A stretch of 64,000 nucleotides of DNA from Acorus gramineus (taxonomy: Eukaryota; Streptophyta; Magnoliopsida; Acorales; Acoraceae), in the NCBI GenBank assembly GCA_030737835.1, contig CM060850.1, forward strand, positions 3,850,015 through 3,914,014, given 5' to 3'. The position numbers were made by a program, and so were the translations under genes. The notes beneath the pieces are model-generated. The model did not search any database. It was not told where the DNA came from and saw only the letters and a program-made list of their open reading frames with translations. Positions 1 through 64,000 of the stretch are shown here, piece by piece. Position 1 is the stretch's first letter; every line of letters starts with the position of its first letter.

Positions 1-372
1 GAGGAGACGCTGAAGCCAAGCAACCTCAGCAATAGCATCTGCCATAGCACGATATTCGGCCTCAACACTCGAACGAGAAACAGTGTCTTATTTCTTAGTC
101 TTCTAAGAGATAAGAGAGTCACCAAGAAACACACAAATACCAGTCGTGGATTTTCGATTGGTGACTTCTCCTGCCCAATTAACATCAGTATAAGCTTGAA
201 GTTCAAGAGTAGAACAAGACGGTAGCAACAGAGTATGGGATATGGTACCATGAAGATAGCTAATGATCTGAAGAACCGTCGCATAATGAACAGTACGAGG
301 AGAAATGACAAATTGACTGACAACATACATAGTTTAGGAAATGTCAGGAGGAGTGATTGTGAGATATGACGC
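1..372 (-). pseudogene. Copia retrotransposon RT/RNase H remnant
   Basis: Read on the minus strand, this encodes the end of a Ty1/Copia polyprotein. The order is TITPPDIS, a stop, then YVVSQF, THY-like and SYLHGT motifs, DVNWAGE, RKSTTGICVFLGDSLIS, two stops, then SRSSVEAEYRAMADA. These are the usual RT/RNase H motifs in the usual order and one frame. At least three in-frame stops show it is dead. The rest of the 3' part runs off the left edge. It belongs with the PBS and LTR-like sequence at 998-2150. Confidence 0.9.
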
Positions 373-373
373 G

Positions 374-960
374 GGGTGGCTGGGCACACACGGGGGCCGG
401 GGGTGGGGGGAGGGTGGCTGAGTGCTTCTGGCCGAGAACCTCGGCGTGTCTAGCGTGGAGTTGCGAAGCCGACGCGAAGTGTGCACGGAGCCGACACAGG
501 GTGCACACAAAGGAGACGCAACAGGAACTCGGGAGATCCGAGAACATGGGCACGCGTACCGTGTGGGGAAAATGTGTCCATGGACAGCTGGCACGCGTGA
601 CAAGGGAGAGATCTGCTCTGATTTCCTGGACCTGTGCAGATTTCGCACGCAGGCGTGGATCTGGCACGCAGGGGTGCCAACGGGTTGTGGCCTGGCAGTG
701 GACAAGGGGCAAGAACGGTAGCGGCGGGGGCACGGTGTGACAGTGGGCAGGGTGCGAGCGTGACAGCGAGCGGCCGTAGACGGGCGGCGCGGAGATGGCG
801 GGCTGCGAGGCTGCCCGTAGGCAGTGGCGGGGCTCCATGGGGGTGCAGCAACGGCACGAGGGTGTGGATCTGTACATTGTGGTTCGATGGTGCCGTGGAC
901 GAAGGAGCGGTGGATGGCGGAGCATCGACGATCTCGCGAATGGAGAGTAAATCAACAAAA
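374..960 (-). other. GC-rich internal block of the deleted Copia element
   Basis: This strongly GC-rich block lies between the Copia RNase H remnant and the primer-binding site, where gag, protease, integrase and most of RT should be. The minus strand has a 171-codon open frame (450-965) rich in Pro, Ala and His, but I recognise no domain. The other frames are also open, as expected for GC-rich DNA. It could be a diverged leader/gag stub or captured foreign sequence. I do not call a protein here. Confidence 0.5.
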
Positions 961-997
961 ATCAAGGAAAAAAAAAAAAAAAGAATATTGGATTCAA

Positions 998-1009
998 GCT
1001 CTCATACTA
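998..1009 (-). other. Degenerate primer-binding site (initiator tRNA-Met type)
   Basis: The plus strand reads gctctcatacta, which on the minus strand is close to the plant Copia PBS TGGTATCAGAGC. It sits next to a TG dinucleotide that can be the LTR border at 1010, and it has the same orientation as the RNase H remnant. Confidence 0.65.
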
Positions 1010-2150
1010 TGTTACAATAAAAAATGAGATAATAAACCAAGATTCTCATTAAGGTTAAAACCCAAATATATACTATACACAATGAATTAATAAAAGATAA
1101 ATACCCAAATATATTTAACATTTGAGACCCTCTAAAAAGTTGTCATTCTTTGTGAGATGTCAAAAATATGTTGTTCCCTTCATCTACCATAAATATTCTT
1201 CAGTCTAATGTGATTTTTGGATTATAAAACGAAAATCAGCTTGACTAATTGTACAAATAAAATTTGATATATAAAAGTTTTTTGAAGCAAGCCATGATAG
1301 TTTATTCCGTTCTAAACGAATAATATGTAGACTAACCAAAAGAAGGTCGCCTGTGTATGATTTTTTTCATTTGATGTAATGAAATTTGTATAGGGACATA
1401 TACTTCTTGATGAAATATATAATTCACTGCTTTGAAAATAAATAATTTAATGACTATAAACAAACTACACGTAACATTTTCTATAATTTAATGATTGGAA
1501 AAAATAAATACAAATCAGATGGAATTAATCAATTGGGGGCAGTCACCCCTTGCCACCCCCATTGTATTGAAGAACCCAAAAATCATGCATTAAAATGCCC
1601 AGAGTTATATGTTGGAAATCGGGACAGTGGAAAAAGACAGAACCAGTGCAAGTGCTTCAAGAATCAACAGAGTTGAATGTTTTTAGACAGACTTCTCCAT
1701 GTTCAGGTAAGAACCACGAGTACACCAAGGAATGATGAATTACAGCCTTCAAAATATAATGAAGCTTTCACTCAGTGTTGAAAACAGAGTGTGTACTCTC
1801 TATTTCAACCTCTTAGAGCTCTCTGTTTATAGGGCTGATGATACTAACTCGTAATACAAAGGAAGAGAGGATGAGTGGTTGTTGTTATTTTTTGTTTTTG
1901 ATATAAGGGTCTCAATTTATAACAAAGAAGTGTCTTTTGATATAAAAGAGACACCCTTTCATAAATGAGGAGTTACAGTAACCGTCCGATCAGTGGTCCA
2001 CCGTTTCCACCTGATCGTGCGGTCCAGATTGCATCTGATCAAAACGATCTCCATCATCCGATTAGCCAAAAAGAAAAGTGCCAAGTGCGCCTCTAAAACG
2101 CCCAATACACCCACGAGCGCGCGTGGTGATGCGTAGCACTACCCCTCATC
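1010..2150 (-). mobile_element. Probable 5' LTR of the Copia element
   Basis: It begins with TGTTAC next to the PBS. On the minus strand it carries a TATA-like tataaacagagag near 1820-1832 and a TGTAACTCCTCAT motif near 1965-1977. A similar TGTAACTCCTCAT word lies upstream of the TATA box in the solo LTR at 39257-39589. The right border was not found: 2150 is an estimate near a CTCATCA, and no target-site duplication could be checked. Confidence 0.5.
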
Positions 2151-2926
2151 AAAGCTATCTTTACAAATACTCAAAATATTTTTCAAACAACCGATATAAG
2201 ACTAAAAAAATAGGATCAATTTTCATCTCCCATAGGGATCACTAAACTCAACTTTTAAAAATATCCAACAATATACAATTAGGCGAGACATATACTTTAT
2301 TAAAAAATTATTATTATTATTATTATTAAAAATGTTTTCAAAATATGTGAATGTTATGGTTATGTCTGATATCAGGGATGGCCTTAAAAAAGAAAAAAAA
2401 ATTATTATTTGAAAGTGAGGTGAGAAAGAGAATCTGAAAATCCGAGTAGCTTTCAAAAACTTATTTCTACAAATTTTAAAACATGGAAAAAATAACATTG
2501 TGCACACAAAAATTGCGATTTATTAAATATTTTTAGATCTGTATTAATTACATGAACAACATAATCCGTACAAATGCAAGTCTGTCTTACCTTTTCAGGA
2601 TGTAATGATAATGACTATTTTATAAAACACGTATTTTGAGACACAGTCTTTGAATAAAATCTAGTAATGATGATGTATATAAGTTGATCTGTTTGATAAC
2701 AGCTTTTATCTTTAACTTATTAAAAAACAAAAGTTCAAATTTTTTTTTTTTTTTATGCCAAACACACTGTAAAGCTAAAAACTGTAGAGAGACATTTTTC
2801 TATAAAAACTAATTTTAAACTTAATTTTTATTTAGCAATAATGCAACAAACCGCAGCATAAATTTGTTCTTTGATGACTTCAGTACTGAGCAGGTGGATT
2901 GGTATCAAATATCTCTACTCTTCTAA
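2151..2926. other. AT-rich spacer, no gene recognised
   Basis: This is AT-rich DNA with short homopolymer and ATT-repeat runs (for example 2307-2328). I see no coding exon, RNA gene or bounded element. Confidence 0.6.
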
Positions 2927-2935
2927 TAATAATAT

Positions 2936-5356
2936 CAGTGCTGCTACCCAGGCCCCAAAAATTAGGCCCCATTGTTGAGCCCCAATAGGTGGCATAATCC
3001 TATTGGTCTAATGTTTGACTTTTTCTAACCACCAAAAGGCCAATTACACAACTACCCTTATCATTAATATTCTCATTAAAATCTTAACCGAATCCCACAA
3101 ATTGGGGCACCATTAATTCATTTCCCCAAAGTAACCGAATTTCACAAATTAGGGCACCATTAATTCCTCTCCCCAATAAAATTTGAATGTTAGGGTTCCG
3201 ATTTGGGCAAAGCCATATGAATGAAAAAAAAAGAAAAAAAATTAGGCGATCAAGATTTCAATCCATCTGATTCTCTTCCCCAACAAACCGTTAACAATGG
3301 CGAATAAAAAAGGATAGATTTCTTCTGCCAATCGAAACTTAACTGTCATTTTGTATTTGTTTTTTTTTTTTTTTTTGACAAAAAAAAAAAAACAGGTCAT
3401 TTGTATCTGATAAAAAAGTCACATTTTTTTTTTTTGCACTTCTTGCAAATGTGGAATCCAATCAAGAAACTGTCTCAGTTGTGAAATTTTTCCTTCCGTG
3501 CATCTGAATTTCTTCCGTTAATACTGTGTATCTGAAATTCGGCAGTGTATCTAGATTAATTTTTTGCACTTCTTGCAAATGTGAAATCCAATCAAGAAAC
3601 TGTCTCAGTTGTTGAATTTTCCCTTCTGTGCATCTGAATTTCTTCTGTTAATACTGTGTATCTGAAATTCGACAGTGTATCTTGATTTGGGAAATCACAA
3701 ATGTTTTATGTTTTCCTGTGCACACCATTCATATTCTGCTTCGAATGATGCAATTAGCCTGTAATATCAGATACTTGTATCTGAAAATCATTTTAAGTGC
3801 TGTATCTTAAAACCAAACAAAAACCATGTGGATTTTGAATTACCAAACATGTTAATTAGCAGTACATATATTTTAAAAAAAGTCCTTCAAGCCTTTATAT
3901 ATATATATATATATGACAATTAGAAATTAAATATGAATCAGATAAACTTTAATCAATTCCATGGAGAAATAAAATGTCAAACTTCAAATTGTGCTTGAAA
4001 CAGGTTTTAAGATACACATTTCACATTCAGACACACCTCAATAGTTATTATCTACTATGCTGGAGAAGCAGCCAATTATATTTGATTCATTTTTTGAGTT
4101 AAGGTATACCTAATAAAAAGTCTCACATACACATCACAATAGACATACATTCCACATACAATTTGACATTGATTTGCATTTCACATAGATGTCTAATACA
4201 AATTTCAGATACACCATCAAATTCAGATACATCTATCACTGTATCAAATACAATGTTATCTCGTCCACATTTTGCTGATCAGCCAAATCAATCACTTCCT
4301 TTGGTAAACTGGTTTCCATTTCACATGAATCGTAGATGTCTTCCAAATAATTTGATTATTCAAATGTGTCATCCATATAATCCTCCTCACTGCCTGTTGA
4401 AAAATAGAAAAGAAGTCACATGTTATAAAATTAAAATTAAGATACAGTGCTGTATCTTAAAACCAATACATACCATATGAATTTTGAATTATCGGACATG
4501 TTATTTAGCAGTACATATTTTCAAATAAAGTCCTTCAAACCTTTATATGTATATACGTATATGACAATTAGCAATTAAATATTGATCAAGTACACATTAA
4601 TCAATTCCATAGAAATAAAATGTCAAAAATTCATTTTAAGATACAGTGCTGTATCTTAAAACCAAACAAAAACCATGTGGATTTTGAATTACCAAACATG
4701 TTAATTCCTTTGGTAAACTGGTTTCCATTTCACATGAATCGTAGATGTCTTCCAAATAATTTGATTATTCAAATGTGTCATCCATATAATCCTCCTCACT
4801 GCCTGTTGAAAAATAGAAAAGAAGTCACATGTTATAAAATTAGAATTAAGATACAGTGCTGTATCTTAAAACCAATACAAACCATATGGATTTTGAATTA
4901 CCACATGTTATTTAGCAGTACATATTTTCAAATAAAGTCCTTCAAACCATTATATGTATATACGTATATGACAATTAGCAATTAAATATTAATCAAGTAT
5001 ACATTAATCAATTCCATGGTGAAATAAAATGTCAAAAATTCATTTTAAGATACAGTGCTGTATCTTAAAACCAAACAAAAACCATGTGGATTTTGAATTA
5101 CCAAACATGTTAATTAGCAGTACATATACTTTAAAAAAAGTCCTTCAAGACTTTATATATATATATATATATGACAATTAGAAATTTTATATGAATCAGA
5201 TAAACATTAATCAATTCCATGGAGAAATAAAATGTCAAAAATTCAATTTAAGATACAGTGTTGTATCTTAAAAACAAACAAAAACCATGTAGATTTTGAA
5301 TTACCAAACATGTTAATTAGCAGTACATATACTTTAAAAAAAGTCCTTCAAGACTT

Positions 5357-5401
<45 letters not shown>

Positions 5402-6416
5402 CAATTAGAAATTTTATATGAATCAGATAAACATTAATCAATTCCATGGAGAAATAAAATGTCAAAAATTCAATTTAAGATACAGTACTGTATCTTAAAA
5501 ACAAACAAAAACCATGTGGATTTTGAATTACCAAACATGTTAATTAGCAGTACATATACTTAAAAAAAAGTCCTTCAAGCCTTCATATACTGGAATATAT
5601 ATATATGACAATTAGCAATTAAATATGAATCACATAAACATTAATCAATTCCATGGAGAAATAAAATGTCAAACTTCAAATCGTGCTTGAAAAATAAAAT
5701 CAAGATACACGTGTATCTGGAATTTATTTTGATAGAGAAATTAAAACAAACAAAAAAGGTATGTGATGAATCGAATGAGTAATAAAAAAATCAGATCGAA
5801 GATGAATTGTTCAGATTGAAATAAATCTAACCTGATTGGATCGCCATTGTCTCACCACAATCGATCGCGAACAAAAAAATATATGAACCGCGAAATTCTA
5901 ATAACCTCCACAGATTCAACTGAAAAAAAAAAATGATTTCGATGCTTGTTTTCACTTCCACCATTGAATCTAGATATAAAATAAATGTAAATCGTGATAT
6001 TTTTTTAGGGTACGAAATACCTAACCTGTATATTTGCACCACCATTAAAATCGCACGAAAAAAAAAAGAAAAATGATGAAATCCTCTCCTTCAACGTTGA
6101 AAGTCTGAACGAAAAATGTAAATTGATGTTTGTTTTCTTTGCAGCATATCAATCTTTATAAAACTCTGTGATTTTTTTTTTTTTTATCGTGCAAATGAAG
6201 TATCTTCATACACCGAAAAAAAATTGAACGGTTGAGATGCTAGGCATTAATTTTTTTTTATCGTGCGTATCAAATCGTAACTAACTCGGCATTAATTGAA
6301 CGGTTATTGAAAAAAACGGGGAGATTAATTAGGAGGGCTAATATAGGTATTTCAAGATTGCCACCTCATGGGGCTTGGGTTGGGGTCTATTAGTTGGGGC
6401 CCAAAAATCATTATTG
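2936..6416. mobile_element. 3.5-kb TIR DNA transposon, non-autonomous
   Basis: Imperfect terminal inverted repeats built of GGCCCC blocks lie at 2936-2995 and about 6350-6416. Both contain GGCCCCAA, a second CCCC block and GAGGTGGCA/TAGGTGGCA-like words in matching order. The element is flanked by TAATAATAT at 2927-2935 and again at 6417-6425, a possible 9-bp target-site duplication. Nine base pairs would suit a Mutator-like element, but the AT-rich word could recur by chance. No transposase reading frame is visible; the interior is mostly satellite. Confidence 0.65.
3790..5720 (+). repeat. ~200-bp satellite array inside the TIR element
   Basis: Tandem units share the near-palindrome AAGATACAGTGCTGTATCTT, the phrase ccatgtggattttgaatta, a TA-rich stretch, and ccatggagaaataaaatgtc. 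The word tgtatct recurs at 3801, 4451, 4650, 4860, 5059, 5262, 5489 and 5712, so spacing is about 199-227 bp after the first, larger gap. A variable (TA)n tract in each unit (longest about 5360-5399) accounts for part of the length variation. Confidence 0.9.
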
Positions 6417-6479
6417 TAATAATATATATAAAGCGCGAGCAAAGGGTATTTTCGTAATTGCACTAGGGTATTTTGCAGA

Positions 6480-6710
6480 TTGCCCTCCCGGTTATACAAT
6501 TTTTACAATTAAACCCCTATATATGTTATAAACAAGTCCCTAATATTTATAACCAGGTCCCTAACGCAAAACGGCTACTTTTGTCTTTTCGTGGGCTTTC
6601 TGCAGATCAGCCCCTAGGTTCTATCAGTTTCACAACTAAACCCTACATGTGTTACAAACAGATCCCTAATTGAGATTTCAATATTTATAAATAGGTCCCT
6701 AATCTCAAAT
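6480..6710. repeat. Two diverged ~115-bp tandem units
   Basis: The phrase order ttgcagattgccc, acaattaaaccc, tatgttataaacaagtccctaat, ataaccaggtccctaa is repeated as ctgcagatcagccc, acaactaaaccc, tgtgttacaaacagatccctaat, ataaataggtccctaa. This is an old dispersed plant repeat with no coding content. Confidence 0.6.
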
Positions 6711-6719
6711 CAGAATTTC

Positions 6720-7927
6720 CCGGACTACAAATTTCATTCGATGATTTTTCAGACCATTAAATATTTTAATTACATTAATAAATACAAAAATTACAGATGA
6801 ATTTGGGCTCATTTGATCCCATAAAATTATTGATAGATATCTTGCTTTTGAATTTAAAATTTTTTCTATTTTTTTTTAATTGATTTTGGATCAATATGTA
6901 TCACTTTTTTCTTTATATGTGAAAATAGATATATTTTTAATTTTTTTCAAAGCAGTTTTTTTATTGATTAGATTGTTTTTAGAGGGTTTGGTAATCGATT
7001 GTTTTAATGGGTGGTGGTCGAAAATTAGATTATGTAATTGACTGTGCATACTTATCAAAGGTAATGGTGAATTTTTTTTTGTGGTCTTAGTTTTAAGTAG
7101 TAAAAATGATTGAGTCAAAAACTTTTCAAAAATTAATGTTAGGTACAGTCCCAAATACAACCTCAAATACAGTTATCACATGTTTTAATTTTTTAAAATA
7201 GTAAATATTGCACCATTTCAAATTTAACATGCTCATTTTTAGTAAATGTTAAAAAAATTAACAAAATATATATCTCACCTACAGAGGTATATATACATCA
7301 TTAGATAACTATTAAATGATTAAAGAGGTATATGAGGGTGTATTTTAAGTTGTAAAAGGAACTGTTATGTAAAAAATAAATATATGTTGAAATATAATAA
7401 TACATTTTTTTTATTTTAAAAACATAAAATATACATAATAGAACCCTAGTTATCAAATATTATTTTTGTTTTAAAAAAATTGTTTATAACAATATGAACT
7501 CTTGTTTATTTTTTAGTTATAATATAAAATAATTTATATAATTCAATTCATACTAAATATAGAACCCGGATGCGCGTACCATCCAACTAGTACGTATATA
7601 TGTCTGAGAGAGATTTATTTGATGACGAACTTTTTCTTTACTGAGAGAGAATCACATCCAACACCGTACCTTTTTCTTTTCTGCTGAGGAAGTCAGGGAG
7701 CACACCCATCATAGATTCCAAGCCACCAGGGACACCTTGAATGAAATGACTGGTCATCATATCAATTGACCCCATCAGATTAAAGTGAAAAAAAGCCTTT
7801 AAATGCGTTGTTGACGTGTCTAGTCAGGATACATGGGCGGCGGACTCCGCTGACTCAGATTGGATATCGCACGTGACTCATGATTCAAGAATTTCATTGA
7901 AGAATAATCACGACTCTCCGCCTTGTC
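6720..7927. other. AT-rich spacer, no gene recognised
   Basis: Open frames here are low-complexity. A slightly more GC-rich patch at 7620-7940 with a CACGTG at 7870-7875 shows no exon structure. Confidence 0.55.
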
Positions 7928-7929
7928 TA

Positions 7930-8394
7930 AAGCCTGTAGATCAATCCGATCCGAATCCGTATTTAAAGAATAAGAAATATTGATATCACTATATTTAATC
8001 TAAAAAATATATATATTTGACATAACATATGATATATATATATAAATAACATATAATATATATGACATATATATAACAAGTATGAATATATATTATATAT
8101 TATTTATACGTGTTATCTTTTATGATTAATTATGATTATAATATATTATATTATTATTAAATTTTAAATTTATGATATTTAAAAAAGATAATAAACTTTA
8201 AAAATCTAAATTTTAATTTCGTACTTCTCTAATATATTATTTGATTATCCAATTTAATGTTAATATCTAAACTTGTCAATTATTTAATCTGGATTCGAAA
8301 AGATTCGAATTTAAAAATTAATATCTGTATTCGAATACGAAAATTAAGATATGGATATTAATATATCTGATCCGTATCCATTTGATTGACATGC
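7930..8394 (-). mobile_element. MITE family A, copy 1 (inverted)
   Basis: Reverse-complemented, this ~465-bp segment aligns along its whole length with 11003-11476. Shared words include tattaatatccatatc, gatattaa, ttagagaag and tttattatctt. Its ends carry AGCCTGT and GACATGCT, next to TA on both sides, which suits a Tc1/mariner-Stowaway type. It has no coding capacity. Confidence 0.7.
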
Positions 8395-8396
8395 TT

Positions 8397-9815
8397 AACC
8401 GGCCTAACCCACGGTGAGTATTTTTGGCATGTAAAAGTCTCTTTTATAAGTTGGCCTCAGAAATGATTGGTATTGAGATATGTTTGAATACCGAGTAAAA
8501 GAAAACTCCAGTTTAATTTAAAGTTGCATAAATACTTATGTAAAAAATACTCAAAAATTAGTTTTTTCATAATATGTGGATAGGTAGTTTTCTGCAAACT
8601 CAATTTTAAACTCAGCTTTTGAGAAAAAACTGAGTCTCAAACTCGTTTCCAAAAGATAAAAATAAAAATGAATAATTTTGAGACACTATAATAATGAGGT
8701 ATATACTAATTAAAAAACACAGTGTATTTTGTGTATACTATATAAGCGACTTGAGAATTGCTTTTAAGTGTATTAGTGCTCTATTTCTTATATTATTATT
8801 TTTTATTATATACTTGAATTTTTTTTAAAAAAAAATTATCCATTTATTTGATCATAATTTTTGAGATTTTTGTAAGAATCTTATTTTTAAATAATTTTTT
8901 TATGAGATAATTTAAAATTTTATTTAAATAATTTATGCGATGTAGTAAAAAAAAATAAAAATAAAGATCATCAATTTAAAAAATCACACACATGGGGACA
9001 TGACCACTAACGAAATGAAAACACACATTGTGTTGTGAGATTCTCACAAGAGGCAAAATTATTATAGTTAAAAGACATTCAAGTCCTTGGAAACACATAT
9101 AATCTCATATAAGTCCTTATTAAAGTTGAGACAGATATACAAATTTTTAAAAATTCACAATAACCCAAATACATCCATGGTTTTAACAAAAATTAATCTT
9201 GACCTAACATACCTTATTTAACTTTAACCTATAACTATGAAATAATTAAATTATCCTTAAATTTTTAACCATACCTCAAACAATATCTCAATGAAAATCA
9301 AGGACTGAACTAAGAATTAGAAAAGAGGGGGCCAAGCCAAGCAAGAGACATTTACTTTTGTAATAAGTAAAGAGATGGTCACTAAATATCTCACTTAATA
9401 TCTTCAAGATACAACATGCCAATTTGGTTAACTCCTGTGTCAGTCTCATTTCATAAGGATCAATCATAGATTAAGTATACAATATTTATCGAGCACTACA
9501 TTGCTTTTGATTTTGACATTTTCATGTAATTGATCATGTGTTTGATTCTAACATTTTATGTAAATAACTTGTCCAACATATGGTTGCAAAAATAATTAAA
9601 TCACTACCTAGTTTTGTTTTCATCTATTACGTTTTTTTTATAATAAAAAATGAATTATCAATCAATTCTTCTTTTTATCTAATTTGACCATTTGTGTGGC
9701 AGATACTTGTTCTTCATGATAATGACAATTAATATCATAAAAATTCAAAATCTTTAAAGATGTTGTGATTTGATCATGAATAATCATGTGATGGATTTTT
9801 TTTTCTTTTCTTCTA
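8397..9815. other. AT-rich spacer, no gene recognised
   Basis: Low-complexity AT-rich DNA with no exon or bounded element that I can support. Confidence 0.55.
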
Positions 9816-10092
9816 TAACTTTGTTACATGCAATCATTTTTTCAATCTCAAATCTAGTTCCATATACTTTTGATAACGTCATGCACTCACTTTAACGAGT
9901 TATATGTTTTAATAAAAAATTTTCATATTTTCTATAAATGCATCTATGTAATTCATTGGAGTACATATTTCATTTTTTTTATATATAAAAATTCATGTTT
10001 TATTAGAAATGGTATACTATTTTAAAAAAATTCAAAATATGTAGGGACTAGAATTAGAGGTGAAAAATGATTATACATAACATTTTTCTATA
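9816..10092 (+). mobile_element. MITE family B, copy 1
   Basis: The order of words (ttcaatctcaaatctagttc, cactcactttaacgag, aatttttcatattttc, gcatctatgtaattcattggag, tatttcat, gggactagaattagaggtg) matches 46426-46660, and 49602-49868 in reverse. It is a non-coding dispersed element of about 270 bp whose exact ends are not fixed. Confidence 0.5.
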
Positions 10093-11000
10093 TTTTATTA
10101 GAATAATTTAATGTCCAATGTACATAACAATGATAACAGTCGGATATTGTTTGGTGTTTATTAAGTATGAACTTTAAAAATCAGAATGTTCAAGTGATTT
10201 TAAATGTGTCAGAAAAAAAAGATGTGCATAAAACTGTAAAAGCTAAAAGTTACTTTTCAATCAATGTTTCACAAAAATTGATCTTTATATAAATTAATTT
10301 ATTTTTATTATTATTTATAAAGACTATAATATTTACATGATTATATAGTGATAAAATATTCTGTTAAATTTAAAATAAAATTTAACATAAGAATGATAAT
10401 TATATTTTTGTAAGTCTTTAAAAACTCGAGTGTCTAACGTAACTTTTATAAAGATTTATATAAGATTAATCATGTATAATATTAATATAAATGTGTTGAA
10501 ACCAAATATTATACATCAATTCGATTGCATTTCCGCCACCAGCACAGTTTTTCTTGACGAAAAGTCGAAAATATCCTTCATCATTTTGAAAATTCATATA
10601 AAAAAAGCCAGCTAATAAGTCAGTCAATACGTCAACCCAAAACATGGTTTTTCGTGTCTTCTTTATCCACAAAGCACGTGAAAAATGAGTCCAAATAAAT
10701 AAATAACGTCTCGATTTGCCGCTCGGGGCCGGCGTGAATTTAAGTTTATGTTTCCCAATATATCTCAAAAACATCTTTTAATTATTTAAATATTAAAAGT
10801 TAAAAACTATTATTAAACAGATCAATTTAAAAACATCATTATTATTAAATTTTATCTCTAAACAGTATCTCAAAATCTGTGTTTTATAAAACAGCTATCA
10901 TCATTACACCCTCAAATCATCATCATTACACCCTCAAAAGGTGTACATAAAGCTACAAAAGCTAAAAACTGATTTTCAAACTGTGTTTCCAAACGCTACA
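10093..11000. other. AT-rich spacer, no gene recognised
   Basis: It contains a short direct repeat (catcattacaccctcaaa twice at about 10900-10938). Open frames on both strands around 10430-10774 show no domain or codon bias. Confidence 0.5.
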
Positions 11001-11002
11001 TA

Positions 11003-11476
11003 AGTCTGTCAATCGAACAGATATGAATCGGATATGTTAATATCCATATCCTAACTTTCAGATTCGGATACGGATATTAATTTTCAGATTCGGATCCTTT
11101 CGGATACGTATATTTTTCGGATAATTGACATGCTTGAATATTAACATTAATTTGAATAATTAAGTACTATTTTAGAGAAGACAGTAAAATTAAAATTAAA
11201 ATTTTAAGGTTTATTATCTCTTTCAGATATCATACATTAAAAATTTAATAGTATTATAATATAATATCATTGTGATTAATCATACAAGATAACAATATGA
11301 GCAATGTATAATAAAAATATATATATTTTTATAATATATGTCGGATACGAATATTTTTCGGATCGGATATAGTGATATACATATCCGCGCTCCGGATCTT
11401 CGAATATCGGATAGTTCTGATTTTTCAGATACGGATTCAGATCGAATTCAGATTTTTTTTGGATAATTGACAGGCT
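11003..11476 (+). mobile_element. MITE family A, copy 2
   Basis: The ends are inverted repeats (AGTCTGTCAAT at 11003 and ATTGACAGGCT ending at 11476) flanked by TA at both sides, as for Tc1/mariner-Stowaway elements. The interior is rich in GGATACGGAT/ATCCGTATCC words. It pairs with 7930-8394 in opposite orientation, 2.6 kb away. Confidence 0.75.
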
Positions 11477-11478
11477 TA

Positions 11479-12103
11479 CCTGAATCTATGTGAATAGCTT
11501 GGCGTCATTTTTATCTATCCATCGTGCCCACAATCCAAAAACTCGCCCACGTTTATTTTGGAAATAAGCCTTTAGATAACTCTAGATAACCTCGGATAAG
11601 GGATAAATGGTGTTTGTTTGCTCCAGATAACCCCTGATAAAGTATGTAAGAATAAACTGGTATATGGATTCCAACCAACCCCTGGAATTAAAGTTATTCA
11701 AGGTTATTCCACTTAAAAATATGTGGGCCCATTATGAAATCAACTGTCATCACCTCTTATAAATCATATGTCAAATTAACTGTTATTATTTTTCACCTTT
11801 TATAAATCCTTATCCATACTTTGTTCATATTTTACCCAAACAACAAAATATTTATTTTTACGTTTACCAACGAGAATAATTCAAAATACAACTAAACACA
11901 AAATCATTTTATCCTTATTTATACTCACTTATACTTGGATAAATGTACACCCCAGAACAAAACATATTCCCCTTCCAAACGGGGGAAAGACTTCATCAAA
12001 CCTATGACACGTGAACATGACACTTATATCTAAAAAAAATAATTATATACATATGGATACATTAATATCTTTATTTTATATTAAATTGTTTAAATATTGA
12101 TAT
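11479..12103. other. AT-rich spacer, no gene recognised
   Basis: The stretch about 11560-11980 looks like a worn dispersed repeat with gataacc and accaaccccTGG words. No borders could be fixed. Confidence 0.45.
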
Positions 12104-12112
12104 TATTATTAA

Positions 12113-12649
12113 AGGAAAAAATCCATACAGCCCCGTGAAATCTGATTGAAATCCATATAACCCCCTCTTTCTTAAAATCCATATAACCCCTTGAAAACAC
12201 ATAGTAAATCCAAATAACCCCCTGAATAAAAATTTTATTGACAGATGATGAATATTTAGTGAATATCTTGTTTGGTTAAACCTGATTGAAAACACAATAT
12301 AATAAAAAAAAACCCTACAATGTGTTTAAAATGCGAAAAATCCTATAAAAATGATAATTTTACTCTCTATGCATATATTATAAAATCCTATTCCAAGAGA
12401 TAAAATCATCATTTGCAGATGATTTTTCGCATTTTTAACATATTTTAAGATGTTTTTTTTATACTGTGTTCTCTATCAGAGTTAACCAAACATAATATTC
12501 ACAAAATATTCATCATCTGTAATCATAAATTTTATTCAGGGGGTTATTTGGATTTACTAGGTATTTTTAGGGGGTTATATGAATTTAAAAAAAAATTAAG
12601 GGGTTATATAAATTTTAATCAGTTTACATGGGTTATATCGATTTTTCCG
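12113..12649. mobile_element. Foldback MITE, likely Mutator-type
   Basis: Two arms of about 230 bp are inverted copies of each other. The left arm runs ggaaaaaatccatac, gaaatccatataacccc, ggttaaacctgat, and so on; the right arm ends in gggttatatcgatttttcc. They meet around 12360-12400. TATTATTAA occurs directly at 12104-12112 and 12650-12658, a 9-bp target-site duplication as made by Mutator-like transposases. No transposase is encoded. Confidence 0.8.
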
Positions 12650-12658
12650 TATTATTAA

Positions 12659-13040
12659 TCTTCTTCATGGTTATTATTAAAATTATAACATGTTTAATGA
12701 AAATAATTTTATGTTACATTTGGAATGGATACATACATAGGCCTGAATTCATCCCATCTCATATATATATACATATTTATTTATTATTTTTAGAAACTAT
12801 CTCTTTTTCCAATGTATTGATTTGTCCCTTCCAAGAATCGTCAAACTGACGACGAAGAGTGTCCGTCTCTCTGCCTGACTCACGCGGAAGTTCAACCAAC
12901 GCGTTGGAATGACGAAAACACCCTCCTTAGTCCAAGCATCTCATCCTTGTATGCTCAAAAATACCATGGGTAATATGGTATTAAAACATAAAACCCCAGC
13001 CTTGTCAGGTCAGACTTCAAGGGGGAGGAACCGATCCGCC
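12659..13040. other. Upstream region of the ROH1-like gene
   Basis: AT-rich up to about 12840, then mixed-composition DNA leading to the promoter. No other gene is seen. Confidence 0.5.
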
Positions 13041-13049
13041 ATTGCCGCA

Positions 13050-13061
13050 CCATATATATAA
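13050..13061 (+). promoter_or_regulatory. TATA box of the ROH1-like gene
   Basis: The sequence catatatataac lies about 75 bp upstream of the ATG at 13130, a normal distance for a plant core promoter with a short leader. Confidence 0.5.
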
Positions 13062-13129
13062 CACTCCAACACTCCTCCGAAACATCTCCTCAAAATACGA
13101 TATCGACGGGCCATATCGCATCATCTGCT

Positions 13130-14278
13130 TTGATGTCGTTTTTAGGCCGTTCAGTGATGAGCATTCGCCGGAACCAAGTGGCCTCCATGGAAGACCCCAA
13201 CCACGGCGGTGGCGGAGAAGACCTTGACCTCTTCCAGAAGCACCTGACCGACCGCCTCCTCTCCCTCCTCGGAGACGGCGATGGCGGCGGCGGATACACC
13301 CTCCTCACTCTTCCATGGCTCCACAAGCTCCTCGACGCCTTCCTCCTCTCCGTCGAGGAATTCAAGGCGACTTCCTCGCCGTCCATCCACCACGACCGTC
13401 CGATCGTGGAGTTTCTCGATCGGACAATCAAAGTCCTCGACGTCTGCAACGCCGTCTCCGATGCCGTCGACTCCTTCCGCCTCCTCCACCGCCAGGCGGA
13501 GATCGCCGTCTCCGCGCTCGATCGGAAGGTCCTCTTGGAAGGCCAGTTCGTGCGCGCGCGGCGGGCGCTGTCGACGCTTCTCCTGTCGGTGGCCCCAGGC
13601 GAGAGAGACGGGATCCGGTGCGCCGAGCGGAATCGGTCATTCGGACGGTCTAAACTGGCGACCACTTCGATTCAGGACCGGGGGAGCGGCGGACGATATC
13701 TCCGGTCCATCTCGTGCGTAGCCGGGAGGACGTGGTCGCCGGGGAAGCACGTGCAGGCGATGTCGGCCAATCTCGCCCCGCCGCGTGGCGGGATCGCCTC
13801 CGCAGATGCGGCGGCTTACGGGATGAGTTCGTTCTTGGTGTTCGTCGCGTGGACCCTCGTCGCGGCTTTCTTCCCAGCTCAGAACCGCGGGCCGGCATCG
13901 CTCGCGTGTCCGCCGCGGCATCTGGCGTGGTCGGAGCCGTTGATGAGGCTGCAAGAGAAAATCGCCGATGAGTGGAGGAAGAGGGAGAAGAAGGGTTCGT
14001 CCAATTCGTCTTCGTCGTTGGGGCTGTTGGTGGAGGTGCAGAGATTGGAAAAGTGCGCGAGGGGTTTGGTGTCTTCGGATCGCAATCAGACAGAGGAGAT
14101 CGGGGCGTTTGTTGACGAGCTCGCGGAGGCCTGCAGGGGATTGGATGAGGGGCTCCCCCCTCTGCAGAGGCAAGTGAGGGAGGTGTTCCACCGGATCGTG
14201 CGTTGCAGGGCGGTGCTCCTTGATTGCTTGAACCAGAGGAATCGGTCGGCTACTACTGCCCAATCAACTGGTTCGTAG
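13130..14278 (+). CDS. ROH1/BYPASS1-like protein (DUF793 family)
   Basis: Intronless gene of 382 residues. The N-terminus FLGRSVMSIRRNQVASME, followed by DLDLFQKHLTDRL, LPWLHKLLDAFL and TIKVLDVCNAVSDAVDSFR, is typical of the plant ROH1/BPS1-like family. A hydrophobic segment at about residues 232-250 (SSFLVFVAWTLVAAFF) could be a membrane anchor. Known members include Arabidopsis ROH1, which binds the exocyst subunit Exo70A1, and BPS1, which limits a root-derived signal; which role applies here is not known. The ATG at 13130 is followed at once by a second Met codon. The gene is much more GC-rich than its surroundings, so all other frames are open as well. The C-terminus (NRSATTAQSTGS) is intact and no frameshift is visible. 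Confidence 0.9.
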   Translation: MMSFLGRSVMSIRRNQVASMEDPNHGGGGEDLDLFQKHLTDRLLSLLGDGDGGGGYTLLTLPWLHKLLDAFLLSVEEFKATSSPSIHHDRPIVEFLDRTIKVLDVCNAVSDAVDSFRLLHRQAEIAVSALDRKVLLEGQFVRARRALSTLLLSVAPGERDGIRCAERNRSFGRSKLATTSIQDRGSGGRYLRSISCVAGRTWSPGKHVQAMSANLAPPRGGIASADAAAYGMSSFLVFVAWTLVAAFFPAQNRGPASLACPPRHLAWSEPLMRLQEKIADEWRKREKKGSSNSSSSLGLLVEVQRLEKCARGLVSSDRNQTEEIGAFVDELAEACRGLDEGLPPLQRQVREVFHRIVRCRAVLLDCLNQRNRSATTAQSTGS

Positions 14279-17200
14279 CTCTAAAAGCTCTTGACTTGGA
14301 TTTTTCTTCTTGGTTTTTTTTTAGATGTGAAGTTAGTTTAGAAATTAGGAGGGAATTGTAAATTTTGTGGCTGAGTTTTTTTAGTATATGTTGTTGTTCT
14401 TGTTATGTTTGTGGTATCAAAATCTGTGAATGAAGAATTGGGGAAGAGCTTCACTTTCCTTTTTTTAAAATATTTTTGTTCTATTTGTGCATCTTTGGCG
14501 CCATAAGAGTAAAGAATTAACTTGTGTCACAATGTGCTGTTCATCTTTGGTTTAGAAACCGAATTCAGTTGCAGTGGTTTGGGTTGATTTCAGAACAAAC
14601 ACACTTATGGAGAAAATGATACAAGATTTGCCTTGTGACCAATGTGATGAGTGAGATTCTTACTGCAATCCTTGTCCTACAATTGTGCTTTTACTTTTTT
14701 TATCATAGCAAAATACTCATCAGTTGTGATTGTATTTTAGGAATTATGGTATTGCAAAACAGCTGCACTGGTGATGGTGCTGTTGGTTTTTTAATGAGTT
14801 TCTGGGGATATGATCTAGGTTTAATAGTGCCTTGGTTTATGCACAACAGCATCTTTTGAGTGAAAATTGAAAATTAGATGTTGGGGAGCCAATCTTTGCC
14901 ACCATTGATTTTTAACTATTAATTGGTGGTTCATGAAAGTCCTTTCGTAAAATAAAATCTGAGACTTGATGCTGGCTTTCTCCATGTGGGAACAGAGAGG
15001 GTTGTATAGAGTTTTACCTTTTTTGGACTAAAACTATGTACACAAGTTGTGAATTAGTTCATGGATTTCTTGGTGTGTGCCAGTTGTACGCAATACTAAA
15101 AGCACACAGATATATTGGCCATATTCATATGGAATGAAGTCCTTCCACCTAATCTTCATGGTTGCCTGCTAGATTCAAATGTGTGCAGCCAGGACAGGAA
15201 GACACCCTGAATCCAGATAAAGTTGGGCGTTTGTGTCTTAGACTAATTTTTTTTCTATTTGTTGTCATTATTGTATTACAGAATTTCATGGGAATCCTCG
15301 TATACAGAGAGGCAATGTACTTAGATTCCTGTGTTTACTAACTTCTGCCAGATAAGAAACTCTCACATTTAGTTGGTCTTTAGAGCCTGCTGCTTTTCTC
15401 TTGGGGTAATTGCACTAAAATAATTATAAAGGAACACTTGGTACCTTAATATGGGAAATTACACAAGAAGTTGAATGCTGGTAATTTTTTCGTTGGACTA
15501 GTAACTCACAAGTTCTTTCTACTTTTATTAATTATAATTAAAAGATGATTGCTGCTATCTCAATATGTAGAATGAGAAAGACTTCTCATTTTATTGTGGT
15601 GGCATTTTCTTATATCTAATTCTAATACTGATCGTGGTGTCTTAGCCATAAAGATTGTATTCTGATGTACTCATGAAGTATCATCTGTAAGTTTCCTCCT
15701 ATCTCAAGTGTAATACATGATCATGTAACGAAGCATGGTTATGACATTTTACAAACGGGTCCTTTTTTCTAGCAAGATGTCTTTTACAATTATTGTAATA
15801 AATGTCCAGTGAAGGGCCATTTTCTTGTACTCCAATTATTTATTTATTTTGGTTATATCCTAATTTGATTTGTAAAAATTTTCATTTTCTTATACCAGTT
15901 ATCCATCAATTTTATCTTCCTAAAAATTTCTTCCAAAATGATGCTGGCTTTAGATTTTGGATCGCCATTTTCCATACTACTGAACATAATTATTGAACTC
16001 TGAAAAAAGTGTATACTAAAATTTATGGTTTCAGATGCTCTTGCAAGATAAACAATCTATCCTACATTACTAATTGAATACATTTGGCATGTGCATCAAC
16101 CTTATAGTCGAGATTCTGACTTAGCTATGGAGTCCTTATCCATAGCCCAGAAAACCAACCATATAATCATGTCTCCCCTCTCAGAACAGTCAGGATCAGT
16201 TTTGTGGCCTTAAAAGGCTTTGATATTAAGGCTGTCTAGGCTTTAGGAAAAGAAAAAGTGGATAACAATGGGACAAAAATACGATGGTCATTGTAATAAA
16301 TGTAACCATTTTTAATAGGATAGAAAAATGGTTAAATGTTTTGAGGTGCTTACCATATCTATACTTCACCCATCACAAGATCGAGATGAGTAAATCCTTA
16401 TAACATATAAAGGTGGAGTCAGTGGGATCTGATGGAGCAGGCCATGGCACCATGCAGAATTGCTCTGCTCAACTTATGATATGAAGCTTTAGGGCAACCA
16501 TGATGATATACACCAGCCTTCCATCACTGGAATTGTGGAGTGGCAACGTCTTCTGATCTGAGATTTTGTCATCTGCAAATGTTGGTGGTCCACTCTTAAA
16601 AAGGGTTCTTCTACTACTTTCATATCAAGGGTGGGATGAGATCACAGTGGTTGCTGCAATCCAACTAGCATGCATGAAAGGTAATTTCGCATTTTCCATA
16701 AGAATATCTTGAAAGTTACTCAATTTTCTATAAGAATAGTAGGAAAGCAGGCTACATAACCATATGGTAACAATGTGTGTTCTTTTTCTCTGAGTGTTAA
16801 AACGTTTGCAGAAGTGGATTTAGAATCTCTTCCATCTAATGCCATGAGCATACAGGTCTTTGATGTATATTAATTATATTTTGTCCGGAAAGTGGAACAG
16901 AACAGTGGCTGTCACTCTGTCAGTTTCAAATACTAAATACAATTTGTGGTAAATCTTGAACTTGAGATTTTCAAGAACACCTTTTTTTATTGGACTAAAA
17001 CCTTTAGATGGATCTTATTGGCTCTTGGCTTGCATTTTGTGTCAAACAACTACTTATGGATTTCTTGTATGATTAATTGATTATTTTGTGTTTAGTTGTC
17101 TAATGGTGATAAATTGTTTTCTACAAATCTAGTCATCATGTGTGGCACTTGCAGTTCAGACTTCGGTTATATTGTTTTAAGTTACTCATACGATACCCTT

Positions 17201-19939
17201 TACGGGGAAATAAGTTATTCGAATGACTCTACTTCACATTTGAGTGCAAGATTATTTACCATGAGATTTTTTACTAGTAGACCATCTGATGAACAATAAT
17301 CACATAAAACTTACCAGTCTCACATTTATTTTACTGAAAGTAATATTGATATACAAATAAATAAAAAAAAGAATTTTATTTGATAAAGAAGTTCCTCAGA
17401 ACCAACATAATAAAAACGGAGTTCTTCAGTTTTTAATAAAAAAATCTATGAAATTCTTAACCAGTTGAATCTTGCTGTTGCCCACTGATACAAGTGTTCA
17501 TAAATGTGACTTATCTGTTGAATAGATTTGTGGTTCCTCAACCTATCATAAAGTTCTGGAAAAATATTTTAAAGAGTCACTGTATACAGAATCTGTCGAG
17601 TAGGTAACTGAAGCAAAGGGGAATTTCAACAATGTGATCTATCCATTCCTGTGCTTCGATTTAATTCATCCCTGCAAAGGAATTAAATGATAGATTTTGA
17701 TGGGACCCTCCAAATTTAAAGAACTTTTAAAGATGACAGAAAATCTCACTTGGTGTGACATTCAACAATAGAGAGTTTTATTCTTGAAGTTTTTTTTTAT
17801 CTAACTTATCGTGACATTCAATCACTTGTGAGATTCACCTTGTATTGATTTGTATTTTTATTGAGAGAAAGGAGCAGTTAATTCCTGCCATGAATTGTGT
17901 ACTCAAGAAGCAGCGGAGTCAGTCATAGTGAAGAAGATACAAATGTAAAATTCAGGAATCTCAGCTTTTACATCATCGGTTTTCTTCTGTATGGAAACAA
18001 GTTATATGAGTTTAGGATCTACTCAGCACATGATGAAGACATTAATAGTGCATTTCTTATAGGAGATGGAATTTTACTGATATATTATCCTTTATTATTG
18101 TGGATTTATCATTGCAGATTTACTGAAATCCTCAATTATCGAGGATAATTGGGTGTCCATCTAATTGCAAAATATAGCTGTACCTTTAATAAACGTTCAA
18201 AGATCAATTGTATGGACCGTATGAACTGTGTATACTGAACTTATTTGCTCAAAGTTTGTTGTTTTTTTTTTTTTCAAAGTATCAAATTTGTTCATATCTG
18301 GACAGCAAAAATCCAGGATTACCATTGAAGAATTGGCATACTCATGCCTTTGATATTTTCAAAGGTTTCATATAAACACATGATGAAATAATGATAAAGC
18401 AAATGCATCAATCCCTAAATCATTATATGTTCATGAATATTATTTTTCTGCTTAGACCTTGAAACCAATGAAGTGTAAAGGTCAAGGAAACAGTTAATGG
18501 TATTTCCAATTGTTTACTTATAAGCATGACAAGAGTTTACGTGCAGCCAAAAAAGTTGTCAAGAAGTGTGTAATACACTGAATACCAAACAGAGGTTACA
18601 AATCATAATTTATAAAATATTGCTGTGAATTTGAACTAGTAGCATGTAAAAAAAAATTCTAATTCATCAGCAGAAAAGATAGTCTATTACTGAATATACA
18701 ATCACTCAATGCTTAGTTGATTGTTTCTCTGTTCAGGAACATCTAAACTATCAGTACTCCCTGCAGTGACTGTCAGGCTTTCGAAAGGGATATGAGCTTT
18801 GTATACAAAGGTGGGATTTCCTTTTTAATTAAAAGTGAAGAAAGTCAGTTAATGGTTATTTCATTGGCATTTACCCATTTAATCACTTACATCTACCCAT
18901 GAATAGATATCTTATTAACAAACGCTATTTGACCACATGGATGACCAGATCTCTCTTCCACTTGTTCCTAATTTTACTGGCCCAATCTGTCAATCATGTC
19001 ATTCTTAGCAATCAATTCACTGCTAAGAAACCATGGGTGATGGCCTACTGCAGGAAGGTAAGAATAACTTGCATCTTTTACTTCTACTGATGAAATGAAA
19101 ATTTTCAATTCATCTTCATTTTTTTGTGTCCTAAAGATGCAGAGAAATCTCTGCTGAGTTTCCTTCAAACTATAATGATCAATTAGAAGAGACTGAATTT
19201 CACCAACTTGTGAGCTGTCAGCCTATTGAGTTATCATTCTATCCTGCACTATATGGATGGATCTTGACTTCCTTCAAGCATCGGCTAGTTAGTATGTCTG
19301 AGATTGATATCAATTAATCCCTCCTCACCTCCCCACCCAGTTCTTGTATTTTGTGTACCCTAACTATATTTTGGGTACACAAAACGAAGTTACCAACAAA
19401 TTTAGTGGCTGTGGGGCTATGTAGTTCAACTAACATGCCCATTTTTTCTTTTGACAATAGATCTATCAATTGCATCCTAAATAATCAGATGCACAGTTGG
19501 TTTGAGCATTAATTTGGCTGTTCAATTTTTATTCCCATGTCGCGTTGTATGTAATGATTTGCCCAGTTGGCCAAAGTTTGATCATCTTTGTAAGATCCAG
19601 ATCATGAATTATTTGGGTGTAAGATGTTTTCTATGAGATAGATATGCATCAAGTTTTGTTATTAAGTAGAACACATGATGACGACATGCAGGATGATACA
19701 GCTAATATCTGACAACTAATCTATCAAAAGTTAATTTTTTTGATTGGTACAGGCCTGGTTAGCGCATGATTCAATCATGCATATCAGAAGCGAAATTCAG
19801 GTACAGTCACAGGAATTTGTATATTGACAGTTCTGAACTGAAGAAGTCTTTAAAAAATTGTTTTTACAGGAGAAAAAAAAGTGTCTCTGGTGAGGGAATA
19901 AAACTATGAAACAGGCCAAAAATTAAGCTCTGCAGACAT
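14279..19939. other. Long intergenic region, no gene recognised
   Basis: 5.7 kb of moderately AT-rich DNA between the ROH1-like gene and the Aux/IAA gene. The first few hundred bases must include the ROH1-like 3' UTR. Open frames are below 90 codons, have no recognisable domain and lack codon bias. I found no matched exon series on either strand. Small exons of an unknown gene or a non-coding RNA cannot be excluded. Confidence 0.5.
19346..19384. repeat. Short perfect hairpin
   Basis: ttttgtgtaccc and gggtacacaaaa form a 12-bp perfect stem around a loop of about 15 nt. This is far from the nearest coding exon. Its function is unknown. Confidence 0.6.
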
Positions 19940-20742
19940 TTAGTGTGGGGTCCTATGCTTCCGTTTCCCTGGTGATTTCGCATGTGTTTTGAAGGTATTT
20001 TCTTCTGAACTTTTCATGACCCTTATCTTCCTGCATGATTGAACAAACATTCTGCAACAATAAAACATAAATTAGTAAGGTCACTACATATTTGTATAGC
20101 TTAGCAACAAAAATCATTCACACATACAAAATGAATTCATGAACAGTTGTTTTTGTAGTTAAATGTGGTTGATTGGGGATGAAACCAACAATTGAAGATT
20201 TAGTATTAACCATTATACCTGCTAGAGTACAGTAATTACATTTTCCTTGTGATTGTATTGAAAAGTGTAGATTTTTCAATAGAACTTACCCCCAAGGAAC
20301 ATCTCCCACTAGCATCCAGTCTCCTTCTGTGTCTTCATATATGTGAATGTACTCTCTACAATCTGTCTTCTCTGTAAATGAAAAACAGTTTCAGAATACA
20401 ATGAAATCTGAAATTAAATAAAAATAAAAATCATATGAATGACTCACCAGTCCCAGGATGCTCGAAGAGCCCGTTGATCGCGCTTTCGAGGTGCACGTAC
20501 CCCTCGTAGGCACACAAGTCAAGCTTCCTGAGGAATGGCACGCCATCACTGCCAACCTTCACGTAGTGAGTTAAACCATGACACTTCACTTCTCCGCACC
20601 TCTGCCGATATGAACATATGGGCGGCCACCCAATGACGCCCTGACTCTTTCTCACACGCTTTTTTGCGTGTTTTTCCGGACACCCTCCTGGGAGTCCTAA
20701 CCTGAGCTCAGTTATCTCAAGAACCTGTGCTTCACTTGCCAT
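19940..20742 (-). CDS. Aux/IAA auxin-response repressor
   Basis: Exons are 20448-20742, 20290-20371 and 19940-20051, all with GT-AG borders, giving 162 residues. Domain I is [10 protein letters not shown] (residues about 10-19), the EAR motif that recruits TOPLESS co-repressors. KKRVRK just before domain II can act as nuclear signal. Domain II has VIGWPPI, the degron bound by TIR1/AFB with auxin. The PB1 domain starts at [17 protein letters not shown]; exon 2 adds [20 protein letters not shown] with the acidic OPCA residues; exon 3 gives [17 protein letters not shown]. So degron, repression motif and both oligomerisation faces are present. The domain I-II linker is short, and the C-terminus (KRKHRTPH) is basic but unlike common family tails. 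It is expected to act in the nucleus on ARF target genes. Confidence 0.93.
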
Positions 20743-20779
20743 TCTCGATTTCTCTCTTTAGGTCTTTGAAGGTGGGAAG

Positions 20780-20787
20780 TTTATATA
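20780..20787 (-). promoter_or_regulatory. TATA box of the Aux/IAA gene
   Basis: The minus strand reads ctatataaac about 40 bp upstream of the ATG at 20742. The leader would be very short, so transcription may start slightly differently. Confidence 0.45.
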
Positions 20788-20957
20788 GGAGGGGAAATGG
20801 AAACAGCAGACAGAGAGGGGACACTGGCAGGTTCAATGTGGTACGGTCTGTAGGTTGCACCACAAACAATGGTGACAAGAGGCATTTATTATAAACTAGG
20901 CATAAATGCAGGTTTAAATTTGGGCCGTTGGATTTGGCGGGTAAGGAGGGGACAAGT

Positions 20958-21039
20958 CACGTGATTATATGGGGTCAAAAAAAACCAGCTCAAACCAATT
21001 GTTTATTTGCTTATGACCTGACAAGTTGTTTTGCACGTG
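20958..21039. promoter_or_regulatory. Two CACGTG G-boxes upstream of the Aux/IAA gene
   Basis: CACGTG occurs at 20958-20963 and 21034-21039, about 215 and 290 bp upstream of the ATG. G-boxes bind bHLH factors such as PIFs and bZIP factors, which control some Aux/IAA genes in other plants. No TGTCTC/GAGACA auxin-response element was seen nearby. Confidence 0.4.
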
Positions 21040-21399
21040 AAAAGGAGCGTGTGATTTTTTTATAATGGTGACAGGGGAAGTCCAATGGGGCAACATGTAA
21101 GCAGTGATGCAGAGGTGTTGGGTTTGCAAGTTTGGATGTAATTTTATACTATTTACACTGGATCATTGTTTGCAAGTTTGATGCATATGTGAATACACTC
21201 AGTCTGTTTTACAGTCTCATACACTATAATAACGTAATATATACTGAGCTATCATAGTGTATGTGTTCTATTATAGTGTATAATATAAAAAAATTTATCA
21301 TTTTTTCAATATAAAAAAAAATACAGTAGTGTATCAAAATATATACTTCATTTCATATAATTGCATGTACGTCAATTGAAGAGTGTATGATTTAAAAAA

Positions 21400-21499
21400 A
21401 AAAAATCAATGTGAACGACCAAAAGGACATCATTTCTAAAAAAACAAAAAACCCATGGGGGGCATTGGACCCCCCTGGCCTAAGGTGGCTCCGCCACTG
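21400..21499 (-). mobile_element. hAT-type transposon terminus (Tip100-like end)
   Basis: On the minus strand the end reads CAGTGGCGGAGCCACC, close to the known CAGGGGCGGAG end of Tip100-type hAT elements. It is followed by a C/G-rich segment and then AT-rich DNA. A possible partner end, CAGTGATGCAGAGG, lies at 21105-21118 on the plus strand, but the flanking 8-mers do not match. The full element is therefore not proven. Confidence 0.5.
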
Positions 21500-21527
21500 C
21501 ACATACACAAGTTGAAAAATTACACCA

Positions 21528-21781
21528 CTTAGGTCGCGTGTTCTTATAGGCAAAGACTTGATATGCACATTGCTGAGACAAATTTTGACATAATTTGATC
21601 AAGTTCTAATTAGAAAAGAATTCATATGTGATGCTTTGAATTTATCATTTGATTATGTTACTAAATCTGGATGTAATAACATAATATGTTTCAAATATTT
21701 AAAAAAATCAAGGATATGCATGTATTGATGAAGTTGACATATATTGACATCGAATTACTTTGTATAACATTCCCTGAGAGG
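21528..21781 (+). repeat. Duplicated locus block, copy i (left part)
   Basis: Words such as ttataggcaaagacttga, gcacattgctga, ctaattagaaaagaattc, atatgtgat, tgtaataac and aacattccctgagagg recur in the same order at 23763-24010 and 25625-25870. It is interrupted by the LINE at 21782 and resumes at 22458 (ttctcaaatttcaaccat). Confidence 0.75.
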
Positions 21782-22457
21782 TTCGAACCCACTGACTGCG
21801 CGCTGTGCAACGCCGACCCCGAGACAGTCGAGCACCTCCTTCTCAGGTGTCCTTTGGGTAGCAGACTTTGGTGCGAGCTTAGCAGGGCGACCGGCATGCG
21901 GCTTCAGTTCCAGAAGCTGTCCAAGCTTCGGGATGCGTTACAAACCCCCGCAACGTTGTCCCACCACCTGCCTGCTCAGTTCACCAGGCTCCTACTTCCC
22001 ACGGGCCTTTGGGCATTATGGCGTACTCGCAACGGAGTCCTATTCGGAGGTCAACGTCTTTATTTCAAAAATCTTTGGGACACGGCCTTGCAACTCCTAA
22101 AGGACAGGGGGAAACACTTGGTAGGGCTTAGCGGAGTGTACCATTTGGGGGGTGTGATAGGGTGCGAGGTGTAAGATGTTGTAAGATGTTCCGGTCACCA
22201 CGAGAGGGGGCCCGGTCTTGGACATAGCTTCTACCTGCGGTTTTTCTGGCTCCCACCCGGGGGGAACACTTCTTGTGCACCCGCGGCGCACGGAGCGAAT
22301 TTCCACGGTGCGAGCTTTCCAATTTTGGGTCCTTGGCCGCAGTATATACTCTTTTTTTTATTAACGTCATCTTGTCGCCACCTCCGCATTCGGATCAATT
22401 TGTAACACTCTTCTTTGTTATAAAAATGGCATAACCTTTTTCAAAAAAAAAAAAAAA
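21782..22457 (+). pseudogene. 5'-truncated LINE with zinc-binding RT C-terminus
   Basis: The open frame reads CALCNADPETVEHLLLRC, a zf-RVT motif (C-x2-C-x8-H-x4-C), then GLWALWRTRNGVLFGG and a stop at about 22172. This is the C-terminal end of plant LINE ORF2. A 3' UTR and a poly-A tract at 22443-22459 follow. The insertion is bounded by a 16-bp direct repeat (AACATTCCCTGAGAGG at 21766-21781, one mismatch at 22458-22473), so it is a complete truncated retroposition. The upstream Met of the open frame lies in host DNA and is not a real start. Confidence 0.9.
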
Positions 22458-22473
22458 AACATTCCTTGAGAGG

Positions 22474-23296
22474 GAATTTACTTAGCTACCATTGTCTCAA
22501 ATTTCAACCATAGTCGAAAAAGTATTTTCATGCACAACTTATATCATAGTTAACAAAACAATAAAAATTTCATTATTTCATTGCTCAGTATGAGTAACTA
22601 AACTACAATCAAATAAAAAATTGCTCATTCAAGTGCTTTATATCCATATTAAAATAGTTATCTATCTTGAAATAGTTTATGTCTTTACTTAAATTGAACA
22701 AAAATATATCACCTTCCCCTCTTCTCTGCTGTCCAACACATTCTCCACAAACAAGACCTTTTCGACTCCTGTGTCCTCTATCATCTCCTTCCTTTTGGCT
22801 ACTTCATTTCTATGGTAGCAAATCCCCAAGCCGCTTGGATTTGGAGGTAAACGGCGGAGGAGCGGGAGACAACTCTGGCGGTTGTTTTTTTTTTTCATCA
22901 AAAAACAATCGTCAAAGTTGTCTCCCCCTCCGCCGTTGAATCAGCTCACTAAGTTTTGGTGGAGAATGAGAGATGCAAAGGACAATAATTCACCATTGAA
23001 TCAGCTCCCAATTGATCAACAACCGAAACCCTAGAACCCACGATGATGGAGGCAAGAGGCACTCTAGGGTTTTAAGGTGAGAAGGTTGGGTAGGGTTGGA
23101 TTTATTTTGGATTGGGTTTATTATGTGCACATAATTGGGGATTGTATAAATGATTTATATTCACGCCTTAACAACATAACCGTCGCAACAAATGTGTTAT
23201 TTGGGACGAAAAATATTGTAAATAAAAGATTTATTATTTATGAGACAACAACGCCGTCATAAAAAATTATTTAAATTATATTCACTTAGAGTACAT
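22474..23296. other. Mosaic repeat region with strong hairpin
   Basis: Remains of the duplicated locus block come first (to about 22570). A more GC-rich patch at 22700-23100 contains the inverted repeat listed separately and a second small one (aaaccctag at 23025 with ctagggttt at 23064). Small open frames cross the hairpin and have no support as genes. Confidence 0.5.
22850..22937. repeat. 88-nt hairpin with ~40-bp arms
   Basis: The left arm aacggcggagg...gggagacaact...ttgtttttt pairs with the right arm aaaaaacaa...agttgtctccc...cctccgccgtt. The pairing has a 3-nt bulge and about three mismatches. The loop is a T-rich stretch plus catc. The arms are too similar for an old repeat. It could be a foldback transposon end or a small-RNA precursor. 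Confidence 0.7.
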
Positions 23297-23762
23297 ATTA
23301 AAGTACATTTTGAGGTAGCTTGTTAAAAGAGTGTTTTTTTAGGCGTTCTCAATTCGATGTACCTTTTTAAATAGCTTCTTATAGGTCCCTTTTTTTAGAC
23401 ATCCTCGCATCAAAGTACCTGTTTGGTACCTTCATGTAGGGGTGCCTTTTTAGGCATACTCGTATCGAAGTTCCTTTTTAGGTAGTTTCTAAAAAGAGTT
23501 CCTTTTCTGATATCTTTATATTGAAATACATTTTTAAGTAAGTATTTGCAGATATGATTTTTAGGCATCCTTTTATTTTAAAATGTGTTTAGATAGCTCC
23601 TTGTAGGAGTTAGGAGTTCATATTCTAGCCATCTCATATTAAAGTATATTTTAAAATAGCTTATTAAAATAACGTTTTTTTAGACGTCCTCCGTTCGAGA
23701 CACCTTTTTAAATAGCTTCTTGTATGTGCGTTTGTTGAAACATCCTCGTATCGAAGTATCGG
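23297..23762 (+). repeat. 55-bp minisatellite, about 8 diverged units
   Basis: The unit is approximately tatcgaagtacctttttagg, then tagcttcttgtaggg, then a T-rich stretch, then aggcatcctcg. Units begin near 23297, 23352, 23408, 23463, 23519, 23575, 23637 and 23693, with a partial one at 23749. The units are strongly diverged, so the array is old. It abuts a copy of the duplicated locus block at 23763. Confidence 0.75.
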
Positions 23763-24345
23763 CAAAGATTTGATCTGCACATTGCTGATGAGACAAAATT
23801 TTGACAAAATTTGATCAAGAACTAATTAGAAAAGAATTCATATGTGATACTTTGAATTTATCATTTGATTCTGTTACTGAATCTGAATGTAATAACATAT
23901 TATTTTTATTATATAACAATTTCAAGGATTATTTTTCTTCCTAATATGATATACATTGACATTGATTTACTTCTTATAACATTCCCTGGGAGGGAAATTA
24001 GCGACTGTTGTTTCAAATTCCAACCATTGTCGAAAAGTATTTTAATTTTTCTAAATATTCAGTTAAAAATTAACAATTGGATACCTCTCTTACCTTATCT
24101 ATAACCATAATAAACTTCTATTCATCCAACTATACATTTAGCATTTTTAGGATCTGAGTATTTATTTAGTTTAGATGCTATAAAAATACCATCACCATGG
24201 CCTCCTGCTGCATTGGCACACGACATAGAAAGATTAATTTTGTGTATTATGAAACAAATGATCAAAATACATGTAAAAAATAATTTAATTATTTTTATAT
24301 TCTCACTATTCTTATCCCACAAGATCTACAAATGTATAAACAGGC
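23763..24345 (+). repeat. Duplicated locus block, copy ii
   Basis: This is the most complete uninterrupted version. It runs ggcaaagatttgat, aacattccctgggaggg, tcaaattccaaccattgtcg, actatacatttagcatttttagg, catcaccatggcctcctg, gacatagaaag, tattcttatcccac. The later copies at 28866, 32580 and 39840 carry insertions that this one lacks, so it serves as an empty-site reference. Confidence 0.75.
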
Positions 24346-24821
24346 CCCCACCCAAAGAGGGCCCCACTAACCGCATAATCGGTTAAATAAAATAAAAGAA
24401 AAGTGAAATGTACCACTTTTTCTCATGTATTAGTTTCTCTCAACACACATTATTTATCAAAATCAAACTTTAAATTTCTCCCCTCATCGAATCTCTCCAA
24501 CAATAATGACAATATCTCTCTCTATACCCCTCTCTCCCTAGTCCCTTGATTGTGTAAAATAAATAGTACTTAAACCCTTTTAGGTTTTTTTATAATTTTA
24601 TAACTTTTTCATTTCAATAAATTTAATTTTGTTTTTGCTTTTAGACTTTTAAATTATTATAAAATCTTATGTATCTATTTTGTAATATTATTATAGCTTA
24701 AAATAAAATAATATATAGATTTTTTTTTAATGTGCATGGAGCTCCACTTTAAAAATTCACCTTGGCCCCAATTAATAAAACTAATTCTCAAGACCAGTCA
24801 TGTGTACAAATCATACCGATT
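24346..24821. other. AT-rich spacer, no gene recognised
   Basis: A short GC-richer start (aggcccccacccaaagagggcccc), then AT-rich DNA. No coding signal. Confidence 0.5.
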
Positions 24822-24990
24822 AAAAAAACACTGCTGAATATTTATCGAATTCCAAGCCTATAGCCTCCGAGAAGCTAAGCAAAACATTAAATGATGTGCC
24901 AATCAAGGTATACATATACTTTGATTTTGAATCCATAAAATTTCTCTAAGGTAGCATTTAGGAACATGAGTTGATTCTCATCTATCATTC
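24822..24990 (+). repeat. Peptide-gene flank without the gene (decayed copy)
   Basis: The words ctgctgaatatttatcgaattc, aagcctatagcc and aatcaaggtatacatatact match 29872-29960, directly left of the first cysteine-rich peptide gene. Next comes ttaggaacatgagttgattc, which matches 35645-35664 in the intron of the second gene. The exon 2 region that should lie between them is missing. I infer a deleted gene copy. Confidence 0.5.
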
Positions 24991-25335
24991 ATTTATTTTT
25001 ATTTTTATTTTCTTTTAAAAATTGATTCACAGGATGCATATTTTATATGTTTTTTTAAAAAAAACAATGTTGAAATGACATTTATATATATAATTGAAAA
25101 TTCTGACCTGATTTTTCAATTATTCATGTGCTTTTGGAAACACGTTGGAGGATTTTTTTATTAATGCAAAAGCAAAATCACTCAAAAATTTATTTCTAAA
25201 TGCCCCCATGTTTTCATCGCAATTTTGAATTTTGAACTTCAAGCGTAGTGAATTAGTTCAACAACGAAGTGGTGTAAGGAAAATGCAATGTGAAATTTTT
25301 TTTTTTTTTTATCGGACATTACTTGTTATTTACTA

Positions 25336-25574
25336 GGGCCCGTTTGAAAGCACATTTGAAAAATAAGATTTTGAATAAATTAACTTAAATAGATTTTGAT
25401 TCTTAAAAAATGCATTTTTTGCGCTTTTTAAAAAACAACATTTTTGTACTAAAAGTTATACATAATTTTTTAATTAAGTTGACTTTCACTCGTTTGATAA
25501 CATGTTTGAATTTTTTACTTAATTAAAAGAATAATCAACCCCCCTCCCCCCGAATCATGTTACTAAATGGGCCT
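25336..25574. mobile_element. Small Tourist-like MITE
   Basis: The ends GGGCCCGTTTG and its near-complement AAATGGGCCT are inverted and about 240 bp apart, with AT-rich, non-coding DNA between them. This fits the PIF/Harbinger-Tourist pattern. The 3-bp target duplication is not clear. Confidence 0.45.
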
Positions 25575-25607
25575 TAAAAAAATGGTTACACGTGCACAAG
25601 TTAGAAA

Positions 25608-25870
25608 AATTACACCAATAACTAGGCGCATGTTCTTATAGGCAAAGACTTGAGATGCACATTGCTGATGAGATAAAATTTGGTCAAGAACTAATTAGAA
25701 AAGAATTCATATATGATACTTTGAATGTATCATTTGATTCTGTTACTAAATCTGAATGTAATAACATAGTATTTTTATTATTTAAAACAATTTCAAGGAT
25801 TATTTTTCTTTCTATTATGATATACTAAAGAAGTTGATATATATTGATATTGATTTAACTTTCAATAATG
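25608..25870 (+). repeat. Duplicated locus block, copy iii (partial)
   Basis: Repeats the ttcttataggcaaagacttgag, gcacattgctgatgaga, ctaattagaaaagaattcat and tgtaataacatagta order of copies i and ii, then diverges after 25870. Confidence 0.7.
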
Positions 25871-25979
25871 ATTTTTTAAGCTCCAAATTTTAGACTTCAT
25901 CACACATCTCATGAGTTGACACATGTTAAATACTTGTTATATCCTCTGTGTTTTTTTTTTTTTTTAACTGATTCCTATA

Positions 25980-27720
25980 AATCTAAGCGATTGCAGAAAG
26001 CTGCGTTTGCAATCGTGCAACCAAACAATTTTATTGTAGCAGCTTCCTATATACAGATTTCAGGTAAATAGTATCCAAGAGCTGCAATTTCAAAAAACTG
26101 AGCGAGGTGAGCTTTCTGCAGAATCAGTTTTAAAATCCAGATTCCTACAGAATCAGTTATGCAATCGTGCAACCAAACGCATCTAAGAAACGGTTACAGG
26201 ATTTTTTTTCCCAGAGTTTTTTTTTTATTGATTTATTTGTTCTTCAATTTTCAGATCATCTTGGCCGTTAAAATCATGGAACTTCATTGATGTCTTATGG
26301 TGGAACTTGTTAACACGCGTGAATCTGATTTTGTTTGGAATCGGTACAGTTTTATTGTACGAAATATTGTTATGTTAATAAAAAAACTGGATTAATTTTT
26401 AATATATTTTCAACTCTTGATCAAGGTTTTTTTTTTTTATTCCTCTCATTGTTCTTCCACAATCATTTGATATTAAAACACCAAAGAATAGATTGAAACT
26501 TTTTTTTAGAGGTTTTTCAACCACTGTTTTGTTTTTGAGTGATTTTCATCAACGTCTATTGATTCATGTTTGATCTCTGTTAATTTTGCTTGATATTAGA
26601 TTCACTTTGTAAATGTATTTGAACATTATACGCATTTTATTTTTTAATTTTTTTTGTGATTTAAAAACGATATTTGTTTTTCCTTGAAAGTCACTTACAT
26701 CTGACATATATCTCAACTTTATATGCATTATACTCTCTGTTTTTTTAATGTGATTTTAAACTTTTTTTTTTTTTTAAGTTAGTGACATTTGTATCATTTA
26801 CATCTGTTTAGACAATTTGTGTTATTTTTGCATGAAATTCAGTTTCATTTTGCACATGTATTTGAATATTATTTGTATTATATTTTTTGAGTTTTTTTTG
26901 TGAATTTAAGCAGTATTTATTTTTCCTTGAAATTAATTATATTTCAAATGTATTTGAATTTTATATGCATTATATTATTTGATTTTTTTTATGATTTTAA
27001 ACAATTTTTTTTTGAAAGTCAGATACCTTTCAAATGTATTTGAACACTTTCTGATCTTTATGTATTTTCTTAGTATTCTAAATTCATACTGAGAATTCAG
27101 TTACATTTAGTTATGTAATTTATTGAATACAGGTAATACATGGAATTCAAGGAATTCAGTTACATGTTCATTGGAACACAATCCACATAAGGATTTGCAT
27201 AATTGATTTGTTCAGCAATCTGCAGAAGTGATTGTTACATGTGTTGGAATGAAGTTTTTTTTTTTTTTTTACAATGAATGAATTTCCGATACATTATAAC
27301 ACATTCACATACATTATATAGTATATGAAATTCAGATACATTTTACATTCTATGAAATTTATATACCGAAATTCAGATACATTGTTTCATATTTAAAAAC
27401 ATTTTACAATTAATGAATGACTTTGAGATACATTGTAATAAATCCACATACATTATACAGTCTATGAAATTCAGATACAATTTCTCATATTCAAATACAT
27501 TTCACATTCTATGAAATCTATATACTAAAATCATATACATTGTTTCACATTCAGACTTTTTTTATAATTAATGAATGAAAAAAAAGCATTGCTTGTCATG
27601 TACAAAATAATTATTAATTAAATAACATTATATAAAATCATTAAAAAAAACATGGGAAAAAAAACTCACATAAACTAGATACATTTGAAATGTATCTGAA
27701 TTTCAAAAAAAAAAATAGAG
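25980..27720. repeat. AT-rich region with internal tandem repeats
   Basis: gcaatcgtgcaaccaaac occurs at about 26010 and 26162. From about 26600 to 27060, ~120-bp units repeat a tgtatttgaa...tgcatta...ttaaac order. From 27270 to 27560, ~150-bp units repeat aatgaatga, gatacatt, cacatacattata, atgaaattcagataca. No coding sequence is supported. It probably represents one or more non-autonomous transposons. Confidence 0.5.
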
Positions 27721-28039
27721 GTAAAGGTCGGAGAAGGGCTCGAAAGATAGCTGAACCACATCTCATATGATAGAGGAATGCACGAGTGGTGACGCTGATC
27801 GTCAGAGATGAGCAAACCAACCGGAATGAATTTTTGAAGTGGTGGATGACTTAAAAGAGTAAAAAATAAATTCTTGAAAAAAGATGTGAAGAGGTTACAC
27901 GATATCTAAAAAGGAAGAAGGGTTTCTCTTAAGAGATTTTAAATGAAAGGTAGTATTATATTTTATTTTTTGAACATTTTGTAAAAGTCAATCAGACAAC
28001 CAATGAAAAATTAATACATAATTGGATTGGGGCCAGATA

Positions 28040-28853
28040 TAGGGATGGCAATGGGGTAAGTTTTATTGGTAACCCGACCCGAACCGCCCCTATTGGAGTG
28101 GGTTTGAATTACATGTTTTTCAAACCCGCCCCGACCCGTATAATATATGGGTTGGGTTTAGGTTTTGTGTTTTAAACAGGACTCAACCCGTGAACCCGAC
28201 CTATGTTGGATCATTATGATTTATAAATTATAAATGAAAATTGATTCTAATATAGTTAAAAAATAAAACTCAACTATCATCATTCTTCTTCTTTTTCCTC
28301 TACATCCATTCATTCACATTCATCTCACGGAAAAAATTCAAAATACACATCTTCATAAAATCAATCATCTGTCACCATAAAAATAAAATATGTTTGATAT
28401 TTCATAGAATTTTATCTTTCCCTCTTCCTTTCAACATATAAGTCAACAAATTTATTTATTTGGTCTTATGTGTAATTTTGAACTATTTATGTATTCAAAA
28501 ATATTTTAATTAACTTTTAAATATTGTATGTAATGAATATCATAAACTATTTATGATATATCTATTTTGAGATTTTAATATTCAAATTGAAGTTTTTTAT
28601 GAATATAATATGCATTTATGTCAAAAATAATTTATTTTGTTATATAATTTTTTATTATATTAAATATAGCGATCGATCAATTCAATTCACTTTAAACATG
28701 GTGGGGTGGGGTGGGGCAGATATAGATTTTAAGATGGAAAACCGGAAATGTAATGGAGTGGATATGGATTTCAAATTATAAAACCCGAGGAAGAAACGGG
28801 TTGGGTTTAGATTATGATAAACCAGACTACAACCCGACCCATTGCCATCTCTA
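28040..28853. mobile_element. hAT-like MITE with GGATGGCAATGGG ends
   Basis: TAGGGATGGCAATGGGG at the left and CCCATTGCCATCTCTA at the right are inverted repeats. Internal acccgacccg and gggttgggttta words also pair inversely. This end is common in plant hAT-derived MITEs. Flanking 8-mers do not match, so the target duplication has decayed or the borders are slightly off. Confidence 0.65.
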
Positions 28854-28865
28854 CTCAAATAGCAG

Positions 28866-29058
28866 AACTAATTTACTTTTTATAACATTCCTTTAGAGGG
28901 AATTTACCGATCGTTCTCTCAAATTTCAACCATGGTCGAAAAGTATTTTACTTTTTTTCTAAATATTTAGTTAATAAAAATTAATAATGCGATACCACCC
29001 TTAACTATAACAAGAATGAACATCTATTCATCGAACTATACATTTAACATTTTCAGTT
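28866..29058 (+). repeat. Duplicated locus block, copy iv (left part)
   Basis: aacattcctttagaggga, tcaaatttcaaccatggtcg and ctatacatttaacattttcag follow copy ii. The block is interrupted at 29059 by a LINE and resumes at 29349 with tcaggatcgagtattcattt. Confidence 0.75.
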
Positions 29059-29348
29059 ACATGGGCGATATGGATGACCCGCAACCATGCTCTCTTCCGA
29101 GGGTCGACGCCATATGAGGAGAACGCTTGGGATTTTGTGGTTGGGTTGGTAAAATGTTGGAGTATTCACTGTGCGGGGGCTCCAAGGTTGGAGGTAGCAA
29201 ACAACAAATTTAATTGATGATATTTTATTTCGGTTGGTACTCTAATTGGATCCTCTCTAGCTATGTTCAACCTCCGTTGTACTTCCCTTTAAGCACTCTT
29301 ATTTGAATATGAATTGTCTATCATTTTTCAAAAAAAAAAAAAAAAAAA
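29059..29348 (+). pseudogene. 5'-truncated LINE tail
   Basis: From 29063 the frame reads WAIWMTRNHALFRG, continues to NNKFN and stops at about 29217. This is the C-terminal end of a LINE ORF2, parallel to WALWRTRN in the LINE at 21782. A 3' UTR and a poly-A run at 29331-29348 follow. The empty site is visible in copy ii at about 24140 (catttttaggatctgagtat). Confidence 0.85.
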
Positions 29349-29450
29349 TCAGGATCGAGTATTCATTTAGTTTAGATGTTATAAAAACCATCACCATGGC
29401 CTCCTGCACTTGCATTCGCACCTGACATAGAAGATCAATTTTGTGTATTC

Positions 29451-29750
29451 GGAGAAACCGGATCCAGTCAAGACTAGATTCGCTCAATTCAGTCAGTACT
29501 GAACTGAATACCCCTTTAATCAAACTACACAACTAATTGTTGGGTATATATTTCACTCTCTTGTTAGATACTAATGATAATTAGCAATTCATATTTTCTC
29601 CAATAGCTGATTGGATTCAATAAGAGAGTAAAATATATACCTACAATTGATTGGGAAGTTTGATTTATACGTTGTGCAGTTTGATTAAAGTAATGTCCAG
29701 TTTGGTACTGATGGAACTGGCCAGATCCAGTCCTGACTGAATCCGGCCTC
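29451..29750. mobile_element. Foldback MITE (300 bp)
   Basis: The arms are inverted copies: ggatccagtcaagact, tttaatcaaactacacaact, gggtatatatttcactctc on the left, and gagagtaaaatatatacc, tttgattaaagta, gtcctgactgaatccgg on the right. GTATTC flanks both sides (29445-29450 and 29751-29756). Copy ii shows the unoccupied site near 24243 (gtgtattatgaaac). Confidence 0.7.
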
Positions 29751-30056
29751 GTATTCTGAAACAAGTGATCAAAATACATGTAAGAAGTAATTTAATTATT
29801 TTTATATTCTCACTATTCTTATCCCAAAAGATTTACAAATGTACAGATCACAGAGAATAAATATCCCTGCTGAATATTTATCGAATTCTAAGCCTATAGC
29901 CCCCTAGAGGCTAAGCAAAACAATAACTGATGTGTCAATCAAGGTGTATATATATACTACAACACAAATAGATAAATTATTTCATCCAATAATCTAAAAA
30001 TTATTGTTTTATTATTCAATTATTATTCATCACAAGGTAGATTGTTTGTTCAACTG

Positions 30057-30471
30057 CTACCTGCAGAATTCCAAGCATATATCTTGACTATCATAGCAAT
30101 GGCCATTCTTTGACCTATCCACTGTGTTCATGCAGCAGTAACATCCCTGTCCAATGCTAAAATCCTCACAGAACCTCCATGGACAACCAATAAGAACAAT
30201 GTTTGGCTCTGCAGATTTACCAACCATGATGTCTCGGCCTTCAAAATAACATCCATAAAAGAATGATCAATGGAATTGCATTCTCAATTCATAATCACAT
30301 TTGAATACTTCTCGAAGGTAGCAAACAGACTCTAAAATTAGGGCCAAACACAAGTCCACGAAAATGAAAAAGAGCAATGCAAGTTCAGATTCACTTACAT
30401 TCGTTTGTTGCAAAGAGACCTGAAAGGACAAACACCATAAGAAACACACGGATGAAGATCTTTCTCTCCAT
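30057..30471 (-). CDS. Secreted cysteine-rich peptide, copy 1 (MEG1/ESF1-like)
   Basis: Two exons, 30399-30471 and 30057-30238, with GT-AG borders and a 160-bp intron, give 84 residues. Exon 1 encodes a signal peptide: MERK, then a hydrophobic core to LFA, then TNE. The intron splits the first Cys codon. The mature part has nine cysteines: Cys25, 43, 48, 57, 59, 60, 72, 79 and 83, in the framework C-x17-C-x4-C-x8-CYCC-x11-CY-x5-C-x3-C. The CYCC...C...C arrangement resembles maize MEG1 and Arabidopsis ESF1 peptides, which are secreted at the seed maternal-filial interface; family placement is by eye. It ends CLEFCR. A TATA box lies at 30514-30522. Defensin-like or another cysteine-rich class remains possible. 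Confidence 0.8.
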
Positions 30472-30513
30472 TGTTGTTCAATAGAATTGCTAGAAAATGA
30501 TGTAAGTGGGTCA

Positions 30514-30522
30514 TTATATATA
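30514..30522 (-). promoter_or_regulatory. TATA box of peptide gene copy 1
   Basis: The minus strand reads tatatataatg about 45 bp upstream of the ATG. The same block occurs in copy 2 (about 37439-37447) and, slightly shorter, in copy 3 (about 44296-44301). Confidence 0.5.
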
Positions 30523-30555
30523 CACACTAAAAAGATGTCTGGCCATTTATTATTG

Positions 30556-32296
30556 GGGAAAATGACCAAATAAACTCTTAGGCCTAATTTGGTAAAGACA
30601 TAAATTTTTAGGATAAGTTAGTCAGGATAAAAATTCACTATTTTTATCCAGATTTGCATTTGTTAATGTTTTTTATTATCCTCATTTTTTGTGTTCTTAT
30701 CTTTAATCTTGCATTTGGATCAAACATGGGATAACTTCAATTTTTTTAAAAAAATATCAAATCTATCTTTTCTATTAATAGGGGTATTAATGTTGTTTAG
30801 TGGAACATATTCTTTTATTTTATTTTTATTTTTTTTATTTTTTTTTGGGAAAAGTAGTCATCAATGTTATCTCAATTTTACAAAATATAGATAAAAGATT
30901 GGGACAAAGTCTGTTCTACCTTTTACCTAGAAAAAACTATCCCCATTTTTTATCTAAAAATGTGGGCAATTGTCTATGCTTTATCCCGTTTTTTTTTTAT
31001 GCCATATGGGATAATAAGTGATTTAACCCAATTTTTTCCTTATCCCAACCCCTTATCTCCATGTCAAACTAGGCCTTAAAAGTTAAAAATACTCAAATCA
31101 GCTACTTTTTAAAATTATATATAAAAAAGACTCATTTTACAATTTTTGAAACACAAAAAACTAGCATACCCTTATGTAATATGATACTTAATATCCCTCT
31201 AACCCTTATTAGGTTATTCCATACCAAAAATCTATTTTTCCTAAAAAACAACAATCTTTCTCCATATGATCCAAATCAATACCCTTAGATGTTTTGTTAT
31301 TATATATTATATTGTGTGTTTCTTATATATACCTTACATTTTTTTATGGGAATGATAATATATATATATATATATATCTTACATAATGTTGTTTATCATT
31401 TTTCATTGTTTATAATAATAATATGTAATTTAAATTTGTGTTGTGTCTCAGTGTAGTAGATGATATTTTAGTATTCTAAATCTTTATTTATTTTTTTTTT
31501 TGCTTGGCTATTCACATATTTTTATGACGTCATTAGTACATATTCATTTTTAAAAAAAAACATCTAACATTTAATGGAGTTTATTATAAAAAATTCAAAC
31601 TATATTAGCACATATCTCATAAAATCCACTTAATCACAAGTTATTCTATGGTTTATACCTATTCTATGAATTTTTGACTTTATCAATGGAATAAGTGATT
31701 TTATGTTTGGTTATGTTTTCGGTTATTCTCATTGGGAAACACAATATTAAAGGTTGAAGTGTTTGATTGATAAAGAATAAAATGCGAAGAATGTATAAAA
31801 AGTTGATTTGACATGTAGGTCTCATCGATATATAAGAGATGATGACAAGTGATTTGATGTGATGATATGTGATTTAATAGGTGGATTCTCTTATAACAGT
31901 GGAGGTATAATACAATTCCATGGGAGGATTTGGAATACAAATACCAGTTTATTCTCCTCTAATTTTGCATAGCTATACCCATTTATTCTCTCTACCCAAA
32001 GACCTTTTTTTGTTATTCTCATCTATTATCACATATTCCTCCCCTATTCCACTACCCAAACGCCTAGAGTAAAAAAAGTTCTTCATAAAAATGTGTGAAA
32101 TACATAACAAAATTAAGAGGGTGAAATATTTTTAAAAAGTTATGAGGTATAGAATATGTTAAGGATCTAATTATATAAGGGTGGATTAGTCTTTTGTGTT
32201 TCTAAAACTGTGAAATGACATTTTTTTGGTATAATTTTAAAAAGTGACTGATTTGGATATTTTTAACTTTTAAAAGATTTTTTTTACCGTTTTTCC
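30556..32296. mobile_element. Foldback MITE upstream of peptide gene copy 1
   Basis: The left end ggggaaaatgacc and inner aaagttaaaaatactcaaat pair with the right end atatttttaacttttaaaag...gtttttcc. Another element (30581-31075) is nested in the left arm. It starts only about 85 bp upstream of the ATG. The corresponding place in copy 3 (44325-44345) runs directly into ttgttatttaat, the sequence that follows this element here, so copy 3 is an empty site. Confidence 0.65.
30581..31075. mobile_element. Tourist-like MITE nested in the foldback element
   Basis: The ends GGCCTAATTTGG and CAAACTAGGCC are inverted repeats. They are flanked by TTA at 30578-30580 and 31076-31078, the 3-bp duplication of PIF/Harbinger elements. 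No coding capacity. The same insertion is at 37506-38002 in unit 2, so it predates the duplication. Confidence 0.8.
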
Positions 32297-32299
32297 TTA

Positions 32300-32990
32300 T
32301 TGTTATTTAATTTACATTCTAGGATATGAGTTTTTATGTTTTTACCAATATTTTGGTCAACAATCCATTTTTATGAATATCTTATATGCAGAGATTTTGA
32401 GACAATTAAAGCAATATTATTATGAGAAGATAGGACGCTAAAATTCTAAATTTAATACTTACCAAAACAAAAAATTCAAAACTTATTAGTCATAGATATG
32501 ACTGTCTCTAGACAAATGTAAAGCCAAACGCAACCTTATGCCTGTTAAATTCGTAACCTATTTGGATAGTGACATAAATATTTTTTATAACATTCTCTTA
32601 GAAGAAATTGAATTAGGGAACGTCTCTAATTTCAATCACAAGTATCATTTGAATCTGGTTTGAAATGGATTTTAGGGTGAAAACGGAAAACGCGACTTTA
32701 AATGATTTCTGACAAATGCAATATTTTTCGTGTTTCCTGCATTTTATTCATTAAACTTTTAGCGTTTTAAAATTTTTCAAAACAATGCTTTTTAAAACGG
32801 AGTAGATTATAAATAAATAAATAAACCGTGTTTGGAACTCATTTTCAAGCAAGGCCACAATCAGTAAATTATTTTTTTTTCGAATGTTCATAAAAAATTA
32901 ACACCCCTTAGCTATTAAGGGAGTAAAAGCCTACTTGTCAAAATTTAACATTTTCAGGTTTGAATATCTATTCGTTTATATGGTTTTTAA
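32300..32990. repeat. Peptide-gene distal upstream block and locus block, unit 1
   Basis: ttctaggatatga, accaatattttggtcaacaa and gagattttgagacaatta recur at 39591-39690 and, in more diverged form, at 44346-44430 directly upstream of copy 3. This suggests a conserved promoter-distal segment. From 32580 (taacattctcttagaa) it joins the duplicated locus block. Confidence 0.6.
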
Positions 32991-32993
32991 AAA

Positions 32994-33878
32994 GGATTAA
33001 TTGTTCAGATACCTCTGTAGCCAACCTCTCATTATTCCTGTGTCCACACCTATTCAAAAAAAAATTCTATACTCCTGTAGCAAACACCTAATTTTTTTTA
33101 CCCTCCCCTCTCTAATTCCCTCAGCCCCATAAAATTGTAGCTTTTCCTCTGTAAGTTCATATATGTTTTATGTAACTTACAGAACACAACATGTAATTTA
33201 TATAAATATTATCTATAAGTACATTATTATGCATTTTATGTAAAAATGATAACTTTCAAAACACTAGAGAAACATATGTTAATGCATAACACCTGAAAAT
33301 ATTTTATCATAATAAATACATCAAAGCGCTTCAATTCATTGAATGTTTGCATTCCGATGTTGTTTTCCTACTCTAATGAACTAAGTTGTTGTCTTCCCCC
33401 GAATGTTTTTCATATCAGTTTGACTGAAATCGAATCTAATGTTACATCTTTCAGTCAGCAAGCGTACATCATTAGGAAGAAAGCACAGTCTAAACTATAT
33501 TAGAAATGCAATAATCAGTCAAACATCCAAATAAATCAAACACCAACAAGTGTGTACTTCATGATATTATAAGAACCACACATGTATTAATGTTATGCAT
33601 TAATGTATGTTTCTCTAGTGTTTTGTAAATTACCATTTTTACATGACATAATAATGCACTTACAGATAATGTTTACAGAAATTACATTTCGTGTTCTATA
33701 AGTTACAGAAAACATATGTACACTTAGAGGGGGAAATTGCGATTTAGAGGGGGCATTAAAGGGAGGAGGGTAAAAAATAATTGAGTGTTTGTTGCAGGGG
33801 TACAGAAATTTTTTTTGAAAATGTGAGGGCACAAGAATAATAGAGGGTTGGCTGCAGGGGTATTTGAACAATTCACCC
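32994..33878. mobile_element. Foldback MITE with ~290-bp arms
   Basis: The left arm (attgttcagatacctctgta, ccaacctctcattattcc, atgtaacttacagaacac) pairs with the right arm (gtgttctataagttacag, gaataatagagggttggc, gcaggggtatttgaacaat). TTAAAAA flanks both sides. The locus block copies at 24170 and 29380 lack it. It is also present at 40265-41071 in unit 2, where an internal deletion has removed about 75 bp of the right arm. Confidence 0.75.
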
Positions 33879-35366
33879 TTAAAAACCATCAACATGGCCT
33901 TCTGTTATATTATATTGCCTTCGCGACATAGAATTTAATTTTGTGTATTTGTAAAACCCATAATCAACATAGAATTTAATTTTGTGTATTTTTAAAACCC
34001 ATAATCAATATACACAAAAAATAATATAATTATTTTTATATCCTCAATATTCTTATCCTATACAATCTACAAATGTACTATTATCATTTCGAACAAAATT
34101 CTGCTTGGCATGACAATCACTCATGTGCAAAATCAATGTATATACTAGAACACAAATAGATGAATATATAAATTCATCCAATAATTTAAAAACAATAATG
34201 TTTTAGAGCCTTATCTTTTAGGCCCCATGACAAGCCCAGAAGTCCCATGAGATTGCAAAGAGACAAAACATATTATACTCTTTTTGCTTTAATAGGTAAC
34301 CACTCCCCAAAACGTAGTGAAAATTACGATTTCTCATCTACAACTGTGTGTCGCGGATGAGTATTAAATGTCTTTTTTCTTTTTTTGAAATGTTCAATTA
34401 AATTCTTATTCATCATAATTAATCGATCTTTTTTTTTTCCGAACTCAATTTTTGTATGAAGAACATCTAATGGCAGATATGAATTTCTACTTCGGAGGAT
34501 TTGATTTTCACTGATTCATTTTTTATCGATTTGGATTTCGTTTCAATGTCTATTGGATCAGGTTTAACATTTGGTGTTTGGCTTTGAATATAATGTTTTC
34601 TATTTTTTGTATAACCTAGATTGAAGAATGTAACAGAATTTATTTTTTCATGAACTAGATGTAGCATTTGTTAAATGTAACACACAACAAAAAAGGTCTT
34701 TGACATTTTTTTATAAAATGTAACTGACTATTGAAGAATTGATCTATTTTTAAATTGTTTAAATATTGAATGGAATGTAAAACATTTAGGTAAATGTAAG
34801 TGTTATGATACATTAATGTAAGGGTAACAATGTTTATGTAATTATAACAAATAGTTGTGAGAGATGTAAACATTTAAGAAATATATTTGCATTGTGTGAG
34901 ATGTATCTCATATATGTAAATTGAAAAGATGTTTGTCAAATGCTAGAAGGTAACAGATATGTAAGACGTTTTTAAAGAATGAATCTATTTTTCATGAAAT
35001 AATCTGTTTTCATTGTTGTACGTGTGCGTGCTATGATAAATCTGGAATTAATACTAATTATTAATTATAATTCAATTACAATTTAGGTAAAGATTTTGAA
35101 ATTCAAATTTTGAAATAGGTAAATTTTGTGTAAGATTCACGTGGAAGAGTAATAACCGAATCGAGAAAAAAAAAGGGATTAGAACAGACTTTAATGAAGG
35201 ACCGATCCTATTTAGATTTCTTACCATTTTTTTAAAGTCAACAAACCATCCAATAAGATAATACACCTGCTTATGAGTGGAGCCTATAAAAGCCTTAGTA
35301 TATCTCTCATTTAAAAATTATTATTTTATTATTCAATCATTATTTATCACAAGGTAAATTGTTTGT
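33879..35366. other. AT-rich spacer of the duplicated unit 1
   Basis: End of the locus block (catcaacatggcc to about 34085), then AT-rich DNA. It matches about 41072-42533. Open frames around 34467-34873 are conserved in the duplicate only because the duplication is recent. No domain is seen. Confidence 0.5.
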
Positions 35367-37396
35367 TCAACTGCCACCTCTGCAGAATTCCAAGCATACA
35401 TCTTCAGTGTCATAGCAATGGCCATCCCTTGACTTGTCCTCTGTATTAATGCAGCAATAACATCCCTGTCCAATGCTAAAATCCTCACAGAACCTCCATG
35501 GGCAACCAATAAGAACAATGTTTGGCTCTGCGGATTTACCAACCATCATGTCTCGGCCTTCAAAAAAACATTATTAAAAGAATGATTAATGAAATTGCAT
35601 TGTCAGTTGATAACCACATTTGAAGACTGGAACTTTTTTAAGTTTAGGAACATGGATTGATTCTCATATAAAAAAATTTGGTCCTCAAAGTTTGATTCTC
35701 ATATAAAAACCATATTTGAAGTGATATTTATAACTCAAAACTGGGTCTGGTTTACAAACTTTAGAAGATTTGTTTTAAATATTAATATATTTTTTGAATA
35801 TTTGAACGTTCCATGATATATAAGAATTTTTTTTTATAATTTTAGTTGACAAATTTTTAAATATATCTTCTACAATTAAGAATACCCAATTTTTTGTCTA
35901 AAATTTAGTAATATTAAGTTTTACCAAAGTTTACTACTCATTCTTAATAAGATATTCAAAAATACAAAAAAAAAAAAAGTAAACATTTTTTCAAGTAAAA
36001 AACTATTTTTTTGTGTTTTATAAAATTTATCAATTAATTAACTATGAAATAGTTTAAGTAGGGGTTAATGATTCAATTAGAAAAGGGTAATTCAGTCAAT
36101 TAGGGTAACAAAATTATCAAGGAAGATTTTTTTAGTATATATTTTTTAAAAGTGGTTGATTTGGGTATTAATAAACTTTAGGAATTATCCCTTTAGTTTA
36201 TACCATTAAAATATTGTTAAAATTTTCATATTTACCGCTCTAGTTAAATTTTCTCATTTTTTTAAATAGAAAAAATCGATATAACTCCCTGAAAAAATCA
36301 CTAAATCGGTTTAATTCCTTGTAAAATTGAAAAATAGTCACAAGTCCCTATGTAATTAGAAAAATATAGTTGCAGTCCCTACCATCACCCCAACTAATCA
36401 AGCACATGCTTAATCATAATTACACATTAAAAATTACCAAAATGGCATCACCCCATATTTTCGCAAAATTGAAATAACTCTCTCTAAATTTATGAAATCA
36501 AAAAAGGTCCCTATAAAATTAGTAAATCCCCTCAGGTACCTATGTTATTAGACAATATTATTTTAGTCTCCACCCTAACAGAAACTAACTAGATCTGTGA
36601 TTATTCGATTTAGTGAACTTTCCGGGGAGTTGTATCGATTTTTATCTTTCCAAATATATTCGGTAACACTATTAAATCATGCATTTAATAAATACACACA
36701 AAATTATTAGAGATCCCTCTTTGGGAGGGGATCTAAGCAGCTGTCAAACATGCTTAAGGATGTTTTGATGTGAGACGAAAAGTGTGAGATTGAAACTCTC
36801 ATATTCCTAAAATCTTATGTTTCAAACTCAACTTTTAAAAAGCTATGTTTTATTAGATTTTCAACAGCAGGATTTTTTTTGCTTAAAAATGAATATTGTG
36901 ATTTAAAAAGTTAAAAGCTAAAAATATGTTTCGATCTGAGTTTTAAAATCTTTAATTTTTCAAACTCAGAATCTGCCTAAACTCATATCCAAACGGATCC
37001 TAAAAAACAAAGATTCACTTTCAATATCAATAAAGATTCACTTAACGCTGCATTTCAATATCAACTGTGGACTATTGACAAACTCAATCTTCATATATAG
37101 TTCTTCAAATTTTGTTTATTCACACACAAAGAACTGAATTTGATTTTCCAAAAAAACCGACATGACTGTTTGGATCTACATTTGACTGCTTTGAGATCTA
37201 AGATATAAAATCAACCCAAATGCAGATCCAAATAGACCTTTAAAGTGGGGCCAAACTTATTAAATCCACAAAGAAGAAGGGTGAGAAAATGAAAAAGAGC
37301 AATGCAAGTTCAGATTCACTTACATTCGTTTGTTGCAAAGAGACCTGAAAGGACAAACACCATAAGAAACACACGGATGAAGATCTTTCTCTCCAT
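35367..37396 (-). CDS. Secreted cysteine-rich peptide, copy 2 (MEG1/ESF1-like)
   Basis: Exons 37324-37396 and 35367-35557 encode 87 residues. Exon 1 and the signal peptide match copy 1 exactly (MERKIFIRVFLMVFVLSG...TNE). Exon 2 gives GCPWRFCEDFSIGQGCYCC, then INTEDKSRDGHCYDTEDVC and LEFCRGGS. The nine cysteines of copy 1 are all kept; a three-residue extension GGS follows the last Cys-Arg because of a changed stop. The intron is 1766 bp against 160 bp in copy 1. The added length is repetitive AT-rich DNA including a worn Tourist-like MITE at about 36759-36991. As the duplication border falls in this intron, exon 1 and exon 2 of this copy came from different ancestral genes. Splicing across the long intron is inferred, not seen. 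Confidence 0.75.
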
Positions 37397-37480
37397 TGTT
37401 GTTCAATAGAATTGCTAGAAAATGATGTAAGTGGGTCATTATATATACACACTAAAAAGATGTCTGGCCATTTATTATTG

Positions 37481-39226
37481 GGGAAAATGACCAAATAAAC
37501 TCTTAGGCCTAATTTGGTAAAGACATAAATTTTTAGGATAAGTTAGTCAGGATAAAAATTCACTATTTTTATCCAGATTTGCATTTGTTAATGTTTTTTA
37601 TTATCCTCATTTTTTGTGTTCTTATCTTTAATCTTGCATTTGGATCAAACATGGGATAACTTCAATTTTTTTAAAAAAATATCAAATCTATCTTTTCTAT
37701 TAATAGGGGTATTAATGTTGTTTAGTGGAACATATTCTTTTCTCTTTTTTTTGGTTTTTTTTTTTTTTTTTTTGGGAAAAGTAGTCATCAATGTTATCTC
37801 AATTTTACAAAATATAGATAAAAGATTGGGACAAAGTCTGTTCTACCTTTTACCTAGAAAAAACTATCCCCATTTTTTATCTAAAAATGTGGGCAATTGT
37901 CTATGCTTTATCCCGTTTTTTTTTTATGCCATATGGGATAATAAGTGATTTAACCCAATTTTTTCCTTATCCCAACCCCTTATCTCCATGTCAAACTAGG
38001 CCTTAAAAGTTAAAAATACTCAAATCAGCTACTTTTTAAAATTATATATAAAAAAGACTCATTTTACAATTTTTGAAACACAAAAAACTAGCATACCCTT
38101 ATGTAATATGATACTTAATATCCCTCTAACCCTTATTAGGTTATTCCATACCAAAAATCTATTTTTCCTAAAAAACAACAATCTTTCTCCATGTGATCCA
38201 AATCAATACCCTTAGATGTTTTGTTATTATATATTATATTGTGTGTTTCTTATATATACCTTACATTTTTTTATGGGAATGATAATATATATATATATAT
38301 CTTACATGATGTTGTTTATCATTTTTTATTTTGTATAATCATAATATGTAATTTAAATTTGTGTTGTGTCTCAGTGTAGTAGATGATATTTTAGTATTCT
38401 AAATCTTTATTTACATTTTTTTTTTTTTTGCTTGGCTATTCACATATTGTTTTGGTGTCATTAGTACGTATTCATTTTTTTAAAAAAAAACATCTAACAT
38501 TTAATGGAGTTTATTATAAAAAATTCAAACTATATTAGCACATATCTCATAAAATCCACTTAATCACAAGTTATTCTATGGTTTATACCTATTCTATGAA
38601 TTTTTGACTTTATCAATGGAATAAGTGATTTTATGTTTGGTTATGTTTTCGGTTATTCTCATTGGGAAACACAATATTAAAGGTTGAAGTGTTTGATTGA
38701 TAAAGAATAAAATGCGAAGAATGTATAAAAAGTTGATTTGACATGTAGGTCTCATCGATATATAAGAGATGATGACAAGTGATTTGATGTGATGATATGT
38801 GATTTAATAGGTGGATTCTCTTATAACAGTGGAGGTATAATACAATTCCATGGGAGGATTTGGAATACAAATACCAGTTTATTCTCCTCTAATTTTGCAT
38901 AGCTATACCCATTTATTCTCTCTACCCAAAGACCTTTTTTTGTTATTCTCATCTATTATCACATATTCCTCCCCTATTCCACTACCCAAACGCCTAGAGT
39001 AAAAAAAGTTCTTCATAAAAATGTGTGAAATACATAACAAAATTAAGAGGGTGAAATATTTTTAAAAAGTTATGAGGTATAGAATATGTTAAGGATCTAA
39101 TTATATAAGGGTGGATTAGTCTTTTGTGTTTCTAAAATTATGAAATAACATTTTTTTGGTATAATTTTAAAAAGTGACTGATTTGGATATTTTTAACTTT
39201 TAAAAGATTTTTTTTACCGTTTTTCC
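37481..39226. mobile_element. Foldback MITE upstream of peptide gene copy 2
   Basis: Duplicate of the element at 30556-32296, in the same position about 85 bp upstream of the copy 2 ATG. It includes the nested Tourist-like MITE at 37506-38002 with TTA on both sides. The open frame 37616-37948 within it is part of this non-coding element. Confidence 0.65.
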
Positions 39227-39256
39227 TTATTGTTATTTAATTTACATTCTAGGATA

Positions 39257-39589
39257 TGTTGTAAACTAAATAGAATATGATATATAAGAGTATATAAACA
39301 AAGCACACAAGCATATAGAAGAGAAGTAGAGAGAGATTCTTATTCACTATTTGTTGGTTAGTTGAATACAAGAGAAACCCCTCTATTTATAGGGTGCATA
39401 GAGGAATCCCAAAGATGAGGAGTTACAAGTCTATAGAGGTGAGGGGGAGATAGTGGGGCAACAATGAGAGTGTTATGAAATAAAAGAGTGAGAGAGGTTA
39501 TGGAATTGAATGAGGGGGTTATGGAGTTGAAGAGTGGGGGAGGTTATGGGTTAGAAAAGTGGTGGTTATCCACCACCATATTCACAACT
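39257..39589 (-). mobile_element. Solo LTR (Copia-like, 333 bp)
   Basis: The insertion begins TGTTGTAAAC and ends TTCACAACT, flanked by GGATA at 39252-39256 and 39590-39594. Unit 1 has the exact empty site with a single GGATA (attctaggatatgagt, about 32320-32335). On the minus strand a CTATAAATAGAGG TATA box lies at about 39380-39392 and the 3' end is TTTACAACA, so the LTR is in minus orientation with its first base changed (AG for TG). No internal retrotransposon sequence remains, as expected after LTR-LTR recombination. Confidence 0.9.
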
Positions 39590-40264
39590 GGATATGAGTT
39601 TTTATGTTTTTACCAATATTTTGGTCAACAATCCATTTTTATGAATATCTTATATGCAGAGATTTTGAGACAATTAAAGCAATATTATTATGAGACGATA
39701 GGACGCTAAAATTCTAAATTTAATACTTACCAAAAACAAAAAATTTAAAACTTATTAGTCATAGATATGACTGTCTCTTGACAAATGTAAAGCCAAACGC
39801 AACCTTGGGCCTGTTAAATTCGTAACCTGTTTGGATAGTGACATAAATGTTTTTTATAACATTCTCTTAGAAGAAATTGAATTAGGGAACGTCTCTAATT
39901 TCAATCACAAGTATCATTTGAATCCGGTTTGGAATGGATTCTCGGGTGAAAACGGAAACCGCGACTTTAAATGATTTCTGACAAATGCGATATTTTTCGT
40001 GTTTTCTGCATTTTATTCATTAAACTTTTCATGTTTCAAAATTTTTCAAAACAATGCTTTTTAAAATGGAGTAGATTATAAATAAATAAATAAACCGTGT
40101 TTGAAACTCATTTTCAAGCAAGGCCACAATCAGCAAATTAATTTTTTTTTCGAATGTTCATAAAAAATTAACACCCCTTGACTATTAAGGGAGCAAACGC
40201 CTACTTGTCAAAATTTAATATTTTCAGGTTTGAATATCCATTCGTTTTTATGGTTTTTAAAAAA

Positions 40265-41071
40265 GATTAATTGTCCAAATACCTCTGCAACCAATCTCTC
40301 ATTATTCCTGTGTTCCCACCTTTTCAAAAAAAATTTCTATACCCCTGTAGCAAACACCTAATTTTTTTACCCTCCCCTCTTTAATTCCCTCAGCCTCATA
40401 AAATCATAGTTTTTGCTTTGTAAGTTCATATATGTTCTATGTAACTTACAGAACACAAAATATAATTTCTATAAATATTATCTATAAGTGCATTATTATG
40501 CATGTCATGTAAAAATGATAACTTTCAAAACACTAGAGAAACATATGTTTAATGCATAACACCTGAAAATATTTTATCACAATAAATACATCAAAGCGCT
40601 TCAATTCATCGAATGTTTGCATTCCGATGTTCTTTTCCTACTCTAATGAACTAAGTTGTTGTCTTCCCCCGAATCCTTTTCATATCAGTTTGACTGAAAT
40701 CGAATCTAATGTTACATCTTTCAGTCAGCAAGCGTACATCATTAGGAAGAAAGCACAGTCTAAACTATATTAGAAATGCAATAATCAGTCAAACATCCAA
40801 ATAAATCAAACACCAACAAGTGTGTACTTCATGATATTATAAGAACCACACATGTATTAATGTTATGCATTAATGTATGTTTCTCTAGTGTTTTGTAAAT
40901 TACCATTTTTACATGACATAATAATGCACTTACAGATAATGTTTACAGAAATTACATTTCGTGTTCTATAAGTTACAGAAAACATATGTACACTTAGAGG
41001 GGGAAATTGCGATTTTGTGGGGCTGGGGGAATGAAAGGGAGGAGGGTAAAAAATAATTGAACAATTCACCC
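40265..41071. mobile_element. Foldback MITE, unit 2 copy
   Basis: Duplicate of the element at 32994-33878. Part of the right arm is missing: after gtaaaaaataattga the sequence jumps directly to acaattcaccc. The arms are therefore unequal in length. Confidence 0.7.
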
Positions 41072-42533
41072 TTAAAAACCATCAACATGGCCTTCTGTTA
41101 TATTATATTGCCTTCGCGACATAGAATTTAATTTTGTGTATTTTTAAAACCCATAATCAATATACACAAAAAATAATATAATTATTTTTATATCCTCAAT
41201 ATTCTTATCCTATACAATCTACAAATGTACTATTATCATTTCGAACAAAATCCCGCTGTATGTCCCAGAGGCTTGGCACGACAATCATTCATGTGTAAAA
41301 TCAATGTATATACTAGAACACAAATACATGAATATATAAATTCATCCAATAATTTAAAAACAATAATGTTTTTAGAGCTCCATCTTTTAGGCCCATGACA
41401 AGCCCAGAAGTCCCATGAGATTGCAAAGAGACAAAACATATTATACTCTTTTTGCTTTAATAGGTAACCACTCCCCAAAACGTAGTGAAAATTACGATTT
41501 CTCATCTACAACTGTGTGTCGCGGATGAGTATTAAATGTCTTTTTTCTTTTTTTGAAATGTTCAATTAAATTCTTATTCATCATAATTAATCGATCTTTT
41601 TTTTTTCCGAACTCAATTTTTGTATGAAGAACATCTAATGGCAGATATGAATTTCTACTTCGGAGGATTTGATTTTCACTGATTCATTTTTTATCGATTT
41701 GGATTTCGTTTCAATGTCTATTGGATCAGGTTTAACATTTGGTGTTTGGCTTTGAATATAATGTTTTCTATTTTTTGTATAACCTAGATTGAAGAATGTA
41801 ACAGAATTTATTTTTTCATGAACTAGATGTAGCATTTGTTAAATGTAACACACAACAAAAAAGGTCTTTGACATTTTTTATAAAATGTAACTGACTATTG
41901 AAGAAATGATCTGTTTTTAAATTGTTTAAATATTGAATGGAATGTAAAACATTTAGGTAAATGTAAGTGTTATGATACATTAATGTAAGGGTAACAATGT
42001 TTATGTAATTATAACAAATAGTTGTGAGAGATGTAAACATTTAAGAAATGTATTTGCATTGTGTGAGATGTATCTCATATATGTAAATTGAAAGATGTTT
42101 GTCAAATGCTAGAAGGTAACAAATATGTAAGACGTTTTTAAAGAATGAATCTATTTTTCATGAAATAATCTGTTTTCATTGTTGTATGTGTGTGTGTCAT
42201 GATGAATCTGAAATCAATAATTAATTGTTAATTATAATTCAATTACAATTTAGGTAAAGATTTTGAAATTCAAATTTTGAAATAGGTAAATTTTGTGTAA
42301 GATTCACGTGGAAGAGTAATAACCGAATCAAGAAAAAAAAAGGGATTAGAACAGACTTTAATGAAGGACCGATCCTATTTAGATTTCTTACCATTTTTTT
42401 AAAGTCAACAAACCATCCAATAAGATAATACACCTGCTTATGAGTGGAGCTTATAAAAGCCTTAGTATATCTCTCATTTAAAAATTATTATTTTATTATT
42501 CAATCATTATTTATCACAAGGTAAATTGTTTGT

Positions 42534-44253
42534 TCAACTGCCACCTCTGCAGAATTCCAAGCATACATCTTCAGTGTCATAGCAATGGCCATCCCTTGAC
42601 TTGTCCTCTGTATTAATGCAGCAATAACATTGCACTCCAATTCCAAAAGCCTCGCAAAACCTCCCTGGGCAACCAATAAGAACAATGTTTGGCTCTGCGG
42701 ATTTACCAACCATCATGTCTCGGCCTTCAAAAAAACATTATTAAAAGAATGATTAATGAAATTGCATTGTCAGTTGATAACCACATTTGAAGACTGGAAC
42801 TTTTTTAAGTTTAGGAACATGGATTTTTTTCAAGTAAAAAACTATTTTTTTGTGTTTTATAAAATTTATCAATTAATTAACTATGAAATAGTTTAAGTAG
42901 GGGTTAATGATTCAATTAGAAAAGGGTAATTCAGTCAATTAGGGTAACAAAATTATCAAGGAAGATTTTTTTAGTATATATTTTTTAAAAGTGGTTGATT
43001 TGGGTATTAATAAACTTTAGGAATTATCCCTTTAGTTTATACTATTAAAATATTGTTAAAATTTTCATATTTACCGCTCTAGTTAAATTTTCTCATTTTT
43101 CTAAATGAAAAAATCGATATAACTCCCTGAAAAATTCACTAAATCGGTTTAATTCCTTGTAAAATTGAAAAATAGTCACAGGTTCCTATGTAATTAGAAA
43201 AATATAGTTGCAGTCCCTACCATCACCCCAACTAACCAAGTACATGATTAATCATAATTACACATTAAAAATTACCAAAATGGCATCACCCCGTATTTTC
43301 GCAAAATTGAAATAGCTCTCTAGAAATTTATGAAATAAAAAAAGATCCCTATAAAATTAGTAAATCCCCTCATGTACCTATGTTATTAGACAATATTATT
43401 TTAGTCTCCACCCTAACAGAAACTAACTAGATCTGTGATTATTCGATTTAGTTAACTTTTTGGGGAGTTGTATCGATTTTTATCTTTCCAAATATATTCA
43501 GTAACACTATTAAATCATGCATTTAATAAATACACACAAAATTATTAGAGATCTCTCTTTGGGAGGGGATCTAAGCAGCCGCCAAACATGCTTAAGGATG
43601 TTTTGATGTGAGACTAAGGGTGCGTTTGGGTGTGAGATTGAAACTCTCATATTCCTAAAATCTTATGTTCCAAACTCAGCTTTTAAAAAGCTATGTTTTA
43701 TTAGATTTTCAATCACAATATTTTTTGGCTTAAAAATGAAGATATGGTTTGAAAAACTAAACGCTGAAAATGTATTTGGATTTGAGTTTCAGAATTTTTA
43801 GTTTTTCAAAATCAGAATCTGCCTAAACTAACATCCAAACGGACCCTAAAATACAAAGATTCACTTAAAGTTGTATTTCAATATCAATAAAGATTCACTT
43901 AACGCTGCATTTCAATATCAACTGTGGACTATTGACAAACTCAATCTTCATATATATTTCTTCAAATTTTGTTTATTCACACACAAAGTACTGAATTTGA
44001 TTTTCCAAAAAAAACGACATGACTGTTTGGATCTACATTTGACTGCTTTGAGTTCTAAGATATAAAATCAACCCAAATACAGATCCAAATAGACCTTTAA
44101 AGTAGGGCCAAACTTGTTAAATCCACAAAGAAGAAGGGTGAGAAAATGAAAAAGAGCTAGGGAAGTTCAGATTCACTTACATTCGTTTGTTGCAAAGAGA
44201 TCTGAAAGGATAAACATCAAAAGAACCACACGGATGAAGATCTTTCTCTTCAT
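42534..44253 (-). CDS. Secreted cysteine-rich peptide, copy 3 (MEG1/ESF1-like)
   Basis: Exons 44181-44253 and 42534-42724 (intron 1456 bp) encode 87 residues. The signal peptide is diverged: MKRKIFIRVVLLMFILSD, then LFATNE. Exon 2 matches copy 2 except between the second and fourth mature cysteines, where GCPGRFCEAFGIGVQCYCC replaces GCPWRFCEDFSIGQGCYCC. All nine cysteines and the CRGGS end are kept. The proximal promoter region is the least altered of the three, because no foldback element separates the TATA region from the shared upstream block at 44346-44430. The intron carries a Tourist-like MITE with clean TAA duplications (43618-43846). Confidence 0.77.
43618..43846. mobile_element. Tourist-like MITE in the intron of copy 3
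   Basis: GGGTGCGTTTGGGTGT at the left and ACATCCAAACGGACCC at the right are inverted repeats, flanked by TAA at 43615-43617 and 43847-43849. In copy 2 the corresponding left end (about 36768-36785) has lost the first ~16 bp. No coding capacity. Confidence 0.8.
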
Positions 44254-44639
44254 AGTTGCTCAATAGAATAGCAAGAAAATGATGGAAGAGAGTCATTATA
44301 TACACTAAAAAAGGTCTGTCCATTATAGATTGTTATTTAATATTCTAGGATATGAATGTTTTAAATTTTACCAATATTTTGGGCAACAATCCACTTTTAG
44401 GTATGTCTTTTAAAATGGAGATTTTGAGACAATTAATGCGACATTATTACGAGAAGATAAGACACCAAAATTAAAATTTAACAGTGAAGGTATAACAGTT
44501 GTAACCCTCGTTTGCCTACAACATAGGCTATTTCAGAATAGACAATTATTTTAATATATATAAAAAATATATCATTTTTTGTTAGTTGTATTTTTAATTA
44601 TTTTAGTTGAAAAAACTAATAACAAAATTTTTGTTGTTT

Positions 44640-44880
44640 GGTTATTCATGTATAAATTGTGGATAAAAGATGAATAAATGTGGATAAGAAATCTTAAAGG
44701 TGAAAAACCATTTGATATATGAGCTCCTGATTTATAAAAGTGATGATAGATGATTTGACATGTGCGTCTGGATCCTCCTTATACTAGAGGAATAAATTAG
44801 GTGGAATAAGATCTAGAATACCAATACCATATTATTCCAACGTACTCTAACATATAGCTATACCTATTTATTATTTGCAA
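44640..44880. mobile_element. Diverged MITE related to 31700-31990
   Basis: gtttggttattcatg, gatgatttgacatgt, ggaataccaatacc and tagctatacctatttatt follow the order of words in 31710-31985. No clean borders; an old dispersed copy. Confidence 0.4.
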
Positions 44881-45589
44881 ATAAACATGTTTTTAAGCTT
44901 ATGCACTATTTTCTGTATTTTTATTTCAAATCAAAACCATTGTACAATTATTAATATCTTCATATCAAATTATTCTTATTCATTTTCATTATTTTTCACA
45001 ATTTTCTATCTTGTTTTTTCTGTTTTTCAGATTTTTTCCATTTTTTTTCCAAAAACAAAAAAACAAAAAAAATCCGATCGATATATCGATTAAATCGATA
45101 TTTAAAAAATTGATGAATATAAGTATACATTGACATAGTAGAATGCATACTGACATTTTAGTTTCTTGACATTTGATACCACTGTATGAAATAGAAAAAC
45201 TCAGTTAGAGTGAATCACTTTCTCAATATATATTAACATAGCATAATATATATTATTATATTCTATTTTGATATTTAGAGTGAATAACACTATCAATATA
45301 TATTGATACAATATAGCATATATTATTATATTCTATTTTGATATTTCATACGAATATATGATGTGGTATATTTATAAATGTCTGAGCGGAGCCCACTCCC
45401 TGCTCACCACTCACCAGTGTACTGTGGGCATGAACAACCCCACTTTTCACTCAACGGGGAAAATGAAACGTTTAGTAGTTTGCAACCCCATTTACAGCCT
45501 ACATATATTTTAATTTTTTTATAATACTCTTTCATAAAAATAAAAAAAACATTGTTAATGTAGACGGATAAAAATTAAAAAAAATAAAA
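44881..45589. other. AT-rich spacer with an ~75-bp tandem duplication
   Basis: gagtgaat...ttatattctattttgatatt occurs twice at about 45210-45283 and 45280-45350. No gene is recognised. Confidence 0.5.
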
Positions 45590-46390
45590 TTGTCTTGGAT
45601 CTGTTCGGCCAAGGACTGCCCTGTCTAGGCAGGGACCAGTCCGGCCCTGCCAAGTAGGGCCAAGTCCACAAGAGAGAGAGAGAAGTAGTCAAAGTATTAA
45701 ATCAAATCAAAATAAATAAATAAATAAGAAAAGAAAAGGCCAAAAATCCTAACTATCTAATTCCCAAAAACTACCCACTATCTCTTATAATCACCCTCCC
45801 TTCCTCTATAAATAGGAGGGGGGGGGGGGGGGGAGAGAAAAGGAGGTGGAAAAAGACAAGACCAAAATACTAAAAAAGCTAAGGGAGAGAAGAAGAAAAG
45901 CCAAGGAGAAGGAGGAGGAAAGAGAAGTTCACTCACCAAGAGAATGAGAGAAGCTCAATCACCCTTAGAGAAAGAAGAAGAAAAAGAAGAAGAATTGTGA
46001 AGAAAATTCAAATGAGAGAAATACAAACTCTCCTTCGATTCTACTTTCTTCTTGAAGAATATCTTCACTCTGTTCATGAAGAAGAAAGTCCAGAGAATGG
46101 AAGATCGAGAAAAATCAACTTCAAATCAAATCTCAAGTGAAGAAGTTAAAGAAGGGTGAAGAGCAAAGCATCGCTAATCCTAAACAATAAGGCCCAAACT
46201 CAAAAGGCCCGAAGGATCACACACCACAAGACTCTTCTTCCTTTTAAAATTTCACCAACTTGGAAAAATCCCTGAAGTTGTAATTCTCGAGACACTCTTC
46301 AAAGGAGACCGAGGATCAGAGGATTAAAAGATCAAGTTATACCCACATCTTTTTATGTATTAATTTGCTCTCCGAGCATATCATTTTAAA
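45590..46390 (+). mobile_element. LTR-like sequence, possibly solo LTR
   Basis: Transposon-LTR-like composition: a GC-rich start with inverted words (gccaaggactgccctg, ggcagggaccagtccggccc), a ctctataaataggagg TATA box at 45805-45820 followed by a G run, a long purine-rich transcribed stretch, then gaccgaggatcagagg. No PBS, polypurine tract or second LTR is seen and the borders are unresolved. A promoter of an unrecognised gene is the alternative. Confidence 0.4.
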
Positions 46391-46425
46391 ATTTGTAAGG
46401 GACATTTTTGTTCGCTACAATTACA

Positions 46426-46660
46426 TACAGTCTTTTTTTTAGTCTCATTTACCTCGCTAGTCACATGTACTCACACTAACGAGATATATACCTCGTTAGA
46501 AAATTTTTATATTTTTTGTATACAAGCCCATGCAATTCTTTGGAGCATGTATTTCATCTATTATAAAATTATTTATCTTGTTAAATGAGGTATGTTATTT
46601 TAAAAAAATTTAAAACAAGTGTGAATTGGATTTGGGACTAAAAAATAAGACTGTATATAA
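46426..46660 (+). mobile_element. MITE family B, copy 2
   Basis: agtctcatttacctcgctag, actcacactaacgag, cccatgcaattctttggagc and ggatttgggactaaaaa match 9816-10092, and 49602-49868 in reverse. Confidence 0.5.
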
Positions 46661-47253
46661 AAATTCTCTTTATAAAAATGATGTACATGAGCATATGAAT
46701 TGAATACATATTTTTTTTTGTATTTTTCTTAACAAAATATATACATATACAATGACATATATAATAGTTAATCAATTTCATACCCTATGTTAATGACGTG
46801 ATAATTGCAAACATGATTTTACAGTCGATTCGCCCTCACTATCATAGACCCTGCTTGAAAACGTGCTTAGATTGCTTTTAAGTTAGTAGAAAGCTATTTT
46901 TCTCAAATCCGTATCCAAACAGAAAATTTGAAACCCAAAGCTACATTCAGATTTATGTAAAAAAATATATAAAATCTGAGTTTTTAAAAAACTATGAAAA
47001 GATAATTTCGTGCAAAATCAATTTTAAATCCAATTTTTACCTAAAATCAGTTTTACAGTCGGGCAACCAAACGGTGTGGGGCCCAATCGATCAAACCGGT
47101 AAAAGCCCACCCATTTCCATTCTGATAAGCGTATGATCCGACCCAAATCCAAGATATATATCTAGGGTTTTGCCTGACCCTCAAATCCCCACAAAAGCCC
47201 TTCTCTCGCTCTCTCTCTCTCTCACCTTACGACGCTCGTCGCCGCAACTCACC
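46661..47253. other. Upstream region and leader of the eS10 gene
   Basis: AT-rich repeats give way at about 47040 to the promoter region: cggccca-like gggcccaatcg at 47078-47088, aagatatatatctagg TATA-like DNA at 47151-47166, and a ctctctctctctctc pyrimidine tract at 47209-47223 in the leader. Pyrimidine-rich leaders are common in plant ribosomal protein genes. Confidence 0.5.
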
Positions 47254-50249
47254 ATGGTAAGCCCGATCTCACCCTCTTCTCCTCGTCCGATCAGATCTAA
47301 CACTTCCGTTCCTCTCTCAACAGATCATCTCCGAGAAGAACCGTCGAGAGATCTCCAAGTACCTCTTCCAAGGTTAAAAACTACTCCTTCTAACAATGGA
47401 TGAACGAAGAGAACGGACTTTGATTTGATTTGATTTTGTTTGTTGTTTTGATCGGAAACGAATCAGAGGGCGTGTGTTACGCGAAGAAGGACTACAACCT
47501 GGCGAAGCACCCGTTGATTGACGTGCCGAACCTCCAGGTGATAAAGCTGATGCAGAGCTTCAAATCGAAGGAGTACGTGAGGGAGACCTTCGCGTGGATG
47601 CACTACTACTGGTACCTCACCAACGAGGGCATCGAGTTCCTCCGCGGATACCTCAACCTCCCATCCGAGATCGTCCCCGCCACCCTCAAGAAGTCCGTCC
47701 GTCCCCCCGCCAGGCCCTTCGCCGGTGGCGGAGGACCTCCTGGCGATCGTCCCAGGTCGATGATCTTCTTTTGATTGTGTGTTTGTTTTGTATTTCTTTG
47801 GTTTGAGTTCTCGTTTTGATTTAGGGTTTGTTGTTTTTTTTTTGCTTGGATCACAGGGGACCGCCTAGGTTTGAAGGGGATCGGCCGAGGTTTGGTGACC
47901 GCGAGGGGTACCGCGGTGGGCCGAGGGGGCCGCCGGGTGAGTATGGCGGCGGTGACAAGGAAGGGGCCCCGGCGGCGTTCCAGCCTTCTTTCAGGGTAAC
48001 CTATTGTTTCCTCCTTGGCCTTATTTTTCTTTATTGTGATTTTTATTTATATTTCTATGCTTTCTCCCACTTTGGAAGTGGTTTATTATATTTAGTTGTG
48101 TAATTCGTGAGAATGGTTTTTTTTATAGGGTCTTTACTTTGTAGTTTAATTTAATGTTATTAGTGATTCTTGTTTTACTTATAAGTTCTTTGGTTTCCGA
48201 TGCATGTGGTAATTTTGCCGGCAGGGTTCTTGTGTAATCTAAAATGAATCTGCTTAGGGGATTTGTGTAGGTTGTTTTTTGCTTGGTGTTATTATTTGAA
48301 GAACTTCATTTTGCTGTTTGCACAAGATGCTTAGTTTTTGAGCACTCGACTTATTGTACTGCAAAAGGTTTCATGTGGTTGCTATGTCATGAAAGGTATA
48401 TGACGAAAGTGTATAGATCAAAATAGGTGGTGAATGAATCTGTCATATGCTCAGTTGTTCACTTTGTGAAGTTGAAGAGAAATCAGTTGAACATCTCTTT
48501 TGTGCTTGCATGTTGGTTAAAAGATTATGGGTTTCTCTAGATTTTTAACTGCTAAGATGATTCCGGGCATTTGCTCTGATTAATAGAATCATGGCTCATG
48601 CCTACCATGCTTTCAAAAAAAAAAAACTGCCAAGATGAATAGTAATTTCTCAAGTTTCAAAAGTGTATGGGAGGTTGGCAAGATATTAATGACTAAAAGA
48701 GGAGTATTAAAGCAAAGGTCTCCAAATTCTGATTTCGGTATGCTGCTCGGCCATATGGTTGAAGTGAGATGATTTTTAAAGGATGTAATCCTTATTTTCT
48801 AAACATCTGGGAATCCAATAACCAATTTTTTAAATATGGGAATCACATTGTGCATGAGCAGCCACAGTTCAGTTGGTGCAAGGTAAAGTTAGGATCGTGG
48901 AGTATTACTTGGTTGAATGTTTACTGTTTGGGCTGAGAATCTTGTGATTTTCTTTTGTTTGGATGGTCAGGTGCCGGGTTTTAGACAGTAGTCTATTCAT
49001 CTACCATGCTGAATTTTCTGCTCATTATGTTTTTTTCCTTGATTAGTATTTTACTTATAGGAATTAGGTGGTAGAGTTCCTACTGTATCTCAAAATAAAT
49101 AAATTAATATCATTCCATGAAGATTAGAGACTTTTCTAAATCTGATTAATAGAATACATGGTGAAATGCTTGAGAAAGATGTGGAATTCCTTGTGTTACA
49201 TGGAAATGGACTTGACTGAAGATTGAAGGGAGTGGACAGGAAACTGAAATGTGGATTATCCCCTTTTTCATATGTCATTGAAAGAGCCTCTTTCATTGTG
49301 GAAATCCGAGATGATCATTTCTGGCCTATGAGGTCAAGGTATTTGTGGGGGTAAGGTGTGATTCAAGTAGCTTATTCAGGTTGATCTTATTTTGCATGTG
49401 ATTGTGATTTATATTTTTCTTTATGAGATGGGAATCATCTTTTATTTGGGCGGGCATTAACATAAATGTCGTGCAATTCAAGCCCTAGTCCCATTAGGTA
49501 GGGTGAAGGCTTCTCTGTAGAAATATCAATTAGTTGGGTTTAAATCATGTTGATGTGAATGCCGTATCATTTCCTCCTGTTTGCTATATTCTCTAGGATA
49601 ATGTTACATTCAGTCTCATTTTCAGCCTCAATTCCAGTCTACATAAGTTTTGAATTGTTTAAAAATAGTATACTTCATCTAATGAGGTACATACTTTTAT
49701 AAAAAATGAAGCATATACTCCAATGAATTGCATGGATGCATTTATAGAAAATGTAAAATTGTTTTTTTGAAACATATGCCTTGTTAACGTAAGTATATGC
49801 ATCGTTAATTTTCTATCGACGCATATAGGGCTGGAATTGGGGCTGAAAACGGATCTGGGTATAACAGCGCCCTATTCTCTAATCTAATTTGTTTGTCACA
49901 TCTCATTCCACATTTGAAAGCATTCCATTAGATGCTGCTGATCTCCGGTGTGTAAAAACATGCATTGGATAGTTAATAATCACTGAGCCGGTGTCTTTAT
50001 ATAGATAGCATGCAAAAACTCAAATAGATTTATTGAAACTCCAGGGTTCTCATTGCCCTTTTTCTATTGACACATTTGGATATTTAATACGTAATAATAT
50101 ATGTTGTTGAGGGATTCTTTTAGGTATTCCTATTCATTGTCTTAAGTTTCTTTCTCCTTTCCCAATGGCAGGGTTCTGGTGGAAGGCCGGGTTTTGGCCG
50201 TGGAGGTGGCGGCTTTGGTGCTGGGCCGACAAGCTCTGATCTTCCTTGA
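47254..50249 (+). CDS. RPS10: 40S ribosomal protein eS10
   Basis: Five coding exons: 47254-47256, 47324-47372, 47467-47755, 47857-47995 and 50172-50249, all GT-AG, encoding 185 residues. The first coding exon is only the ATG, with the donor GT following at once. The protein starts [20 protein letters not shown], then [50 protein letters not shown] and [13 protein letters not shown], the full S10 plectin-type domain (about residues 3-95). The tail is rich in Arg-Gly-Pro and ends [10 protein letters not shown], typical of plant eS10. It is part of the 40S subunit beak near the mRNA entry. The fourth intron (2176 bp) holds LINE and MITE insertions. No defects are seen. Confidence 0.95.
48430..48795 (+). 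pseudogene. LINE ORF2 remnant in the eS10 intron
   Basis: [18 protein letters not shown] (zf-RVT motif) and LVKRLWVSL are followed, after an insertion, by [20 protein letters not shown] and a stop near 48770. Both pieces match the C-terminal end of plant LINE reverse transcriptase. It is 5'-truncated and sense to eS10. No poly-A tail could be fixed for this outer element. Confidence 0.75.
48562..48627 (+). mobile_element. Tiny nested retroposon with poly-A
   Basis: About 65 bp ending in a run of A (48616-48627) interrupts the LINE remnant. It is flanked by ACTGCYAAGATGA at 48549-48561 and 48628-48640, one mismatch. This is the mark of a severely 5'-truncated L1-type insertion. Confidence 0.7.
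49602..49868 (-). mobile_element. MITE family B, copy 3, with ~45-bp TIRs
   Basis: TGTTACATTCAGTCTC then TTTTCAGCCTCAATTCCAG at the left pairs with CTGGAATTGGGGCTGAAAAC then GGGTATAACA at the right. Interior words match 9816-10092 and 46426-46660 in reverse. It lies in the last eS10 intron. The target-site duplication is not clear. Confidence 0.65.
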
Positions 50250-51102
50250 AACATGTTACCTATCTTTCAGTCATGTTTTCTTTATCGAGTCTGGCTAGGG
50301 ATTCCGAGAAACTGATGAGATCGTTTTGGATTGATAATTGTTTGAAGTTTTAAGTTCACAGAACCAGTAGGATATTTGGTAAGTTTTGTTTTCTTAAAAG
50401 GATTATGAGCTATTTATGAGAACTTGAAGCTGCGAATTTAGTTGTCTTATTCAAGATTTGTGGGGGCTTATGTTTGCTATCAGTATTCTTGCCAAATCTT
50501 CTATTGACTGCTCAGTAGCCTTATCCTATTTTGATACTCCGGTATACATAGTTATCTGGGGTAGTTTTTCTTCCTCCTCCATATTTTGTCTTTATATTTT
50601 TTAGTATTTTTGCGATGTGTAAAGCATGGATAGAATATTTCAGTAGTCCCTTTGAGAATTATTACTAGAGTTTATGGTGGTTTATTCCAGCATCGTTAAG
50701 AGTTAATGCTAACTTATCCAAGCATAGCTAATGTTTCATCCATACTTTTTTTTTTATTCCTGCATAATGGATCCTTAGCTCTGCCAAAAAAGGGGAGAAG
50801 AGGCTTACTCAAAAAAAAAAAAAAAGTTAAGTGTAGTGTGTATAAATTGTAATAATAATTGTGCCGGTCTGTCTTTTATAATCAACCTTTATTTGTTCAT
50901 CTAGAACTATAATTTCTATTATAATAAGACGAACACAAGGTAAAAAATTAACAAAACCTAAGAATCAATAACAAAGAGAAAATCATTTGATTCACTTCTC
51001 TCATTGCATAACTATTTTATTATTGGAATAGCCATCCGTGAAACCAACGGAGTGGGACTGGTTACACAAAAATATTGAATTACACCTCACTATCGTGCAT
51101 TG
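50250..51102. other. eS10 3' UTR and spacer to the PPR gene
   Basis: Convergent with the PPR gene. The 3' UTR should end within the first few hundred bases. A poly-A run at 50811-50825 preceded by ggcttactc may be the tail of a short retroposon; no target duplication could be confirmed. Confidence 0.45.
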
Positions 51103-53217
51103 TTAAAGGTCATGCACTATACAAGTAGAAGAATCCATGGTCAGCCTCCTAATTCCATCCAGCACCTCATAGACATCTTCACTCCTGGGATGTCTCGTGT
51201 CGCCAACAATGAAACGGTAGCTCTCCACGCCTCCCAACTCCACCGAGCTCCACCCCGCCTCCTTCCTCAGCTTCTCCCTCTTCATCTCCGCCCTCACCTT
51301 CACCGCCCACTCCCATTTCCCCGCCCTTGCATACACATTTGACAGCGCCACCCTCCACGCCTCGCTCTCTGGTTCTAACTCATTCAGCCTCTTCGCAGCC
51401 CTTTCAGCAACCTCGATGTCCCCCGACACCCCACAAGCACCCAGTAGAGATCCCCAAACCTCGGAACAATGTCTTATAGTCGACCAGTCGATGAAATCCT
51501 CTGCCGCCTTCAGATGCCCAGATTTTCCCAATAGGTCAACCATGCAAGTGAAATGCTCTGTACCTGGAACGATGCGGTGGTCTTCGATCATGCTTTTGAA
51601 GCAATTGAACCCTTCGCTTACCATTCCTGAACGAGCGCACGCTGAGAGAACACTCAAAAATGTAATGGAGTTCGGGTGCAGGTCCGGTAGTCTCTTGAGC
51701 TCCTTGAACACTAGTAAGGCTGAGATGGCATCCCCGTGGATCGCATGAGCTGTGATCATTGAATTCCAACTTCCCAGATCTCTGAAAGGCGTGTGCTCGA
51801 AGACTCGCAAAGTGGATGTTATATCACCTGACTTCGCATAGAAGTCGATGAGCGCGTTCCCGATGAAAACATCACATTCAAACCCTGATCTGATCGCGTA
51901 CCCATGGAGGATCTGTCCTAGTTTTAACGATGCAAGATGCGAACAGGCCTGCAGAGAGCTCAATATCGTGACAACATCAGGTGTGACACCTCCTTCGCCA
52001 TTGCTGTGGAGTTCTGTCAATAGCCCCAGAGCGTCATCGATGCGGGCGTTCTTTATGAAACACGAGATCATGGTGTTCCAAGATACTATATCTCTGTCTC
52101 TCATCGTGCAGAAGAGCCTTCTCGCCGACGCGATGGATTGCTCCTTCTTCCCATACATGTCCAACAGAGAGTTCTCCAACACAAGGCACGAAAAAAAGAA
52201 CCCGTTCTTAAGCAAGTACCCATGCAAGCCTTCCCCAATCTTTCGAATCCCCGAACAGGCGCAACAATGGATCAAAGCCGCCATCGCTTCCACATCAAGG
52301 CTGATGCATTCACCCGCCAAGCAAAACCGAATGAAGATCCTCACCGCTTCATCGATGAATCCATTCTTCGCATACATCTCAACAAGAGAACTAGCAACCG
52401 ATTCATCACCACCGAGCCCCAACTTCGCAACCCAACCATGAATCCATCCACAGAGCCTCTCCTCATTCAACAGAGAGCAAGACTGGATGAGACTAGCCAT
52501 GGTGACCTCGTTGGGCGAGACCCCATCTTCCACCATCCGCGCAAACAAAGCCAACGCCTTCTCAAACCGACCGTGGAGCACGCACCCCGAAATGACTGAA
52601 GTCCAAGAGACGACATCTCTTCTGCTCGATCCGAACAAAACCCTCTCCGCGGACCCGAAGCAAGCGGACTTCGCGTACGCGTCGACCAAGCAATTCCGCA
52701 CGAACGGGTCCTCGACGGCCCCGCTTTTGACAATGCGCGCGTGCACCGTTTGTACGGCTTTCGCCCACCTTTGGTGGGCGACAGCCCGCAAGAGAACGGC
52801 GAGGGTGAACTCGTTCGGAGGCGAGTCGCTCTCGCGGAGCATGTCTCGGAAGATGGAGACCACCTCGTCGGCCGCGCCGATGCGCGAGTGGGCCGACATA
52901 GCGGTGGTCCACGACACGGCGTCCCTCTCGGGCATATGGTCGAACAGCCTCGACGCGTCGTCCGGGCGACCGCACCTCCAGTAGAAGTTCAAGAGGGAGT
53001 TGGACACGAAGGGGTTCGAGGAGAGGCCGGTCTTCGATGCGCCGCCGTGGATGGAGGAGCCCAGTCGGAGGTCTCCGGAGGCGGCGCAGGAATGCATGGC
53101 GCGGACGCAGAGGGAGGAGTCGAGGAAGATATGGGGTGGGTCGGTGGTGGTGGGTTTGGAGGGGAGAGGAGGTGGTGGTGGTGGTTGTTGGTGGAGGTGA
53201 AGAGGAAGAGGAAGCAT
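51103..53217 (-). CDS. PLS-class pentatricopeptide repeat protein, E/E+ type
   Basis: Intronless, 704 residues. After a proline-rich N-terminus (HLHQQPPPPPPLPSKP), PPR motifs follow from about residue 35: SLLNFYWRCGRPDDASRLFD, VSWTTAMSAHSR, NCLVDAYAKS, VSWTSVISGCVLHGRFEKAL, SLVEMYAKNGFIDEAVRIF, SLLDMYGKK, NTMISCFIKNARIDDALGLL, NALIDFYAKSGDI, MVDLLGKSGHLKAAEDFI. The C-terminus has the E domain (SLLGACGVSGDIEVAERAA, LSNVYARAGKWEWAVKVR) and an E+-like end (RFIVGDTRHPRSEDVYEVLDG). The DYW deaminase domain is missing. Such proteins bind organelle RNA and, with a separate deaminase, often specify C-to-U editing sites. The organelle is not clear, as the N-terminus is not a typical transit peptide. 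The ATG at 53217 is the first in frame. Confidence 0.92.
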   Translation of the reverse strand: MLPLPLHLHQQPPPPPPLPSKPTTTDPPHIFLDSSLCVRAMHSCAASGDLRLGSSIHGGASKTGLSSNPFVSNSLLNFYWRCGRPDDASRLFDHMPERDAVSWTTAMSAHSRIGAADEVVSIFRDMLRESDSPPNEFTLAVLLRAVAHQRWAKAVQTVHARIVKSGAVEDPFVRNCLVDAYAKSACFGSAERVLFGSSRRDVVSWTSVISGCVLHGRFEKALALFARMVEDGVSPNEVTMASLIQSCSLLNEERLCGWIHGWVAKLGLGGDESVASSLVEMYAKNGFIDEAVRIFIRFCLAGECISLDVEAMAALIHCCACSGIRKIGEGLHGYLLKNGFFFSCLVLENSLLDMYGKKEQSIASARRLFCTMRDRDIVSWNTMISCFIKNARIDDALGLLTELHSNGEGGVTPDVVTILSSLQACSHLASLKLGQILHGYAIRSGFECDVFIGNALIDFYAKSGDITSTLRVFEHTPFRDLGSWNSMITAHAIHGDAISALLVFKELKRLPDLHPNSITFLSVLSACARSGMVSEGFNCFKSMIEDHRIVPGTEHFTCMVDLLGKSGHLKAAEDFIDWSTIRHCSEVWGSLLGACGVSGDIEVAERAAKRLNELEPESEAWRVALSNVYARAGKWEWAVKVRAEMKREKLRKEAGWSSVELGGVESYRFIVGDTRHPRSEDVYEVLDGIRRLTMDSSTCIVHDL

Positions 53218-54000
53218 TTGAGGTGGTTTGGGTTTTTGGAAGTGTTGAAAAAAAGTGATGGCGGGAATGAAGATGGTTGGGCTTTAGACTTTTAAATAGG
53301 GAATCTGATATTTTGATTTTTTTTTTTTTTTTTTTCAAATGATGTACATTTATAAAAGTTGATGCATCACTCATACGAGAGAGTGATGTAAGTATCAACG
53401 CTTTTTTAGGGTCTGTTTTAGACTGCCATGGATAACTCGACATTCAGAAAATCAAGGACGTGTGAAAGAAGCATTGTTTTTTGGTATTCTCAAACGCTAA
53501 AAAATAAGACCTGAAAACACTGACGGTGTAAATGCCAAATGCGTTACGAACTAAGATACCACAACAGTAGGTCACACTCACACGCATGTCTGAGAGGGGA
53601 TAATTTACATTAAAACATACAATATCTTGTTGGGAGAAATGTGAAGCAATGGTCCAATTTTAGTGTATAAGGTGGCGACCAATTTTATTTATATATAGCT
53701 TTATTTCCAAGAAGACGCTAAATTCATTGTGTTATGCAGAAGCTTAATTACAACCAGGAAGGTTAGAACATATAATAACAGAGCAGTATTTGAAATTTGA
53801 ACATGAAATAGAAGAAACTAGTTTGCAAGCAATCATCAATATTGCCTTTTGGTCAGATGAGCTCCCAAATAACTCTTTCATTAAAAAAATTTGAAAAAAA
53901 AAAAAAAAGGCAAGAAGATGAAATGGATCAAACTGCCAACGTGTCTGGTCTGGCACCTCATCCCGACAGGTCTATGAGCAATATGGAAGACTTGAAATGC
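53218..54000. other. Spacer upstream of the PPR gene, no gene recognised
   Basis: Includes a poly-T run (53314-53335). Short open frames across 53744-54033 have no domain. Confidence 0.5.
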
Positions 54001-54039
54001 AGCCATCTTCCATGGCCGTCATTTCTATTTTAAAAATTT

Positions 54040-54319
54040 ATGGGATACGTTCGCCAGCCTCATGTGCGAACGGGGCGGAGTCCTCAAAGGCACGAAGGTG
54101 GTAGATTTCTCCAGATATCATAGCATGAGAGCTGTTGGGCATCGGGGATATTGATGGATTGAAACTCTCTTCAAGTCCTCAAGCCTCCTAAGTTTTACAT
54201 TTTATCTTGCTTCTTTTTGCTCTTAACTTCTTTGTATCCCCTTCAGCCCAAGGTATATCGATTAATATAATCAGGTTCGCTTTTGATCTACCAATTTTCC
54301 CAAAAAAAAAAAAAAAAAA
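54040..54319 (+). pseudogene. Probable LINE 3' tail
   Basis: The frame FASLMCERGGVLKGTKVVDF runs to a stop at about 54155, followed by cttctttgtatcccc and a poly-A run at 54301-54319. The layout matches the LINE tails at 22100-22459 and 29063-29348, but the protein match is weak and no target duplication was found. Confidence 0.45.
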
Positions 54320-55402
54320 TCTTAATTTGTTTTTGAAGTCTCATCCATAACCTCATATACTAGTCTATGGACTCTATCATACACGCTATAATTTTTTTCA
54401 TATTTTTAAAGAAATACATATATATTAATAAATCTCAATGTATACTTCACTTTTTATAATAAATGTACTATAATGGATGAGATAATATCTAAAAAAAAAT
54501 GGTGATAACTATAAATGAGACTACACACAGAGTCGACATATTATTTTCCATAATAATTTACAGTTCTTTTTGCACTCTTTTCGCAGGCCCAAGTACTCAT
54601 GGTTGGAACATAGTCGCAAAGTATTCCAATTTTCAAATATTCAAAAAGGCACTTCAATTAGATACGAACATATTTTCATTCTTCGAATTGCACATTTATA
54701 CATACAAAATCCATGGATGAATCACATTCTCTGTAATTAAATAATAATAATTCTAAGAGTTGTCACGTATTCACACCCAACAAATAATTTTTTGTACACA
54801 TTATTCATACTAATGACAAAATACATCTATAAATAGTCTAATCACAGTACTTATCCCTTATATTTTACCATACCAAACAGTACACTTTCCAAATATTTGC
54901 CACTCAACTTTTTCACTACTCACACCTGCTCCCACAACTCTACCAACTCTACTATTTGTTCATAGCTCACACTTTGATCTTTCAAACAGTTTTGAAGTTC
55001 ACAGACCTACAAGTAGCCTATTAACATTGATTTCATTTGGCAACCATTATAATACTTCCCATAATCCTCCACTCAAACTGTGAAGCTTCCCTCGAAACAA
55101 AATATAATCACATGTACTCTCTCGCATGAACTCTTAATAACTGCCTATGATAAAACAGCTTACACACAGTATATAAGCATGGATATATGATAACCTGTAG
55201 AACGAATTCCGAAAAAGGGATGAATGATCTGCAACATAAAAGGCAATTGATTTGCAGGCACAGAAACTAAAATCGTTTTCTTTTAACTGTTAATTTATGG
55301 CAGACTGGGCTGTCCTTTTCTCATTTTTGTACCCAGTGTTTGTGTTTCTCGTGTCAACCAAAAAGAACAAAGGGAAAACACAGCTCTTTCTTTGCAAATA
55401 CC
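54320..55402. other. Spacer and 3' flank of the STE24-like gene
   Basis: AT-rich DNA. A worn MITE-like stretch (cctcatatactagtc...ggatgagataat) at 54340-54530 is the only structure seen. The 3' UTR of the protease gene lies in the right part. Confidence 0.45.
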
Positions 55403-58400
55403 TTAGTTCACCTTCTCGTGTTCATCGTCCAAGGCTCTGAGCCTTTCGACGAGTGGAGGATGAGAATAATGATATGCGGAGTACCATGGATCCGTATTCA
55501 TAGCTGATAAATTCTCTTCCTGAAATTGATTAAACCGACGATTAGAACTATTTGGCTAAGGATTTGATTCAGGAAGTAAACAAAAAAAAAAAACTGCAGC
55601 TTAGCATTGGATCGGACCAAATCTCTTCCCCCAGTAAGCATAAAAAATGCATCACATTTGAGTTGCATTAGAAATAAAACCTAAAAATTTCCAACATGCA
55701 AAATGACTTTAAAAGAATTTGTCATATATTTTTCCCTTTATGTCACACATTTTTCTGCAACTTACATTCATGGATGTAAAATCTCCTATTTTATAACCTA
55801 CAGTCAGTTACCTGAAGTTTTATGAGACCTGCCCGGAGTTCCTTGGCATAGCCAAGCTTCTTTCCAAAAGCATCTGCCTGCAGAATATCATTAATCATAT
55901 GGTCTATGAGAAAGACTTGAAAATGAGCAGAAAAAAGATGTTGCATATTATGGGATACTAAAAATTAACAGAGTTACAGGAGATGGAAATGAACTGACAT
56001 ACAAAGAAACACAAAGTTAAATAAACAGTTGAAGTGCTTACTTGAAATTCAAATTTTCGACTGACTAAATTGAGACCAAAACTTATAACATGCTGAACTG
56101 GTATAGCAACATGCTGCAGAAAAACAAAACGATCACTGTTAGAAATGCATGGCAGCAATGGCCAACAAATCCCATTCCCAACCACATAATAATAATCAAT
56201 AATTCATTAAATTTTAACTTTAAACTCCAAAATACAAATCCTTTGGCAAATCTATAAGAGGCCAAAAAAAAGATGAATAAGATAATTCTGCCAAGACAGC
56301 AGTAGAAGAATAAGACTGGATTTTACTACAAAACTAATTGCAGATCACTTAAATTCCTTGGGACTGTTTAAAAAAAAAAAAAAGAACTTGGGAGTCAATG
56401 ATAGCTAGAACCTACAAAATACGACACATGCATAATATAACACAAAATTAAGCAAGCAAACTTGCACAAATAAAATATATCCTTGTATATCAAAATTTAT
56501 AGTGTATTAGTTAACACATGCTCTGCATGGGGAAAGATATAGAAGGAAAAAATCGCCTGATGAGATAATAAAGAACTGGATTGGGATCTACATAGGAGCC
56601 ACATGAGCATGTGCCACAAGGATATGGGCCTTTTTTATCACTCATTAACCCTGTCTGGGCAAGTCTACTTACATTAGCCTCTGGCCCATGTTTATGGTAC
56701 TGCATCTCCCATCAGTTTTACTAATTGATGGATAAGACAATAATAGAGGGCCCTCAATGTTTGCAAGCACAGGGACATTTGCATTACAATAGAGAAGTGA
56801 TGTTGCAGAAGAAAAAAATGTTATGATGCTGGTTCAAAGTGAACCGCTGATATTCTCATCCTCCTCCTGGACTGAATGAATATCCACTGCTGATACAAGG
56901 GTCTGCCCAGTTTTTTGCAGAAAAGCAAAGCAAATACTTGCCCTCCTATTATTTGCATATATTAAGTAGATGTCACCATATTTTGACAGCTCTTTTAATG
57001 CCCTTGGTCCTGGTCTGTGGTGACCCTGCTTCTTCACAGGAAGCAAGGACTTGTTAAGGTCACTTGGGTGATGACCAAACATGAACATGTACGTCTTTGA
57101 ACATGCACCACAAAACCCACATACAGATTATCTCTTGTAATGAAAAAAATATAAATAAATAGAGTACAACCGAGAACAATTGGATTGGACCCATAGCTCA
57201 ATGGTTGACCAAAAAAATTTGCAACCATGAGGTCTGCGGTTCAAACCCCACCACTTGGATAGTGAAAAGAACAAGGATAGGTAACACTCAAAGAATAAGT
57301 TAATAACCACATCAACTACCTGGGATCGACACATCATACTTCAATCTTTTCAAGGTTTTTGCTTATATTACATCATAAAAGATTTTAAAGTGGTGTCTCC
57401 AGAAATTCATAAAACATTGTCAACATCACTAGCACTAATTGTCTATAATTCACATCAAACCAAGCCAACTTACTATAAGATATTAGGAGAAAAAACAATT
57501 TGCCCGTGTAAGAGTGTGGGCTGATTCTGATTGATTTAATTTTATTATATTTTATTTTATTTTTGTGAGAGGATTGATTGGCTAAGGAGATATTATATTT
57601 GAGTGGATGGGTAGGGGTGTTTTTGGCCTTTTGGAGATGTCCCATCTCCTTGTTTATTCTAGGAGGTAAGATTCATGTAGTTTAGAGCTATGCCTCTGTT
57701 TCTTAATAAATTTACAGATGGAGTGCTCCCAGTTTTCATTAAAAGAAAAAAAAAAAAAAGCAACTTACAGATGAGTCAACCCATAATGTTTGAAGATCAG
57801 TTAAGTGAATCAGAATAAAAAGGAATAGACAAGAAAACACAAAAAAAAAAAGGTCTAGACAGTTGCTGTAGTAACAAAACCAACGTAAACAAAAGAAAAC
57901 ATACCTGAAAGATTATAAGTCCAATGAGGACAGGTTGTGTATCAAAGCCAAAACTCTTGAACAAACTCTGTGAGTTTCTAATGAGAGCATATCCCCCAAA
58001 TTGTAAAAATGAGAGAATCTGCAGCATAGTGTAGAAGAGTTTTAAAATTCTCAAATACTGACTAGATTCAAAATACCACAGAATTGCCTTAAGTTGAAGA
58101 ATATTATATAAGGGAGTTGTTCAGAGCATGTTCACTATAACAAGATTGTATATAAATTGAAGTAAAAAGAGAAACGCAAAACAGTGCAAAAGAAAAAAGA
58201 ACTCTTGAGAAATAGTTCTGTCAAAGATTGGTCTTGGTGGAAGTGTACTGGTGGGGATGCATTAAAGAAGAAAATCATGGAGATAATTTGCTTCTATCAG
58301 ATCTCTTGTTTCCTGGTAGTGTGAGTGGAAGACTGTTGAAATTGGCAACAATGTCTTACTTTCCCCATCTTATTCCATGCTTAGATTGCATCAAAGACAT

Positions 58401-61400
58401 AAGTTTTATCTAGAAACTAAATGAATTTGTCTGTCTGATCAAGTTATTTATTGCCAAAATCCACCATAAAGTGTGTTCATATGTAGTATACCATGCAGAT
58501 TTTTCCGACTTCAGTTGCTGGATGGAATTGAAACCAACATAAATATAGCCTAGATTCATTCTGAAAACAAAACCTATGCCTTCAAAGATGATTCTTATTT
58601 GTAATATGAACCTTATGGGAAGCTTTTTCTGCATCTATTTCGTTTCTTAATTATGTTCTGTTGTAGTCAGGGATGATACACCTCCGCTTGGCTCGTAAGA
58701 GTTTTGTTAATTTTCATGGGTTCAGAACCACAGCTCAGTGATAGAAACTAGGAGACCTTAACTTCAACCCCAGCATATCCAAAGTTCAACTCCGTCTCAT
58801 GAGGTCTTTATACTTTGCCTTCTCAAGGATGATTATGTTTTTCAATTAAATTTGATTCCCCGAAGTTCCTAGGCAATATACTCTCTACCATATTGGTCTC
58901 TTCATTGCTGTTTGGGATTCAAGGCTACAATAAATTGCTCTTCTATATCTACTTGAAGTCCTCCCCACTTTCTTGTCTCTGTTGGATCTTATACAATACG
59001 TTGTGAATGGATTTTGTATCTCCTAATCTTTGTAGAGTACTTTTTTTAACACTTATTTCCATCATTTCCAGATCTACAACTACCTTTTCACTTTGATGAT
59101 CACAGAAGTAAATAAGTAATGATATCCCAGAGTTACAATATTATTGTCTTTCATTTTTTTCAAAAAACATTATAATTTATTATGGTTCACATATCTATGA
59201 TACCTGGATCCAAGAGTTTGAGTACCATACTAAAGTGATCTACAAAGTCCACGGTCTGCTCCTGACTTGTGTCGATCCTTTCTTACCCCTATTCATCGGC
59301 CTTTCACCCAATGATCAATAGTCCAGCAATTCTGTTTGTCTATGTTTTGTCCTTATTCATTCAGATTAACACTGCAATTCGATGCCCCCATCTACAAGGC
59401 TTAGGGATGATGATCTCCCATATCAGAGAATTATGACGACCAAGGTGAAAGATGAGCTTGATTGTGTTCTACTGAGATGTTTCATTATCATGTACTAACA
59501 CATTTGGAATGTATAAAACTATTTGGAGTTTGCGACTTTAAATTTCCTTTTTTGCATGTAAACTTATAAATTATGCTGCGCATTTTTATGATGTTTGTCT
59601 TTTCACGATTCCATATAAGCCTATGATTCATAAAGCATTCCTATCACACCAGTTATTTGAATGCAGTCCTTTTTCATGACAATTCCATATCTCCAGAATG
59701 TTTTCAAAAACTACTTGAGTATCTTAGTGTATTCTTATTGTTATAATGGTGTTTTAACATAAAAATAATGGAGTATCTAAGTGTATTCTTAATAAAGATA
59801 ACACAGTAAAATCAGAATCTAAAGAGAATCCTAGTGATTCATTAAGGATCTACCCAAATCGGTCAAAATTGAACAAGAGTGGTTCTTTAAAATTTATTGA
59901 TCCAATACCATTCTCAATTTTTTATACCTTGTGGATGCTTGCTTAGTATTTTTTTATAAGAAAATATTAAACAATGTCATTCAACTTTTTAAGCATTTCA
60001 TTTATTGATTTGAAAATTTGTGATGTGGCATCAGCGACACAAAATCTTCTGACTGAAAGACAATATATGACAATGTGTTAGGAAGTCAGGTAGTCATATG
60101 ATTGGAAAAGCAACTTACCTGAATGGCAACAAATGAAAACACAGTATGATTGAGTTTCCAGTGTCCCAGTTCATGAGCAATGACAGCAACAACTTCATCA
60201 TTATTTTTGCACTGAAACAAGTAACATATTCACATTATAATTATCTCCAAATGTAAGTGCACAAATAAGCAGTGATATGGTTTTATATTTGACAATAAAC
60301 CACAACAGCATTGGATCTTCAACTTGAAAGTGGATGTAGGTTAAATTCTAATGCAAAGCAAATAATATAGATCAAACGGCTTGAAGTGAGGAAGCGAATG
60401 CTCTCTGACATATATAACTGAGCAAAAGCATATACCTTTGAATCTGGTAAAAACTTCAGTGCATGTAACTATTCTTTGTTTATTGGTTGAAGACACATTT
60501 TCTGTGGAAAAGCCATGATGAACAAAAGGAAATCTCCATAGTTGTTTTACAAGTTTAATCGATACAATCAATCTTATTTTCCCATTCTATTTAAACTAAA
60601 CTAATCCAACTAATCAGCCTGATCTCATCTACTTTCCACCAAACTTATGAATCAAAGTTTACCGTTCATCACAGTTTGAGCTTGCTGTTTACTGCTGCCT
60701 ACACTGCCTCTCAGCTTGACAATTGACATCAATCCTGGCCCATCAATGGGTCAAGGTCCAGGAGCTGATCCAGTAGAGGGTCTATAAGGTCTATCAGGCC
60801 TGGATTGCGGTCCTGCCCAGGATCTGTTAGAAGCCTGGAAAACTCCGTGCCCGCACCTGATGGACCCAGGTCAGACCCGATCCATGAAGAAGCCTCTTTT
60901 TTATAACCTGATAAATTAGATAAATGAAATGGAAGCATGGACTACTTTCTAGGTCTTGCCAACAAATGCATTATATGCACTACTCTAGCCAGAAGAGAAA
61001 AATCACATCAAGCAAGAGCGTGTGATCTGATTTCTTCTCTTTTTCTTTCCTACAAATTCACAAGCAGAAGCATTGCACATGAACTAGCATCTGATTCCCA
61101 CCCCTTTGGTCTTAGGCTAAAACAATCCCCAATGTGATAAGCAGATGGACAATAATGAACTGTCTCCAATTTATCAAAAAAAAAAAAAGAACTGCTCTCC
61201 TTGCAATGCAAGCTGTTTTTACAAGGAACTGTTCTCTTATCAAGGACAACAGATTGCAGATAAACACCAAAATAACAAGAGATTGGGGGTGGGGGTTGCG
61301 GGTCCGGGCACATGTGAGTGGGTTAGGGTGGAACTGGACCTTTTCCAATTTTTCAAACTGGTCGGCCAGGTTCAGGTCGACAATATCAAGTCCATGTTCC

Positions 61401-62952
61401 TCTTATTGGATTCCTAGTTGGGTCCAGATCAGAACCGATCCAATGACATGCCCATCATTTATAAATGTGTTAATAACTATTAACTAAACAACATGATGTG
61501 GGAGATTAATTCCTGGATCACAATGCAATCTTTTGAAGGTCAAACCTATTTTTTCCAGGTAAAAAAAAAGTTGATAGTACTTTGAAGGTACTTTTTTTTT
61601 TTTGATATCAGAGGGACTCCCCGTGGCTGACCTTACGGCCAAGCTGGGAAAGCTACCTTCGCTTGTTTATCTCTGGTCCCACATAAAATTCTTTTAAATT
61701 TCGCCTAACAAACAGGAGGTATGACACGACGCCAAGACTCGAATCCAAGATCTACCCTTAACACAGGTAAGCCCTGAACCGTTGTGCTATGGCCACTGAG
61801 GACAAAAAGGAGATTTGGTGGGGTGCAACACAAGGACTTCCAGGGAGGTCACCCATCCTAGTACTACTCTCGCCCAAGCACGCCCAAGACTTTGAAGGTA
61901 CTTTGAAAGTCGATCTATTTTTTCCTATTTAGTCCAAGTAAGAACATTTATGTTACAGTACTTTGAAAGTCAAACCTCGACATGAAATCTAAGCCTGATG
62001 GAATGAGCCATGTTGTCTTTCAAATCACTTAAAAAGAAAATAGGAATCTATATGAATTCACGAAAAATTATATAGTAAAAAGAAAAATAATAAGAAATTA
62101 CTCACAATCTACAGCAGCTCAGACACGAAATTAACATTAACCAAATTTCTCAAGATTTTTTAATGGACATGAAATATTAGGAACAATGAACTAACTTTGC
62201 AACCAGAATAGCAAACTTTATACATCTAGCACAACAATTTATCCCTCTTCAAAAAGCGAAAAAGTATCAACAGCAAAAAAGAGCATTAGAACACACACAA
62301 CTACATGCATAAAATGATATATGATGTGCAAATGATATTCAGGTATAACTAAGTAGAAATAAAGAACATTACTTCATTTATGAATAAAATCACAATGTAA
62401 AACATTAAATCCGATGCATAGATCATAACATTTTTCAGAATTGCTGAATAATAATGTTGATCAAAACCTGTTGGAGCAATGTGTCGTACAAAACAATCCG
62501 TTTGTTGTTGAAGAATCCATACATGTATGCCTGCCAGGCAATATCGCAAACCAATAATCCATCAGAAACACAACTGAAACATTCAATAAAGCTGTGATGC
62601 CCAGCATCAATACATGTATAGGTTTGGATATAGTAGAACATTTAAGAGAGTAAGAACTGCTTCAGTGTTCAATATTTTTACCATTATAACTGTATAAGCA
62701 CAATGGATTTTATATAGTATAAACAAATTATTTTAAGGATTATAAGTTACAAGGTGAGACATTCTGATATTTAAATTCAATCTAAAAGAGATGCTAGGTG
62801 TAGATCTAACTTAACAGAACCATATCCCAGGAGTACCATCATGTGCTAGGTGTCAATTATTCCACATAGTGTACATGTCATACATATGTGGAAGATGATC
62901 ATATATGGAATACATGATAACAGAGAGAGATGTTCTATTGTTCTCCATGATA

Positions 62953-63011
<59 letters not shown>

Positions 63012-63966
63012 GAAGAGGATCACTTTCTGTCCAGATCCCTGTCTTCTTGAATTCGTATGCATATGAATATAATGACATGGAAAATCCCGAGAAAAGATCT
63101 AATTTAATATTCTTGATATCAAATCTCAATTCCAGACAGTTTCTCTCGTACACCTGAAACAAAAAAGCTCCAAGATTTAAAAAAAAAAAAAATTTTTTTA
63201 CAAAAGATGAAAACACCACTTCAAGCCTTTAGTAGTCAGTGAACTCCAAACAAAAGGGGCGTATAGAGCCTTACTCTTAAAAACTAAAAGGCTTCAAGCT
63301 TGAAGAATGTAATGGATTATAATCATAGTATATGGACACAAGAGGTTTTGCAACATTTCATATAATAGACAGAAAGATTATCATTTATATAAGATCCCAC
63401 ATTTTCCAAAAAAAAAAATGATATGGAAATGCATCAGCAAGGATAGATTAGCATATGCCCACTACCATTAAAGGGTAATTATGAAATTAAAAGTAATAAC
63501 ATCCAGGGCAAGTACTTGTACGCACATTGCTGTGGCTTGACCTTGTAGATCCATCGACAACAAACAGCTTCTTCAATGGGAATTTAAGGGATGATGCAAG
63601 TTTCTCAATTTTCTCTCTAAGTTCTCCTTCGGGAAGCTGTTCAGCACCAATATACGAGAAAAGCAAATGACAAAAAGGAGAAAAGAGAACCATTAGTCAA
63701 CTGCTGTAAATTCTTACAGGCATGTTAAATATCCTTGAAAAGGTATAAAAAATCAGCTTTATCTTAAAAACATAAAAAAAAAAAAAAAAAAAACTTGAAA
63801 AACAGTGCATCAACTTGCAAAACAAGAATATAGATCCAGGAGAAATACTCACAGGTGTGAATTTATTGAATAGAGGAGCTATTAAAATTGGATACAGTTG
63901 CAACATCAGAACTGACAAGAGAAACATAAAACCCCAAAGATAGATCGCTAGGTAAGGACCTCCTTT
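55403..63966 (-). CDS. STE24: CAAX prenyl protease 1 (STE24/FACE1, M48 peptidase), 3' part
   Basis: Eight coding exons: 63853-63966, 63526-63636, 62468-62530, 60119-60211, 57905-58018, 56042-56113, 55812-55877 and 55403-55519. All have GT-AG borders, and every complete exon is a multiple of three. They encode membrane segment [20 protein letters not shown], then [59 protein letters not shown] with the zinc-binding [56 protein letters not shown] and [20 protein letters not shown]. The enzyme is an ER membrane zinc protease that removes the last three residues of prenylated CAAX proteins. The 5' exons lie beyond the right edge. Introns hold the SINE-like elements and a (TA)n tract listed separately. 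Nothing suggests inactivation. Confidence 0.95.
57186..57262 (+). mobile_element. tRNA-derived SINE-like head in a STE24 intron
   Basis: acccatagctcaatggttga resembles a tRNA A box, and gcggttcaaacccc about 40 bp on resembles a B box. It lies in the intron between exons 57905 and 56113, antisense to the gene. No poly-A tail or target duplication was fixed. It is not a tRNA gene, as no acceptor stem pairs. Confidence 0.5.
58722..58795 (+). mobile_element. Possible second SINE-like head
   Basis: aaccacagctcagtgatag (A-box-like) and taacttcaaccccagc (B-box-like) are spaced as in tRNA-derived SINEs. It is weaker than the copy at 57186. Confidence 0.3.
61592..61888 (-). mobile_element. Chimeric 5S rRNA/tRNA-headed SINE
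   Basis: On the minus strand the element starts with the 3' half of plant 5S rRNA (61820-61883: gcgtgcttgggcgagag, tagtactaggatgggtgacc, then a 5S-like 3' end). A tRNA-like part follows with A-box-like tggccatagcacaacgg (61780-61796) and B box ggattcgagtc (61736-61746). A body of ~130 bp and an A tail (T run at 61592-61603) complete it. ACTTTGAAGGTAC occurs at 61579-61591 and 61889-61901, a 13-bp perfect target duplication that extends to 16 bp if the T run is counted. It is antisense to nothing: it lies in the same strand sense as the STE24-like gene, within an intron. Confidence 0.75.
62957..63008. repeat. (TA)n microsatellite
   Basis: About 26 TA units in the intron between exons 62530 and 63526. 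The IYIYIY open frames across it are artefacts. Confidence 0.95.
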
Positions 63967-64000
63967 CTGCAGCGATGCAGAACAGCATTAGTATATTTCT

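Follow-up and report, generated by a model that had tools for sequence, protein, structure and literature searches.

A short gene conversion tract is the probable source of an apparent hypervariable loop in a tandem cluster of ESF1/PCP-B-like peptide genes of Acorus gramineus

Why should two tandem gene copies of Acorus gramineus that are otherwise nearly identical around their second exon differ at ten positions within a single stretch of 35 bp? The question is raised by the minus strand of the window, by which we mean the whole stretch of 64,000 nucleotides analysed here (contig CM060850.1, positions 3,850,015 to 3,914,014), where three two-exon genes lie in tandem, all three with intact reading frames. 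The exon and intron limits of the three genes rest on splice sites predicted from the sequence. The predicted exons, the divergent patch and the duplicated block to which the copies belong are as follows, with type A denoting the sequence of copy 1 and type B that of copy 3.

30399..30471, minus strand: copy 1, predicted exon 1, with the start codon and a hydrophobic leader
30057..30238, minus strand: copy 1, predicted exon 2 (type A), coding part including the stop
37324..37396, minus strand: copy 2, predicted exon 1 (type A), identical to copy 1 exon 1
35367..35557, minus strand: copy 2, predicted exon 2 (type B, carrying a patch of type A)
44181..44253, minus strand: copy 3, predicted exon 1 (type B), the leader differing at 6 of 24 residues
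42534..42724, minus strand: copy 3, predicted exon 2 (type B)
35464..35498, minus strand: patch in copy 2, with 10 differences from copy 3 and 0 from copy 1
42631..42665, minus strand: patch in copy 3, putatively the older second-type (B) sequence, with one occurrence in the assembly
30362..37300, no strand assigned: left copy of a tandem block of about 7 kb, the right copy being 37287-44157

The introns, of 160, 1766 and 1456 bp in copies 1, 2 and 3, begin with a GTAAGT donor and end with an AG acceptor. The exon 1 product is a hydrophobic leader, a putative signal peptide as judged by eye, and exon 2 encodes a product with eight cysteines in the arrangement C-x4-C-x8-C-x-CC-x11-C-x6-C-x3-C. 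A ninth cysteine is predicted at the splice junction (30399/30238, 37324/35557 and 44181/42724) and is absent from the PCP-B spacing given in PMC9856046; it was because of this predicted cysteine that the preliminary description placed the patch between cysteines 2, 3 and 4. Elsewhere in the window lie one ROH1-like gene and one PPR gene, an array of diverged and unevenly spaced direct repeats of 115-226 bp (3693-5654), and a 129-nt repeat present three times (21587-25800), the first unit of which overlaps an ORF with a zf-RVT match below the Pfam cut-off.

The best Pfam match of the peptides is ESF1 (EMBRYO SURROUNDING FACTOR 1, PF18209), with E values of 3e-4 to 7e-3. Its gathering score of 24.1 bits is reached neither by exon 2 of copies 1, 2 and 3 (21.4, 19.3 and 18.3 bits) nor by the full proteins (20.0, 18.1 and 17.1 bits), and because the best of these scores, 21.4, falls below 24.1 we use the term ESF1/PCP-B-like for the peptides without counting them as members of the family. 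A PDB search up to E 10 returned a sole match, 2RU1 (E 0.14, or 0.22 with the three-copy profile), which we take to be the NMR structure of ESF1.3. An NMR structure of that peptide is mentioned in PMC5215366, which also names Trp-48 of ESF1.3 and Tyr-45 of AtPCP-Bgamma. Like ESF1/PCP-B, the copies have an aromatic residue after the sixth exon-2 cysteine, a Tyr in all three that aligns with the Trp of 2RU1, and this is presumably the same position as Trp-48 and Tyr-45. The eight-cysteine spacing given for PCP-B of Arabidopsis (CX4CX7-8CXCCX6-8CX6CX3C; PMC9856046) is matched in cysteine order and in every spacing except the CC-to-C loop, which has 11 residues in the three copies against 6-9 in ESF1/PCP-B. 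Comparison of the three copies with the Meg Pfam models gave no significant match (E 0.5 or worse), and no relatives were found in plasmids with the copy 3 protein as query, or in viral and prokaryote contigs with the three-copy alignment. PCP-B peptides are FERONIA ligands whose match with the receptor is species-preferential (PMC9908550); ESF1 peptides have a role in early seed development (PMC5215366, PMC4236715). By analogy, an ESF1/PCP-B-like function may be supposed for the three copies.

The patch itself proved to be as the preliminary description had it. Between 35464-35498 and 42631-42665 there are exactly 10 substitutions in 35 bp, without an indel, and a codon comparison confirmed that eight of them fall in five residue-changing codons (W>G, D>A, S>G, Q>V and G>Q, read on the minus strand from copy 2 to copy 3) and that two are silent (TTC>TTT in a Phe codon and TGT>TGC in a cysteine codon). 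The cysteines are indeed untouched as residues, one of their codons being silently changed, and the claimed near-identity around the patch holds as well: exon 2 contains no other difference between copies 2 and 3, and 557 aligned flanking bases are free of substitutions, the nearest aligned ones lying at 35284 and 36204 with a single 328-bp intron indel between them (35658-35985, present in the copy 2 intron and missing from that of copy 3). When the 6414 aligned positions in the 7-kb block were shuffled 5000 times, no 35-bp window held 10 differences, and the maximum of 9 occurred in two shuffles; the alignment used for this density had costlier gaps, cheaper ones having fallen inside the patch and caused an undercount (6/32). 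Two windows with higher counts were rejected, one of 13/35 at 34205/41373 as a gap-placement artefact of the first block alignment and one of 20/35 at 30330 as the non-homologous end of the block. The differences across the block are clustered even when the patch is left out (100-bp bins, mean 2.5, variance 10.6), and a non-coding window at 36898/43744 is as dense as the patch (10/35), so that a high density by itself does not set the coding loops apart; a second non-coding window, at 35027/42193, has 8/35 differences. The ratio of transitions to transversions is 4:6 in the patch and 112:54 in the rest of the block (P=0.09) and was left out of the argument.

Several other features of the block deserve mention in their own right. 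The non-coding stretch 35021-35060 (about 42187-42226 in the right block), some 400 bp from the patch, has nine substitutions in 40 aligned bp, all of them transitions, perhaps through decay of a methylated stretch. At 36780-37000 and 43618-43846 lies a stretch that by eye resembles a transposon remnant of the MITE kind, with up to 10/35 differences between the block copies, these being in the dense window at 36898 mentioned above; its ends in the right block are GGGTGCGTTTGG and CCAAACGGACCC, and the left block lacks GGGTGCGTTTGG. A 338-bp stretch from 39252 occurs in the right block only.

We then turn to copy 1, which shares about 318 bp around exon 2 with the other two copies, and in this three-copy comparison 42 sites are variable. 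Outside the patch, 32 sites single out copy 1 and 0 single out copy 3, and inside it the counts are 0 and 10; copy 2 is singled out at 0 of the 42. The ten copy-3 sites are consecutive among the variable sites (P 2.2e-8), and throughout this shared stretch copy 2 is identical to copy 3, save for 35-44 bp in which it is identical to copy 1 instead. The earlier remark that copy 1 matches copy 2 at the patch is thereby extended to a 44-bp interval, for which a putative donor can be named.

35458..35501, minus strand: longest interval of identity between copies 1 and 2 at the patch (44 bp), giving the maximum extent of the putative tract, bounded by the copy-1-specific sites 35457 and 35502
30139..30182, minus strand: part of copy 1 that is the putative donor, with the same sequence as copy 2, in the register 35464 = 30145

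The sequence relationship among the copies switches locally and the switch is significantly clustered, and for copy 2 a donor that is identical over the tract, copy 1, is present in the window. A transfer from copy 1 to copy 2 would leave such a switch of site pattern, and the likeliest account of the patch is a conversion of 35-44 bp in that direction, with copy 3 keeping the older B type. If copy 2 were unconverted, the chance of finding no copy-1-odd site in 35 bp would be 0.019 at the rate of the whole homology and 0.033 at that of exon 2. Some figures count against this account: at a uniform rate of A-B differences taken from exon 2 outside the patch (16/155), at least 10 differences in 35 are expected with P=0.002 (Fisher 0.011), and an extra, loop-specific excess must therefore be accepted under the conversion reading; compared with the part of exon 2 that is 3' of the patch alone (13/95), the Fisher test gives P=0.068.

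Where this divergence lies can be seen from the silent and amino-acid sites. Across the 13 loop codons, silent divergence between copies 1 and 3 (2.5/7.8 sites) is comparable to that of copy 1 from copies 2/3 in exon 2 outside the loop codons (7/26 sites), and the patch is therefore ordinary in its A-B silent divergence; between copies 1 and 2 the loop codons have 0/6.7 sites. Amino-acid divergence between the A and B types peaks in the cysteine 2-4 loops, with 7.5/31 sites against 8/70 after the patch (Fisher P 0.08, entered as 8/31) and against 9/112 in all remaining exon 2 (P 0.012). Diversifying selection on a supposedly receptor-facing loop, which the preliminary description had offered as one explanation, was not borne out by the loop dN/dS of 0.29/0.42, or about 0.7, a ratio of little power that is based on 13 codons in three sequences. 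We hold it very improbable that recent point changes in the copy 3 loops, brought about by such selection or by multi-nucleotide mutation, produced the patch. They would agree with the position of 8 of the 10 changes in residue-changing codons with the cysteines spared, and two Brassicaceae PCP-B genes have dN/dS values of 1.06 and 1.36 with many selected sites between cysteines (PMC9856046); however, for ten changes to fall within 35 bp and the 557 flanking bases to be free of them, uniform placement gives P 1e-13, two silent changes lie alongside the others, and the Gly of copy 3 is favoured over Trp in the family profile, so that not all of the changes look derived in copy 3. A template switch as the source of the copy 3 patch was rejected, since no exact match of at least 11 bp exists elsewhere in the window on either strand.

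A conversion from an unsampled paralogue had also been proposed, and of this proposal the short conversion stands as the best explanation, whereas a donor into copy 3 gives way to the transfer from copy 1 to copy 2 that the site pattern fits. A paralogue that was lost, left unassembled or carried by the other haplotype would, as a donor to copy 3, explain the ten differences without a loop-specific rate, and ESF1/PCP-B families may be sizeable: PMC5215366 reports 282 PCP-B-like proteins from 36 species. We searched the species' own assembly (398.6 Mb, 137 contigs), in which all search counts are lower bounds. A DNA search returned three close copies only, all in the window, and the copy 3 patch, with up to 3 mismatches allowed in its 35 bases, turned up at a single place, so neither search found the postulated donor with the copy 3 patch. 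With the copy 3 protein as query, the assembly also yielded a distant pair on contigs C10 and C133 and, weakly, a locus on C6 (E 0.9). The copy 1 protein retrieved that pair besides the three window copies, and the C10 protein retrieved these same five loci together with two insignificant places on C11 (E about 3). A PF18209 profile search of the genome gave 0 matches at E 0.001 and missed the three window copies and the controls too, so that it carries no information on a donor. The distant ESF1-like exon lies at C10:19839464 and C133:112563 in loci that are 98% identical over 3.2 kb and are perhaps two haplotypes, the smaller contig being an unmerged one; handling of haplotypes in the assembly may thus be imperfect, which is a point in favour of an unsampled donor. 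The two distant paralogues vary in their cysteine 2-4 loops, also in length. A donor to copy 3 would further leave copies 1 and 2 to differ in the patch at the usual 10%, and their identity would need chance or constraint (P 0.02-0.03). Conversion of copy 2 by copy 1 is favoured over the unsampled donor to copy 3 by a likelihood ratio that is, roughly and depending on the assumptions, 1.4 to 33, and with a freely chosen donor divergence the unsampled donor is only 1.4-2.6 times less likely; taking all this together, we consider such a donor unlikely. Over the five single exchanges the family profile prefers the copy 3 residue at three and the copy 2 residue at two, and since it is mixed in this way and the cysteine 3-4 loop is shorter in the distant paralogues, the direction cannot be polarised by them. 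Direction, order of events and the mechanism of conversion are what we infer.

The patch is one part of a larger structure, as copy 2 is an A/B/A/B mosaic when the patch is counted. The other change of type lies within intron 1 and makes copy 2 an A/B chimera independently of the patch, which supports the account preferred here.

37285..37300, minus strand: putative unequal-exchange junction in intron 1, 16 bp identical in all copies, copy 2 being type A towards exon 1 and type B towards exon 2

Exon 1 of copy 2 and the adjoining upstream DNA equal those of copy 1, and beyond the junction copy 2 is like copy 3; copy 1 has its upstream DNA, leader and cysteine 2-4 loops in common with copy 2, and copy 3 has a leader of its own. 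Upstream of copy 3, homology to copies 1/2 extends for some 70 bp from the start codon, and the 150 bp beyond that point are 82% like DNA about 1.8 kb upstream of copy 1 exon 1. The segments 30360-30547 and 32299-32455 match 44142-44324 and 44329-44481, the latter two adjoining, and the A and B types therefore differ by an upstream segment of about 1.75 kb (30548-32298; cf. 44325-44481) that is missing from copy 3.

A change from A to B at an intron junction is the expected product of unequal exchange and accounts for the 7-kb tandem block. Our data, which are those of sequence comparison, make the following history probable. Two old tandem genes of the ESF1/PCP-B-like kind, A (copy 1) and B (copy 3), would have undergone an unequal exchange in intron 1 that gave rise to a third gene, copy 2, with the upstream DNA, leader and intron 1 start of A and the intron and exon 2 of B. 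Later, 35-44 bp of copy 1 would have been transferred non-reciprocally into copy 2, replacing the codons for the cysteine 2-4 loops, with copy 3 retaining the B version, and the 'hypervariable patch' would be A-versus-B divergence exposed by this conversion, with its peak in the loops because these are a variable part of the family. The mosaic pattern and the intact frames were observed directly, and the genome searches gave no other close donor. The order might also have been the reverse, with a type A exon 2 in copy 2 whose flanks were converted by copy 3, leaving the patch as an A remnant that was perhaps selected. The 557 substitution-free bases, against a block mean of 2.6%, do look as if recently homogenised (P 4e-7 at a uniform rate, the block rate being uneven), but this order takes more events, and the junction in intron 1 already provides a B exon 2, the intron and downstream spacer of copy 2 being type B; we regard it as distinctly unlikely. 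An artefact of assembly or polishing, to which near-identical tandem copies are prone, is extremely unlikely: the patch preserves frame and cysteines, the searches found no second occurrence of the copy 3 version that could have been the source of a misplacement, and a misplaced copy 1 read should presumably also have brought the copy-1 bases at 35457 and 35502, both of which are absent.

The preferred history, an exchange in intron 1 followed by a short conversion from copy 1 to copy 2, has parallels in other plant genes. The putative tract of 35-44 bp agrees in size with the Arabidopsis non-crossover conversion tracts, estimated at about 25-50 bp (PMC3865688), and tracts exchanged among resistance-gene paralogues are mostly below 100 bp, as mentioned in PMC3749932. 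The same paper describes, for HMA4 of Arabidopsis halleri, a similar network-like relationship among three tandem copies, whereas the present case concerns one short tract in a small peptide gene, deduced from one genome. The Meg genes of maize (PMC4236715) likewise encode locally duplicated cysteine-rich seed peptides; the paper on them reports selection, and the term 'gene conversion' is absent from its main text. Less conversion has been reported for defensin-like genes than for NLR genes (PMC5731061). In the open-licence literature, no paper paired 'gene conversion' with 'embryo surrounding factor', gene conversion together with cysteine-rich peptides and tandem duplication in plants gave only animal work as judged by title and abstract, and none of the matches listed paired 'gene conversion' with 'PCP-B'.

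The case is probably an instance of a known process, an ordinary but instructive gene conversion. Overwriting of one copy by its neighbour can give a loop the look of hypervariability or positive selection, and it is three-copy site patterns, not pairwise density, that separate such overwriting from hypervariability or selection. It is conceivable, although rather doubtful, that exchange among tandem peptide genes amounts to loop shuffling: copy 2 would have moved towards copy 1 twice, once in its upstream DNA and leader and once in its cysteine 2-4 loops, while keeping the later loop of B, and the outcome, kept by selection, would be a third ligand that is expressed like A and presents a hybrid surface for recognition. 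If the copy 2 hybrid is functional, the cluster would offer a small natural test of receptor-preference loops in ESF1/PCP-B-like peptides.
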